A stretch of 39,835 nucleotides of DNA, taken from positions 1 through 39,835 of IMG/VR virus record IMGVR_UViG_3300010158_000153; one strand, written 5' to 3'. The DNA comes from a virus. A program made the translations under genes and the position numbers. Below the pieces are notes generated by a model. It worked only from the letters and a program-made list of their open reading frames with translations. It was not told the origin of the DNA and made no database searches. How positions within the stretch are numbered: the first letter of the stretch is position 1; each line of letters opens with the position of its first letter. This document shows positions 1 to 39,835 of the stretch, one piece after another.

Positions 1-540
1 ATGTACCTACACCGCCTGCACCGCCAATCAATGCATTGATATATGTGCCAGCTGTTACGCTACCACCGCTCAATACTTGTCCAACACTTAGTGTACCAGT
101 TACTGCTGTAACGTTCAATACGCCTAGAGTAAATGTCAATCCTGATAATGTACCAACAGTGGTTGTAATTGCTACACCGCCTTTAGTTGCTGACAATTGA
201 ATTGCAGTACTTGTTGGGCTACCAATGATAAAATATGTACCAGCACTGATACCTTGGCTAGTTGAGCCAGTGATATAAACTGGCATACCTGCTGCCAATG
301 TAAATGTGCTGAATGAGCTGATTGTAACGTTACCACTTGTTGTACTAGTAGACGCCGCAGTCAATGTGTTGCTTACTGTAGCAGTAATAGCTGTTGCTTG
401 GTTGATTGTACTGATTGTTGTACCTGCGGTAACACCTGTACCAGTCAACACCATGTTAACTGCGTAAGTACCTGTTACAGTACCTGTCGGTGTAAACACT
501 GTACCAGCGGCTAGTGTAGTTGCGCCGTTGCTGATAATAC
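1..540 (-). repeat. Thr/Gly-rich beta-repeat modules inside the sheath gene
   Basis: Codons about 470 to 651 of the sheath gene encode at least three short modules. Two have the form TGT-(hydrophobic)-VG/N-x-V-L-(S/T)-G-x-x-V-T-A-G-T, near residues 490-515 and 620-640. One has the form AGTYFII followed by LSATKGG and GTLSGLTF, near residues 565-605. The same modules recur in the 4133-residue fibre (for example its residues about 211-281) and, in part, in the last fibre gene of the window. Boundaries are approximate. Confidence 0.65.
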
Positions 541-1954
541 CAGCGGCACTAGCTGTGCCAGTTGCAACTGCTGGGAATGTACTTGCTGTGATTGGGCTAG
601 AAACAATGTTTGTTGCACCAGTGCCTGTACGTCCGTAAATTTTAAAGTTAGCTAGTGGGCTAGCATATTCGCCGTCATTGTATTTGACATAAACTGCACC
701 AACTGGAATATTAATACCACCACCCGATGCATCTAGTGAAGCCATAGCTGACTGATTATTAGCAAACAACTGTGTGGATTGTGTAATCCATGTGCTAGTA
801 TCTGCATTGTATTTCTTGACAAACCAGTTTGCACCTAAGTTAACTGAAGTAGTCTTGACCCATACAGAACCTGTTGGAGCACCGTATACTGATAGTTGGC
901 CAGCATTGGCTGTGCCATAAGCTACAAAACTGTCATAAGTTCCATACAATGGAACTGCAAAGTGTGGGCTAACTTGTAGTTGCGGTGCAATGTATGTACC
1001 AGCTACTAGTCCGTATACGCCTGGAGCTATTTTTGTACCTGTAAGTGTACCTGAAATAACAACGTTTACACTAGTTGAATAAAGCTGGATTGTGCTGTTA
1101 ACATAAGCCGCTGTAACACCAGTAATTGCACCAGTGTTAATCAATCCAACAAATGCTGATGGACTTGAACTGGCTCCAGTAATAGTTGTACCGTTGATAA
1201 TCAATGTACCTGTAATACTTGCACCACTATTGACCGAGCTACTAGTAACAGTTGGCCAAGCGGCTGACCATGCGCTTGTTCCGACTTCAACCCATGTACC
1301 TGCGGCTGTATCTGTTTGGAACTTTTTCAACCACAATTTGTTCAATGTAGTTGTAGCAACAATAGCGTAGTCGCCTAGTGAACCATAACTAGTGCGTGGT
1401 GTTGTACCGCTTAGTAAGTTTGAATCTGTAATAACAGTTATGTTGTTAACTGAACTTTGATTAATAAATGTTTGACCGTTTGTTGCAGTGGCCGCACTTG
1501 CGTTCCACTGGAATACGCCAAAGTTAGTATCAGCTACGTCAAACCAATATGTACCGTTTGCTGGAGGAGCAGTTGGAGCACTGGTAGCGGCAATCAATTG
1601 TTTAGTGTCGACATCTGCACGTACTACATACGCACGGTTGCTAACTCCTAAGAAACTATATGCGGCTTGTAAACCATATTCGTTTAATTCGCCGGCATTA
1701 ACTGGATTGTTGCTAGCGTCAGTTTGGAAGTAAGGAGTACCAAATGTTGCGCCTAAGTCTGCTTGACTTGTTAGTAGGTAAACTTTACCTGCATTTGCTT
1801 TGGTTGTTCCTGGAGCAGTGCCTGTGCCAGCACTGTTCATTTTATCTTGTTCTGATACTACGATTATTAGGGGTACGGTACCAGGTGCCGCTGGGGTGTA
1901 GAAACTTTCATCTACTACTGTTACGCTTACGCCTGGTGAACTTAATTGAGCCAT
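1..1954 (-). CDS. 18: Contractile tail sheath protein gp18 (3' end outside window)
   Basis: Open from the ATG at 1954 to the left edge, giving 651 residues without a stop. The N-terminus MAQLSSPGVSVTVVDESFY followed by APGTVPLIIV is the typical start of T4-like marine phage sheath subunits, which polymerise around the tail tube and contract at infection. Residues 1 to about 450 read as ordinary sheath domains, with YVVRADVDT near residue 130. From about residue 485 the sequence becomes Thr/Gly/Ser-rich and repetitive: TGTYAVNMVLTGTGV near 490, GISAGTYFIIGSP near 565 and VTGTLSVGQVLSGGS near 620. These match modules in the giant fibre gene of this window. T4 gp18 has 659 residues, and here the conserved C-terminal domain has not yet appeared by residue 651, so the full protein is probably longer. 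A GGAGA ribosome site at 1962-1966 supports the start. Identity is firm; the repeat insertion is read directly from the translation. Confidence 0.93.
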   Translation of the reverse strand, partial: MAQLSSPGVSVTVVDESFYTPAAPGTVPLIIVVSEQDKMNSAGTGTAPGTTKANAGKVYLLTSQADLGATFGTPYFQTDASNNPVNAGELNEYGLQAAYSFLGVSNRAYVVRADVDTKQLIAATSAPTAPPANGTYWFDVADTNFGVFQWNASAATATNGQTFINQSSVNNITVITDSNLLSGTTPRTSYGSLGDYAIVATTTLNKLWLKKFQTDTAAGTWVEVGTSAWSAAWPTVTSSSVNSGASITGTLIINGTTITGASSSPSAFVGLINTGAITGVTAAYVNSTIQLYSTSVNVVISGTLTGTKIAPGVYGLVAGTYIAPQLQVSPHFAVPLYGTYDSFVAYGTANAGQLSVYGAPTGSVWVKTTSVNLGANWFVKKYNADTSTWITQSTQLFANNQSAMASLDASGGGINIPVGAVYVKYNDGEYASPLANFKIYGRTGTGATNIVSSPITASTFPAVATGTASAAGIISNGATTLAAGTVFTPTGTVTGTYAVNMVLTGTGVTAGTTISTINQATAITATVSNTLTAASTSTTSGNVTISSFSTFTLAAGMPVYITGSTSQGISAGTYFIIGSPTSTAIQLSATKGGVAITTTVGTLSGLTFTLGVLNVTAVTGTLSVGQVLSGGSVTAGTYINALIGGAGGVGT

Positions 1955-1987
1955 TGTGTTATCTCCATGAGTACATGTTCTTGTATG

Positions 1988-1994
1988 TATTTAG
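1988..1994 (-). promoter_or_regulatory. T4-like late promoter box for gp18
   Basis: The minus strand reads CTAAATA followed by C, a one-base variant of the T4 late consensus TATAAATA. It lies 33 bases upstream of the gp18 ATG and leaves room for a leader holding the GGAGA site at 1962-1966. A sheath gene is expected to be late. Confidence 0.6.
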
Positions 1995-2059
1995 TGGTTT
2001 TGAACAAATTGTACCAGTTATATACCCATGGAAAGGTCTTGAAAAGGCTTAAATAAAAT

Positions 2060-2386
2060 ATGAGACCACTATGTAGCTGTGGGCGGGCGCCTGTAGCCAT
2101 TAACTACTATAAAAATAACAAACCCTACTACAGATCGGAGTGCGGGCTATGTGTTCGCGGGGTCAAGGAGCCCAGGTGGAAAAGTTCAGGCTATGCCGTA
2201 AAGTCAAGTTGCGACAAATGCGGTTATCGTAGTCTACATTCAGAAGTTTTTAATGTGTTTCATGTAGATGGCAATTTAAATAACTGCCATCCTACAAATC
2301 TCAAAACTGTGTGTGCGAACTGTCAAAGGACTCTTCACAAAGAAGGTGTGAAATGGCGTCAAGGGGGTCTTGTTCCGGACTTATGA
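2060..2386 (+). CDS. Small HNH-like zinc-binding protein (putative endonuclease)
   Basis: This 108-residue protein carries paired cysteines C5/C7, C28/C31, C51/C54 and C85/C88. Between the last two pairs lies an HNH-like core, HVDGN at 68-72, then NNC and HPTN up to N80. HNH proteins of this size are common in T4-like marine phages and may be nicking or homing nucleases, but the full catalytic set cannot be confirmed by eye. It sits alone on the plus strand between minus-strand gp18 and dNMP kinase. Its last 86 bases overlap the 3' end of the kinase gene tail to tail. The ribosome site is weak (AAAAGG about 12 bases upstream), and the start was chosen because C5/C7 follow it directly. Protein family is likely; enzymatic activity is inferred. 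Confidence 0.72.
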   Translation: MRPLCSCGRAPVAINYYKNNKPYYRSECGLCVRGVKEPRWKSSGYAVKSSCDKCGYRSLHSEVFNVFHVDGNLNNCHPTNLKTVCANCQRTLHKEGVKWRQGGLVPDL

Positions 2387-3005
2387 GTGTTTGTACCTGT
2401 GCGTACAAATCGTCAATTGTTCCGTTATTGTCCATGATTGCATCAAACTTAGTACCGACCCAGGCAGTTTCGCTAGCATGAATTCCTAGCTTTTCCATGC
2501 GAGTTTTAGCCAACATCCAATTCATGCAAGTATCGCCTGCGTTCATATCTACAGCATCAGTGTACCACTCGGGTTCTGCACCACGTTTTACACGGATAAC
2601 AATGCCGCCCGCATTTTTAATTGATTTGATTTCATTAGGAAATCTACAGTCGCTAATAACAATATCATCAGTGCTGTTACGTAGTTTGTTTTCTAAGCTG
2701 GCAATCCATATATCATCATGGAATGCTTTGCGGCAAACTTCTGTGCCCCAGTACTGTAAGATCCAGCGTGGGGTAAGATTGGGCATATTCAAACGTTCGC
2801 TCCACCACGGATCTACTTGTTCACGCCACTCACGAGCTTGTTTAGTACGACCTTCAAGCATAGTGCGGTCCCAACCAAACACTTGTGCTACTGCATCTTT
2901 GAGGGAGTTTGCAAACGATTCTCGTCTAAAACCGTGAAAGTTAGTAAGATAATCGGCAATAGTATCTTTGCCAGAACCAATAAAACCGCACACACCTATG
3001 ATCAT
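2301..3005 (-). CDS. 1: Deoxynucleoside monophosphate kinase (T4 gp1-like)
   Basis: A 234-residue P-loop kinase. Walker A motif GFIGSGKDT spans residues 7-15 at the N-terminus, as in T4 gp1, which phosphorylates dNMPs to feed phage DNA synthesis. Further family-like segments are a WGTEVCR stretch near residue 86 and VISDCRFPNE near residue 117, a likely Walker B/substrate loop. The ATG at 3005 is preceded by a strong AGGGGG ribosome site. Unlike its neighbours it has a canonical sigma70-type promoter directly upstream, consistent with early transcription by host polymerase. The C-terminal 28 codons overlap the HNH-like gene on the other strand. Confidence 0.88.
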   Translation of the reverse strand: MIIGVCGFIGSGKDTIADYLTNFHGFRRESFANSLKDAVAQVFGWDRTMLEGRTKQAREWREQVDPWWSERLNMPNLTPRWILQYWGTEVCRKAFHDDIWIASLENKLRNSTDDIVISDCRFPNEIKSIKNAGGIVIRVKRGAEPEWYTDAVDMNAGDTCMNWMLAKTRMEKLGIHASETAWVGTKFDAIMDNNGTIDDLYAQVQTLISPEQDPLDAISHLLCEESFDSSHTQF

Positions 3006-3026
3006 AGAACCCCCTAAAGTACTGCT

Positions 3027-3055
3027 AGTATATAACAGTTTTATTACAAGGTCAA
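3027..3055 (-). promoter_or_regulatory. Sigma70-type (early) promoter of the dNMP kinase gene
   Basis: On the minus strand TTGACC (3050-3055) and TATACT (3027-3032) are separated by exactly 17 bases, with the kinase ATG 22 bases further downstream. Both hexamers are one mismatch from the bacterial consensus. No T4-late box is seen here. Confidence 0.72.
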
Positions 3056-3063
3056 GATATTTG

Positions 3064-3849
3064 TTAGCCAGTTATAAAGTAATAACCAGTTCCGCCGGCA
3101 ATTAATGTTTCCAATTCTTTATCTAAATTGGTAATTTCTTCTTTAGCTTCGGCCAGAAGTGCTGTGCCGTTCAATGTAATCGGTGATCCAGGGCCTGCGA
3201 TTGATCCAAATTTACTACGTGCTTGTCCAAGCATTTGTTTGCTAGTGGCAAGAGTGTAATCTTTTAACCATTGCTTGGCATAAACATCTTGTAACAACAC
3301 CCAGTCTGGCCGATAGTTATAACTTTGCACAAGAATTTGTTCGCCTTGGGCAAACGGACGTTGCAAAATATCCAGCAAGTGGCTGGTTGGATTCCATAAG
3401 AATTCTATGTAACTACCAAACATACGCCCTACCAATTTTTGATAGCCAGCAAAGGCATCATAAGTTGCTAGTCCGCCCATCATGCTACCCGACATAAGGT
3501 AGGTGTTTGTATAGGCTAAATTAAACGGTTCAAATAAAGTACCACCTGCACCAATTCCACTTCTTGAGCCAATAGCTCTACGAAATACTTGACGGACAGT
3601 AATAACTTCATCGGGCAGTCTGTATTCATTTTGATCCTGTATTAGTTCTAAGAACAAATAACTTTCTTCTACAGCGTTAGGACTGCGCTGACGGTAACGA
3701 TTTAACGCACGATCTAAAGCAGTTTCGTAATGTATAGGGTCTAATTCTACATCAATCATACCTTCACCGAGCATTTGACGTACATAGTCAAATACTTTGT
3801 TTCGTTCTGTTACGGAATTAGATTGCGTACTTGGGGCTAAATCATCCAT
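3064..3849 (-). CDS. 13: Neck (head completion) protein gp13
   Basis: The 261-residue product matches T4 gp13 in its C-terminal third: WLKDYTLATSK, then GSPITLNG, then AEAKEEITNLDKEL parallels the T4 segment with WVKDYA, GGVTIDG and an EEARLEKE helix. The N-terminal part (LGEGMIDVELDP, NAVEESYLFLEL) is the form seen in marine T4-like phages. gp13 seals the filled head and, with gp14, forms the neck where the tail docks. An upstream GTG at 3897 is in frame, but the ATG at 3849 has GGAGAA six bases ahead (3856-3861) and a late box just upstream, so it was chosen. It is transcribed divergently from gp14, unlike the collinear 13-14-15 order in T4. Confidence 0.88.
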   Translation of the reverse strand: MDDLAPSTQSNSVTERNKVFDYVRQMLGEGMIDVELDPIHYETALDRALNRYRQRSPNAVEESYLFLELIQDQNEYRLPDEVITVRQVFRRAIGSRSGIGAGGTLFEPFNLAYTNTYLMSGSMMGGLATYDAFAGYQKLVGRMFGSYIEFLWNPTSHLLDILQRPFAQGEQILVQSYNYRPDWVLLQDVYAKQWLKDYTLATSKQMLGQARSKFGSIAGPGSPITLNGTALLAEAKEEITNLDKELETLIAGGTGYYFITG

Positions 3850-3866
3850 GTTTTGTTCTCCATGTA

Positions 3867-3873
3867 TATTTAG
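3867..3873 (-). promoter_or_regulatory. T4-like late promoter box for gp13
   Basis: The minus strand reads CTAAATA, the same variant found ahead of gp18, 17 bases upstream of the gp13 ATG. It lies inside the 41-base divergent spacer between gp13 and gp14. Confidence 0.5.
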
Positions 3874-3878
3874 CTGGC

Positions 3879-3886
3879 GATAAATA
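3879..3886 (+). promoter_or_regulatory. T4-like late promoter box for gp14
   Basis: GATAAATA on the plus strand, one mismatch from TATAAATA, ends four bases before the gp14 ATG. With normal late-promoter geometry transcription would start at about the ATG, giving a leaderless or nearly leaderless mRNA. The motif may therefore be fortuitous, or gp14 may rely on upstream transcripts. Confidence 0.4.
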
Positions 3887-3890
3887 TCAT

Positions 3891-5456
3891 ATGCCACGCT
3901 TATCCCTATTCAAACCAGAAAAAGGACTTGATTACAAGTTCATAGACCGTCAATCCAGCGAGATGTTCCAAGCTGGAGGAACCGACGTATATTTGCACAA
4001 ATACATAGGTGCAAATACTACTGCTGATAATGCCACTGCATCTCAGCCCATGTATGCCGATCGAAGTGTGACAAACATACAAGATTTGTTATTTTTAGAA
4101 AATCGTGACGGCACGTACGATACACAAATTTACAGAATTCGCGGACTTTATAATGTAGCAAACATTGATTTTAATCTAAGTCAGTTTGGTCTGTTTATCG
4201 ATAATGACACATTGTTTATGACTGTGCATATTAATGATTTTATCAAGTATATAGGCCGTAAACCTATAAGTGGCGATGTGTTAGAGTTACCACATTTACG
4301 CGATGACTTTGCGCTTAACGATTTTGATTTTAGTTTGCCAAGATACTATGTTATCGAAGATGTGGGCCGTGCTAGCGAAGGTTTCAGCGTTACGTGGTTT
4401 CCGCATCTATATAGATTAAAACTTAAACGTGTTACTGATAACCAGAAATTTGCATCAATCTTTAACGAGCCAGCAAAAGATGCTAACGGCGATCCAGTGG
4501 CAAATACCACCTTACGAGATTTATTAAGCACTTACAATGCAGAACTTAATATTAATGATCAAAATGTAGCACAAGCAGAAGCTGATGCTCCTAAGAGCGG
4601 ACATGAAACTCGTCAATTTTATACATTGGCCGCAGACCCGTTCACTGGCAACCCTGTATTATCAACTGCTGACGAAACAGACATTCGCGCTAGTAGTGTT
4701 GCACAAAATCTCAATGCCAGTGCAGTTGCAGGTATGCCACAGCGAAGTGGATATACTGGTTACTTGCTAGGCGACGGATATCCTGATAACGGGTACGAGT
4801 TTGGTTTTGGAATTCAATTTCCTAATAGTCCAGTAACTAACGATTTCTTCTTGCGTACTGATTTTATGCCTAACAGATTATTTAAATTTAATGGCAATGG
4901 TTGGATAGCTTATGAAGATAGTGTACGTATGAATATGACTAATAACGATACTAGAAATACATTAAAGACTAGTTTTATTAATAATACTACTTACATCTAC
5001 AACGATAGTCAAGCGAGCGATGCTGTTAAATTAACAGTTGATGCAACAGTTGTTAGAACTCATGTTCCGTTTACATTTGCTACTTGTGCGTATGTTGTAT
5101 TGAAATATCAAACAACTACACTGGCGTATGCACTGAGTGATCATGTTGGATTGTTTACCAGTTATCAATATACAAATTTAGATGGAGTTGTTACTCCATG
5201 CATACAAATCAATCTACCACTAGTTCCCAATACAACTAATATAGACGGTGGTGGCGCATTTCAAAGCTATCCGCCACCTACTACACAAAAAGAAGACGGT
5301 GGGTCTGCGGCTAGCGATAATCCAAGCGGTGTGTTAGACGATAGTACACAAGAAGTAATTCCGTTTACTGGAATATGGACTGTTACATTCTATAACAACA
5401 GAGAAGAACAACGTCAAAGTATCACTAAGGTACTTAAACCTAGGGCAGATTTCTAA
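3891..5456 (+). CDS. 14: Neck protein gp14
   Basis: The 521-residue product has the block typical of marine T4-like gp14: DLLFLENRDGTYDT, IYRIRGLYN, LSQFGLFIDNDTLF, YIGRKPISGDVLELPHL and YYVIEDVGRASEGF, ending with WFPHLYRLKLKRV near residue 180. gp14 assembles with gp13 at the head-tail junction. It is about twice the length of T4 gp14 (256 residues), with extra sequence after residue 200. The ATG at 3891 (MPRLSLFKPEKGLDYKF) was preferred over an in-frame ATG at 3831 that lies inside the divergent gp13 gene. No good ribosome site is visible. The stop codon overlaps the gp15 start as TAATG, implying translational coupling. Confidence 0.87.
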   Translation: MPRLSLFKPEKGLDYKFIDRQSSEMFQAGGTDVYLHKYIGANTTADNATASQPMYADRSVTNIQDLLFLENRDGTYDTQIYRIRGLYNVANIDFNLSQFGLFIDNDTLFMTVHINDFIKYIGRKPISGDVLELPHLRDDFALNDFDFSLPRYYVIEDVGRASEGFSVTWFPHLYRLKLKRVTDNQKFASIFNEPAKDANGDPVANTTLRDLLSTYNAELNINDQNVAQAEADAPKSGHETRQFYTLAADPFTGNPVLSTADETDIRASSVAQNLNASAVAGMPQRSGYTGYLLGDGYPDNGYEFGFGIQFPNSPVTNDFFLRTDFMPNRLFKFNGNGWIAYEDSVRMNMTNNDTRNTLKTSFINNTTYIYNDSQASDAVKLTVDATVVRTHVPFTFATCAYVVLKYQTTTLAYALSDHVGLFTSYQYTNLDGVVTPCIQINLPLVPNTTNIDGGGAFQSYPPPTTQKEDGGSAASDNPSGVLDDSTQEVIPFTGIWTVTFYNNREEQRQSITKVLKPRADF

Positions 5457-6976
5457 TGCAATTTTTTTACGACGGTCAAGTAAGACGATATATTACACAA
5501 GTTATTCGTGTATTCAGTAACTTTGTGGTCAAATATGGCGATGGTAGCTTGCACAGAGTGCCAGTTATGTACGGAGATCCAGACAGACAAGTGGCCAGTA
5601 TTATTCGCGGCAACAGCGAAAACAAAGTAAACAGTATCCCACGTATTGCTGTTTACGTAGAAAGTTTAAGCATGGATCGTGATCGTCTGGCAGATCAAAC
5701 ATTTGTGGACAAAGTTCAAATCAGAGAACGAGATATTAGTGCTGGCACATATACTCAAGGTCAAGGTAAAAATTATACTGTTGAAAGACTAATGCCGACA
5801 CCGTTTGATCTCAAATTAAAAGTAGATATTTGGAGTTCAAGTACTGATCAAAAATTACAAATACTTGAACAAATGTTGGTGTTGTTTAACCCCAGTTTAG
5901 AATTGCAGACCAATGACAACTACATTGACTGGACCAGTATTACTGTACTAAATTTATTAGACATCAATTGGAGTAGTCGCACAGTTCCGGTGGGCAACGA
6001 CAGTGGCAACGACATTGCCACTTTAAAAGTATCAACACCTATATGGGTCAATCCTCCAGTCAAAGTAAAACATCTCGGTGTTATTACAAAAATTGTTTCT
6101 AGTTTATACGGTTCAAGCACTACCAGCGGCACATACGTGGAAGGGCTTGGAACAGATCCGGTAGGTTCCACTACTAGTTTTGGCGATTTCATTGATGTAA
6201 ATGTTGTAACTATTTCTGATTATAAGATAGAAGTATATGCAAACACAGTACTCGCCTTGGGCCCAGCTGGTTCATTATTTCCCAACGAACCAACTAACGA
6301 TCCTAATCCTGTAAGATTAACTGCTCCTATAGATTGGACTGAAATTTTTAATAGTTATCCCGGAAAATATGTTGCCGGATCTAGCAGTATCTATTTGAAA
6401 CAGCCCGATAACACAGAAGTAATAGGCACAGTTGCGATAGATCCACTAGATACTAGTATACTACGTGTTAATTGGAATCCAGATACACTAGTAAGTAACA
6501 CTGGCATAGATAGTACTGGTAAATTAGATAATATGTTAGGCTACAATGCAACGGCCGGTAATCGTCCCAATAGTCCTGGAACTTTTGATGCTATTATTAA
6601 TCCACTAACTTATGATCCATTGCGTCCAACAGGTAAAGAAATAGCAGATCAACCTATCATACTTGGTTTGCGCTTCTTGTTAGTTGAGGATATTGGCTCG
6701 CTTGATAATCTTAAAAATACTCAATGGACTGGAACCCCGGGTACTGCCGCTACGAATTACAGTACAGTGTGGGGCACACTAGTGGCAAAAACAAACGACA
6801 TCATTGAATGGAACGGAACTAAGTGGAATGTAGTCTTTAATTCTAGTCAGTTTTACGACACTATGGTCTGGCAAACAAATACATATACTAGTGCTCAGTA
6901 CATGTGGAATGGTATCTCATGGAACAAGAGCTTTGAAGGTACGTATGACGCTGGATCATGGAGAATAGTCTTGTAA
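5456..6976 (+). CDS. 15: Tail sheath stabiliser/completion protein gp15
   Basis: The N-terminal 230 residues match marine T4-like gp15, which caps the tail tube and sheath and joins the tail to the neck: MQFFYDGQVRRYITQ, RVPVMYGDPDRQVASII, GKNYTVERLMPTPFDLKLKV, DNYIDWTSITV and PIWVNPPVKVKHLG. At 506 residues it is far longer than T4 gp15 (272). The extra C-terminal half ends in two Trp-rich segments, EWNGTKWNVVF near 452 and YMWNGISWNKSFEG near 482, closing with SWRIVL. I recall similar endings in cyanophage gp15 homologues but cannot verify this here. It starts on the TAATG junction with gp14 and overlaps the next gene by 19 bases. Confidence 0.88.
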   Translation: MQFFYDGQVRRYITQVIRVFSNFVVKYGDGSLHRVPVMYGDPDRQVASIIRGNSENKVNSIPRIAVYVESLSMDRDRLADQTFVDKVQIRERDISAGTYTQGQGKNYTVERLMPTPFDLKLKVDIWSSSTDQKLQILEQMLVLFNPSLELQTNDNYIDWTSITVLNLLDINWSSRTVPVGNDSGNDIATLKVSTPIWVNPPVKVKHLGVITKIVSSLYGSSTTSGTYVEGLGTDPVGSTTSFGDFIDVNVVTISDYKIEVYANTVLALGPAGSLFPNEPTNDPNPVRLTAPIDWTEIFNSYPGKYVAGSSSIYLKQPDNTEVIGTVAIDPLDTSILRVNWNPDTLVSNTGIDSTGKLDNMLGYNATAGNRPNSPGTFDAIINPLTYDPLRPTGKEIADQPIILGLRFLLVEDIGSLDNLKNTQWTGTPGTAATNYSTVWGTLVAKTNDIIEWNGTKWNVVFNSSQFYDTMVWQTNTYTSAQYMWNGISWNKSFEGTYDAGSWRIVL

Positions 6977-7407
6977 CGGATAGAATAGTTTGTAGCGGAG
7001 CATTGTTCTACGCTAAATCTACACGACGATTCTTACTATTACAAAAAGCCAGCGGTAAACATGAAGGCACTTGGGGACTAGTCGGGGGCACCAATGTAGT
7101 CGGCGAAACTCCATGGCAAGGTTTACAGCGCGAAATTACTGAAGAAATTGGTAGTATACCAAAAATAATCAAAACAATTCCTTTAGAAACATTTGTGTCT
7201 AATGACAAGGTGTTTAATTTCCATACTTATTTGTGCGTAATAGATAAAGAGTTTGTACCCGAGCTCAGTGACGAACATCAAGGATGGGCATGGGCAACGG
7301 TAGACCGTGCTCCAAAACCCCTGCACCAAGGGTTACGCAATAGTTTTTCAAGCAAAACTATACGCACAAAATTACAAACTATATTTGACCTAGTTGATCT
7401 AATTTAA
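6958..7407 (+). CDS. NUDIX hydrolase
   Basis: A 149-residue protein with a complete Nudix box at residues 43-65: Gly, five residues, Glu (GTNVVGE), seven residues, then REITEEIG, satisfying GX5EX7REUXEEXGU. The family hydrolyses nucleoside diphosphates linked to another moiety, such as oxidised nucleotides, ADP-ribose or capped RNA ends. The exact substrate cannot be told from sequence. Its start overlaps the end of gp15, so it is probably co-transcribed with gp14 and gp15. It lies directly before the oxygenase/halogenase operon and no terminator is visible after it. Family identity is firm. Confidence 0.88.
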   Translation: MENSLVTDRIVCSGALFYAKSTRRFLLLQKASGKHEGTWGLVGGTNVVGETPWQGLQREITEEIGSIPKIIKTIPLETFVSNDKVFNFHTYLCVIDKEFVPELSDEHQGWAWATVDRAPKPLHQGLRNSFSSKTIRTKLQTIFDLVDLI

Positions 7408-7427
7408 GTACTCCCTAAAAAACTACC

Positions 7428-7435
7428 TATAAATA
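7428..7435 (+). promoter_or_regulatory. Perfect T4-like late promoter box (TATAAATA)
   Basis: TATAAATA exactly matches the T4 late consensus. It is followed by a 27-base spacer containing AAGGA (7452-7456) and the GroES ATG at 7463. It is the only clear promoter before the 12-kb plus-strand run to 19422, so it is the likely main late promoter of the oxygenase/halogenase genes. Confidence 0.75.
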
Positions 7436-7462
7436 TGGTATATTATTTTTTAAGGAAAAAAA

Positions 7463-7798
7463 ATGCCAATTTTGAGACCAATTCACGATAGATTGCTGGT
7501 TAAAAGAGAAGACGCACAAACAACAACCAGTGGCGGTATTGTTTTAACAGGTTCTTCTGTAGATGAAAAAACTTCAAAAGGATTAATTGTGGCCGCAGGC
7601 CCGGGAAAATATTCTGAAAAAACAGGTGTGCTTATTCCTATGACCGTTAAAGTGGGCGAGAGAATTTTATTTCACCCTGCCGCAGGATCAAAAGTGGTCA
7701 TCGAGGGGGAAACATATTGGTGTATGCCCGAGTCGGATGCATGGGCCGTTATGGATCCAGATGAACCAACACCGTCTGTAGAATTTAAATTTGATTAA
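7463..7798 (+). CDS. GroES-like co-chaperonin (functional analogue of T4 gp31)
   Basis: The 111-residue protein has the GroES fold signature. It starts PILRPIHDRLLVKRED, then a mobile-loop region with TTTSGGIVL at residues 21-29, then KGLIVAAGPG, VKVGERILF and GETYWCMPESDAWAV. GroES caps the chaperonin. In T4 the phage cochaperonin gp31 replaces host GroES to fold the capsid protein gp23. Length and motifs are closer to bacterial GroES than to T4 gp31, and the hydrophobic mobile-loop tip (GIVL) is intact. It has its own late promoter and ribosome site. Its stop codon abuts the ATG of the first oxygenase gene, so it leads the tailoring operon. Confidence 0.9.
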   Translation: MPILRPIHDRLLVKREDAQTTTSGGIVLTGSSVDEKTSKGLIVAAGPGKYSEKTGVLIPMTVKVGERILFHPAAGSKVVIEGETYWCMPESDAWAVMDPDEPTPSVEFKFD

Positions 7799-8362
7799 AT
7801 GACTAACAGAGAATTATTAGAAGCTAATAACTTCTTTGTAGTTAGAGATTTTATACATCAGGATGGCGCCGAGATGATTGCCAACGACTTTAAAAAATAT
7901 TGTATTACAAATTTTGCTAAAGCTAAACCTGATAGCTATGTTCCAGGAAGTCCTGCTGTTTACGGACACGATGCTATTCAAGCAATTTTATTTACGAAAA
8001 TCTTTTACATGAACGATTTAGTTGGTGAAAGATTATATCCTACATACTGTTATGCAAGATGGTATAAGACTGGTGCTGAATTACACAAACATACCGATGC
8101 CGAAGCGTGTGAAATTAGTGTTAGTGTAAATTTAGCAGGCGACGAGTGGCCAATCTATATGACTAGGCCAGATGGATCATCTGAAGGTATAGTTTTAAAG
8201 AAAGGCGATGCCGTCGTTTATAAAGGCGCAAAATCTTTACACTGGCGTGAAAAGTTCAAAGGAAAAGAATGTGTTCAAGCATTTTTGCACTATGTAAAAA
8301 TATTTGGTCCAAATTATCATCATGCATTTGACATGGTGCGTAATCCCCAAGGGTCAATATGA
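7799..8362 (+). CDS. 2-oxoglutarate/Fe(II) oxygenase-like protein 1
   Basis: A 187-residue double-stranded beta-helix protein. Likely iron ligands are H98 and D100 in KHTDAE and H148 in SLHWREKF. YARWYKTGAELHKH leads into the first ligand and KKGDAVVYKGAKSLHW is the usual GD-loop before the distal His. A canonical 2OG-binding Arg is not obvious in the final strand (ECVQAFLHY); Lys156 or a neighbouring residue could serve. Enzymes of this fold hydroxylate or otherwise oxidise amino-acid side chains, nucleic acids or small molecules. The substrate is unknown. The ATG follows the GroES stop directly, and the gene ends in an ATGA overlap with the next. Confidence 0.78.
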   Translation: MTNRELLEANNFFVVRDFIHQDGAEMIANDFKKYCITNFAKAKPDSYVPGSPAVYGHDAIQAILFTKIFYMNDLVGERLYPTYCYARWYKTGAELHKHTDAEACEISVSVNLAGDEWPIYMTRPDGSSEGIVLKKGDAVVYKGAKSLHWREKFKGKECVQAFLHYVKIFGPNYHHAFDMVRNPQGSI

Positions 8363-8952
8363 TCAATTATCATTTTCCAACAGCCATATTATCGGAGTTT
8401 AACCCAATTTTAGCAAATGCCATGTTGCCAGTTGCTAGGAAGTATTTAGACAACCCTGAATTTGCCAGTAAGAAATGGGATTACAATACTACTTTTGGAT
8501 ATAACAATTCAGGTGGCATTGCCTACATGCCTGATATAGAACCTTTTAGAATTTTTATAGAAAAAACAGGAAAAAAATATCTTCAAGACTTGGGTTACAG
8601 TACACAAGGCCTAGACTTTTTTTCCTTTGTTTTTGTTAGTGAAATGTTTGACGGTGCGTTCCATGAAGAGCATACACACCCCGAAGCAATATTATCAGGA
8701 TTATTATATTTGCAAGCACCAGAAGGTTCGGCCTCTTTGATATTAACTGACCCAAGACCGTTTAGAGATTTTGTCCATCTTGACAAATTAAATGATCGAC
8801 CAACTAGCACTAATACTTCTGAAGTGATAATAACTCCAAAAAAAGGAATGTTTTTAATGTGGGAAGCATGGCTTCCGCACCTTGTTCCGAGAACACGTAA
8901 TAAAGATGACGGAAGAATTACTATGGTTTTTAATCTTTGTAGGAAAAGATAA
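8359..8952 (+). CDS. 2OG-Fe(II) oxygenase-like protein 2 (TIGR02466-type)
   Basis: The 197-residue sequence has the pattern of the putative 2OG-Fe(II) family TIGR02466: HEEHTHPEAILSGLLYLQAP at 102-121, DPRPF at 131-135, and KKGMFLMWEAWLPHLVPRT with distal H174, followed by R186 in GRITMVFN. The proximal pair is H105-x-H107 rather than the usual His-x-Asp/Glu, a feature of this subfamily as I remember it. Whether the carboxylate ligand comes from elsewhere or is missing is undecided. It is linked to its neighbours by ATGA (upstream) and TAATG (downstream). Confidence 0.75.
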   Translation: MINYHFPTAILSEFNPILANAMLPVARKYLDNPEFASKKWDYNTTFGYNNSGGIAYMPDIEPFRIFIEKTGKKYLQDLGYSTQGLDFFSFVFVSEMFDGAFHEEHTHPEAILSGLLYLQAPEGSASLILTDPRPFRDFVHLDKLNDRPTSTNTSEVIITPKKGMFLMWEAWLPHLVPRTRNKDDGRITMVFNLCRKR

Positions 8953-9653
8953 TGGCCAATTCTCATAAACTTGATAAAACATCTCATCCGCTTGCAGGTA
9001 CTGTAATTTGTAAAAACAATTTTTTTAATAATCCTAAAAAAGTTATAGAGTTGGCCAATCGACAAACATACGAAGGATCTGAACGATTTCCAGGAAAACG
9101 CACAATTAACCTGTTGGAATCTAAAGATCCTGCGACTAAAGAATTTGGAATATTCTTTGCTAAAAAAATTGCAAAAGAAGTATTCCCAGGTATTAAACGA
9201 TTTGTGATACATATTAGTTTTCATATTAATGATGTGTACGATGACGATCATGCAAACTCGGGGTGGATACATAACGACGATGTTACACTGGCAGGGCTTG
9301 TATATTTAAACGAAGACGAAGTTAGTTTTGACACCGGTACTAGCATTTTCCTTAAACAAGGTCAGCGTGATTTTAGTATCGAGGATTATGTTTCTAGAAA
9401 AGAATTTAATGTAAGTGGTATTGCTACAGATCAATATAAACAAGATTTAGATAATAATCATGCTAATTTTTCAGAGACAGTAAAGATAGGAAACTTGTTT
9501 AATAGGTTAATCGCATATGATTCAAATCTGTGGCATCGGCCTAATAATTTTAAAACCAAGTCTAGCCAGCCTAGAACCACGCTACTATTTTTTATTGACT
9601 TTTACGAATTTGAGTCAGCCGATGTCGGACCTCAAAGTAAATGGGTAGACTGA
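8952..9653 (+). CDS. 2OG-Fe(II) oxygenase-like protein 3 (DUF6445-like)
   Basis: A 233-residue protein whose core reads GWIHNDDVTLAGLVYLN at residues 104-120, placing iron ligands at H107 and D109. LIAYDSNLWHRPNNF gives the distal H195, and R208 in QPRTTLLFF is a candidate 2OG anchor. This layout resembles the DUF6445 branch of the oxygenase superfamily. An insert of about 60 residues between the first ligand strand and the distal His (about 125-180) carries lysine- and asparagine-rich sequence. Function is unknown. Translational coupling with gene 2 is through TAATG, and the next ATG is one base after the stop. Confidence 0.75.
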   Translation: MANSHKLDKTSHPLAGTVICKNNFFNNPKKVIELANRQTYEGSERFPGKRTINLLESKDPATKEFGIFFAKKIAKEVFPGIKRFVIHISFHINDVYDDDHANSGWIHNDDVTLAGLVYLNEDEVSFDTGTSIFLKQGQRDFSIEDYVSRKEFNVSGIATDQYKQDLDNNHANFSETVKIGNLFNRLIAYDSNLWHRPNNFKTKSSQPRTTLLFFIDFYEFESADVGPQSKWVD

Positions 9654-9654
9654 C

Positions 9655-10293
9655 ATGCCTGATGTTATAGAGATTCCGTTATTTCCCGTCCCTTTATTTA
9701 AATTAAAGGTAACAAATCATGCCAAGATTAAAAAATATTTGATGGATAATATCTATCCTCATTTTTTAAAGAATGGCGTTAACGACACAGCGGCAAATGT
9801 ATATACTGATTACATTCCAGGCGCTGTTAAAGCGCCATGGGCTATGTTGTCTAAATTCTACGACAAAGATATAACAGAATTTTTAAAAACTACAGGTATA
9901 GATTTTAATAAAGGGTGGAGTTACGACCTTACTTGCTGGTACGGCATGATGACTGACACAAACAATACACTAGTTCATGACCATACTGGTGGGCCCAGTA
10001 ATATACAATGGTCAGGAGTACACTATATTGAGTTAGATACATCCAACACTAACGGTACAATATTTTTAAATCCCAATGCACGAATGATGAAGGGCGTTGT
10101 TCCTACTAAAGATACTACAAAACTTCCTGATTTATATCGTCCATACGACAAGCAATGCACAGTAGAAGAAGGCGATCTAGTGTTATTTCCAAGTTGGTTA
10201 GATCATCGAACACCTGACTATTCGGGCGCATTGAGGGTTGTAGTTGCCATGAATATTATGTTAAAATTAGATGGCGAAATTATAGGATATTAA
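9655..10293 (+). CDS. 2OG-Fe(II) oxygenase-like protein 4 (TIGR02466-type)
   Basis: A 212-residue protein beginning with IEIPLFPVPLFKLKV, an N-terminal strand typical of TIGR02466-like phage oxygenases. The metal site region is LVHDHTGGP (H108-x-H110), then WSGVHYIELD. The distal part VEEGDLVLFPSWLDHRTP gives H184, followed by R194 in GALRVVVAMN. As in protein 2 the proximal motif is HxH, here HDH with an Asp between the two His. Substrate unknown. One base separates it from each neighbour, suggesting a single translated block. Confidence 0.76.
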   Translation: MPDVIEIPLFPVPLFKLKVTNHAKIKKYLMDNIYPHFLKNGVNDTAANVYTDYIPGAVKAPWAMLSKFYDKDITEFLKTTGIDFNKGWSYDLTCWYGMMTDTNNTLVHDHTGGPSNIQWSGVHYIELDTSNTNGTIFLNPNARMMKGVVPTKDTTKLPDLYRPYDKQCTVEEGDLVLFPSWLDHRTPDYSGALRVVVAMNIMLKLDGEIIGY

Positions 10294-10294
10294 T

Positions 10295-10969
10295 ATGACA
10301 GCTATTAATTTTACAAATGTAGGATTTTTAATAGAGGATTTGAATCCCTTTGTGTTCCAACGTATTAAAAAAGAAGCACAAATACATAAAAAAGATTTTG
10401 AAGAGTCGGGTGGATTAGAGACTTCTAAAGATCTATTACGAGCTTACGGCAAACGAAAATTTGGGTATACCAAAGAATACACGATTACTCCAGAAACTAC
10501 AGATTTATTAATGAAGGAAGTATTTAAATTTGTTGATAAATTTGAAGAAACTTTTAATTATTTTAACAGGATGTTTAATTACACTGTTAACATTGATCAA
10601 ATTGCATCTAGACTAGAGCTTGAAAGAGTTTGGATGAATTTTCAACGTCCTGCTGAATTCTTGCCAATGCATAACCATTCCGGGATTTACAGTTTTGTGT
10701 TATGGGTACATGTACCTTTTAATATTGAAGACGAAAAAGACAAAGAGGCTAATCAGGACCTTGTAAAAAATTCAACTGGCAATTTTGAATTTATGTATAC
10801 AGATGCATTAGGAAAACTAACCAGTCATTTTTTGCCTGTCGATCGACGTTGGGAAGGAAAGATTGCTATTTTCCCAGCTGAATTGCAACACCATGTTTAT
10901 CCTTTTTATACGTCTGATGACGTTAGGATATCCTTAGCCGGTAACATAAGATTAGGAATGAAATCATGA
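10295..10969 (+). CDS. 2OG-Fe(II) oxygenase-like protein 5
   Basis: A 224-residue protein. Oxygenase core residues are H126-x-H128 in LPMHNHSGIYSFVLWVHVP, H199 or H200 in GKIAIFPAELQHHVYPF, and R211 in DDVRISLAGN. This RISLAGN ending with a hydrophobic strand is the usual 2OG-anchoring strand. The N-terminal 100 residues are helix-rich and charged. An insert of about 15 residues (EDEKDKEANQD, about 145-156) lies between strands. Substrate unknown. Its 3' end overlaps the next gene as ATGA. Confidence 0.75.
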   Translation: MTAINFTNVGFLIEDLNPFVFQRIKKEAQIHKKDFEESGGLETSKDLLRAYGKRKFGYTKEYTITPETTDLLMKEVFKFVDKFEETFNYFNRMFNYTVNIDQIASRLELERVWMNFQRPAEFLPMHNHSGIYSFVLWVHVPFNIEDEKDKEANQDLVKNSTGNFEFMYTDALGKLTSHFLPVDRRWEGKIAIFPAELQHHVYPFYTSDDVRISLAGNIRLGMKS

Positions 10970-11571
10970 ATTTTGAAAAATACGAGTTTAATGGATTTAT
11001 CGGAATTTTTGAAAACTATTTTAAAAATGCCTACTTAGATGAACTAGTTAGCTATTATGATTCAATGTCCAAACTATCGTTACATTACCGAGATAATATT
11101 CCTAAACATAGAAAAGACGACGAACAATTATTTTTGTTAAATCACAATGTAATTAATACTGTGAATCCAAAAAATATAAATCATTTCCTTGAAGTGTTGT
11201 GGGAGAAAATATTTCCAATTTATACAGAAAAATTTAGCATATTGCAAGACGTATCTTATAAAGTAGATCAAATTAAAATGAAGAAAATTGCACCTGGCGA
11301 AGGTTTTCATCAGTGGCATTACGAATCGTTATATGAAAATTCTAGAAGAAAAATAGTAATACAACTGTATATGAACAACATCGATGAAGCTGGAGAAACT
11401 GAATTTCTTTATCAGAATACTCGTGTAGTTCCTAAAAAAAATAAATTGTTAATATGGCCAGCAGACTGGACTCACACACATCGTGGAAACCCTCCAATCG
11501 GTGACACTGACAAGTATATTTTAACCACCTGGTTAATAGAAATAGACGATGAAAATAAAGGTAGACGATGA
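10966..11571 (+). CDS. Prolyl 4-hydroxylase-like 2OG-Fe(II) oxygenase 6
   Basis: A 201-residue protein of the P4H-like type common in marine phages. GEGFHQWHYES at 111-121 supplies H118 and E120 (H115 is an alternative). RRKIVIQLYMNN and AGETEFLYQ form the central strands. LLIWPADWTHTHRGNPP gives H170 or H172, and K183 in DKYILTTWL replaces Arg as the 2OG anchor, as in collagen-type prolyl hydroxylases. Carboxylate ligand E instead of D is tolerated in related phage P4Hs. A protein or peptide substrate is plausible but unproven. Linked by ATGA on both sides. Confidence 0.8.
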   Translation: MNFEKYEFNGFIGIFENYFKNAYLDELVSYYDSMSKLSLHYRDNIPKHRKDDEQLFLLNHNVINTVNPKNINHFLEVLWEKIFPIYTEKFSILQDVSYKVDQIKMKKIAPGEGFHQWHYESLYENSRRKIVIQLYMNNIDEAGETEFLYQNTRVVPKKNKLLIWPADWTHTHRGNPPIGDTDKYILTTWLIEIDDENKGRR

Positions 11572-12326
11572 AAATAAAATTTAATATTAACGACTCCCTT
11601 GCATTAGAGCATTGGCCGCCAATTCTTGCTAAAGACTTTTTGCCCGAATGGTATACTAAACTGCCAGAGGCTAAAGAGTCGTATGCGTTCGACGAGATTG
11701 TTACAAAAAATGTGCGGGCGTGTGTACCTGTTAGTGATTTGATGTCGTCGGGGTATATTATTCGTGCAACGTTTGAAGTTAGAGTTTCTGAAAAACTTGT
11801 AAATTTTGCGCCGGCAATGAAAATACAAACTGCACTTGAAGTAAAAGACGGTAGTTTTAGCGATACAAATGCTACCGTAGCAAAGAATTCAGATTTAGAA
11901 AAAATGTTTGGATTAAACCCAAACGGTCCTGTATCTATATTCGAAGAGCCCACTTGTCCTATGAAGTCTCAAGATAAAAAGAGAGGAAAATATTTCAAAT
12001 TTGAATCTCCGTGGTCTATTCAAACGCCACCCGGGTATAGTTGCTTAGTAATGCAACCATACTATTTTTACAATCAAGATGTACACATTTTGCCTGCTAT
12101 TATAGACACAGATAAGTTTGATAAAAAAATTCCAGTGATTGGTTTCTTAACAGGAAAAAGCGAAGAAGTACGATTTTTTTGTGGCGATCCATTACTACAT
12201 ATTATTCCATTTAAGCGAGACGATTGGGAAGCAGAATTTACTACTGACAAAATACTAGACAAATCAAAATTTTTCTTGTATAATGCTTATAAACGGATCT
12301 TCCATTCTCCTAAGAGTTTTAAATGA
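11568..12326 (+). CDS. Unknown-function family, paralogue A
   Basis: This 252-residue protein is the first of three tandem paralogues. Shared landmarks are LPEWYTKLP near residue 25, CVPVSDLMSSGYIIR near 51, SPWSIQTPPGYSCLV near 145, DTDKFD near 178, and CGDPLLHIIPFKRDDW near 205. I associate this pattern with a conserved phage family, possibly DUF6065, but cannot confirm the name. No His-x-Asp iron triad, P-loop or Rossmann motif is visible, so enzyme class is undetermined. Compared with paralogue B it carries about 20 extra residues around 95-125. ATGA overlaps join it to the P4H-like gene before and to paralogue B after. Confidence 0.75.
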   Translation: MKIKFNINDSLALEHWPPILAKDFLPEWYTKLPEAKESYAFDEIVTKNVRACVPVSDLMSSGYIIRATFEVRVSEKLVNFAPAMKIQTALEVKDGSFSDTNATVAKNSDLEKMFGLNPNGPVSIFEEPTCPMKSQDKKRGKYFKFESPWSIQTPPGYSCLVMQPYYFYNQDVHILPAIIDTDKFDKKIPVIGFLTGKSEEVRFFCGDPLLHIIPFKRDDWEAEFTTDKILDKSKFFLYNAYKRIFHSPKSFK

Positions 12327-13024
12327 ACAATAACATAACTTTTTCAACTAGCGATCTCGAAACATTAGAAATGTTTCCTGTTTTGCCTGCTTCAAAATTA
12401 ATACCCGATTGGTATAAAGATACTCCTGTAGAAGTAGGAGAGTATATGGATGTTACTGTGCCACACACACCAACTATTAAACGATGTGTTCCAGTATTAG
12501 ACTATATGACTACTGGATATATTATACGTGCATCTTACGAAATACAAGTTAAAAAAGAAGTAGACGAACATTTTTTTAATAGCTTTGAAGCTCGTTGCCG
12601 TCATGCTGACAAAGTAGTAGGAAAACATCCGTGGCAGCAGGCACAAGTTGCAGTCGACGGCCAAAAAAGTCACTACATGAAGATATATCAGCCTTGGCAT
12701 ATTAAGACGCCGCCGGGATATAGCTGTATGATATTCGACCCGTATTATCATTTTAGAAAAACATTTTCAATCTTTCCAGGCGTTGTCGATACAGACAAGC
12801 ATGACGAGCCTATTGGTATTGTTGCACTAGTTCAACAAAAAGAGTTTACTATTATGCCTGGAGATCCGTTAGTTGTAGTCTTTCCTTTTAAAAGAGATGA
12901 TTGGACTATGTCGTCGGAAGTACGTACAGACGAGTATAATAAATCTAGTTTTAAGTATCGCATGAGTACATACTGGTCTGGAATATATGCTAAATTACTA
13001 CATTCTAAAAAAACTTACAGATAA
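12323..13024 (+). CDS. Unknown-function family, paralogue B
   Basis: A 233-residue protein aligning end to end with paralogue A: IPDWYKDTP, CVPVLDYMTTGYIIR, QPWHIKTPPGYSCMI, VVDTDKHDEP and PGDPLVVVFPFKRDDW. The strictly shared PPGYSC, DTDK and PFKRDDW segments point to a conserved binding or catalytic site still under selection in both copies. No known catalytic motif was recognised. It lies in the middle of the oxygenase run. It starts on an ATGA overlap and ends two bases before paralogue C. Confidence 0.75.
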   Translation: MNNNITFSTSDLETLEMFPVLPASKLIPDWYKDTPVEVGEYMDVTVPHTPTIKRCVPVLDYMTTGYIIRASYEIQVKKEVDEHFFNSFEARCRHADKVVGKHPWQQAQVAVDGQKSHYMKIYQPWHIKTPPGYSCMIFDPYYHFRKTFSIFPGVVDTDKHDEPIGIVALVQQKEFTIMPGDPLVVVFPFKRDDWTMSSEVRTDEYNKSSFKYRMSTYWSGIYAKLLHSKKTYR

Positions 13025-13026
13025 TT

Positions 13027-13722
13027 ATGTTCACATTCTTTTTTAAAAAACCAAAAATTGTACTAGATTGTTTTACACATCATCCTGAAGTAGAAACGTT
13101 ATTCCCCCTAGTAAATGCCGAAGAACGATTGCCCGATTTCTGGAAAAAATTACCAACTACAGTTAAGCATAATGGTCCAAGTCGTGGTACCATGAAAACA
13201 TGCCCGGGTGTAACGGGATTATTTAGAACTGGATTTATAATTCAAAGTTGGCAAGACTTTTGGATCAGCACTGAAAATTCAATGTTAAAGTGGTTTCCTG
13301 AAGAAAGTGCCGAAGGACATAATCAAAAACAATGGGGCGATTACCTTAACGACTATCAACATCTGAAATTAAATAGCCCGTGGAAGATCAAAGAAAAAAC
13401 TGGTGTAAATTTTCTCTTTACTAATTGTTTTTGGCATGATGATAAATTTAAACCGTTCGTAGTAAACGGCATGGTTGACTACAAATATCAACATACTACC
13501 AGTGTTAACTTATTAATTCCGAAAAAAATGTTTCCGGCAGATTTAACTATTCCTGCGGGTAAGGAATTAGCTCACGTAATTCCGTTATCCGAATCCGATG
13601 TAATGATTAAGATGCATACGGTGGATTATAGTGAATACTTAAAACAAGTAGGTGAAATGTCCTTTACCCTTAATGGACAATACTACAAGCGTAGAAAAAT
13701 ACTGAAAGATAAAGGACTGTAA
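13027..13722 (+). CDS. Unknown-function family, divergent paralogue C
   Basis: The 231-residue product keeps the skeleton of paralogues A and B (LPDFWKKLP, then CPGVTGLFRTGFIIQ, SPWKIKEKTGVNFLF and PAGKELAHVIPL). It has lost the most conserved residues: PPGYSC becomes KTGVNF, DTDK becomes DYKY, and PFKRDDW becomes PLSESDV. It may be a non-catalytic partner or a copy with a new role. The N-terminus MFTFFFKKPK is short, hydrophobic, then basic. It is linked to the next oxygenase gene through TAATG. Homology to A and B is inferred from motif order and spacing. Confidence 0.7.
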   Translation: MFTFFFKKPKIVLDCFTHHPEVETLFPLVNAEERLPDFWKKLPTTVKHNGPSRGTMKTCPGVTGLFRTGFIIQSWQDFWISTENSMLKWFPEESAEGHNQKQWGDYLNDYQHLKLNSPWKIKEKTGVNFLFTNCFWHDDKFKPFVVNGMVDYKYQHTTSVNLLIPKKMFPADLTIPAGKELAHVIPLSESDVMIKMHTVDYSEYLKQVGEMSFTLNGQYYKRRKILKDKGL

Positions 13723-14387
13723 TGTCAGTTCGACCAATTTTTCCTGTTTTAATATATGAACATCAAGGTACTCAACAAGAAATATTCTTGGTGCAGGATG
13801 AAATTAGGAAGAAATTACCTTTAATAGAAGCTACAGATACTTTTTCAAATCCTCCAGGGTGGGACGATGGCGTTCAAACTAACATAAAATCTAGATATAA
13901 TACTATAGAAGATTTTGAGCTAGTAAATTTAAGAAAGTATATTGAAAAACATGTTAAGCAATATGTCGAACAATCAAAAGCATGGCATCCTGCACCAGTA
14001 TCTTTACAGCATAGCTGGATTAATAAAACATCAAAAGGTCAAAAACAAGACTGGCATTTTCATCAAGATTCTACGATATCTGGAACTTACTATTACCAGA
14101 CTACCGGTAATGACGGCGATTTTGGGCTGATGAATCCTGTACCTTGGATGCAACAAGAAATATTTCCTGTAGGGCACGGGGTGGCAAAATATGCAGAAAT
14201 TAAGCCGGCCGTGGGGAAAATTATATTATTCCCCGGGTGGTTGCAACATTGTGTATACGAAAATAAAACAGATAGTACCAGGATTTCAATATCATGGAAT
14301 CTTCATAGAAATCATTTTGTAGATACTATCAAGAACCAGATCATTGTTGACGGGTGGCATGCAAAAATAAATACTGAAAGGACATGA
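13722..14387 (+). CDS. 2OG-Fe(II) oxygenase-like protein 7 (TIGR02466-type)
   Basis: A 221-residue protein starting VRPIFPVLIYEHQG. Metal-site segment DWHFHQDSTISGTYYYQ gives H112, H114 and D116, so both HxH and HxD readings are possible, with H114 and D116 the better classic pair. PAVGKIILFPGWLQHCVYEN gives the distal H176, and R187 in STRISISWNLH is the 2OG anchor. All four functional positions are present, so an active enzyme is likely. It is separated from the first halogenase gene by nine bases containing GAAGGA, so the two are probably expressed together. Confidence 0.8.
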   Translation: MSVRPIFPVLIYEHQGTQQEIFLVQDEIRKKLPLIEATDTFSNPPGWDDGVQTNIKSRYNTIEDFELVNLRKYIEKHVKQYVEQSKAWHPAPVSLQHSWINKTSKGQKQDWHFHQDSTISGTYYYQTTGNDGDFGLMNPVPWMQQEIFPVGHGVAKYAEIKPAVGKIILFPGWLQHCVYENKTDSTRISISWNLHRNHFVDTIKNQIIVDGWHAKINTERT

Positions 14388-14396
14388 AGGACTTAA

Positions 14397-16016
14397 ATGA
14401 AAAAACCAATTAAACGAATTATTATTGTGGGCGGTGGAAGCTCTGGATGGATGAGCGCGGCAATGTTATCTAAGCAGTTTCCAAATATAGAAATTGCTCT
14501 AGTAGAAAGTCCAGATATTCCTATTATTGGAGTCGGTGAGTCTACCCTAGGAACTATTAATCAATACTTGGGCCTGCTAGGGCTTGAAGATAAAGATTGG
14601 ATGGAATATTGTAATGCTACATATAAGTTGGCTATCAAATTTACAGATTTTTACGAGCAAGGCAAGTCTTTTTACTATCCATTTGGTTTAAAAGATTTAC
14701 AAAATACCCAGCAAGGCGGAACTGATTGGTACGTGAAGAAAGTTATGAATCCAGAGTTGGATAACAATGACTTTTATGAAAGTTTTTACAGTTCAATGCC
14801 TATGATTTATAAATCAAAGATATTTGACAATGCAGACGGACAACTACCTGGATTCAGTTTTCGAAATGACACAGCTTACCACATGGATGCTACGTTATTT
14901 GGAGAATTTTTAAAAGAAAAGGTATGTATACCTAACGGCGTTGTACATATCAGTGCCAATGTCGAAGGCGTACTTCAAGAAGAAGATGGCTTTGTTGCTG
15001 GACTAAAACTAGATAACGGTGACATTATTGATGCAGACTTATACATCGATTGTTCGGGTTTTAAATCGTTATTGCTAGAACAAACTATGGGTGTAGAGTT
15101 TGAGTCTTATTCAAGTCATCTGCCTAATAATAAAGCATGGGTTACACATATTCCTTATGCACACAAAGAACGAGAGATGGAGAATGTTACAAACTGTACT
15201 GCTATCGGAAACGGATGGGTATGGAATATTCCCCTTTATAACCGGATCGGTAGTGGCTATGTGTTTTCTAACAAGTTTATCAGCGAAGAAGATGCATTAA
15301 AAGAATACATGGATCATCTTAATAGCGATAACATGACTCTAAAAAATCCAATTCGAAGCCAATTTTTAGAGTTTAGGCTGATAGATATTAAAAATGGAGT
15401 ACACCGTAAGGCTTGGGAAAAGAACGTTGTTGGTATTGGTTTAAGTTATGCGTTTGTTGAGCCATTAGAAAGTACTGGCTTGCTGAGTGTGCAAGAAATG
15501 TTATTAAAATTATGTGAAACGTTGCATAACAGACAAGTTAACAAAATACATGTTGACCACTTTAACTTTATCTGTAATAATATTATGGATGGTTTTAGAA
15601 ACTTTGTAACATATCATTATGTATTTTCGTCACGCCGTGATACAGAATATTGGAGATATATCACAGAGCAAATTGAGATGGATTCTTTAATGTTAGATCG
15701 TAAATTCTCACAAGTTCCGTCGGCAACTAGCGACCTAGCTGTTAAATTGTTACAAGTACATAATCTTCCAGCAGATCCTAGCATGGGGGGTATGCCCGAT
15801 ATATTGGTAGGTATGAACACATTGCCATGCTCTGTAACTCAGCTGGAGATTACAAAAATGATAATCAAAGCTCGACACGGACAAGTACCGGAATTCTACA
15901 CAAGTCAAACACAAGATTACTGGGATCAGAAAAAAGAATATATAGAATCTCTAGTAAACGATGCGCCATCGCACTATCAATATCTCAAAGATAACATTTA
16001 CAATGGCAAAGAGTAA
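14397..16016 (+). CDS. Flavin-dependent (tryptophan-type) halogenase 1
   Basis: A 539-residue halogenase of the PrnA/RebH type. FAD-binding GGGSSGW lies at residues 12-18 and GVGEST at 45-50. Catalytic Lys is K77 in ATYKLAIKF. The family signature WxWxIP is present as WVWNIP at 274-279, and EPLESTG at 355-361 supplies the conserved Glu-Ser pair. These enzymes use FADH2, oxygen and halide to form HOX, which is passed to the Lys and then to an electron-rich substrate. Marine phage halogenases are known, for example the characterised cyanophage enzyme VirX1, which favours iodination. No flavin reductase is encoded here, so host FADH2 would be needed. It is a close paralogue of halogenase 3, including the shared C-terminal PSHYQYLK. 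Confidence 0.9.
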   Translation: MKKPIKRIIIVGGGSSGWMSAAMLSKQFPNIEIALVESPDIPIIGVGESTLGTINQYLGLLGLEDKDWMEYCNATYKLAIKFTDFYEQGKSFYYPFGLKDLQNTQQGGTDWYVKKVMNPELDNNDFYESFYSSMPMIYKSKIFDNADGQLPGFSFRNDTAYHMDATLFGEFLKEKVCIPNGVVHISANVEGVLQEEDGFVAGLKLDNGDIIDADLYIDCSGFKSLLLEQTMGVEFESYSSHLPNNKAWVTHIPYAHKEREMENVTNCTAIGNGWVWNIPLYNRIGSGYVFSNKFISEEDALKEYMDHLNSDNMTLKNPIRSQFLEFRLIDIKNGVHRKAWEKNVVGIGLSYAFVEPLESTGLLSVQEMLLKLCETLHNRQVNKIHVDHFNFICNNIMDGFRNFVTYHYVFSSRRDTEYWRYITEQIEMDSLMLDRKFSQVPSATSDLAVKLLQVHNLPADPSMGGMPDILVGMNTLPCSVTQLEITKMIIKARHGQVPEFYTSQTQDYWDQKKEYIESLVNDAPSHYQYLKDNIYNGKE

Positions 16017-16603
16017 TGATAGTAAGTCGGTCTCCTCTTGATGATAATCGGAAAGGATTGCCAAGTGTAATTACAGTGCCATTTATTACCAGCGAAAAAT
16101 GTGACGAGATAGTCGAATCATGTAATAATAACAAATGGTCTGAAGGCACTGTTTTTAAATTTGGGCAATTCATAAAGGCTAAAGAGCATCGTAGTGTTCT
16201 TGTTGCCCGAGATGGATTAGATGATGAAGTGCTAGACAATATTTTTAAGACTATTTTTAAAATCAATAGTAAGTTATTTAGATTTCATTTAGATGGGTTT
16301 AACGAAAAAGATGCTCCGCTTGTTTTTAAATATTCAGCAGAGAGAGAAGATCATTACCAGTATCATACCGATTTGCTTATTGATAGCTTTATTAGAAAAT
16401 TATCATTTTCTATACAATTATCAGATCCTAACGATTATGAAGGCGGAGATTTAGAATTTAACCCAAGCGTTAAGGAGCCAAAAATTAGACATAAAGGTAA
16501 TATGACCATTTTTCCTTCTTATATGACTCATCGTGTAACTCCAGTAACTCGTGGAACTCGCTATGCAATAGTAGGTTGGATTTATGGTCCCGAATTTAAA
16601 TAA
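16016..16603 (+). CDS. 2OG-Fe(II) oxygenase 8 (PKHD/PiuC-like)
   Basis: The 195-residue protein carries the most canonical oxygenase site of the island: YQYHTDLL with H117 and D119, NMTIFPSYMTHRV with H172, and R182 in GTRYAIVGWIYG. The arrangement LSFSIQLSDPNDYEGGDLEF at 129-148 is typical of PKHD-type hydroxylases related to PiuC and P4H. The N-terminal part (VITVPFITSEKCDEIV) matches the usual first helix of this group. It is placed between halogenases 1 and 2, with a TAATG junction upstream and a 20-base overlap downstream. Confidence 0.87.
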   Translation: MIVSRSPLDDNRKGLPSVITVPFITSEKCDEIVESCNNNKWSEGTVFKFGQFIKAKEHRSVLVARDGLDDEVLDNIFKTIFKINSKLFRFHLDGFNEKDAPLVFKYSAEREDHYQYHTDLLIDSFIRKLSFSIQLSDPNDYEGGDLEFNPSVKEPKIRHKGNMTIFPSYMTHRVTPVTRGTRYAIVGWIYGPEFK

Positions 16604-17792
16604 AAAACGGTTAGGAGTTATAGGAGTCGGCACAGCGGGAATTGCATCTATTTCTCATATTATTCCGTGGCTTGGTAATGTATGGGATGTAGTTTCTATA
16701 TACGATCCTTCGACTCCTATATTAGGTATAGGTGAAAGCACTAATCCTAATTTTATTTCAACACTGGAAAACGGAACTGGATTTAATCTAACTACAGATT
16801 TAGATCAGATCGACGGCACTCTTAAATTTGGTACCAAATATATAAACTGGCGAGAGTACGACTGGGTTAATCCATTATTTGGAGCAGGTCACGCTTTACA
16901 TTTTAACAATTTTAAACTAAAAGAATTTGCTTTTGAAAGATTTAAAAAACTGTGGCCTGAAAAATTTAAAGTTTTAGAAGGCAAAGTAACTGATGTTACA
17001 AATGAATTCCAGTGTGTGCATGTAATAGTAGACAATACTGTTGAAAAATTTGACTATGTTATTGATTGCAGAGGATTTCCGTCTGATTATACCAGCTATA
17101 ACATAAGCGATTGCTCTCCGCTCAATCGGTGTTTTGTTTATAGTATGCCGCCGCATATGGCTGATCAATTTTTATGTACTGAACATATTGCAACAAAGCA
17201 CGGTTGGACTTTTGGTATTCCATTAACTACTAGACATACCTATGGTTACTTGTTTAATGATTCTATAAGCACTGAAGAACAAGTACTAGACGACATGTCT
17301 ACAATGTTTTTGACCAATGTAACTAAAGATGATTTAAAAGAATATAAATTTAAGTCATACTATACTAAAAAAGTATTAGATAAGCGTATATTAAAAAACG
17401 GTAACAGAGCTTTATTCTTTGAACCGTTAAGTGCAAGCAGTATTTTTTGCTATATTGAGATTGCCGAATTATTCTTACATCATTTAAACAAACAAGAAAA
17501 ATATAATGAAATGTTTGTAAACACTGAATTTACTAAACTAGCAAAATCTCTAGAAGATATGTTGTCTTTTTTGTATCACGGTGGTACTAACTTTGATACT
17601 GAATTTTGGAAATATGCCAAAGATAAAGCAAATGTGAGATTAAATAACAGCAAAGAATTTGCAAATACTATCACTGAATATAAACAAATGCACAAGAATG
17701 GAACATCACTGACTGGAAGATCATGGTTCTTTACTCCTCATAATTTAAGAGTCATTGACGAAAAAATGAATTACAACTATTTTAAAGAATAA
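16584..17792 (+). CDS. Divergent, probably altered flavin halogenase-like protein 2
   Basis: At 402 residues this is about 140 shorter than its two relatives. The FAD-binding fold is retained (GVIGVGTAG at 11-19, GIGEST at 48-53), and a Lys lies where the catalytic one is expected (K81 in GTLKFGTKYINW). The halogenase signatures are degraded: WxWxIP reads WTFGIP (208-213), and EPLESTG reads EPLSASS (280-286), so the conserved Glu is a Ser. DYVIDCRGF matches the FAD-contacting IDCSGF of the neighbours. It may be inactive, act on flavin differently, or have a scaffolding role. The reading frame is intact, so it is not simply a pseudogene. The start is fixed by the FAD motif at residue 11. Confidence 0.75.
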   Translation: MVPNLNKKRLGVIGVGTAGIASISHIIPWLGNVWDVVSIYDPSTPILGIGESTNPNFISTLENGTGFNLTTDLDQIDGTLKFGTKYINWREYDWVNPLFGAGHALHFNNFKLKEFAFERFKKLWPEKFKVLEGKVTDVTNEFQCVHVIVDNTVEKFDYVIDCRGFPSDYTSYNISDCSPLNRCFVYSMPPHMADQFLCTEHIATKHGWTFGIPLTTRHTYGYLFNDSISTEEQVLDDMSTMFLTNVTKDDLKEYKFKSYYTKKVLDKRILKNGNRALFFEPLSASSIFCYIEIAELFLHHLNKQEKYNEMFVNTEFTKLAKSLEDMLSFLYHGGTNFDTEFWKYAKDKANVRLNNSKEFANTITEYKQMHKNGTSLTGRSWFFTPHNLRVIDEKMNYNYFKE

Positions 17793-17796
17793 CAAT

Positions 17797-19422
17797 ATGA
17801 AAAAACCTATAGAAAAAATTGTCATTGTAGGGGGCGGAAGTGCCGGTTGGATGACTGCCGCACTACTATCTAGAAAGTTTCCTAACAAAAAGTTTGTCTT
17901 GGTCGAAAGTCCCGATGTGCCAACCGTAGGAGTAGGTGAATCTACTCTAGGTACAATAAATTTATTCTTACACTTTTTAGGGTTAGAAGATAAGGACTGG
18001 ATGGAATATTGTAATTGTACCTATAAACTAAGCATTCAGTTTACCGATTTTTATAAAGTAGGTGAAACATTTTACTATCCGTTTGGGACAAAAGATAGAA
18101 AAAATACTATCAGCGGCCTTACTGATTGGTATCATAAAAAAGTGTTGTATCCAGATACTCCATGGAATGATTTTTACGAATGTTCATATAGTACAATGCC
18201 CTTGATATATAACAATAAGATATGCGACAATGAAACAACTCCTAAATTAGAAGGCTACAGTTTTAAAAATGACACAGCATATCATATGGATGCACAGTTA
18301 TTTGGAAAATTCTTAAAAGAAAAATTTGCTATTCCTAACGGAGTTGAACATATTCAACAACATATAACGGAACTTAATAAAGATAGCGATGGCTATTTAG
18401 ATCATCTTGTTCTAAAAAATGGAGACACAGTCAAAGGTGACTTGTTTATCGATTGCACTGGTTTTAGAAGTTTATTACTAGAACAAACCATGGGAGTAGA
18501 GTTTGAAAGTTTTAAAAAATGGCTACCTAATGATCATGCATGGACTTGTCATGTTACTTACAATGATAAGGAATTAGAGATGAAAAATGTCACAAACTGT
18601 ACAGCCTATAACAACGGTTGGGTTTGGAATATTCCGTTATATCATCGTATCGGCAGTGGCTATGTGTTTAGCAGTGATTTTATCAGTGTAGAAGATGCTT
18701 TACAAGAATACAAAGCCTATCTTAATAGTGATAAAATGACATACTACGATCCCAATCGTGCTGATAAATTAGAATTTAGATTGGTCAAAATTAAGAACGG
18801 TACTCATAGAAAAGGATGGGAAAAAAATGTTGTAGCCGTTGGACTAAGCTATGCATTTATTGAGCCATTAGAAAGTACCGGATTACTAAGCGTTCAAGAA
18901 ATGTTAATTTTATTATACCAGACTTTGGAAAATGAACAAGTTAACAAAATGCATGTTGATTGGTACAATCAATTGGCCAACAAGGTCATGCAAGGATTTA
19001 AGCATTTTGTAACATATCATTATGTACTAAGCTCTCGCAGAGACACACCATACTGGCAACATGTTACTGAAAATATCGAAATGGATCGCAGGCTAATTGA
19101 CAAAGATTTATCAGATATGCGTACTATGACTTCGGAGTTTGGAGAAAAGTTATTAGAAGACCACGAGATGGGTAATAATTTAGGAGGCATCCCAGATATA
19201 TTTGTAGGTAATCACATACTACCAGTTAATCGACAGTCTGTAGAAAAAATCGGATATGATCAATTATATGTTATTGGTGGCGGATCACCAGAGCAAACAC
19301 TGCTTAGACCTAGCACACTTCAATACTGGAACATGAAGAAAAAGAAAAACGAATTAGCGGCGGAAAAATGCCCTAGTCATTATCAGTATTTAAAACATAG
19401 ATTCTTTAACGGAAAAGAATAA
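17797..19422 (+). CDS. Flavin-dependent (tryptophan-type) halogenase 3
   Basis: A 541-residue full-length halogenase: GGGSAGW at 12-18, GVGEST at 45-50, K77 in CTYKLSIQF, WVWNIP at 275-280, and EPLESTG at 356-362. It aligns with halogenase 1 along its whole length, so the two arose by duplication and have diverged strongly in DNA sequence. Differences gather in the substrate-side segments, for example around residues 95-125 and in the C-terminal 70 residues, which hints at different substrates. It is the last gene of the operon; its stop codon touches the terminator hairpin. Four bases separate it from halogenase 2. Confidence 0.9.
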   Translation: MKKPIEKIVIVGGGSAGWMTAALLSRKFPNKKFVLVESPDVPTVGVGESTLGTINLFLHFLGLEDKDWMEYCNCTYKLSIQFTDFYKVGETFYYPFGTKDRKNTISGLTDWYHKKVLYPDTPWNDFYECSYSTMPLIYNNKICDNETTPKLEGYSFKNDTAYHMDAQLFGKFLKEKFAIPNGVEHIQQHITELNKDSDGYLDHLVLKNGDTVKGDLFIDCTGFRSLLLEQTMGVEFESFKKWLPNDHAWTCHVTYNDKELEMKNVTNCTAYNNGWVWNIPLYHRIGSGYVFSSDFISVEDALQEYKAYLNSDKMTYYDPNRADKLEFRLVKIKNGTHRKGWEKNVVAVGLSYAFIEPLESTGLLSVQEMLILLYQTLENEQVNKMHVDWYNQLANKVMQGFKHFVTYHYVLSSRRDTPYWQHVTENIEMDRRLIDKDLSDMRTMTSEFGEKLLEDHEMGNNLGGIPDIFVGNHILPVNRQSVEKIGYDQLYVIGGGSPEQTLLRPSTLQYWNMKKKKNELAAEKCPSHYQYLKHRFFNGKE

Positions 19423-20105
19423 AAAAGCACCTTACGGTGCTTTTTATTATGGGTTGATGCGTTAGGATCTATCCAAGGTTGCTCTGCTTCAGGGTGATGT
19501 TTAAATATTACAAATGGAACAGCAGGTGGAACATATCCAGGTTCTTCCGCCATTCTTGCCATCATGTGTTCAATGCCTGCACTAGAATCAATTTTATGTT
19601 GTGCGGCTGTTTTCAAATGCACTAGATCTATAAGTGTTACAGGATCTAATGGAATCGGATCTGTCCAAGTTGGGTCAGCTAGCAATTCTTTTCTAATATA
19701 ATCTGCTTTTTCTTTGATGCCAATTTGTGCTCGCTCAACCGCCATATCGTGAATATGCTGGTGCGGATTTTCCCACATCCATTCTAGAGTTTTTATTTCA
19801 TCGTCGGCTAGTTCAAATTCGTATTCTACACGATCATCATCGGGCAAATCTCTTTCCATAGGAGTCCAGTTTGGATCCTTTGGTAACATATTAGGAGCCG
19901 CATTTATAATTCCTTCTCGTGTGGCCGGCAAATGTGTTGCACCAGAATCAATAATGGCCTGAGTGGCCTGTGGCAGGAATGCATCTTCTGCAATTCTAAC
20001 CCGCCAATCGACCATATTTTGAAGCCAATCAGCCACATCGACTGCTATGTGTTCCATTAAGTAGGCTTCTAGTTTAGTAAAATGTATTGAAAATTTCTGT
20101 GTCAT
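19383..20105 (-). CDS. Conserved phage protein of unknown function, tail/fibre module
   Basis: A 240-residue acidic protein. The N-terminus KLEAYLMEHIAVDVADWLQN, then NMVDWRVRIAEDAFL, resembles small proteins next to fibre genes of marine T4-like phages, but I cannot assign a role. ELADDEIKTLEWMWENPHQH (about 100-119) suggests an alpha-helical fold. A second half has PLDPVTLIDLVHLK. The last 25 or so residues (from STHNKKHRK on) are encoded by the terminator hairpin and by the antisense of halogenase 3, so the original stop was probably lost or displaced. A GGAGA site at 20113-20117 and a late box upstream support the start at 20105. Confidence 0.75.
   Translation of the reverse strand: MTQKFSIHFTKLEAYLMEHIAVDVADWLQNMVDWRVRIAEDAFLPQATQAIIDSGATHLPATREGIINAAPNMLPKDPNWTPMERDLPDDDRVEYEFELADDEIKTLEWMWENPHQHIHDMAVERAQIGIKEKADYIRKELLADPTWTDPIPLDPVTLIDLVHLKTAAQHKIDSSAGIEHMMARMAEEPGYVPPAVPFVIFKHHPEAEQPWIDPNASTHNKKHRKVLFYSFPLKNLCFKY
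19422..19445. terminator. Bidirectional rho-independent terminator
   Basis: AAAAAGCACC, loop TTAC, then GGTGCTTTTT form a perfect 10-base-pair stem with A- and T-tracts on either side. It therefore works in both directions between the plus-strand operon and the minus-strand fibre module. On the minus strand the hairpin lies inside the open reading frame of the convergent gene, upstream of its stop codon. Confidence 0.88.
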
Positions 20106-20121
20106 TGTAAGGTCTCCGCTG

Positions 20122-20129
20122 TATTTATG
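20122..20129 (-). promoter_or_regulatory. T4-like late promoter box for the 240-residue protein
   Basis: The minus strand reads CATAAATA followed by C, one mismatch from TATAAATA, 16 bases upstream of the ATG. It overlaps the last codons of the preceding fibre gene. The GGAGA ribosome site lies between the box and the start. Confidence 0.5.
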
Positions 20130-21111
20130 CGATTAAATGTCCGTTAAAGAAAGAATGAGAAGCATGGAATCTGTTGTTGTTGCTAGTCCAGTTACCCCAT
20201 ACTCGACAGTTATCGCCTGCGGCGAGATATAACTGTTGTTGCCAGTGGATCCCGTGTGGATAAGGACTTCCATTACCGTGGCTAAAAATACCATGCGGCA
20301 CACGACCTGACGGCAAGCCTGACACAGCACCATTCTTGCCCAAGCTCATGTGCATGTGTCCTGTGGTACTGGTCCAGCTAGTATCGTTATGTTGATAAGT
20401 TAACCATTGAAAGCAGTAATGTCCTGCTACCGGAGCAGTCCATACACCGTTGGTATAATCAAATCCACTTCCGTTACGTTGATATCCAGTCCACCCAAAG
20501 CCGCTGTTGATTGCTTGCCAGCCAGTTCCGCTACCTAATTGGTTATTATACAACCAGCCACCGGTTCCATGACTTTGAAACATGGGTGTACCTTGGGTTT
20601 GTGGTGAGCCTGCACCCATAACAAATCTGCCGCCTGCATCAAATCGAGCACGTTCTGTGCCAGCAGTGGTAATACGAACAGTATTATCATTGTTAAAAAA
20701 TATGCCAGTATTAGTGTTGCCGGCCAATGCTACTGCTGGTGTGCTTGCACTACCTTGTATAGTTTGTAGTGCGCCGGCCATGCTACTACCGTTTTTGTTT
20801 AACGGTGTAAATCCTAAATTTGCAACTGCGGCGCCACTAGCTAGTTTTGTGCTGTCTACTCCTGCTGAACTGCTAATATCTGCGTTGACAACGGTTCTGT
20901 ATGTAACAGTGTTTGCGCCAGCATTACTAATATCAAGTGTAGAGGCTAGCTGTGCGGTTCCAACAGAATTGTTAGCCAACGTAGTAGAGGTAACTGCGCC
21001 AGGCGCAAGGTTACCACTAGTTACGCTGTTGTTACCAAAATCGGTACTAACTAGAGTGTTTGGAACAAAACTATCTGTTGCGATACGTTTAAAACTTGAG
21101 TAGGTTGCCAT
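20125..21111 (-). CDS. C1q-like tail fibre paralogue 1
   Basis: A 328-residue fibre protein. The N-terminus MATYSSFKRIATDSFVPNT is nearly shared by the next two genes. The middle carries fibre-type repeats (NADISSSAGV, LGFTPLNKNGSSMAGAL, NTNTGIFF near 140) expected to form a trimeric beta-shaft. From about residue 215 a C1q/TNF-like head follows: GVWTAPVAGHYCFQW, YLAAGDNCRVWGN and the closing FFNGHLIA. Such heads bind ligands at fibre tips, so this is probably a receptor-binding or accessory fibre. It ends 19 bases before the downstream gene and starts nine bases after the previous paralogue. Confidence 0.8.
   Translation of the reverse strand: MATYSSFKRIATDSFVPNTLVSTDFGNNSVTSGNLAPGAVTSTTLANNSVGTAQLASTLDISNAGANTVTYRTVVNADISSSAGVDSTKLASGAAVANLGFTPLNKNGSSMAGALQTIQGSASTPAVALAGNTNTGIFFNNDNTVRITTAGTERARFDAGGRFVMGAGSPQTQGTPMFQSHGTGGWLYNNQLGSGTGWQAINSGFGWTGYQRNGSGFDYTNGVWTAPVAGHYCFQWLTYQHNDTSWTSTTGHMHMSLGKNGAVSGLPSGRVPHGIFSHGNGSPYPHGIHWQQQLYLAAGDNCRVWGNWTSNNNRFHASHSFFNGHLIA
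21088..21111 (-). repeat. Near-identical 24-bp gene starts in the three fibre paralogues
   Basis: The first 24 bases of the three fibre genes (21088-21111, 22069-22092, 23016-23039) all encode MATYSSFK and differ at only a few positions, while the downstream sequences diverge strongly. This points to tandem duplication with the start conserved, either for protein docking at the fibre base or through recombination between copies. Confidence 0.75.
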
Positions 21112-21120
21112 TTAGTTCTA

Positions 21121-22092
21121 TTATCCTATTAAGTATCCGCACCACAAACTATGATCGCCGTGCATCCGTCCGTTGTTTCCACCAAAATATGGTTGTGGTG
21201 ATGAAAAATCAGTTGCATTTAGATAAATTTCTATGCTAGCTGAAATACCCGGGGTGTAGTTATTGCTAAGTTGGTGGCCATATAACGTATGAGGCTGACG
21301 ACCAGTTGTCCTGTCAGTACTCGCTGATCCATTATAGCCGATGTTGTAGTGTATGTAACCAGTGCTGTTGTTAGCATCGTTGTAGTAATATGTTTGTGAG
21401 TAGAAGCTGTACCATCCTGCTACAGGAGCTGTAAATCTGCCTCCCGGAGCAAAGTTACTGCCACCTTTCTGTGCAGTAACTTGCCAAGTCCACCAACCGT
21501 TGGCCACTGTAAGTTCGTTCCAGTTACTTACACCTACGTTAAAACTATTTCTATACAACCACCCACCATTTCCAGAAGCAGTAAACGCCGGAATGTTTGG
21601 TTGCATTTGTGCAACGCCGCTGCCGTATTTGTTAAAGTTGCTGGCCACAGCACCTGCTGTTGTTATATTAACTTGGTTTGTAGTTGGAAAATAAATTCCA
21701 GTATTAGTATTGTTACTAGCGGCTACACCCGGAGCACTTACACTCGATGCGGGAATTATCAAATTGCCTGTTAAACTATCGCCTGCTTTGTTAACTGTGG
21801 TATAACCTATGTTTGTAGTACTAGCGCCAGAAGCAAGTTGACTGCCTGTAATCGAGCCGCTGGCAAAATCTCCGTTGACAAACGGACGATAGGTCATAGT
21901 TTTTCCACTAAAGTCTAAAGTAGTTGCCAGTTGCGTAGTTCCAACTGTAGCGGCAGCAATGTCTGCTGTTCTAACACTACCAGAGGCAAATGCGGCTGTA
22001 GGAACTCCACCAGTAGCAATATCAGCGTTGGTAATATTTTGGCTTATAATGGCCTGATTGTCAATTTGTTTAAAACTTGAATATGTTGCCAT
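21121..22092 (-). CDS. C1q-like tail fibre paralogue 2
   Basis: A 323-residue paralogue with the same plan: MATYSSFKQIDNQAI, shaft repeats (VNGDFASGSITGSQLASG, IGYTTVNKAGDSLTGNL, NTNTGIYF), then a C1q-like head from about residue 210 (GGRFTAPVAGWYSFYS, closing SLWCGYLIG). The head is Asn/Tyr/Trp-rich and clearly different in its loops from paralogues 1 and 3, as expected for a diversifying ligand-binding face. The ATG lies two bases after the preceding gene, with AGG in TAGGTTAATT as a weak ribosome site. Confidence 0.8.
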   Translation of the reverse strand: MATYSSFKQIDNQAIISQNITNADIATGGVPTAAFASGSVRTADIAAATVGTTQLATTLDFSGKTMTYRPFVNGDFASGSITGSQLASGASTTNIGYTTVNKAGDSLTGNLIIPASSVSAPGVAASNNTNTGIYFPTTNQVNITTAGAVASNFNKYGSGVAQMQPNIPAFTASGNGGWLYRNSFNVGVSNWNELTVANGWWTWQVTAQKGGSNFAPGGRFTAPVAGWYSFYSQTYYYNDANNSTGYIHYNIGYNGSASTDRTTGRQPHTLYGHQLSNNYTPGISASIEIYLNATDFSSPQPYFGGNNGRMHGDHSLWCGYLIG

Positions 22093-22094
22093 AA

Positions 22095-23039
22095 TTAACC
22101 TATTAGAAATCCACTAAATGTTTGATGCCCGGAATGTAGTCTACTACTGTTACCGTGGAAAATAGTTCCGCAACTCACATAGTCCGATGCGTTCATATCA
22201 ATTACCGCAGTATGAGAGTAGCCATCTTCATAGGCATTAACGTTACCATGTCTGGCCATAATATAAGGACAACGTCCGCCTGCGGTCCAACTTTTATTAC
22301 CGTTCTTTCTAAACCAAAAATGGAAATAATTAGGCACCGTGTTCGAGTCGTCTAAGATATAGTACCATGTGGTAAAATAATACAATCCCGCTACTGGCGC
22401 AGTAAATCTTCCAGGAGCACCACTAAAATTACTGCCGCCATATTGGTGTTCTGTGTTCCAATTCCATATCGATCCAACTTCCCATTCACCTGTGCTACCA
22501 AACTGCGGGGCATAATACCATCCGTTTTGGCCGCATACGGCAAATACAGGATGATTAGGTTTAGTAATATAACCATTGCTATCAATATTCATAGCCACAC
22601 TACCGCCTGCTACAATAGCTATGTTGTTGGTTGTGATATTGATACCTGATGCTGAATCACTAGCACTTTGAATACTAGGACTAGAGGTCGAGCCTGCTGG
22701 TATTGTTAGTTGCCCCGTTAGTGTATCGCCTGACCTATTAACAGGAGTAAATCCAATATTTGTAATTACTGCATTGCCGGCCAGTGTTGTTCCGCTAATA
22801 CCGGCACTACCACTAATGTCTGCATTGACAATGGGGCGATATGTAACAGTCTTTCCACTTAAATTAATAGAAGTAGCTAAATTTGCAGAGGTAACAACAC
22901 CACTCATTGCCGTACTTGGTACAGCATTATTAGCTATATTGGTTGCGGTAATTGTGTTAGGTGCAATATTGCCTGTTACAATAGTATTAGCAACCAGGCC
23001 GTCTGCCGCAATCTTCTTAAAACTTGAATATGTTGCCAT
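22095..23039 (-). CDS. C1q-like tail fibre paralogue 3
   Basis: A 314-residue paralogue: MATYSSFKKIAADGLVANT, shaft repeats (VNADISGSAGISGTTLAG, IGFTPVNRSGDTLTGQL), and a C1q-like head from about residue 200 (GRFTAPVAGLYYFTTWYY, closing TFSGFLIG). It is the first of the three tandem copies in transcription order and has the best ribosome site (AAGG six bases before the ATG). Shaft repeats are shared with the others at the protein level, while the head is diverged. Confidence 0.8.
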   Translation of the reverse strand: MATYSSFKKIAADGLVANTIVTGNIAPNTITATNIANNAVPSTAMSGVVTSANLATSINLSGKTVTYRPIVNADISGSAGISGTTLAGNAVITNIGFTPVNRSGDTLTGQLTIPAGSTSSPSIQSASDSASGINITTNNIAIVAGGSVAMNIDSNGYITKPNHPVFAVCGQNGWYYAPQFGSTGEWEVGSIWNWNTEHQYGGSNFSGAPGRFTAPVAGLYYFTTWYYILDDSNTVPNYFHFWFRKNGNKSWTAGGRCPYIMARHGNVNAYEDGYSHTAVIDMNASDYVSCGTIFHGNSSRLHSGHQTFSGFLIG

Positions 23040-23048
23040 CGTTTAACC

Positions 23049-23660
23049 TTAAATTGTAAATAGTCTCCAACCTCTAGTAGCATCATAATAAATCATATCA
23101 AATGCCGCTCCTTGGGTTGCTACCACTAATGTTGCATCTGTGGTGTTGCTCATAATAGGCTGACCGTTTCTTGCTATTGACAAATTGTTAGTGTTAAATG
23201 TGTTAGCGATATCAACTACACGAATCGTATCGCCCTGGCTTGGACTTCCTGGCAATGTAATTGTAAATGCGCCGCCTGAAGTATTAACCCATAACAACTG
23301 TTGCGCACTGGCAGTGTAGGTACCAGTAACAGTCACATTGACCATTTGGGCACCTACAGTACCAGTTACAATATAATTAACACCATCGCTAGTTAAAAAT
23401 ATCACACTGTTGTTAGCCATTGTATAGCTAGCAGAACTCGTATTTGTAAGGAAATTAATTGTACCGCTGGGAGTTGATAATACTGCGGCTCCACCGGTAG
23501 TATTCCAAAAACCCTGTGACTGGCCGGTAACTGAAGCAGGAGAAGCTAATGTAATACTTCCCGCCGCACCTGTGATAGTGGTAAATTGACCATTCTGAGG
23601 AGTTGTTGATCCGCCGGTAGTTGTTGATCCGGTGCCTAAAACTGTATTATATCGTCCCAT
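23049..23660 (-). CDS. Small virion structural (fibre-associated) protein
   Basis: A 203-residue Thr/Ser/Gly-rich protein without signal peptide or enzyme motif. The second half reads TSGGAFTITLPGSPSQGDTI, then RVVDIANTFNTNNLSIARNG, and ends FDMIYYDATRGWRLF. This beta-sandwich pattern recurs in cyanophage fibre and baseplate proteins, where it follows a short N-terminal connector (MGRYNTVLGTG). A structural role at the tail tip is inferred from sequence style and from position between giant fibre and C1q fibres. AAGAGA seven bases upstream supports the start. Confidence 0.7.
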   Translation of the reverse strand: MGRYNTVLGTGSTTTGGSTTPQNGQFTTITGAAGSITLASPASVTGQSQGFWNTTGGAAVLSTPSGTINFLTNTSSASYTMANNSVIFLTSDGVNYIVTGTVGAQMVNVTVTGTYTASAQQLLWVNTSGGAFTITLPGSPSQGDTIRVVDIANTFNTNNLSIARNGQPIMSNTTDATLVVATQGAAFDMIYYDATRGWRLFTI

Positions 23661-23669
23661 ATTAATCTC

Positions 23670-24041
23670 TTATGATGTTGATGTTTCAATACCGTAGATG
23701 TTTACGGTAACACCGCCGGTAGCTGTACCTGCGCCGCCGCTGCCGCCGGTACTACTTACCACAATGTTTTTACCAGCATCTATAACAATACCTGTACGTT
23801 CAAACACACCGTTAGAAACAATAGTTGTTTGATACTCAAATATTTCACTAGCTATTGGTAAACTTGTAGTACTTGCACCTATATACATTCTGATAGTTTG
23901 TGATGCACTTGCTGTGTTAGTAAATGATACGTTGTATACTCCGTAGTAACCAGTTGGTACTGTATATAACAACGTTCCGCTTCCTGCCGCAATATTACCC
24001 GCTGTTAGCTGGGCTGTTGCTTTTATTCCTGATCCTGCCAT
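23670..24041 (-). CDS. Small beta-rich virion protein
   Basis: A 123-residue protein with alternating hydrophobic beta-strands: QLTAGNIAAGSGTLLYTVP, YYGVYNVSFTNTASASQTI and GIVIDAGKNIVVSS, then a Gly-rich loop and a final strand. Proteins of this style, with a YTVPxGYYG turn, occur next to fibre genes in T4-like marine phages and probably decorate or connect fibres. No specific function can be given. TTGGAG eight bases upstream is a good ribosome site, and the gene starts 21 bases after the giant fibre gene. Confidence 0.7.
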   Translation of the reverse strand: MAGSGIKATAQLTAGNIAAGSGTLLYTVPTGYYGVYNVSFTNTASASQTIRMYIGASTTSLPIASEIFEYQTTIVSNGVFERTGIVIDAGKNIVVSSTGGSGGAGTATGGVTVNIYGIETSTS

Positions 24042-24062
24042 ATTAATTCTCCAATTTTTATG

Positions 24063-27000
24063 TTATCTCTGACCGAAGAATGCTAGAGCAACTGGTGCTC
24101 CGTCAATTCCGCCGGTAAATGTCATTTTGCTCGATACAATAATTTGATTGCCTGTAGTATTACTTATCGTATTATTGGCAATATAAATTTGACCCGAAGT
24201 CAGTGTATTTACGTTCAAGCTACTTGATCCGCCACCAATTTGGGCTGTAATGTAAGATTTAATAGCTTTCTGTGTTGGTACAACACTGTCACTATTAGCT
24301 GTAAAGTAGGGATCTGTTGAGAAACTAGTAATAGTCGCTGATCCAACACCAACTGACAAGTTACCCAATGTCAAACTCTGCAATCCGCTTAGGGCGAAAG
24401 CACTAGCGTTCAATGTAGCAGTACCAGTTGACTGTTGAACTCCGAACAAGTTACCAACGTTAAAGTTACCGTCTTGGTCAGTACTTGTAAAGAACACACG
24501 CCCGCCACCTGTAGCATAACTTTGGTTAGCCTGTATAGCATTACCAGGAATTACATTAGGGTAATTAGTTTGTGTTTGATTTCCAGTACCAATGTATAAG
24601 AAGTCGTGTCCAGTTAAACGTACTTGACTATACTTTAATCGTGTAGTAATTAAATTGTTGTTAGGAGGTGCTAACAATGTACTAAGTGCCGGATTAATTT
24701 GGAATGTTGCTGAATAATTTCCAGTAACACCTAATATGTTTGAAACTGTTACTAGCTTGTACCACTGATTACTTCCAGTGATGCTTGCAAATTGTACGTT
24801 TGCGCCAGCTGTTGGGATAGCATATACATTGTTTACATTAATATAACTTGAGTTTTGATATATATCCGCATATCCGTCACCTGCTGTATTTGCAGTAGCA
24901 GTAGCATTATTCAAACCTCTGTTAGTGAAACTTGGATTTCCTAATGCACCATCGCCCATACGTACACGTATAGGTGCTGTGTTTACCTTGTTAGGATCGA
25001 ACTGTGTTGCTACAGGTCCAGCGGTATAAGTCATTCCTACTGGAACAGTCGTAGTTAGTACTACAGGTGTTGTACTGCCTGCGGTTGCAGTTACTTGGAA
25101 CGATGTATTAGCTACAATTGATGAACCAATTACATAATATGTAGTGTTAAGAGTTAGTCCGCCACTGGCTACACTGAATTCAACTGGTTGGTTATTAGCC
25201 AAACTAGTACTTAATCCAGTAGTATCGTCTACAGTAATTACGTTAGTGCTTGAAGTTGTAGCTGAAACGTTTCCTTTAGCAAATCCACCGCCTGGTTCAA
25301 TAATTCTGACTTCGGTAACAGCATTGCTAGCTACTTTCATACGTCCTAAAGGTTGTGCGCCTGTTCGTATACTTGTAGCCGCAGTTCCCGAAGTACTGCT
25401 TACTGCCGCCCAGATTGGTTGTGCTCCAATATATGAACTTGAAATATTGCTTAGGTTACCAAATGCAATTGCACTCCAGTTTGTACTAGCAGACATGGCA
25501 CGTATGGTCCAAACTACACCGTCCGGGCTTGTTGCCGCAACACCGCCTTGTGCTATTGCAAAGAATAAGCCTTGGCCATAAGAAACTTTAGTCCAGGTAT
25601 ATGTTGAACTTAGTGTACTAGCAACAGTTCCAGCACATGATGGGTTTGCAATCCAGCTAGTACCGTAATTTACTGTATAGGCAACAGCACCAGTAGCTGC
25701 CAAAGCAACAAATTTATTGTTACCATAAGCAATACTTGTCCAAGTAGTTGAACTTGGCAATGTTCCGCCTGCAACCCATGTTGTACCGTTACTTGATGTA
25801 GATGTTATGTTACCGTTATAGTTAATAGCAATAAATGTACCACTGGCGCTTCCGCCTGCACCATAAGCTACTGCTGAATAATATCCAACACTTAGCGCAG
25901 TTAATGTTCTACTGATCCAGCCTGAAGCTAGTAATGGAGAGCCGCTAGAAGCCGCTGATGCAGTTCCACCGGTGCCACCTACAGCAACATAAATTCCGTT
26001 ACCGTATGCCAGTCCGTACAAATTAAGCTGAGGAATATAAGCGTTTCCGCTTCCGTTGCCCAGCTGAGTCCAGCTTGAACTTATAGCAGTTGGAGTGTTA
26101 TAAGCAAAGTATGTACCAGTTGATGCATTCGTAGCCATTGCTAAGAATACTGCACTTGAATCAGTTACTGTGACTGCTGGTACACTATTATAACCATATC
26201 CTATGTTGGTCAATGTCAACGATGTTACACCGCCGTTGCTATAAACTGGCGTTGCTGCCGCTTGAGTTGCAACATACGTTAAAGTTACTCCGCCGTTAAC
26301 AACGTTAGTATATCCGCTAGCAGTATTGTAATCAAATACTGGTACAGTACTACTAGTTGTTCCAGTCTGTGTACATAGATAAATTCTTCCAGCTGAAGTT
26401 TGATAATATGTGCCGTTAGTTGCTGTAGCACTAATTGGATAAGCGGAAGGAGTCAATCCTTGTGGCTGTGCAATAGTCACTGTTGGTGCAGAGAAGTAAT
26501 TTTGACCCCACTTGTTCATAGTTATGCTACTTATGATACTAGTATTTGCTGTTACTGTTGGAGCCGAAGTGTAGCCTGAACCATTAATAGTCATAGTGAC
26601 TGTTGTAATAGCACCGTTTAACACAGTACACGTTGCAGTTGCTCCGCTACCGCTTGAGCTGACAAATACAATACTTGGAGGTGTTAGATAATTATATCCG
26701 CCGTTAATTACATTTACACTGACAATTTGTGTAGCACTGGTTCCAGTTCCCACTACTGCTGTTAATACAGCACCAGTTCCACCAAATCCACCAATAATTG
26801 CAGTTGCTATTGCACCTTGGCCGCCGCCGTATATAACGTTGTTCCATGTTTGACTGCTTGGTAGTGCGCCGCCAGCACTCCACGATGTTCCGTTAATTGA
26901 ATATTGTGTCGTTGTACCGCTAGTATTGGTAGCTACAAAACGTCCAGCACCATATGCCAATGCACCGTAAGCCGCACTGGTAATAGTTCTAGCAGTGGCC

Positions 27001-30000
27001 AAGTAACCTGGAGCACTGTAGCTAATACGGGGTTCAATGATATAGGCACTTGTTAAATCCAACTGGCTTTGGATAGCTGTTCCAGGAACAACATGGTCCC
27101 AACCGCCTGCGTAAACTGCTGTACCAATAGTACCAGTTGAGCTTGTAGAGCCAGTTGCTGTAATAGTTACAGTTGTTCCGCTAAACGGAGTAGTGCTTAT
27201 TGCAAATGAACTACCTGATAAATTAGTTGTATTAACAAAATATGTAGTTCCTGTATCAACACCGTTAAATGCAGTACCAAATGTTAATGCTTGTCCAGCA
27301 GTTAACGTATTAGTAGCTGTAATTAAATTATTAACTGTGCTTGTAGCTGTTACAGATATTGTTGATGCAGTAGTTGTAGTAACTGATACAATATTAGCAT
27401 TGCTAGCTGTAACAGTTGCACCTGATGCTAGTGTAAATCCAGTTGCATATATACCTTGAACATAGTATGGGCTTAGTGCTGATAATCCAGCAACTGCTGT
27501 TCCAATGAATATTGGCATGCCGTTATACATATTAGCTGTACTAGATACTGTTAAGGTATTCTGTGTAGCGGTAATAGTTGTACTAGATTGTGCAATAGTT
27601 GTGTTAGTTTGCCAAGTTGAACCAGCGCCGCTACCACTAATGTTAGCAGTAATGTAAACACCTGCGGCAATTGAACCGCCAGTTAAGAACATACCTACAG
27701 CAATTGTTCCTGATACTGTACCAACAGTTAAAATACCTGTAGTTACAGCAATGCTAGATGTTGATAGTGTAGCTGTTGCAGTTGTAGTTGCAGTTACTAC
27801 AAACGGAGCTATACTATCTCGAATAACTAATGCTACTTTGGTGCTGTTAGCGTATGATAAAATATTAGCATACTGTCCAACACCTGTTCCAGCGGTAAGC
27901 TGTACACGATCTCCGTTATAAGCATTACTTAAAGCAGTATCAGTAGCCGCAATGGTTATAGAGTAGTTGTTAGTAGTTATCTGTCCAACGTTAGTTGCTG
28001 TTACATAACTTGATCCACCAGTACCATTACCATTGTTTAAATCGATTAACCGTGTTTCAAATAATGCCGCATCGCGGAATTCGTCTTGGAAAGCTGATGC
28101 ATTATAACCAGATCCACTAATGCTTGGGACACTGTTTGAATAACTGCTACCAGCATTGGCATATTCTACTCGTAAAATCTGTGTTGTAGAGTCTGTTACT
28201 ACGTTGGTAATATACGCTTGATTTGCACGATTATTCAAATTGGCATACAATGCAATTTCAGTCGTATCAACACCCTCGGCAACAACTCCATACACACCGT
28301 ACGAACTGTTACCGTTAGTAGCACGAATACGTCCACCTAACTCCGCCATGTAACCAGCATAGCTATAGTAGTTAAACACTGAAACTAGTTCCGATAAAGA
28401 ACCAGCACCTGTAGTCATCCAACCAATACCGTCACCAATAATACATGTGTAGTCATTAGCAACCATTGAATGGTAACCACCAGAGTGTAATGCACCGTCC
28501 ACTTTAGCTCCATAGACAGCATATCCAAACATCGTACAGTTTTGTACATAGCATGAACGTCCGTAAATCCATGCATTACTGTCGTTTGGACCAAATCCAG
28601 GATCTAAACTGGTGTATGCGCCGCCAGTTGGACGTTTAGTTCCAAATGTTACACTAGCAGTACTTAAATATCCGGTCAATCCGGTCATAGTCATGTTACG
28701 AATACCACTTGCATTACGTACTAAGAAGAAATTTGAAGTGGCAGAACCTGTTACAGAATTTAACAATACTTGTGCATACCGTAAACTTCTATAGTTACCA
28801 GTGTATTGTAAATCATAAACAATAGCATTTAAATAATAACCAATGTCAGTTTGTGTTAAATCTTTTGGTGCATAGTATGTTGCGTTAAACGCAGGTGTTG
28901 ATACTGCCTGCAATGCAAGCGGAGTTCCTGTTGTACCAGTATTAACGTTTGTAAATCCTTCTGTAGTAGTTACAGTAAATGTAGTTGTACTAGGAACTGA
29001 TGCAACATAGTATGTTGTGCCAGCTACCAAATTACCTGATACAAATCCAGTATAAATTGTTGAAATACTCACAGCTGAAGTGACGCCAGTTGTAAATAAT
29101 GCACCAACTGCGCTTGATGTAGAAACTGTTATTTTTCCAGCAGTTGCACTTACTACGTAGTAAACAGTGCCTGCTATCATGTTACCAAAGTTAGAACCAA
29201 ATACTACAGATCCGCCAACAACAATACCTGTTAAGCTGTTAAGAGTAATTTCATTACTTGCGTTAGATGCTGTAGCTGTAGTTGTTACTGTAGTTGGTAA
29301 AAATTGTACAGGGTCGTTCACAACAAAACTGTGTGCTGATCCTGTAGTAATTATGTTTGTGCTAGTAGCTGTTGAACTTACAGAATAAGTGTACAATGAA
29401 GTATAGTATGCAGTAACTTCGTTTTGCAAGAACGGAATATTAGCACGTAATATCTCAGCACCTTCAATGATACCTAACGTATTATTGTAAGTTACAGTGC
29501 CGTTCACAGCCGGTTGTACATACTGACTAGTACCCAAATATGTAATAATAGTGTTAATATTATTAGTTGCTGAAGTTAATTGTGCAAGATATGTACTACT
29601 TGATAAAGTTGTAGCTACTAATGTTTGCAAATAGTTTAATGCCGCAGTAGTTACAGTTAATTCATAACCTTGTAGTTTATAATCTTGACTTCTGTTATAA
29701 GCACGGCCAGCTTGAATTGTGGCAAAATTACTACCTAGTAATGTATCTAAGAACATTGCTAAAGTAACATTAAACACGTCACGCTGGGTGTATGCTGAAA
29801 GATATACAAATGCAGTATAATTAGTATTGATATAGTTAACCACATTAGTCTGATATGTTGCAACACTGCCACTTACCGCACTCCATGCGGCTAATGCTGT
29901 TGTACTTGCAGTATTCAACTGTGGCATATTAATGGTTTGAACAGCCAGCGTTAAACCTGTACCGTTGGTAAATGTTGATATTGCGGTACCATTATAGCTT

Positions 30001-33000
30001 GCTGACAATTGGAATTGTGTTGTAGTTAATCCTGTACTAATAACATAATAAGGTGTAACTGTACTACCAATAATAGTTGAAACTAATCCGTTACTAGTTG
30101 ACTGCGGAATAATCATATCACCAGCACTCAATCCGTGATTAGCTGATCCAACTGTTACTTGACCGTTTGAGATTGCAGTTGAGCCGCCGGTAAATGTAAT
30201 TGCTGTGCCAGCTAATGCATTAGCTAAGGTAGTTGCTAGTGTAACTGTTGTTGAGGCAGTAGTTGTTGCGGCAACATAATAAGTTGTACTTGCGGCTAAC
30301 CCGCTTGAGGTTGTTATACCAACACCTGTTACAAATGGAGTACCTTGAATATAACTACCCGATGTTATTGTTACTGCTGTACCGTTAGTATTAGTAATTG
30401 TATTTGTAGTAGTACCTGTAGGGAATGTATTAGTACCGCTAATAGTTACGATTGTTGCTGTTGGAACACCGGTAGTTAATCCATTGGTCACGATAGCAGT
30501 TACCGTTACAAATAACTGAGCTAGTGTGGCTGCATGGGTACTTACACCATATAGGCCTGCACCAACTTGTAGCACTTGCGGTGATGTTGCTTGTAATGGA
30601 CTTGCAACTGTGGTGTTAACTACTACTTGTTGTGCTAAAGTACTAACATAGTTAATGGTTGCCGCAAATGCCGCACCAAATCCTGCTGATATTTGTGTGC
30701 CATACAGTGCTGAATAATACGCCATACCAGCAGTTTGACTTGCCCAGTTTCCGCCGTATACTAAATCATAATGAATGCCATCTAAGATGTAACCCATATC
30801 GCGCTGTGTTTTAGCAAGACTGTAGTTGGGGTTAGATACTAATGAACTGTAGTTAGTGGTAAAATATGCAACTGCTTCAGCAATTAAGAATGCACGGTTA
30901 GCTTCGAACATTCCAGCGGCTGCTGATGTATCAGAATATGTGGCATACTGGATTGCACCAGCATTTACCTGTGTAACTCTGATAATAATATCATTTACTG
31001 GACTTAGCCCGCCAATACTAGTTCCAAGAATTTTAATTAGACTGTTGGTTGTGTAGCTTGATCCCGGGGTAGTTGGAGTGATTGTGTAATTGTAATACCC
31101 GTTACCGTTATATGCTCGTACAATAGTAAACACAGCACTCGAGCCGCCACCTGATAATGTAGTTCCAGACACACTGGTATAAGTAGTTCCACCCGACACA
31201 ATTGTATTAGATACTATTGTTGACAATGCGGGTTGCGGCCATGCGATTTGCGGAGGAGCCGCCGGGCCACCTTGCATATAAGCTGTAACATCATCAATAG
31301 TAGTTTGAATCTGCGCAACAGCACCACTAGCCGCAATTTGTTTCATTTTGTAATACATGAAATTAATTACACTTAATGTTGGTGCTAGTTGTCCGCTACT
31401 TGCCGAACGCAATGTAGTAGCACTGGTATTGCCTCGATTAAAAGCACGGCCAATTTGTATAGCATTAAAATTACTACCAAATATCATATCGTACGCTGTG
31501 TATGTGGCAATCAATCCAGCATCTCGGTTGATAGTGGTAGGATTGTTATACGTTACACTTTGATAGTATTTGTAAACCCAGTATTGTGCATCGCTGGCAA
31601 TATTACTGTTTTGTGCCGCCACTGTATTGTAAGCAGTTTGTAGTGCAATGCTTTGTGCCCCAATATACGGAGCAACTGTGGCATCTGCCGCACCGTTTGC
31701 TATCCAGTTGATAACGTTTTGTACACGGTCTGCCGCAAAATTTCCAGCGGCTGCTGATCCAGTTCCGCCAGCAATAACTTGAACAACGTTGTTACCGGCA
31801 GTTGCTGTAAATGCACTACCTTGCGCAACTGTAATAATAGCTGATTTCAAACGTCCCAATGCTTGTTGATAAGCCGCAGATTGCGCACTAGTAATTTGTA
31901 AAATATTTAATGAGTAGTATGCACCACCAGCAATTAAACTTTGTGTATTGCCACCGTATGTTAAATCGTATAATACGCTATCTAAAATATAAGTGATATC
32001 TCTAACACCCAAATTGTACTGACCAGCTTGGCCAGTAAATCCACTACTACCCGGATTGGCAATTAGGTATACAAGTGTTTCTGTGATTAAGAAATTATAA
32101 TTTTGACGAATTTGAGCAAATGCATTTGCATAACCAGTAGTAGCACCAGTTGAGTTACCACCTGTTGTAGTAGCATATGCTGTGTTAGTTATAGTAGCCG
32201 CACTGTATCCAGTTGGCTGTGGCATAACAATTACTGGTTCGCTGCCTAGTCCGTTAGCAACTAGTTGATAAACTATATTGAAACTTGTTTGTAAGTTAGC
32301 AATAGCAGTTGAACTACCAGTACTTGCTGCCGGCAAGTTTGTAACTTGCGCTGTAGTATTTCCAGTTGTGGGAGTAATTGTGGTATTACTCATTAAGTTT
32401 GGTATTAACGCTTTGATACGATTCAATGCAACTATTGCCTTAGGTACCACTGTAGCTAGTACGGGATCTGCCGGGAACGGTTGAACTACAGTTGAACGAA
32501 GTTCGTCGCCTACTAATGCAGTATATGATGGAACGTTAATTGGAAGAATTTCGTTATATGTTCCTGTTTTAATACTAATAGTTGTGACTGGGTTAATTAC
32601 TGTCGGTAATACATTATTAGTTGTACCTGCACTTAAACAACTAGTTAAATAACCAATCAATGTTTGTGCTTTTGTTAGTGTTCCAGACTCAGCTGTATAA
32701 GTTGCATTAATCTGTTGTTTAGCTTTTTCAGTTTGTACTGTACCTGCAACAGTTTGACTACCAGTAGTAGAACTTAAGAAACTTACACTTCCTGAACTAC
32801 TTGCAGTAACTTGCCATGTACCGTTATATGCAAGCGGTGTTACACCTGCTACGGTTACAAAACTTCCAACAACAAATGCTGATCCGCTGTATGTAATAGT
32901 AGCAACTGTACCTGTTCCACTTGCGCCAGTAGTTGTAATTGCCGGATTTAGTGTTGTTTGATAGATAGTACTTGGAGCAGTATTAGCTAATACGTTTGTT

Positions 33001-36000
33001 ACCAAAGTATTTGCAAGATAATTCAATGCACTATTGAATGGTGTTACATCATACGAGTTAACACCAGATACAAATGTTGCACCGTTTGATGTAAAATATG
33101 ATTGTACGTTAGTTGTAGTTTGATATGTTCCGTTACGTGCAATATCAAAAATTAAACCTTGTATAACTAGACCAGCATCTCTTTCTGTTTTGCTTAGTTG
33201 ATAGTTATAAGTACCTACCATGGCAGTGCCTGTGCCTACAGTAAATGCTGTAGGTACTTGAGATAATGCATAACTAGTGGCAATGCTAAATGATGTGCCA
33301 TTAATTACTTGTGCAACATAATATACAGTACCTACTTGAATATTGCTGCCGCCAGCAGTACTAAATGTAATTGGCATACCACTGTACATATTAGCTGTGG
33401 TTGTTTGAGCAGTTGTACTACTTCCACCAACAGTAAGTGTAGTACTGCTTGTGCCCGTTATATTAAAACTATAAGTGAAGTTAATATAGTTACTAACTTC
33501 TTTTACCATGAATTGTTTATTTGCAGTTAATAAAAATTTAGTATTAGGATTTAAATATCCGTCTTCGATTTGCTGGCAAGCATATCGAATACTTTGCCAC
33601 GGTTTATCAACAGTTGTACCTTGACCAGCAGTAGTAACGTCTGAACCACTAGTTGCAACATATACTAAATTATTAATTTGTCCGTAGTATTGCCACGCAG
33701 GTGCATTATTATTAACACGTAATATTTGACCGTCAGTGCCAATTGGTAATCGTGTTGGGCCGTTGGCACCGTAGTAGAACATGTCTCCTTGTGTGGTAAG
33801 TACAGCTTGTTCTGTACCAGATGCTAATAAATTCCAATAAAAACCAGTTGTATCCACGTCTGGTCTATTGTTTGTTGATGAACTAGGATTTGAAGTACTA
33901 GTAAATCCAGATATATGGGCCAATATACAAATATATGTACTTACACCCCATAGTATAGTGTCGCCTGCAACATAAGTTACGCCAGTTGCCCATGTTACTG
34001 ATATACCAGTTACCGTTACGCCGCCTGTTTGAATTACACCACCACTGACTGTGTTAATAGTCATAGTTAAATCGTTAGCTGGACTTAGTCCTCCTAGGCT
34101 TGTACCTAGAATTTTAATTGTGTTTGAACCAGTTGTACTAGAATAACCAGTGCCACCGCTAGTTACGGTAACTGTATAGGTTGTGTTTTTAGCCAATACT
34201 GTGAATTGTGCGCCACTACCTGTGCCAGTTACGTTGGTTGCTGACAGTCCAGAATATGTATTATAACTTGGATTCCACTTAATACCGCTGTTTAATTGTG
34301 CCCAGTAGGTTGCAAATGGCGGTTTTGGATTTGTAGTACCCAGTGTTGTATTCGCGGTTGAAGCTGTTACTGTTGCTGGAGCACCACCTGATGTTGTACT
34401 AACCGTGAATGTTGTACTGTTAGGTATGTATCCAACATAGTATTGTTGTGTTGTTGTTAATGTACCTAGTGCTGATCCAAAAGTAATAGGTAGTCCTGGT
34501 ACTAAATTGTTTGTAGTTCCAGCCACAGTACCAAATACTGATCCAGTTAATGTGCCAACCAATGCATACTGTACTTGCGTAGTACTAGGTGTACCAGTAA
34601 CTACATAAGTTCCATTAAATCCCGCTGGAGTTACATTGGCAACAGTAATATATTGTCCTGCTACAAACGGAATAGCCGTTTGTGTAGCATACGTCAATGT
34701 AGCTGTTCCACCTGTTGCACTAGCGGCTGTTAGTGTGATACTTGGTAAACTAACTAAATTATTTGTGCCTGTAATGGTTGTACTAGCAATAGCAGTACCA
34801 GTGTAGTTAGTAGTCCAATTTGTTCCGCTGCCGCCTGTAATGTAGTATGTGTTCGTTGTTAGACCACCACCACTTAGGTACATTCCAACGGCAACTGTAC
34901 CTGTTACAGTTCCTCCAATAACTAGTGCTCCACTACTACTAATTGTAGTCAACGGCATTGTGGCTGTGGGGTTTGTTGTAGCTGTAGCTGTTACTGTTTG
35001 AACAGCATTATCGGCTAACGCTAGGTATGTATAACCATCAACAGTGACCACATCTCCAATTCTATAACCAGTTTGACCTGTTTGAATTCCGGATGGACTA
35101 GTAGTCCACTGTCCTGCAAATGTTAATCCTGTGGTAAACGGTGCCCAGGATAAAATACTTGTACTTGGAATTTGTCCGGAGTTATTTGCTATAGCAGTAT
35201 ATGTATTTCCACCATAACTGACCACATCACCTAAAACATATGATGTAGAACTTGACCAAGAATTTAAAAATTCAAATCCTGATACAAACAAACTAAAATT
35301 GGCAGACGCAAACGATGCACTAGATGTATGTGCTGTTGTACAAATCCAAAGATCTGCTCCGTATGTTACAACATCGTTTACACGATATCTAACACTACTT
35401 GCACTCCATGCACCTTGATAATATACACCAGCATTAAATGTAGTCCACTTGCTTTGATCGTTTTCAAGACCCAATGTTGCGGTATTAGCCGATACGTGTC
35501 CAGCACTACATACGTATGTGTATCCGCCATAGCTAACTAAATCATTTAATTTATAACGAGTGTTAGTAGTCCAAGCACCGATCCAATTAATGTTACTTGA
35601 ATATGGAACCCAGTATTCGATAACAACAGTTAAACCAGAAGGAGTACCACTAGTAGTAGCAATTGATGGGCCACCTTGTGTAGCACTTAATGTAAATCCT
35701 GTTCCTAAACCATTTGTAGCAATAATATAATATGTACCGTTGCCACTAGCACTGCCGTTAATAGTGCCTGTGCCTCCGTTAGTTCCGGAAATTACTACAG
35801 CCATACCTACATTCAAAGTAGTCGATGCACAAGTAAATGTTCCGTTAGCACCAATTGCAGATACTGTAACTGCATTGTATTGACTGTTTTCCAATCCCAG
35901 TTGACTTGGCCCAGATACTGTACCCAATGTACTAGAAGTGTATGTTCCGGTTAATGCAAATGTTACCTGAGTAGTAGAGCAAGTCACAACAGTAAATGTT

Positions 36001-36464
36001 GTATTAACTGTGTTAACTGTGCCGCTAGTTGATGTGGGACTAAATCCAGCTAACGTAATAGTTGAACCAACTAAGAATGGTTGAACAATTTGTGCGGCAT
36101 AGGTAATAGTAGCAGTACCGCTATTAACTGTAATTCCAGTTGCAGTTATTGAAGCTGTTGCAGTTGCACTTGTATGACCAGTCGTAGCCTGATATATTAC
36201 ACCACCGTATAATGCTAAATCGCCTAGGTTATAAACTGTACCGTTTAACCATGTTCCACGCCATTGTGAACCATCTGCTATTAAATTCCACAATGATGGA
36301 TTTGCATTTAAATCTGTAGCAAATGCACTTGATGCTGTATTGGATATTACACAGATATAAGTTTTTCCACCTACTGTAACAATGTCATCAACTACATACG
36401 CTGTGCTGGCTGACCAGGTACCTTGGTATACTGGTTTAATTCTGCCTAGTTTATATTCTGCCAT
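24063..36464 (-). CDS. Giant mosaic tail fibre/adhesin (4133 residues)
   Basis: One uninterrupted frame. Residues 1-900: N-terminal EYKLGRIKPVYQGTW, as in cyanophage fibres, then about seven W-x-Y-x-GD-x-V-x-Y-x-G-x-Y modules (for example LGDVVSYGGNTY) resembling carbohydrate-binding CBM5/12 repeats. At 931 LVYVATSGSD, then KPWQSIRYACQQI, opens a pectate-lyase-like beta-helix, continued by KTGTYNEILPINVPSYTAL near 1310 and RNASGIRNMTMTGL near 2581. Residues about 1090-2570 contain a repeated helical element (YDLxYGGN type). About 3160-3690 holds YGxGxFVA beta-propeller-like repeats. The C-terminal 190 residues (HDFLYIGTG, STDQDGNFNVGNLFGVQQ, VPTQKAIKSY) recur in the next gene. Many YYV-linked beta-modules fill the gaps. 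Function is inferred as host surface binding. AGAGGA and a perfect late box precede the start. Confidence 0.85.
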   Translation of the reverse strand: MAEYKLGRIKPVYQGTWSASTAYVVDDIVTVGGKTYICVISNTASSAFATDLNANPSLWNLIADGSQWRGTWLNGTVYNLGDLALYGGVIYQATTGHTSATATASITATGITVNSGTATITYAAQIVQPFLVGSTITLAGFSPTSTSGTVNTVNTTFTVVTCSTTQVTFALTGTYTSSTLGTVSGPSQLGLENSQYNAVTVSAIGANGTFTCASTTLNVGMAVVISGTNGGTGTINGSASGNGTYYIIATNGLGTGFTLSATQGGPSIATTSGTPSGLTVVIEYWVPYSSNINWIGAWTTNTRYKLNDLVSYGGYTYVCSAGHVSANTATLGLENDQSKWTTFNAGVYYQGAWSASSVRYRVNDVVTYGADLWICTTAHTSSASFASANFSLFVSGFEFLNSWSSSTSYVLGDVVSYGGNTYTAIANNSGQIPSTSILSWAPFTTGLTFAGQWTTSPSGIQTGQTGYRIGDVVTVDGYTYLALADNAVQTVTATATTNPTATMPLTTISSSGALVIGGTVTGTVAVGMYLSGGGLTTNTYYITGGSGTNWTTNYTGTAIASTTITGTNNLVSLPSITLTAASATGGTATLTYATQTAIPFVAGQYITVANVTPAGFNGTYVVTGTPSTTQVQYALVGTLTGSVFGTVAGTTNNLVPGLPITFGSALGTLTTTQQYYVGYIPNSTTFTVSTTSGGAPATVTASTANTTLGTTNPKPPFATYWAQLNSGIKWNPSYNTYSGLSATNVTGTGSGAQFTVLAKNTTYTVTVTSGGTGYSSTTGSNTIKILGTSLGGLSPANDLTMTINTVSGGVIQTGGVTVTGISVTWATGVTYVAGDTILWGVSTYICILAHISGFTSTSNPSSSTNNRPDVDTTGFYWNLLASGTEQAVLTTQGDMFYYGANGPTRLPIGTDGQILRVNNNAPAWQYYGQINNLVYVATSGSDVTTAGQGTTVDKPWQSIRYACQQIEDGYLNPNTKFLLTANKQFMVKEVSNYINFTYSFNITGTSSTTLTVGGSSTTAQTTTANMYSGMPITFSTAGGSNIQVGTVYYVAQVINGTSFSIATSYALSQVPTAFTVGTGTAMVGTYNYQLSKTERDAGLVIQGLIFDIARNGTYQTTTNVQSYFTSNGATFVSGVNSYDVTPFNSALNYLANTLVTNVLANTAPSTIYQTTLNPAITTTGASGTGTVATITYSGSAFVVGSFVTVAGVTPLAYNGTWQVTASSSGSVSFLSSTTGSQTVAGTVQTEKAKQQINATYTAESGTLTKAQTLIGYLTSCLSAGTTNNVLPTVINPVTTISIKTGTYNEILPINVPSYTALVGDELRSTVVQPFPADPVLATVVPKAIVALNRIKALIPNLMSNTTITPTTGNTTAQVTNLPAASTGSSTAIANLQTSFNIVYQLVANGLGSEPVIVMPQPTGYSAATITNTAYATTTGGNSTGATTGYANAFAQIRQNYNFLITETLVYLIANPGSSGFTGQAGQYNLGVRDITYILDSVLYDLTYGGNTQSLIAGGAYYSLNILQITSAQSAAYQQALGRLKSAIITVAQGSAFTATAGNNVVQVIAGGTGSAAAGNFAADRVQNVINWIANGAADATVAPYIGAQSIALQTAYNTVAAQNSNIASDAQYWVYKYYQSVTYNNPTTINRDAGLIATYTAYDMIFGSNFNAIQIGRAFNRGNTSATTLRSASSGQLAPTLSVINFMYYKMKQIAASGAVAQIQTTIDDVTAYMQGGPAAPPQIAWPQPALSTIVSNTIVSGGTTYTSVSGTTLSGGGSSAVFTIVRAYNGNGYYNYTITPTTPGSSYTTNSLIKILGTSIGGLSPVNDIIIRVTQVNAGAIQYATYSDTSAAAGMFEANRAFLIAEAVAYFTTNYSSLVSNPNYSLAKTQRDMGYILDGIHYDLVYGGNWASQTAGMAYYSALYGTQISAGFGAAFAATINYVSTLAQQVVVNTTVASPLQATSPQVLQVGAGLYGVSTHAATLAQLFVTVTAIVTNGLTTGVPTATIVTISGTNTFPTGTTTNTITNTNGTAVTITSGSYIQGTPFVTGVGITTSSGLAASTTYYVAATTTASTTVTLATTLANALAGTAITFTGGSTAISNGQVTVGSANHGLSAGDMIIPQSTSNGLVSTIIGSTVTPYYVISTGLTTTQFQLSASYNGTAISTFTNGTGLTLAVQTINMPQLNTASTTALAAWSAVSGSVATYQTNVVNYINTNYTAFVYLSAYTQRDVFNVTLAMFLDTLLGSNFATIQAGRAYNRSQDYKLQGYELTVTTAALNYLQTLVATTLSSSTYLAQLTSATNNINTIITYLGTSQYVQPAVNGTVTYNNTLGIIEGAEILRANIPFLQNEVTAYYTSLYTYSVSSTATSTNIITTGSAHSFVVNDPVQFLPTTVTTTATASNASNEITLNSLTGIVVGGSVVFGSNFGNMIAGTVYYVVSATAGKITVSTSSAVGALFTTGVTSAVSISTIYTGFVSGNLVAGTTYYVASVPSTTTFTVTTTEGFTNVNTGTTGTPLALQAVSTPAFNATYYAPKDLTQTDIGYYLNAIVYDLQYTGNYRSLRYAQVLLNSVTGSATSNFFLVRNASGIRNMTMTGLTGYLSTASVTFGTKRPTGGAYTSLDPGFGPNDSNAWIYGRSCYVQNCTMFGYAVYGAKVDGALHSGGYHSMVANDYTCIIGDGIGWMTTGAGSLSELVSVFNYYSYAGYMAELGGRIRATNGNSSYGVYGVVAEGVDTTEIALYANLNNRANQAYITNVVTDSTTQILRVEYANAGSSYSNSVPSISGSGYNASAFQDEFRDAALFETRLIDLNNGNGTGGSSYVTATNVGQITTNNYSITIAATDTALSNAYNGDRVQLTAGTGVGQYANILSYANSTKVALVIRDSIAPFVVTATTTATATLSTSSIAVTTGILTVGTVSGTIAVGMFLTGGSIAAGVYITANISGSGAGSTWQTNTTIAQSSTTITATQNTLTVSSTANMYNGMPIFIGTAVAGLSALSPYYVQGIYATGFTLASGATVTASNANIVSVTTTTASTISVTATSTVNNLITATNTLTAGQALTFGTAFNGVDTGTTYFVNTTNLSGSSFAISTTPFSGTTVTITATGSTSSTGTIGTAVYAGGWDHVVPGTAIQSQLDLTSAYIIEPRISYSAPGYLATARTITSAAYGALAYGAGRFVATNTSGTTTQYSINGTSWSAGGALPSSQTWNNVIYGGGQGAIATAIIGGFGGTGAVLTAVVGTGTSATQIVSVNVINGGYNYLTPPSIVFVSSSGSGATATCTVLNGAITTVTMTINGSGYTSAPTVTANTSIISSITMNKWGQNYFSAPTVTIAQPQGLTPSAYPISATATNGTYYQTSAGRIYLCTQTGTTSSTVPVFDYNTASGYTNVVNGGVTLTYVATQAAATPVYSNGGVTSLTLTNIGYGYNSVPAVTVTDSSAVFLAMATNASTGTYFAYNTPTAISSSWTQLGNGSGNAYIPQLNLYGLAYGNGIYVAVGGTGGTASAASSGSPLLASGWISRTLTALSVGYYSAVAYGAGGSASGTFIAINYNGNITSTSSNGTTWVAGGTLPSSTTWTSIAYGNNKFVALAATGAVAYTVNYGTSWIANPSCAGTVASTLSSTYTWTKVSYGQGLFFAIAQGGVAATSPDGVVWTIRAMSASTNWSAIAFGNLSNISSSYIGAQPIWAAVSSTSGTAATSIRTGAQPLGRMKVASNAVTEVRIIEPGGGFAKGNVSATTSSTNVITVDDTTGLSTSLANNQPVEFSVASGGLTLNTTYYVIGSSIVANTSFQVTATAGSTTPVVLTTTVPVGMTYTAGPVATQFDPNKVNTAPIRVRMGDGALGNPSFTNRGLNNATATANTAGDGYADIYQNSSYINVNNVYAIPTAGANVQFASITGSNQWYKLVTVSNILGVTGNYSATFQINPALSTLLAPPNNNLITTRLKYSQVRLTGHDFLYIGTGNQTQTNYPNVIPGNAIQANQSYATGGGRVFFTSTDQDGNFNVGNLFGVQQSTGTATLNASAFALSGLQSLTLGNLSVGVGSATITSFSTDPYFTANSDSVVPTQKAIKSYITAQIGGGSSSLNVNTLTSGQIYIANNTISNTTGNQIIVSSKMTFTGGIDGAPVALAFFGQR
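28780..33195 (-). repeat. Internal helical repeat in the giant fibre (RD...YDL.YGGN type)
   Basis: Six related elements are visible at about 33120-33195, 31930-32005, 31431-31530, 30735-30815, 29690-29795 and 28780-28855. Four end in YDLxYGGN-like sequence (QRDMGYILDGIHYDLVYGGN, VRDITYILDSVLYDLTYGGN and two weaker copies). Two end in GSNFxxIQxGRAxNR. They are Leu/Ile/Asp-rich and look helical, unlike the beta-rich remainder. Positions are estimated from the translation. Confidence 0.7.
35610..35830 (-). repeat. Module shared with the tail sheath
   Basis: Residues about 211-281 of the giant fibre read NVGMAVVISGTNGG, GNGTYYIIATNG, TLSATQGGPSIATT and GTPSGLTV. The sheath gene at 130-300 has the same order with LAAGMPVYITGST, AGTYFIIGSP, QLSATKGGVAITTT and GTLSGLTF. 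The match in both sequence and spacing implies common origin. Confidence 0.7.
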
Positions 36465-36484
36465 TTTTTATCATCCTCTGATAG

Positions 36485-36492
36485 TATTTATA
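36485..36492 (-). promoter_or_regulatory. Perfect T4-like late promoter box for the giant fibre
   Basis: The minus strand reads TATAAATA followed by C, an exact match to the T4 late consensus, 20 bases upstream of the ATG and followed by AGAGGA (36474-36479). It lies in the 47-base gap after the preceding fibre gene and probably drives the giant fibre and the genes downstream of it. Confidence 0.75.
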
Positions 36493-36511
36493 TAATTTTC
36501 TTTTCATAGGT

Positions 36512-39500
36512 TTAGCTTCTACGGAACGCATTTCTTGCAAAGAAACCTAAGGCCGCCATATTTCCATCTACACCAATATTGACCAATCCTAGCCCTGGTA
36601 CTTGTCCAAAATAAATCTTTTGTGGCATTTTTACATTGGATCCAGTTGTCCCATTAGGAATGGTCGATCTTATAAAGTTAGGACCTCCAACTACAACTGT
36701 ACCTGCGGTAAGTACTCCGGTAAATGTGTTTGCACCACCTTGACTTAAACGACTAGTTAGATATGTCTTAATAGCCTTTTGTGTTGGAATTACTGCATCG
36801 CTATTAGAGCTAAATGTACTATCAGTACTAAACTGCTGAATAACAACACTAGATCCGCCAACACTAATACCGCCTAAACTCAATGTACTCAATCCTGATA
36901 ATCCAAACTGACTAGCACTTAATGTAACAATACCAGTAGCTTGTTGAACGCCAAACAAACTTCCAACTTTAAAGTTACCATCTTGGTCAGTACTAGTATA
37001 GAATACACGACCATAGTTTGCTTCAACTGTTTGATTATTAGGATACGAATTTGCATTACTGGTTAACGGATATTGCGAGTTAGGCAAATCTCCTGAACCA
37101 ATATATAAAAAGTCATGATTGGTTAGTCGGGCTTGACTGTATTTTGTACGAATACTAACTACTGTACCATTGGCGGTTGCGTTAGCTACAGAGATTGCGG
37201 GACTTACTGCCACATTGGCTTCATAATTAGGAGCCGTTGTTCCGAAGACAGGGTATGCACTTGTAATTTTATAAATCTGACTTACACCTGTAATAGTTAA
37301 GTTGTCACCCGGACTCGGTAATCGAGATAGGTTATTTAAAATTACAGTTAATCCTGTCTGGTATTGATCTGCATAACCAGCTCCTGACACTAACACAACA
37401 GTTGAACTACTGTTGTAGCCATTTCCTCTGTTGATAAATGTAGGACTACTTAATGCACCGTTTCCAATCCTTGCTGTTACTTGAACGTTTGTTGTAACAT
37501 TTGGGTCTGTAACTATAAGTGTAGCGGACGAGAAACTTCCGCCTAAGCTACTAGTAACTAACCCAGACCCTACTTCCCACTCACTAATACTACTAATGAT
37601 TCCCGAACTAACCGATGCGCGGCCTTTGGTTCTACATCCTGCACTGATAATACTTCCTGAAGAGGATCCCGTTAATGTTGGTATAACTCCAAAATATGTA
37701 CTAGTAATCCCAAATGCTGTTGCAGAGCCGTATGGTTGGGATGCAACTGTTTGGCGGTCCCATTGTAAACAATCTTCGCTGGTATACGCAACTGTTGATC
37801 CAGAATTCAATGCTGTAAATACACCTTGACCGTATGTTACTACAGTTGAAGTGATAGCAATATTGCTACTATACCAGGTAAATCCGTTTGTACTATATGC
37901 AGGTACAGAAGATGTGCTAGATACTGCCACGAATGTTTGTTGGCCAAATGCAATGCTTGACCAATTGGTAGAACTTGGCATAGTGCTTATAGTCCAAACA
38001 CTACCATTTGTACTATATGCCGATACATTGCTCGTAGCAGAAAAGAATACATACGTTCCAGCGCCCTGGGCAGTGAACGGGTTACTAAACGTAATAGTAT
38101 TAGTGCCTGTATTAACATTAGTTACTGTGGTGTTTACAGGCAAACCTGTTCCGTATGCATACTGTCCATTAGCTATATTAGTGGTGCTACTGACCACCAT
38201 GGTGTTATAAGTAGTTAGACCAACAGGAGCCTGTGCGCCGCTTACAAAGTTTGATGTCGTAACCGGTGTTCCGTTATTTGAAACTGCAACAAATGTTCCG
38301 TTACCGTATGTAACGTTTGACCAGTTAGCAGAACCGTCTGCACTTGTTATACTAGTACTCAAATTAGGGCCGTCAAGGTGTAACAATGCCAACGTGTAAG
38401 GATCGCTAATAAAAGCTGTTGTACTTGGGGTGAAAGTTGTTGTATATCTTCCAATATTTTTACTAATTCTCAACTCATCGTGATATCCGGTGAATAAGCT
38501 GGCACCAGTCTGATTAGCACCTATTGTTATTGGACCTTGAATGTAATTGTTACTATCAGAATATGTGCTACCTGATTGTGTTCCGTTAACCCACAAAGTT
38601 GTTGATCCACTAGTTCTTGATACAGCAATATGTGTCCATGTGGTTGGTGGTACTGGCGAAGATCCAGTAATAACTACAGAACCGTTTACATAAAATACTG
38701 GTACATAAGTGGTATTTAAATATACAGTAGGGCTAACTGACGGTGAGCCGGTTGGTCTGAGATCTATCAATATCTGGTTAGCGCCAGCATTACCGATTCG
38801 ATAGAACCAACCTTCTATCGTAAAATCTCCAGTGCCGAGTGTATAATCTGTACTAGACGGAGATGATACATAAGTGTTAGTTGTTCCGTCTAAGTATAGT
38901 GATGTTGAACCAATTTTAACCTGTGTGGTACTTAATCGAGCATTTCCTGTTGCGGTGAATACTCGAGTACTTGAGACATACGAAGCTGTCCAAGTGACCC
39001 CGTAGTCAGTACTGTATGCTGTTGCATTGTTACCAATACCGTTTGCAATAATTACAAATATTCCGTTACCGTAAGCAATTTTTGACCAAGTGTTTGTACT
39101 AGGCAATGCAAAACTTCTCCAGCCAAGGCCGCCCGACTTGCTTACAAATGCAAGATTTGAAGCAGTTGCTATTGCAACCCAATATCCGTTGCCGTATGCA
39201 ATACCAGTCCATGCGTTTGATGATGGTAATGCTATCGAGCTCCAAGTTTGGCCGTCAGCAGATCCTGCTCCAGTTTGTCCAAGGCTTGGCAGTGCAATCC
39301 AATAGTTTCCACCGTACCCCATTGCTGAATAACTTGCTCCGCCTTGTAATGCAACTGCGCTAGTGTATGTGCTTTGTTGGAATGCTGGTGGACTATATAT
39401 TAATCTTGGTTCGATAAAGTACACTGAAGTATTGTCTAAGACTGACAGTATTGGTGTCCCTGGATTGATATGATCCCATCCCACTGCCGCTATATTCATA

Positions 39501-39835
39501 GAGCCAGTCTTGGTTAATAATCCAAACGGGGTAGCACTTGTAGATGTACCTGATACAGTGCCAGTGCTAGCTGACACAGCAAATGTGGTCCCAGTTGATG
39601 ACGGAATTGATTGAACATAATAAGTTTGACCAATTACTACATTTCCAAACAAGCTAGTTGAGAATGTAGCTGTCATTGCGCCAGTAACACTCAATGTTAA
39701 TGTCTTAACGGCATTGGTACTGGAACCAATCATAGTCCCAGACGACCCTGACAATGTAAACGATGTACCGCAAGTTCTTGCAGTCATAACACCTGCACCG
39801 CCGTTCATAGTGACTGCGCCGCCACCCGGAGTTTG
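36512..39835 (-). CDS. Large LamG-containing tail fibre protein (5' end outside window)
   Basis: The frame is open to the right edge; the ATG at 39808 is preceded in frame by QTPGGGAVT, so the true start lies outside. The 1107 residues seen contain: YGNGYWVAI/YGNGIFVII repeats (about 150-290) of beta-propeller type; a LamG-like sugar-binding sandwich at about 295-490 (TGDFTIEGWFYR, TTWTHIAVSR, YHDELRISKNIGRY, ALLHLDG); more YGNGTFVAV and FGQQTFVAV repeats (about 500-690); and a C-terminal block from about 895 (ARLTNHDFLYIGSG, STDQDGNFKVGSLFGVQQ, VIPTQKAIKTY) homologous to the giant fibre's end. It closes with GFFARNAFRRS. Probably a second host-recognition fibre. A YYVQSIPSSTGTTFAV module matches those in the giant fibre. 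Confidence 0.8.
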   Translation of the reverse strand, partial: QTPGGGAVTMNGGAGVMTARTCGTSFTLSGSSGTMIGSSTNAVKTLTLSVTGAMTATFSTSLFGNVVIGQTYYVQSIPSSTGTTFAVSASTGTVSGTSTSATPFGLLTKTGSMNIAAVGWDHINPGTPILSVLDNTSVYFIEPRLIYSPPAFQQSTYTSAVALQGGASYSAMGYGGNYWIALPSLGQTGAGSADGQTWSSIALPSSNAWTGIAYGNGYWVAIATASNLAFVSKSGGLGWRSFALPSTNTWSKIAYGNGIFVIIANGIGNNATAYSTDYGVTWTASYVSSTRVFTATGNARLSTTQVKIGSTSLYLDGTTNTYVSSPSSTDYTLGTGDFTIEGWFYRIGNAGANQILIDLRPTGSPSVSPTVYLNTTYVPVFYVNGSVVITGSSPVPPTTWTHIAVSRTSGSTTLWVNGTQSGSTYSDSNNYIQGPITIGANQTGASLFTGYHDELRISKNIGRYTTTFTPSTTAFISDPYTLALLHLDGPNLSTSITSADGSANWSNVTYGNGTFVAVSNNGTPVTTSNFVSGAQAPVGLTTYNTMVVSSTTNIANGQYAYGTGLPVNTTVTNVNTGTNTITFSNPFTAQGAGTYVFFSATSNVSAYSTNGSVWTISTMPSSTNWSSIAFGQQTFVAVSSTSSVPAYSTNGFTWYSSNIAITSTVVTYGQGVFTALNSGSTVAYTSEDCLQWDRQTVASQPYGSATAFGITSTYFGVIPTLTGSSSGSIISAGCRTKGRASVSSGIISSISEWEVGSGLVTSSLGGSFSSATLIVTDPNVTTNVQVTARIGNGALSSPTFINRGNGYNSSSTVVLVSGAGYADQYQTGLTVILNNLSRLPSPGDNLTITGVSQIYKITSAYPVFGTTAPNYEANVAVSPAISVANATANGTVVSIRTKYSQARLTNHDFLYIGSGDLPNSQYPLTSNANSYPNNQTVEANYGRVFYTSTDQDGNFKVGSLFGVQQATGIVTLSASQFGLSGLSTLSLGGISVGGSSVVIQQFSTDSTFSSNSDAVIPTQKAIKTYLTSRLSQGGANTFTGVLTAGTVVVGGPNFIRSTIPNGTTGSNVKMPQKIYFGQVPGLGLVNIGVDGNMAALGFFARNAFRRS

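Follow-up and report, generated by a model that had tools for sequence, protein, structure and literature searches.

A late operon in IMG/VR record IMGVR_UViG_3300010158_000153 combines eight 2OG oxygenase-like genes, three halogenase-family genes and three dUTPase-fold paralogues, and a module of the same parts lies beside fibre genes in two distant phage lineages. Judging from this linkage, the late timing and the types of enzyme, we see an even chance that the fibre tips of the phage itself are what the module halogenates and hydroxylates. Aquatic phages have been known to carry many 2OG oxygenases, and also halogenases, since about 2010, and these enzymes are commonly classed as metabolic cargo; a literature search for their substrate found none. 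The stretch analysed here, referred to as the window, comprises positions 1 to 39,835 of the record (39,835 nucleotides).

Gene content of the operon

The preliminary description had laid out fourteen tightly packed plus-strand genes 3' of a GroES gene (7463). All 15 open reading frames (GroES plus 14) were confirmed, with neighbours that overlap or sit at most 9 nt apart:

7428..7435, plus: TATAAATA, T4-type late promoter box on the operon's 5' side, ~28 nt ahead of the GroES ATG
7463..7798, plus: GroES-like co-chaperonin, first gene of the operon (PF00166, 8e-24)
7799..8362, plus: OG1, 2OG oxygenase with a prolyl-4-hydroxylase-like fold, HxD...H invariant (phrog_2954, whose ferrochelatase label is wrong)
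8359..8952, plus: OG2, 2OG oxygenase-like, HxH...H...R (PF13759, 1.7e-17)
8952..9653, plus: OG3, 2OG-like, H107, D109, H195 and R208 invariant (DUF6445/phrog_1644)
9655..10293, plus: OG4, 2OG oxygenase-like (PF13759, 1.6e-11)
10295..10969, plus: OG5, 2OG oxygenase-like (PF13759, 2.4e-9)
10966..11571, plus: OG6, 2OG oxygenase, HxE...H, the HxE by motif only (PF13640, 3.1e-9)
11568..12326, plus: D1, dUTPase-fold protein (phrog_7084/DUF6065)
12323..13024, plus: D2, dUTPase-fold protein with invariant Cys55 (phrog_7084/DUF6065; AF2 pLDDT 94.4)
13027..13722, plus: D3, dUTPase-fold protein (phrog_7084, 3.1e-20)
13722..14387, plus: OG7, 2OG oxygenase-like (PF13759, 7.3e-21)
14397..16016, plus: HAL1, flavin-dependent halogenase with catalytic Lys, Glu and WxWxIP
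16016..16603, plus: OG8, 2OG oxygenase, H117, D119, H172 and R182 invariant (PF13640)
16584..17792, plus: HALs, short halogenase paralogue
17797..19422, plus: HAL2, flavin-dependent halogenase, 59% identical to HAL1
19422..19445, unstranded: 10-bp hairpin with A/T runs on its flanks between convergent operons, putative bidirectional terminator

Pfam and PHROGs back the 2OG-like identity of six genes, while the seventh (OG3) belongs to DUF6445 and the eighth (OG1) to phrog_2954. These two weakly supported genes are upheld, OG1 by its fold and both by an HxD...H motif that does not vary among the homologues of either OG1 (30/30) or OG3 (27/27). OG1 is predicted as a 2OG enzyme fold (pLDDT 94.2) with the double-stranded β-helix (DSBH) and the H98, D100, H148 and R150 of a 2OG/Fe(II) oxygenase, and its best Foldseek matches include the Pseudomonas putida prolyl 4-hydroxylase (P4H; E 7e-10), also in complex with EF-Tu. 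The PF13759 members OG2, OG4, OG5 and OG7 have HxH in place of HxD/E; across homologues the middle residue is His in 20 and Asp in 6, and the distal H and R are conserved.

Trp_halogenase (PF04820) matches were obtained for three genes (1.5e-108, 3.9e-28 and 8.7e-111). HAL1 and HAL2, which are akin to free-Trp halogenases, carry GxGxxG, WxWxIP and the catalytic Lys and Glu (LEST). HALs retains the Lys and has WxFxIP instead of WxWxIP, and the catalytic Glu is gone (LEST to LSAS), a replacement kept in its orthologues; by its sequence HALs is probably not a halogenase. The three-family make-up proposed earlier thus stands for the eight 2OG-like and three halogenase-family matches, with one of the latter lacking its catalytic Glu. 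A flavin reductase gene could not be recognised anywhere in the window; for the predicted halogenases, the host may provide this partner.

The preliminary description was right to treat the three remaining paralogues as one family, namely phrog_7084, but their status as unknown proteins can be revised by predicted structure. The best Foldseek matches of the phrog_7084 model (AF2 pLDDT 94.4) are all dUTPases, with VIA Z scores up to 12.5. Like trimeric dUTPases, the family has the fold (Z about 12) and traces of motifs III and IV, as the motif III Asp (D156) is kept in 94/111 and the motif IV Gln in 76/111 members, although D2 of the window carries V185, unlike these family-level residues. It differs from them in having lost the motif I Asp (SGYI where dUTPase has AGYD), in the absence of motif II (PRSS was not found) and of any recognised C-terminal motif V (the C terminus is a helix with no Gly-rich motif), and in having gained an invariant Cys. 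When bacterial genomes were scanned, DUF6065 turned up mostly as a standalone gene, in Sphingomonadales and further Alphaproteobacteria, so genomic context there gave no functional clue; no paper on DUF6065 was found.

The operon genes are under purifying selection: dS is saturated, and wherever it takes a finite value dN/dS comes to about 0.05-0.3. The operon is kept in independent contigs. Two other contigs (L010 and L011) encode proteins identical to those of the window; at the DNA level, no relatives were found in the phage collection. Genes for scaffold building, for transport or for a precursor peptide were not recognised among the operon's members. A RiPP (precursor-peptide) pathway was considered and rejected, since the tightly packed operon leaves no space for a precursor.

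Late box, fibres and recurrence of the module

Convergent to the operon lie the fibre genes:

19383..20105, minus: fib1, conserved protein encoded between the module and the fibre genes
20125..21111, minus: fibre-tip paralogue 1 (phrog_28766 tail fibre, 7.6e-7)
21121..22092, minus: fibre-tip paralogue 2
22095..23039, minus: fibre-tip paralogue 3, with a C1q-like C terminus (E 1.1e-4, narrowly missing the Pfam cut-off)
24063..36464, minus: giant tail fibre, 4133 aa (phrog_9851 tail fibre, down to 4.9e-62), a candidate substrate or scaffold for the module enzymes
36485..36492, minus: second TATAAATA box on the giant fibre's 5' side, ~21 nt ahead of the fibre start

The two boxes, ahead of the GroES operon and of the giant fibre gene, are the only copies in the window, against 6.3 expected from shuffling. 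The box at 7428 of the preliminary description is present, and it is conserved in most relatives, where it is the sole copy within ~20 kb and starts 35-56 nt 5' of GroES. The proposed terminator at 19422 is likewise a real hairpin, though terminator-like sites occur overall at chance frequency. The backbone is of the jumbo-phage type (Phosso/PA5oct relatives) and not typically marine T4-like. In the cultured jumbo relative Paride, the equivalent slot is taken by a single unknown gene, next to which lies a convergent tail fibre.

A search with the fibre sequence only retrieved 35 loci; 29 of them reach past the fibres, and each of these contains the module adjoining the fibres, the jumbo loci being a single lineage whose synteny is common by descent. 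Across dereplicated loci, a halogenase adjoins 2OG genes in 37/60 and dUTPase-fold genes in 18/60, versus 20.7 (max 29) and 4.1 (max 11) for random genes, controls that come from the same loci and are thus conservative, yet not independent of phylogeny. Exceptions exist: the halogenases of S-B64 and HTVC008M adjoin SbcC and terminase, respectively, and many dUTPase-fold genes sit away from halogenases.

The co-occurrence that was earlier proposed as a check extends beyond independent contigs to isolated cyanophages (Syn9/Syn10, S-CREM1, S-RIM44, Sf-CH3 and Sf-FR1), which have fibre tips, halogenase, dUTPase-fold protein and 2OG array in common with the window. Syn10, S-CREM1, S-RIM44, Sf-CH3 and Sf-FR1 have the full set, with a ~160-aa gene listed between fibre tips and halogenase(s), in the opposite gene arrangement to the window, and S-WAM1 and P-RSM6 have all parts except a detected dUTPase-fold gene. 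The fibres of these T4-like cyanophages are of another type (Gly_rich_2 in Syn10), and a full-length halogenase lies within about 3 kb of the Syn10-type Gly-rich fibre in 7/7 distinct phages. Gly-rich fibres of cyanophages were likewise hit by an iterated fibre profile (best E about 1e-33); since Pfam assigns the latter Gly_rich_2, they were counted as different fibre types and homology is not claimed.

The Syn10 module includes VirX1, the characterised viral halogenase, for which no natural substrate was found in the literature. HAL1 belongs to the VirX1 subfamily (~41% identity, shared catalytic motifs), and the VirX1 locus comprises fibre tips, a pair of halogenases, one phrog_7084 protein and an array of 2OG/JmjC genes with OG1 and DUF6445 homologues. 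Syn10 differs in having one dUTPase-fold gene rather than three, Gly-rich fibres upstream on the same strand rather than convergent, C1q-like ones, and a T4-like rather than a jumbo backbone. In S-CREM1, a halogenase, a phrog_7084 protein (annotated as triphosphate nucleotidohydrolase) and a 2OG/JmjC array directly follow the fibre genes. Its halogenase and 2OG array were reported before, and the authors' account of them speaks of antibiotic protection and host reprogramming and draws no fibre link; the virion proteome comprised 14 proteins, and the main text mentions no search for such modifications (PMC9964418). S-SSM6a also has a cluster with a halogenase and 2OG/cupin enzymes (Jumbo Phages review 2021, PMC7824862). 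With these two reports, the earlier statement that no system of this composition had been described is too strong: halogenase-2OG clusters of cyanophages were already known, read as metabolic or antibiotic genes, and what is new is that a dUTPase-fold component takes part and that the link to fibres recurs.

Candidate substrates of the module

That the operon is a dedicated late, fibre-tied modification module, as first suggested, gains support from co-occurrence, the common box and fibre adjacency; its substrate we infer. While virions assemble, the two flavin-dependent halogenases would halogenate, and as many as eight 2OG-type oxygenases would hydroxylate, residues of the fibre (tip) proteins encoded convergently next to them. 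The three dUTPase-fold proteins, their dUTPase chemistry lost, would probably serve as trimeric substrate-docking or accessory subunits, HALs as a non-halogenating partner, and the co-chaperonin would assist the folding of enzymes or fibres. The benefit might be changed receptor binding, stability, or adhesin-surface variation.

Fibre tailoring is supported by the late box that operon and giant fibre share with nothing else in the window, the module's presence in every informative fibre-fetched locus, its recurrence by the tips of a different fibre type in T4-like cyanophages, the halogenase near each Syn10-type fibre, the above-random adjacencies and the Paride slot. Further support comes from the protein prolyl hydroxylase among OG1's nearest folds, the lack of recognised scaffold-building, transport or precursor-peptide genes, and the unusually open active site of VirX1 (PMC8407142). 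A precedent is the 2OG enzyme of PBCV-1, a prolyl 4-hydroxylase for which viral proteins were proposed as substrates (Eriksson 1999, as cited in PMC9301287). PBCV-1 differs in being a eukaryotic algal virus with one enzyme type. We know of no halogenase link for that enzyme.

Against fibre tailoring, linkage is no proof and the neck regions of fibres may simply be places where cargo genes collect; all the jumbo loci belong to a single lineage, the S-B64 and HTVC008M halogenases and many dUTPase-fold genes are placed elsewhere, and the window has no recognised flavin reductase. Its fibres contain no collagen-like repeats (GXY runs), and a collagen-type substrate was rejected on this ground.

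Alternatively, free amino acids or a sugar-derived metabolite could be halogenated and hydroxylated into an antibiotic-like compound or a host-surface decoration, in line with the kinship of HAL1 and HAL2 to free-Trp halogenases and with the antibiotic protection proposed for S-CREM1 PrnA (PMC9964418). The 10-gene S-SSM6a cluster was proposed to make a metabolite or decorate the capsule, and differs in containing carbamoyltransferases, a HemK-like methylase and sugar genes (PMC7824862). Metabolite or glycan tailoring is unlikely for the window: no carbamoyltransferase or sugar/amino-acid scaffold genes of this type were found in its operon, the Syn10, S-CREM1 and S-RIM44 modules likewise lack carbamoyltransferases, sugar enzymes and any recognised scaffold-synthesis or export gene, and module expression looks late and fibre-linked.

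Similarly improbable is an action on the host, in which the enzymes would modify host proteins (ribosomal proteins or, as with P. putida P4H, EF-Tu) or alter host nitrogen signalling by using up 2-oxoglutarate. 2OG drawdown and NtcA have been invoked for cyanophages (PMC3037559) and OG1's top fold matches include EF-Tu-bound P4H, but eight divergent enzymes are not needed for drawdown, and neither the halogenases and the dUTPase-fold proteins nor the late box and the repeated fibre linkage would be accounted for. Nucleotide or DNA hypermodification, with dUTPase-fold proteins handling pyrimidine nucleotides modified by the oxygenases and halogenases, is very improbable: the fold and a phrog_7084 homologue adjoining thymidylate synthase in halovirus HRTV-7 favour it, but the Asp of dUTPase motif I has disappeared, as has motif II, motif V was not found, none of the operon genes could be recognised as TET/JBP-type or as coding for a kinase or glycosyltransferase, and the module is placed with fibres rather than replication genes.

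Returning to fibre tailoring, the fact that cyanophages unrelated to the window have a similar array next to their fibre genes suggests that these viruses may chemically decorate their host-recognition fibres. A broader form, proposed only tentatively, is that phages from two or more distant lineages halogenate and hydroxylate the adhesin or fibre proteins they encode, with a catalytically repurposed dUTPase-fold family docking the enzymes to trimeric tips. The fibre-tip position in two distant lineages and the common dUTPase-fold partner make this a specific idea that can be tested by mass spectrometry on cultured phages. If true, phage receptor-binding proteins would be chemically diversified after translation, and the natural substrate of VirX1-type viral halogenases would be found; phage host-recognition proteins would then bear enzymatic modifications of a kind not yet described, carbon-halogen bonds among them.

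Layout and expression of the module

The window comprises the 39,835 bases of one virus record. The operon is tightly packed: fourteen plus-strand genes follow the GroES-like gene and run to position 19422, with neighbours overlapping or sitting at most 9 bases apart. Pfam and PHROGs assign eight of them to 2OG-oxygenase-like families, three to the PF04820 halogenase family and three to the phrog_7084/DUF6065 paralogues; since these are the same three totals counted in the preliminary description, that count was exact. Every gene tested is under purifying selection relative to ~70% identical relatives, with the caveat that synonymous sites are saturated. The sequence TATAAATA occurs twice in the window (6.3 copies expected), and in most relatives it is a single copy per ~20 kb, starting 35-56 nt before GroES. 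Late, fibre-like timing of module expression would fit this placement.

Features of the module and its surroundings
7463-7798, plus strand: GroES-like gene, head of the operon
Roughly 28 nt upstream of the GroES start codon: first copy of TATAAATA
21 nt upstream of the giant fibre gene (4133 aa): second copy of TATAAATA
36512-39808, minus strand: 1098-aa protein encoded upstream of the giant fibre, which has a LamG/ConA-like lectin domain as well as baseplate/fibre matches

The sheath-stabiliser neighbour of the operon is 31-33% identical to those of the jumbo phages Phosso and the PA5oct/Paride group, and among cultured phages only a Limnohabitans phage matches the C1q-like fibre. In Paride, structural protein, sheath stabiliser and NUDIX follow one another as they do in the window; next come a single unknown gene of 202 aa and a tail fibre in convergent orientation. 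By gene order, the module thus fills the position from NUDIX to the convergent fibres. One group of relatives (L014, L015, L016, L018) has an additional 694-aa minus-strand ORF that separates Nudix from GroES. Downstream, an ORF at 19383-20105 ends past the convergent hairpin and overlaps the 3' end of the halogenase gene HAL2 (17797-19422) by 40 nt, an arrangement that relatives L013 and L017 lack; its C-terminal end may reflect a changed reading frame.

Enzymes and dUTPase-fold paralogues

Two doubtful 2OG genes were checked separately. For gene 7799, which carries the PHROGs label ferrochelatase, the predicted fold (pLDDT 94.2) best matches Pseudomonas putida prolyl 4-hydroxylase, followed by other 2OG enzymes, e.g., AlkB and PHD2, and all 30 homologues share H98, D100, and H148. 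In the DUF6445 gene at 8952, H107, D109, H195, and R208 are kept in 27 of 27. The PF13759 '2OG' proteins (8359-8952, 9655-10969, 13722-14387, and homologues) have HxH in place of HxD/E; as the middle ligand position is His in 20 and Asp in 6 of the 26 aligned homologues, a three-His iron site is suggested for most members. In public cyanophage annotations, the labels ferrochelatase, minor coat protein, and DNA endonuclease V are attached to proteins of these oxygenase families and look like errors that have been propagated.

HAL1 (14397-16016) and HAL2 both contain GxGxxG, WxWxIP, the catalytic Lys, and the LEST Glu, and their closest solved structure is VirX1. The short paralogue (16584-17792) retains the Lys and has LSAS instead of LEST; because its orthologues share this change, it is a maintained protein, though probably a non-halogenating one.

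The model of the paralogue D2 (pLDDT 94.4) retrieves dUTPases as top Foldseek hits, with VIA-align Z up to 12.5, and the family profile aligns with yeast dUTPase across motifs III and IV. Compared with dUTPases, the family has lost the motif I Asp and motif II, and a helix replaces motif V at the C terminus of the model. Given this match in fold and in motifs III and IV, and these losses, the three paralogues are dUTPase-fold proteins and not dUTPases. Cys55 is the sole fully invariant residue among 111 members. dUTPases and C1q-type domains are both trimeric, so the position of three tandem paralogues adjoining C1q-like fibre tips is suggestive.

Homologues also occur elsewhere. Haloarchaeal tailed viruses (Halorubrum tailed phage 7, 9845-10735 of L005) have a phrog_7084 dUTPase-fold homologue near thymidylate synthase, with no 2OG or halogenase genes in its vicinity. 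At six Sphingomonadales loci (L183, L185, L190, L194, L202, L205), DUF6065 adjoins a conserved ~300-aa gene with the motif AIDWSGAKG or similar, where read, and no halogenase was found nearby.

Fibre linkage in two lineages

The layout is kept in ~70% identical and more distant relatives, in which the oxygenases vary in number, the halogenases number one to four, and the dUTPase-fold genes three or four. Of the contigs retrieved with nothing but the fibre sequence, 29 extend beyond the fibre array, and all 29 carry the convergent module; six others end too early. These 29 loci belong to a single lineage, and synteny by descent therefore explains part of the linkage. A 2OG gene adjoins a halogenase in 37 of 60 dereplicated loci, vs 20.7 for a random gene (maximum 29 in 300 draws), and a dUTPase-fold gene does so in 18 of the 60 (random 4.1, maximum 11); around dUTPase-fold genes, a 2OG gene is the neighbour in 14 of 43 loci, vs 6.2.

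The same parts are found in a different order in the cultured T4-like cyanophages Syn10, S-CREM1, S-RIM44, Sf-CH3, and Sf-FR1: giant fibre, fibre tips, a ~160-aa protein, halogenase(s), dUTPase-fold protein, and a 2OG/JmjC array. The co-occurrence of all three families, proposed earlier as a check on a dedicated pathway, holds in relatives and in these cyanophages. In S-WAM1 and P-RSM6, fibre tips, halogenase, and 2OG genes are present and no dUTPase-fold gene was detected. A full-length halogenase lies near the Syn10-type fibre in seven of seven distinct phages, and in all 14 records with a near-full-length match to the dUTPase-fold protein of Syn10, the coordinates place the matching gene immediately behind a halogenase. 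Exceptions to fibre linkage are HTVC008M and S-B64; in the latter, a counterexample, the full-length halogenase is flanked by SbcC and a peptidase gene and lies away from the fibres. The Syn10 array contains a VirX1-type gene, and since the window and VirX1 clades are separate in the halogenase tree, recent transfer is not the source of the two modules.

Possible role of the module

Phage halogenases and phage 2OG arrays are known; for the dUTPase-fold component and the two-lineage fibre linkage, no description was found in a search confined to the open-access literature. Published accounts propose host metabolism or antibiotic protection (PMC3037559, PMC9964418, PMC2984593), or else a secondary metabolite or the decoration of capsule (PMC7824862). 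The weakest step concerns the dUTPase-fold proteins, for which an adaptor, a nucleotide-binding regulator, and a Cys-dependent enzyme are candidate roles. Because the module appears late and is fibre-linked with many divergent oxidative enzymes, no scaffold-building genes were recognised in it, and its halogenase type is known for an active site that is large and open (PMC8407142), the best reading, with roughly an even chance of being correct, is that its enzymes would modify the phage's own fibre tips, the inferred substrate.

Follow-up and report, generated by a model that had tools for sequence, protein, structure and literature searches.

Cyanophages have long been known to carry halogenase genes, and the enzyme VirX1 has been studied in depth as a biocatalyst. 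The chemistry of FADH2, hypohalous acid and the active-site Lys and Glu is established for PrnA, RebH and VirX1. In Syn10, VirX1 is adjoined by a second halogenase, and two adjacent halogenases were already known there. Syn9 and S-SSM7 have two prnA genes each (1593 and 1524 in Syn9, 1104 and 1488 in S-SSM7), with the table columns of PMC3037559 as we interpret them. The S-SSM6a cluster, as outlined in PMC7824862, consists of halogenase, 2OGFeDO and cupin genes together with carbamoyltransferases and a HemK-like methylase. The parts of the literature cited here name no natural substrate of phage halogenases, and no description of halogenase/2OG cassettes as virion modifiers was found in the titles and abstract openings of the open-access papers listed by our searches. 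Here, we analysed a stretch of 39,835 nucleotides of viral DNA (IMG/VR record IMGVR_UViG_3300010158_000153, positions 1 to 39,835; hereafter, the window), which is a fragment of a phage genome.

The gene run and its surroundings

Fifteen plus-strand genes (7463-19422), with gaps of -20 to +9 bases between them, encode eight 2OG-type oxygenases, three DUF6065 proteins, three halogenase-fold enzymes and one GroES, as seen in Table 1. The original prediction described three halogenase-like genes in tandem at 14397-19422. These reading frames exist and match Pfam Trp_halogenase (PF04820) far beyond chance (1.5e-108 for HAL1, 3.9e-28 for MID and 8.7e-111 for HAL3), but the tandem is not strict, as the first two are separated by an oxygenase gene (16016-16603). 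The oxygenase operon around them had been missed and is the more informative part. The gene order of the run is kept in related phages. The run faces a block of minus-strand genes (20125-24041), also in an order kept in relatives, and four of these five genes match tail-fibre PHROGs. The composition of the neighbouring giant protein (1.06% Trp and 5.73% Tyr) is uninformative on modification either way.

The octamer TATAAATA, which we take to be the T4 late promoter core, has two exact matches in the window compared to 6.27 expected. It was found before groES in two of the four related contigs examined and before the giant gene in two of the four, and six of the seven exact matches in five related records sit just before one of these genes. 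From this motif we infer late timing of the operon; the halogenase/oxygenase run is conserved and probably late-transcribed. At two related loci (L081 and L121), groES is on the opposite strand to the oxygenases and, therefore, the groES promoter need not drive the cassette.

The virus had also been called a marine phage, which is unsupported, the gp15-like protein being closest to those of a soil phage of Sinorhizobium and of Pseudomonas phages resembling PA5oct. The nearest backbones are those of Sinorhizobium and Pseudomonas jumbo phages. Paper texts gave no match on the environment of the records, and we claim no habitat.

Table 1. Genes and promoter-like motifs in the window
Feature	Position	Strand	Evidence
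TATAAATA, T4-type late-promoter core, 27 b before first operon gene	7428-7435	+	exact match
GroES-like co-chaperonin, operon head	7463-7798	+	PF00166 8e-24
2OG-Fe(II) oxygenase-like, annotated "ferrochelatase"	7799-8362	+	phrog_2954 2e-51
2OG-FeII_Oxy_5 oxygenase	8359-8952	+	PF13759 1.7e-17; TIGR02466 above cut-off
DUF6445 protein, 2OG-oxygenase-like H-x-D...H...R pattern	8952-9653	+	PF20043 9.5e-08
2OG-FeII_Oxy_5 oxygenase	9655-10293	+	PF13759 1.6e-11
2OG-FeII_Oxy_5 oxygenase	10295-10969	+	PF13759 2.4e-09
2OG-FeII_Oxy_3 oxygenase	10966-11571	+	PF13640 3.1e-09
DUF6065/phrog_7084 copy a	11568-12326	+	PF19541 2.4e-05 (below cut-off); phrog_7084 7.1e-33
DUF6065/phrog_7084 copy b, predicted dUTPase fold	12323-13024	+	phrog_7084 1.4e-43; model
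DUF6065/phrog_7084 copy c	13027-13722	+	phrog_7084 3.1e-20
2OG-FeII_Oxy_5 oxygenase	13722-14387	+	PF13759 7.3e-21
HAL1, putative VirX1-type flavin-dependent halogenase, 539 aa	14397-16016	+	PF04820 1.5e-108; VirX1 6qgm 2.4e-123; motifs
2OG-FeII_Oxy_3 oxygenase, 195 aa, between HAL1 and MID	16016-16603	+	PF13640 2.2e-13
MID, short flavin-halogenase-fold protein, 402 aa	16584-17792	+	PF04820 3.9e-28; model; selection
HAL3, putative VirX1-type flavin-dependent halogenase, 541 aa	17797-19422	+	PF04820 8.7e-111; VirX1 6.6e-106; motifs
Fibre-like gene, convergent with operon	20125-21111	-	tail-fibre PHROG match
Fibre-like gene, convergent with operon	21121-22092	-	weak tail-fibre PHROG match, 0.0046
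Gene within fibre-like block	22095-23039	-	phrog_15750 match only, function unknown
Fibre-like gene, convergent with operon	23049-23660	-	tail-fibre PHROG match
Fibre-like gene, convergent with operon	23670-24041	-	tail-fibre PHROG match
Giant protein, 4133 aa, carbohydrate-binding modules	24063-36464	-	PF02839, 6 stretches
TATAAATA, 20 b before giant gene	36485-36492	-	exact match

HAL1 and HAL3

Inspection of the motifs agreed with the original prediction for these two proteins. HAL1 has GGGSSG as its GxGxxG, Lys77, WVWNIP as its WxWxIP and EPLESTG with Glu358, and HAL3 has the same motif set. For both, the nearest solved structure is VirX1 (PDB 6QGM), an enzyme that the original prediction had also cited. 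By sequence, HAL1 and HAL3 are flavin-dependent halogenases of the VirX1 type whose active sites are complete, and both look catalytically competent. Among the 145 viral homologues in which both the Lys and Glu sites were readable (44 HAL1-class, 35 HAL3-class and 66 MID), the catalytic Lys was kept in all 145, and Glu or Asp stood at the place of the catalytic Glu in all 79 of the HAL class. HAL1 and HAL3 form separate orthologous lineages, each maintained across related phages, which fits the earlier suggestion that two complete copies serve two substrates or two positions.

Flavin reductase families (PF01613, PF00175 and PF03358) were absent from the window, as had been predicted for the vicinity of the genes, and from all 14 records formed by the window and 13 related records, which include five phage genomes of 147-196 kb. 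With none of the three families found in 14 of 14 records, the lack of a reductase appears to be normal for phage halogenases and no special feature. Presumably, the host supplies FADH2 for HAL1 and HAL3. A host reductase would thus provide reduced FAD, which would react with O2 and halide to give hypohalous acid; this would pass to Lys77, and Glu358 would help to direct the halogen onto an electron-rich aromatic ring.

The idea that such enzymes halogenate free tryptophan, as in pyrrolnitrin synthesis, and so give the infected host antibiotic protection is repeated in cyanophage papers (PMC9964418), one of which terms it speculative (PMC2984593). We consider it the least probable of the readings weighed here. 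HAL1 and HAL3 carry STLGTI and YPFG, which is the group-C pattern (STLG.., YPFG.) of the VirX1 row (STLGHF, YPFGP), and not the ATFSTV/HPFER of the tryptophan halogenases displayed in PMC8269204, a comparison that covers the rows displayed there, with PrnA and RebH outside it. Nor could any further gene of the pyrrolnitrin pathway be recognised in the operon.

The 402-residue protein

MID had been described as lacking all four motifs. Two of them are kept, GxGxxG as GVGTAG and the catalytic Lys81 in GTLKFGTKY, while the other two are indeed changed. WTFGIP stands in place of WVWNIP and EPLSASS in place of EPLESTG, whereby the catalytic Glu has become Ser; the halide site, too, is altered. Phe replaces the second Trp of WxWxIP in 66 of 66 family members. 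The predicted model (pLDDT 92.9) has a halogenase fold by structural matching (Z 40.7); the matches listed are only FDH-fold chains, the lanthipeptide halogenase MibH among them, and other folds are possible. MID, then, has the GxGxxG, Lys and fold of PrnA-type enzymes without their catalytic Glu and WxWxIP. A BFVD search with MID gave two strongly matching phage entries and many giant-virus flavoproteins that matched less well.

The loss of Glu and the shorter length of MID could suggest a decaying remnant, or just a catalytically dead partner of HAL1 and HAL3, and MID is absent at seven cassette loci (L013, L015, L016, L017, L019, L020 and L022), several of which are near copies of one another. 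We find this very unlikely. MID belongs to a large phage family under purifying selection (omega 0.09-0.24, 6 pairs), Lys is kept in 66 of 66 family members, and the Ser variants form one clade (14 of 14, support 99), which makes the Glu-to-Ser change a single old one. On these grounds MID was rejected as a pseudogene. At four loci (L054, L056, L057 and L058), a MID relative is present but no HAL was detected in the 8 kb around it and, thus, MID is not an obligate HAL partner. In S-SSM5 and S-SSM7, a MID-like gene is found among replication or photosynthesis genes, not fibres. MID is an altered but constrained enzyme, and we think that, far from being a dead copy, it carries out a flavin oxidation of a related type, either a hydroxylation or a halogenation that uses another base. 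With Lys kept and Glu replaced in one old clade, the family is a natural experiment in halogenase mechanism.

Oxygenases and DUF6065 proteins

The phrog_2954 protein has H98-x-D100, H148 and R150, kept in its family alignment, and a weak profile match to a Tet-like dioxygenase (E 0.17). H107, D109, H195 and R208 of the DUF6445 protein are invariant in 10 sequences. Fe halogenases carry HxG, and this motif was seen in two of the PF13759 groups (18 of 18 and 19 of 19 sequences). However, all four PF13759 groups share an H-x-H ahead of this site, and the position that follows varies (D, E/N, G and G). Because H-x-H is common to all four groups while the next position varies, it is the likelier ligand pair, and we do not claim that the cassette contains Fe/2OG halogenases. 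For the one PF13759 oxygenase tested, the search gave no solved relative.

The model of DUF6065 copy b, the one of the three copies modelled (pLDDT 82.4), is predicted to have a dUTPase fold. All 50 of the structural matches listed are dUTPases (best Z 12.9, rmsd 2.3, 120 aligned), with other folds possible, and a PG-V-V-D stretch resembles, by eye, one dUTPase motif; dUTPase membership is not claimed.

A 2OG-type gene lies within 5 kb of a halogenase at 51 of 60 viral loci compared to 1 of 78 cellular loci, where the profiles derive from viral proteins and close relatives are numerous among the viral loci. A copy of the cassette from bacterial chromosomes was rejected, as no donor cluster was seen and only that one cellular locus matched, which is weak evidence with viral-built profiles. 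Same-family halogenase genes do occur in arrays in bacteria, with more than one at 27 of the 78 cellular loci. This would suit enzymes that act on a polymer of the host surface (a glycan, a lipid or an outer-membrane protein), with exclusion of superinfecting phages as one conceivable purpose, as would the carbohydrate-binding modules of the giant protein and the capsule decoration also suggested by Iyer et al. (PMC7824862). We regard it as unlikely, since late timing, as inferred from TATAAATA, would leave little time for host-surface remodelling and we recognised neither glycosyltransferases nor genes for export among those of the operon.

Natural products are the substrates of most flavin halogenases characterised, which favours a cassette for making or tailoring a small halogenated secondary metabolite in the infected cell. 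Such a role was proposed by Iyer et al. 2021 for the S-SSM6a cluster (PMC7824862), and VirX1 turns over many small aromatics (PMC8407142). However, we recognised no carbamoyltransferase, methyltransferase, ligase, carrier protein or transporter family in the 15 proteins of the operon, and eight of them are 2OG-type oxygenases of different subfamilies, which is many for one scaffold. A metabolite seems rather improbable.

What the operon may modify

We tentatively read the run as an operon for late "oxidative tailoring" in a large T4-like phage. The leading candidate for its substrate would be late proteins made by the phage, the fibres above all, with residues modified by these enzymes. Late proteins are suggested as the substrate because the operon consists of tailoring enzymes without recognised scaffold-building, ligating or carrier genes, and because it shares a late-promoter motif with the giant gene and faces the fibre genes. 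Against fibres as the substrate, the region beside structural genes is a common place for cargo genes in T4-like phages. The groES strand flip and the MID-like genes away from fibres, both noted above, also point the other way. That an enzyme of halogenase fold can act on peptidyl Trp has a precedent in QhpG, as described in PMC7876137.

A bolder proposal, which we put forward as doubtful, is that the phage halogenates and hydroxylates its own virion, the late operon decorating aromatic and other side chains of the opposite fibre proteins and so changing receptor binding or stability, with the MID family as a new halogenase-derived activity that has Ser where the catalytic Glu stood. The conserved setting of 2OG-type oxygenases, a dUTPase-fold family, fibre genes and a late-promoter motif makes the question of the phage-halogenase substrate testable, and virions of phages with the cassette are the place to look for halogenation and hydroxylation of residues. 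Virion proteomes of S-SM1, Syn9 and S-SCSM1 exist; the cited portions of their reports give no search for such peptides.

Comparison with known systems

QhpG resembles the halogenases in its halogenase-like flavoprotein fold and acts on protein-bound Trp, but it is a bacterial monooxygenase, a peptidyl-tryptophan dihydroxylase (as characterised in PMC7876137). Its profile gave a sub-threshold match to HAL1 and HAL3, far below the curated cut-off, and no membership is claimed. The S-SSM6a cluster, as drawn in PMC7824862, is like the window in combining a halogenase with several 2OGFeDO (also cupin) genes in a jumbo phage, but it is built around carbamoyltransferases and a HemK-like methylase, none of which was recognised in the window operon. 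Downstream of the two Syn10 halogenases, at least seven genes match cassette proteins of the window (2OG-type, DUF6445, DUF6065 and "ferro"), and VirX1 and HAL1 share about 43% identity over the alignment (41% by tblastn). The phage backbone is different, and compared to Syn10 the window gains a copy of MID, a GroES and two further DUF6065 genes, with the genes in a different order. The window carries three halogenase-fold genes, compared to four at L014, L018 and other loci and five at L088 and L089. Halogenases of this kind were already known in phages; what is new is their conserved operon setting, in which relatives have as many as five halogenase-fold genes.

Halogenase-fold genes and their operon

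The window is a complete IMG/VR record and comprises 39,835 b of linear sequence. All three open reading frames originally predicted to be halogenase-like genes were present (coordinates in the table) and matched PF04820 and phrog_2928, and the catalytic Lys of HAL1 was found at residue 77, as predicted. One 2OG-FeII_Oxy_3 gene separates HAL1 from the middle copy, MID. In the HAL1 and HAL3 classes (84 distinct comparison rows, 5 of which were left out, mostly as cut-off sequences), Lys was present in 79/79 and Glu/Asp in 79/79 rows with both sites readable. Pairwise omega for HAL3 was 0.055-0.087 in the 3/6 window pairs with computable dS; dS for HAL1 was saturated in 6/6 pairs.

Features of the window and of its 15-gene operon
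Feature	Position	Strand	Content or match
Operon	7463-19422	+	15 genes, gaps -20 to +9 b: GroES; 'ferrochelatase'-labelled protein; 4 PF13759; 2 PF13640; DUF6445; 3 DUF6065/phrog_7084; 3 PF04820
PF13759 oxygenase	9655-10293	+	H-x-H-x-G; G in 18/18 relatives
PF13759 oxygenase	10295-10969	+	H-x-H-x-G; G in 19/19 relatives
DUF6065/phrog_7084 copies a, b, c	11568-13722	+	Three tandem copies inside the oxygenase operon
HAL1	14397-16016	+	Best PDB match VirX1, 2.4e-123
MID	16584-17792	+	Best PDB match RebH, two pieces, 2.9e-18
HAL3	17797-19422	+	Best PDB match VirX1, 6.6e-106
Giant gene	24063-36464	-	4133 aa; six CBM_5_12 stretches
TATAAATA site	27 b upstream of groES	+	Exact match
TATAAATA site	20 b upstream of giant gene	-	Exact match

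Eight operon proteins were counted as putative 2-oxoglutarate-type (2OG) oxygenases, because the 'ferrochelatase'-labelled and DUF6445 families carry H-x-D...H patterns; for the former, the assignment draws only on this motif and a weak profile hit. For DUF6065 copy b, a dUTPase fold is predicted. The operon gene order is kept across a set of related contigs, which often have an extra halogenase-fold gene of the EPLEATS type between two PF13759 genes. This fourth gene (GAGEGS...EPLEATS; L016 2176-3714, L014 1613-3139, L018 888-2468 and others) is flanked by two oxygenase genes and forms its own tree branch near the HTVC008M halogenase. Two related loci, L088 and L089, each carry five genes with this fold.

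Altered motifs and selection in MID

MID had been described as lacking the halogenase motifs. This was true of WVWNIP (WTFGIP in MID) and EPLESTG (EPLSASS), while GVGTAG and the Lys are kept. A profile search gave 265 related viral loci, and the best 80 were retained. All 66 distinct family members, each with both sites readable, kept the Lys and had the second Trp of WxWxIP replaced by Phe; at the catalytic-Glu place, 49 had Glu, 15 had Ser and 2 had Gln. In a tree made by a quick method (64 members of at least 360 aa, two outgroup rows), the 14 Ser-type sequences formed one side of a single branch with support 99. The predicted model (pLDDT 92.9) has a halogenase fold across residues 4-402; its best structural match had Z 40.7 and rmsd 3.0 over 383 aligned residues, and VirX1 had Z 30.4. 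Pairwise omega was 0.09-0.24 in 6/6 pairs. Together, the motif survey, Ser clade, fold model and low omega mark MID as an altered enzyme on which selection acts.

The synonymous difference between the window and L014 was 0.73 for MID, 1.24 for the neighbouring 2OG gene and 2.11 for HAL3. MID is thus much closer than its neighbours, suggesting that it was exchanged separately, as a single gene. Several otherwise syntenic loci do not have MID. For some MID relatives (L054, L056, L057, part of a 223-kb contig, and L058), no HAL was detected at a distance of up to 8 kb.

Viral and cellular loci

After six loci repeating already counted contigs were dropped, 71, 24, 14, 6 and 2 viral loci (n=117) had one to five halogenase-fold genes, and 53, 19, 7 and 1 cellular loci (n=80) had one to four; these are non-independent samples, since similarity was used to gather the loci and many of them are closely related. 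Cellular loci with two to four genes show that the arrays are not unique to phages. In likewise non-independent samples, 51/60 viral loci of at least 4.5 kb had a 2OG-type gene no more than 5 kb from a HAL-class gene; the figures were 36/81 around MID genes and 1/78 around cellular halogenases. In bacterial arrays (Hellea, Aestuariibacter, Maricaulis, Caulobacterales), a divergent copy that lacks the catalytic Lys sits between canonical copies (L170 6460, L172 6330, L175 6360, L181 3571, L206 5000, L207 1765).

Flavin supply, substrate and expression

No flavin reductase was found: PF01613, PF00175 and PF03358 each matched 0/14 records, with positive controls in 13/14, 10/14 and 13/14 genomes, respectively. 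The simplest reading is that FADH2 is supplied by the host. The marine origin proposed for the phage was not established; the gp15-like protein of the window has its nearest relatives in Sinorhizobium phage Phosso (33%) and in PA5oct-like phages.

By family, HAL1 and HAL3 would use FADH2, O2 and halide to form hypohalite, which the Lys would guide to the ring (PMC8407142). Their putative substrate may be polymer-bound. Both share the VirX1 group-C pattern, unlike the Trp-FDHs displayed in PMC8269204, and no scaffold-making genes were recognised within the operon. Structural or fibre-labelled neighbours occur in the window, in Sf-CH11 and beside the S-ShM2 MID-like gene; however, the MID-like genes of S-SSM5 and S-SSM7 sit among other genes and the HTVC008M halogenase lies between two terminase genes. 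As a precedent for a polymer-bound substrate, a halogenase-fold flavoprotein acts on peptidyl Trp, according to PMC7876137.

The window has 2 exact matches to TATAAATA against 6.27 expected. Across the window and four related contigs, covered in whole or in part, three exact matches precede groES and three precede the giant gene, 6/7 in total; the remaining one, in contig G004, precedes none of the ORFs of 80 aa or longer. Only exact matches carry weight, because with one mismatch allowed many other genes match too: 6-11 out of 27-29 labelled genes in each record (window, G001-G004). We take TATAAATA to be the T4 late-promoter core and infer late expression of the operon. In L081 and L121, groES has an exact TATAAATA and lies on the strand opposite the adjacent oxygenases. 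In G001 and G003, a gene of comparable size occupies the position of the giant gene.

Comparison with known systems

Phage halogenases (PMC8407142), two halogenase genes per phage genome (PMC3037559) and the S-SSM6a halogenase/2OG cluster (PMC7824862) were already published. To these, the analysis adds a conserved 15-gene arrangement within a jumbo-phage-like backbone, arrays of several halogenase-fold genes, the MID family and the clade in it that has Ser for Glu, the predicted dUTPase fold of one DUF6065 protein and the TATAAATA promoter pattern.
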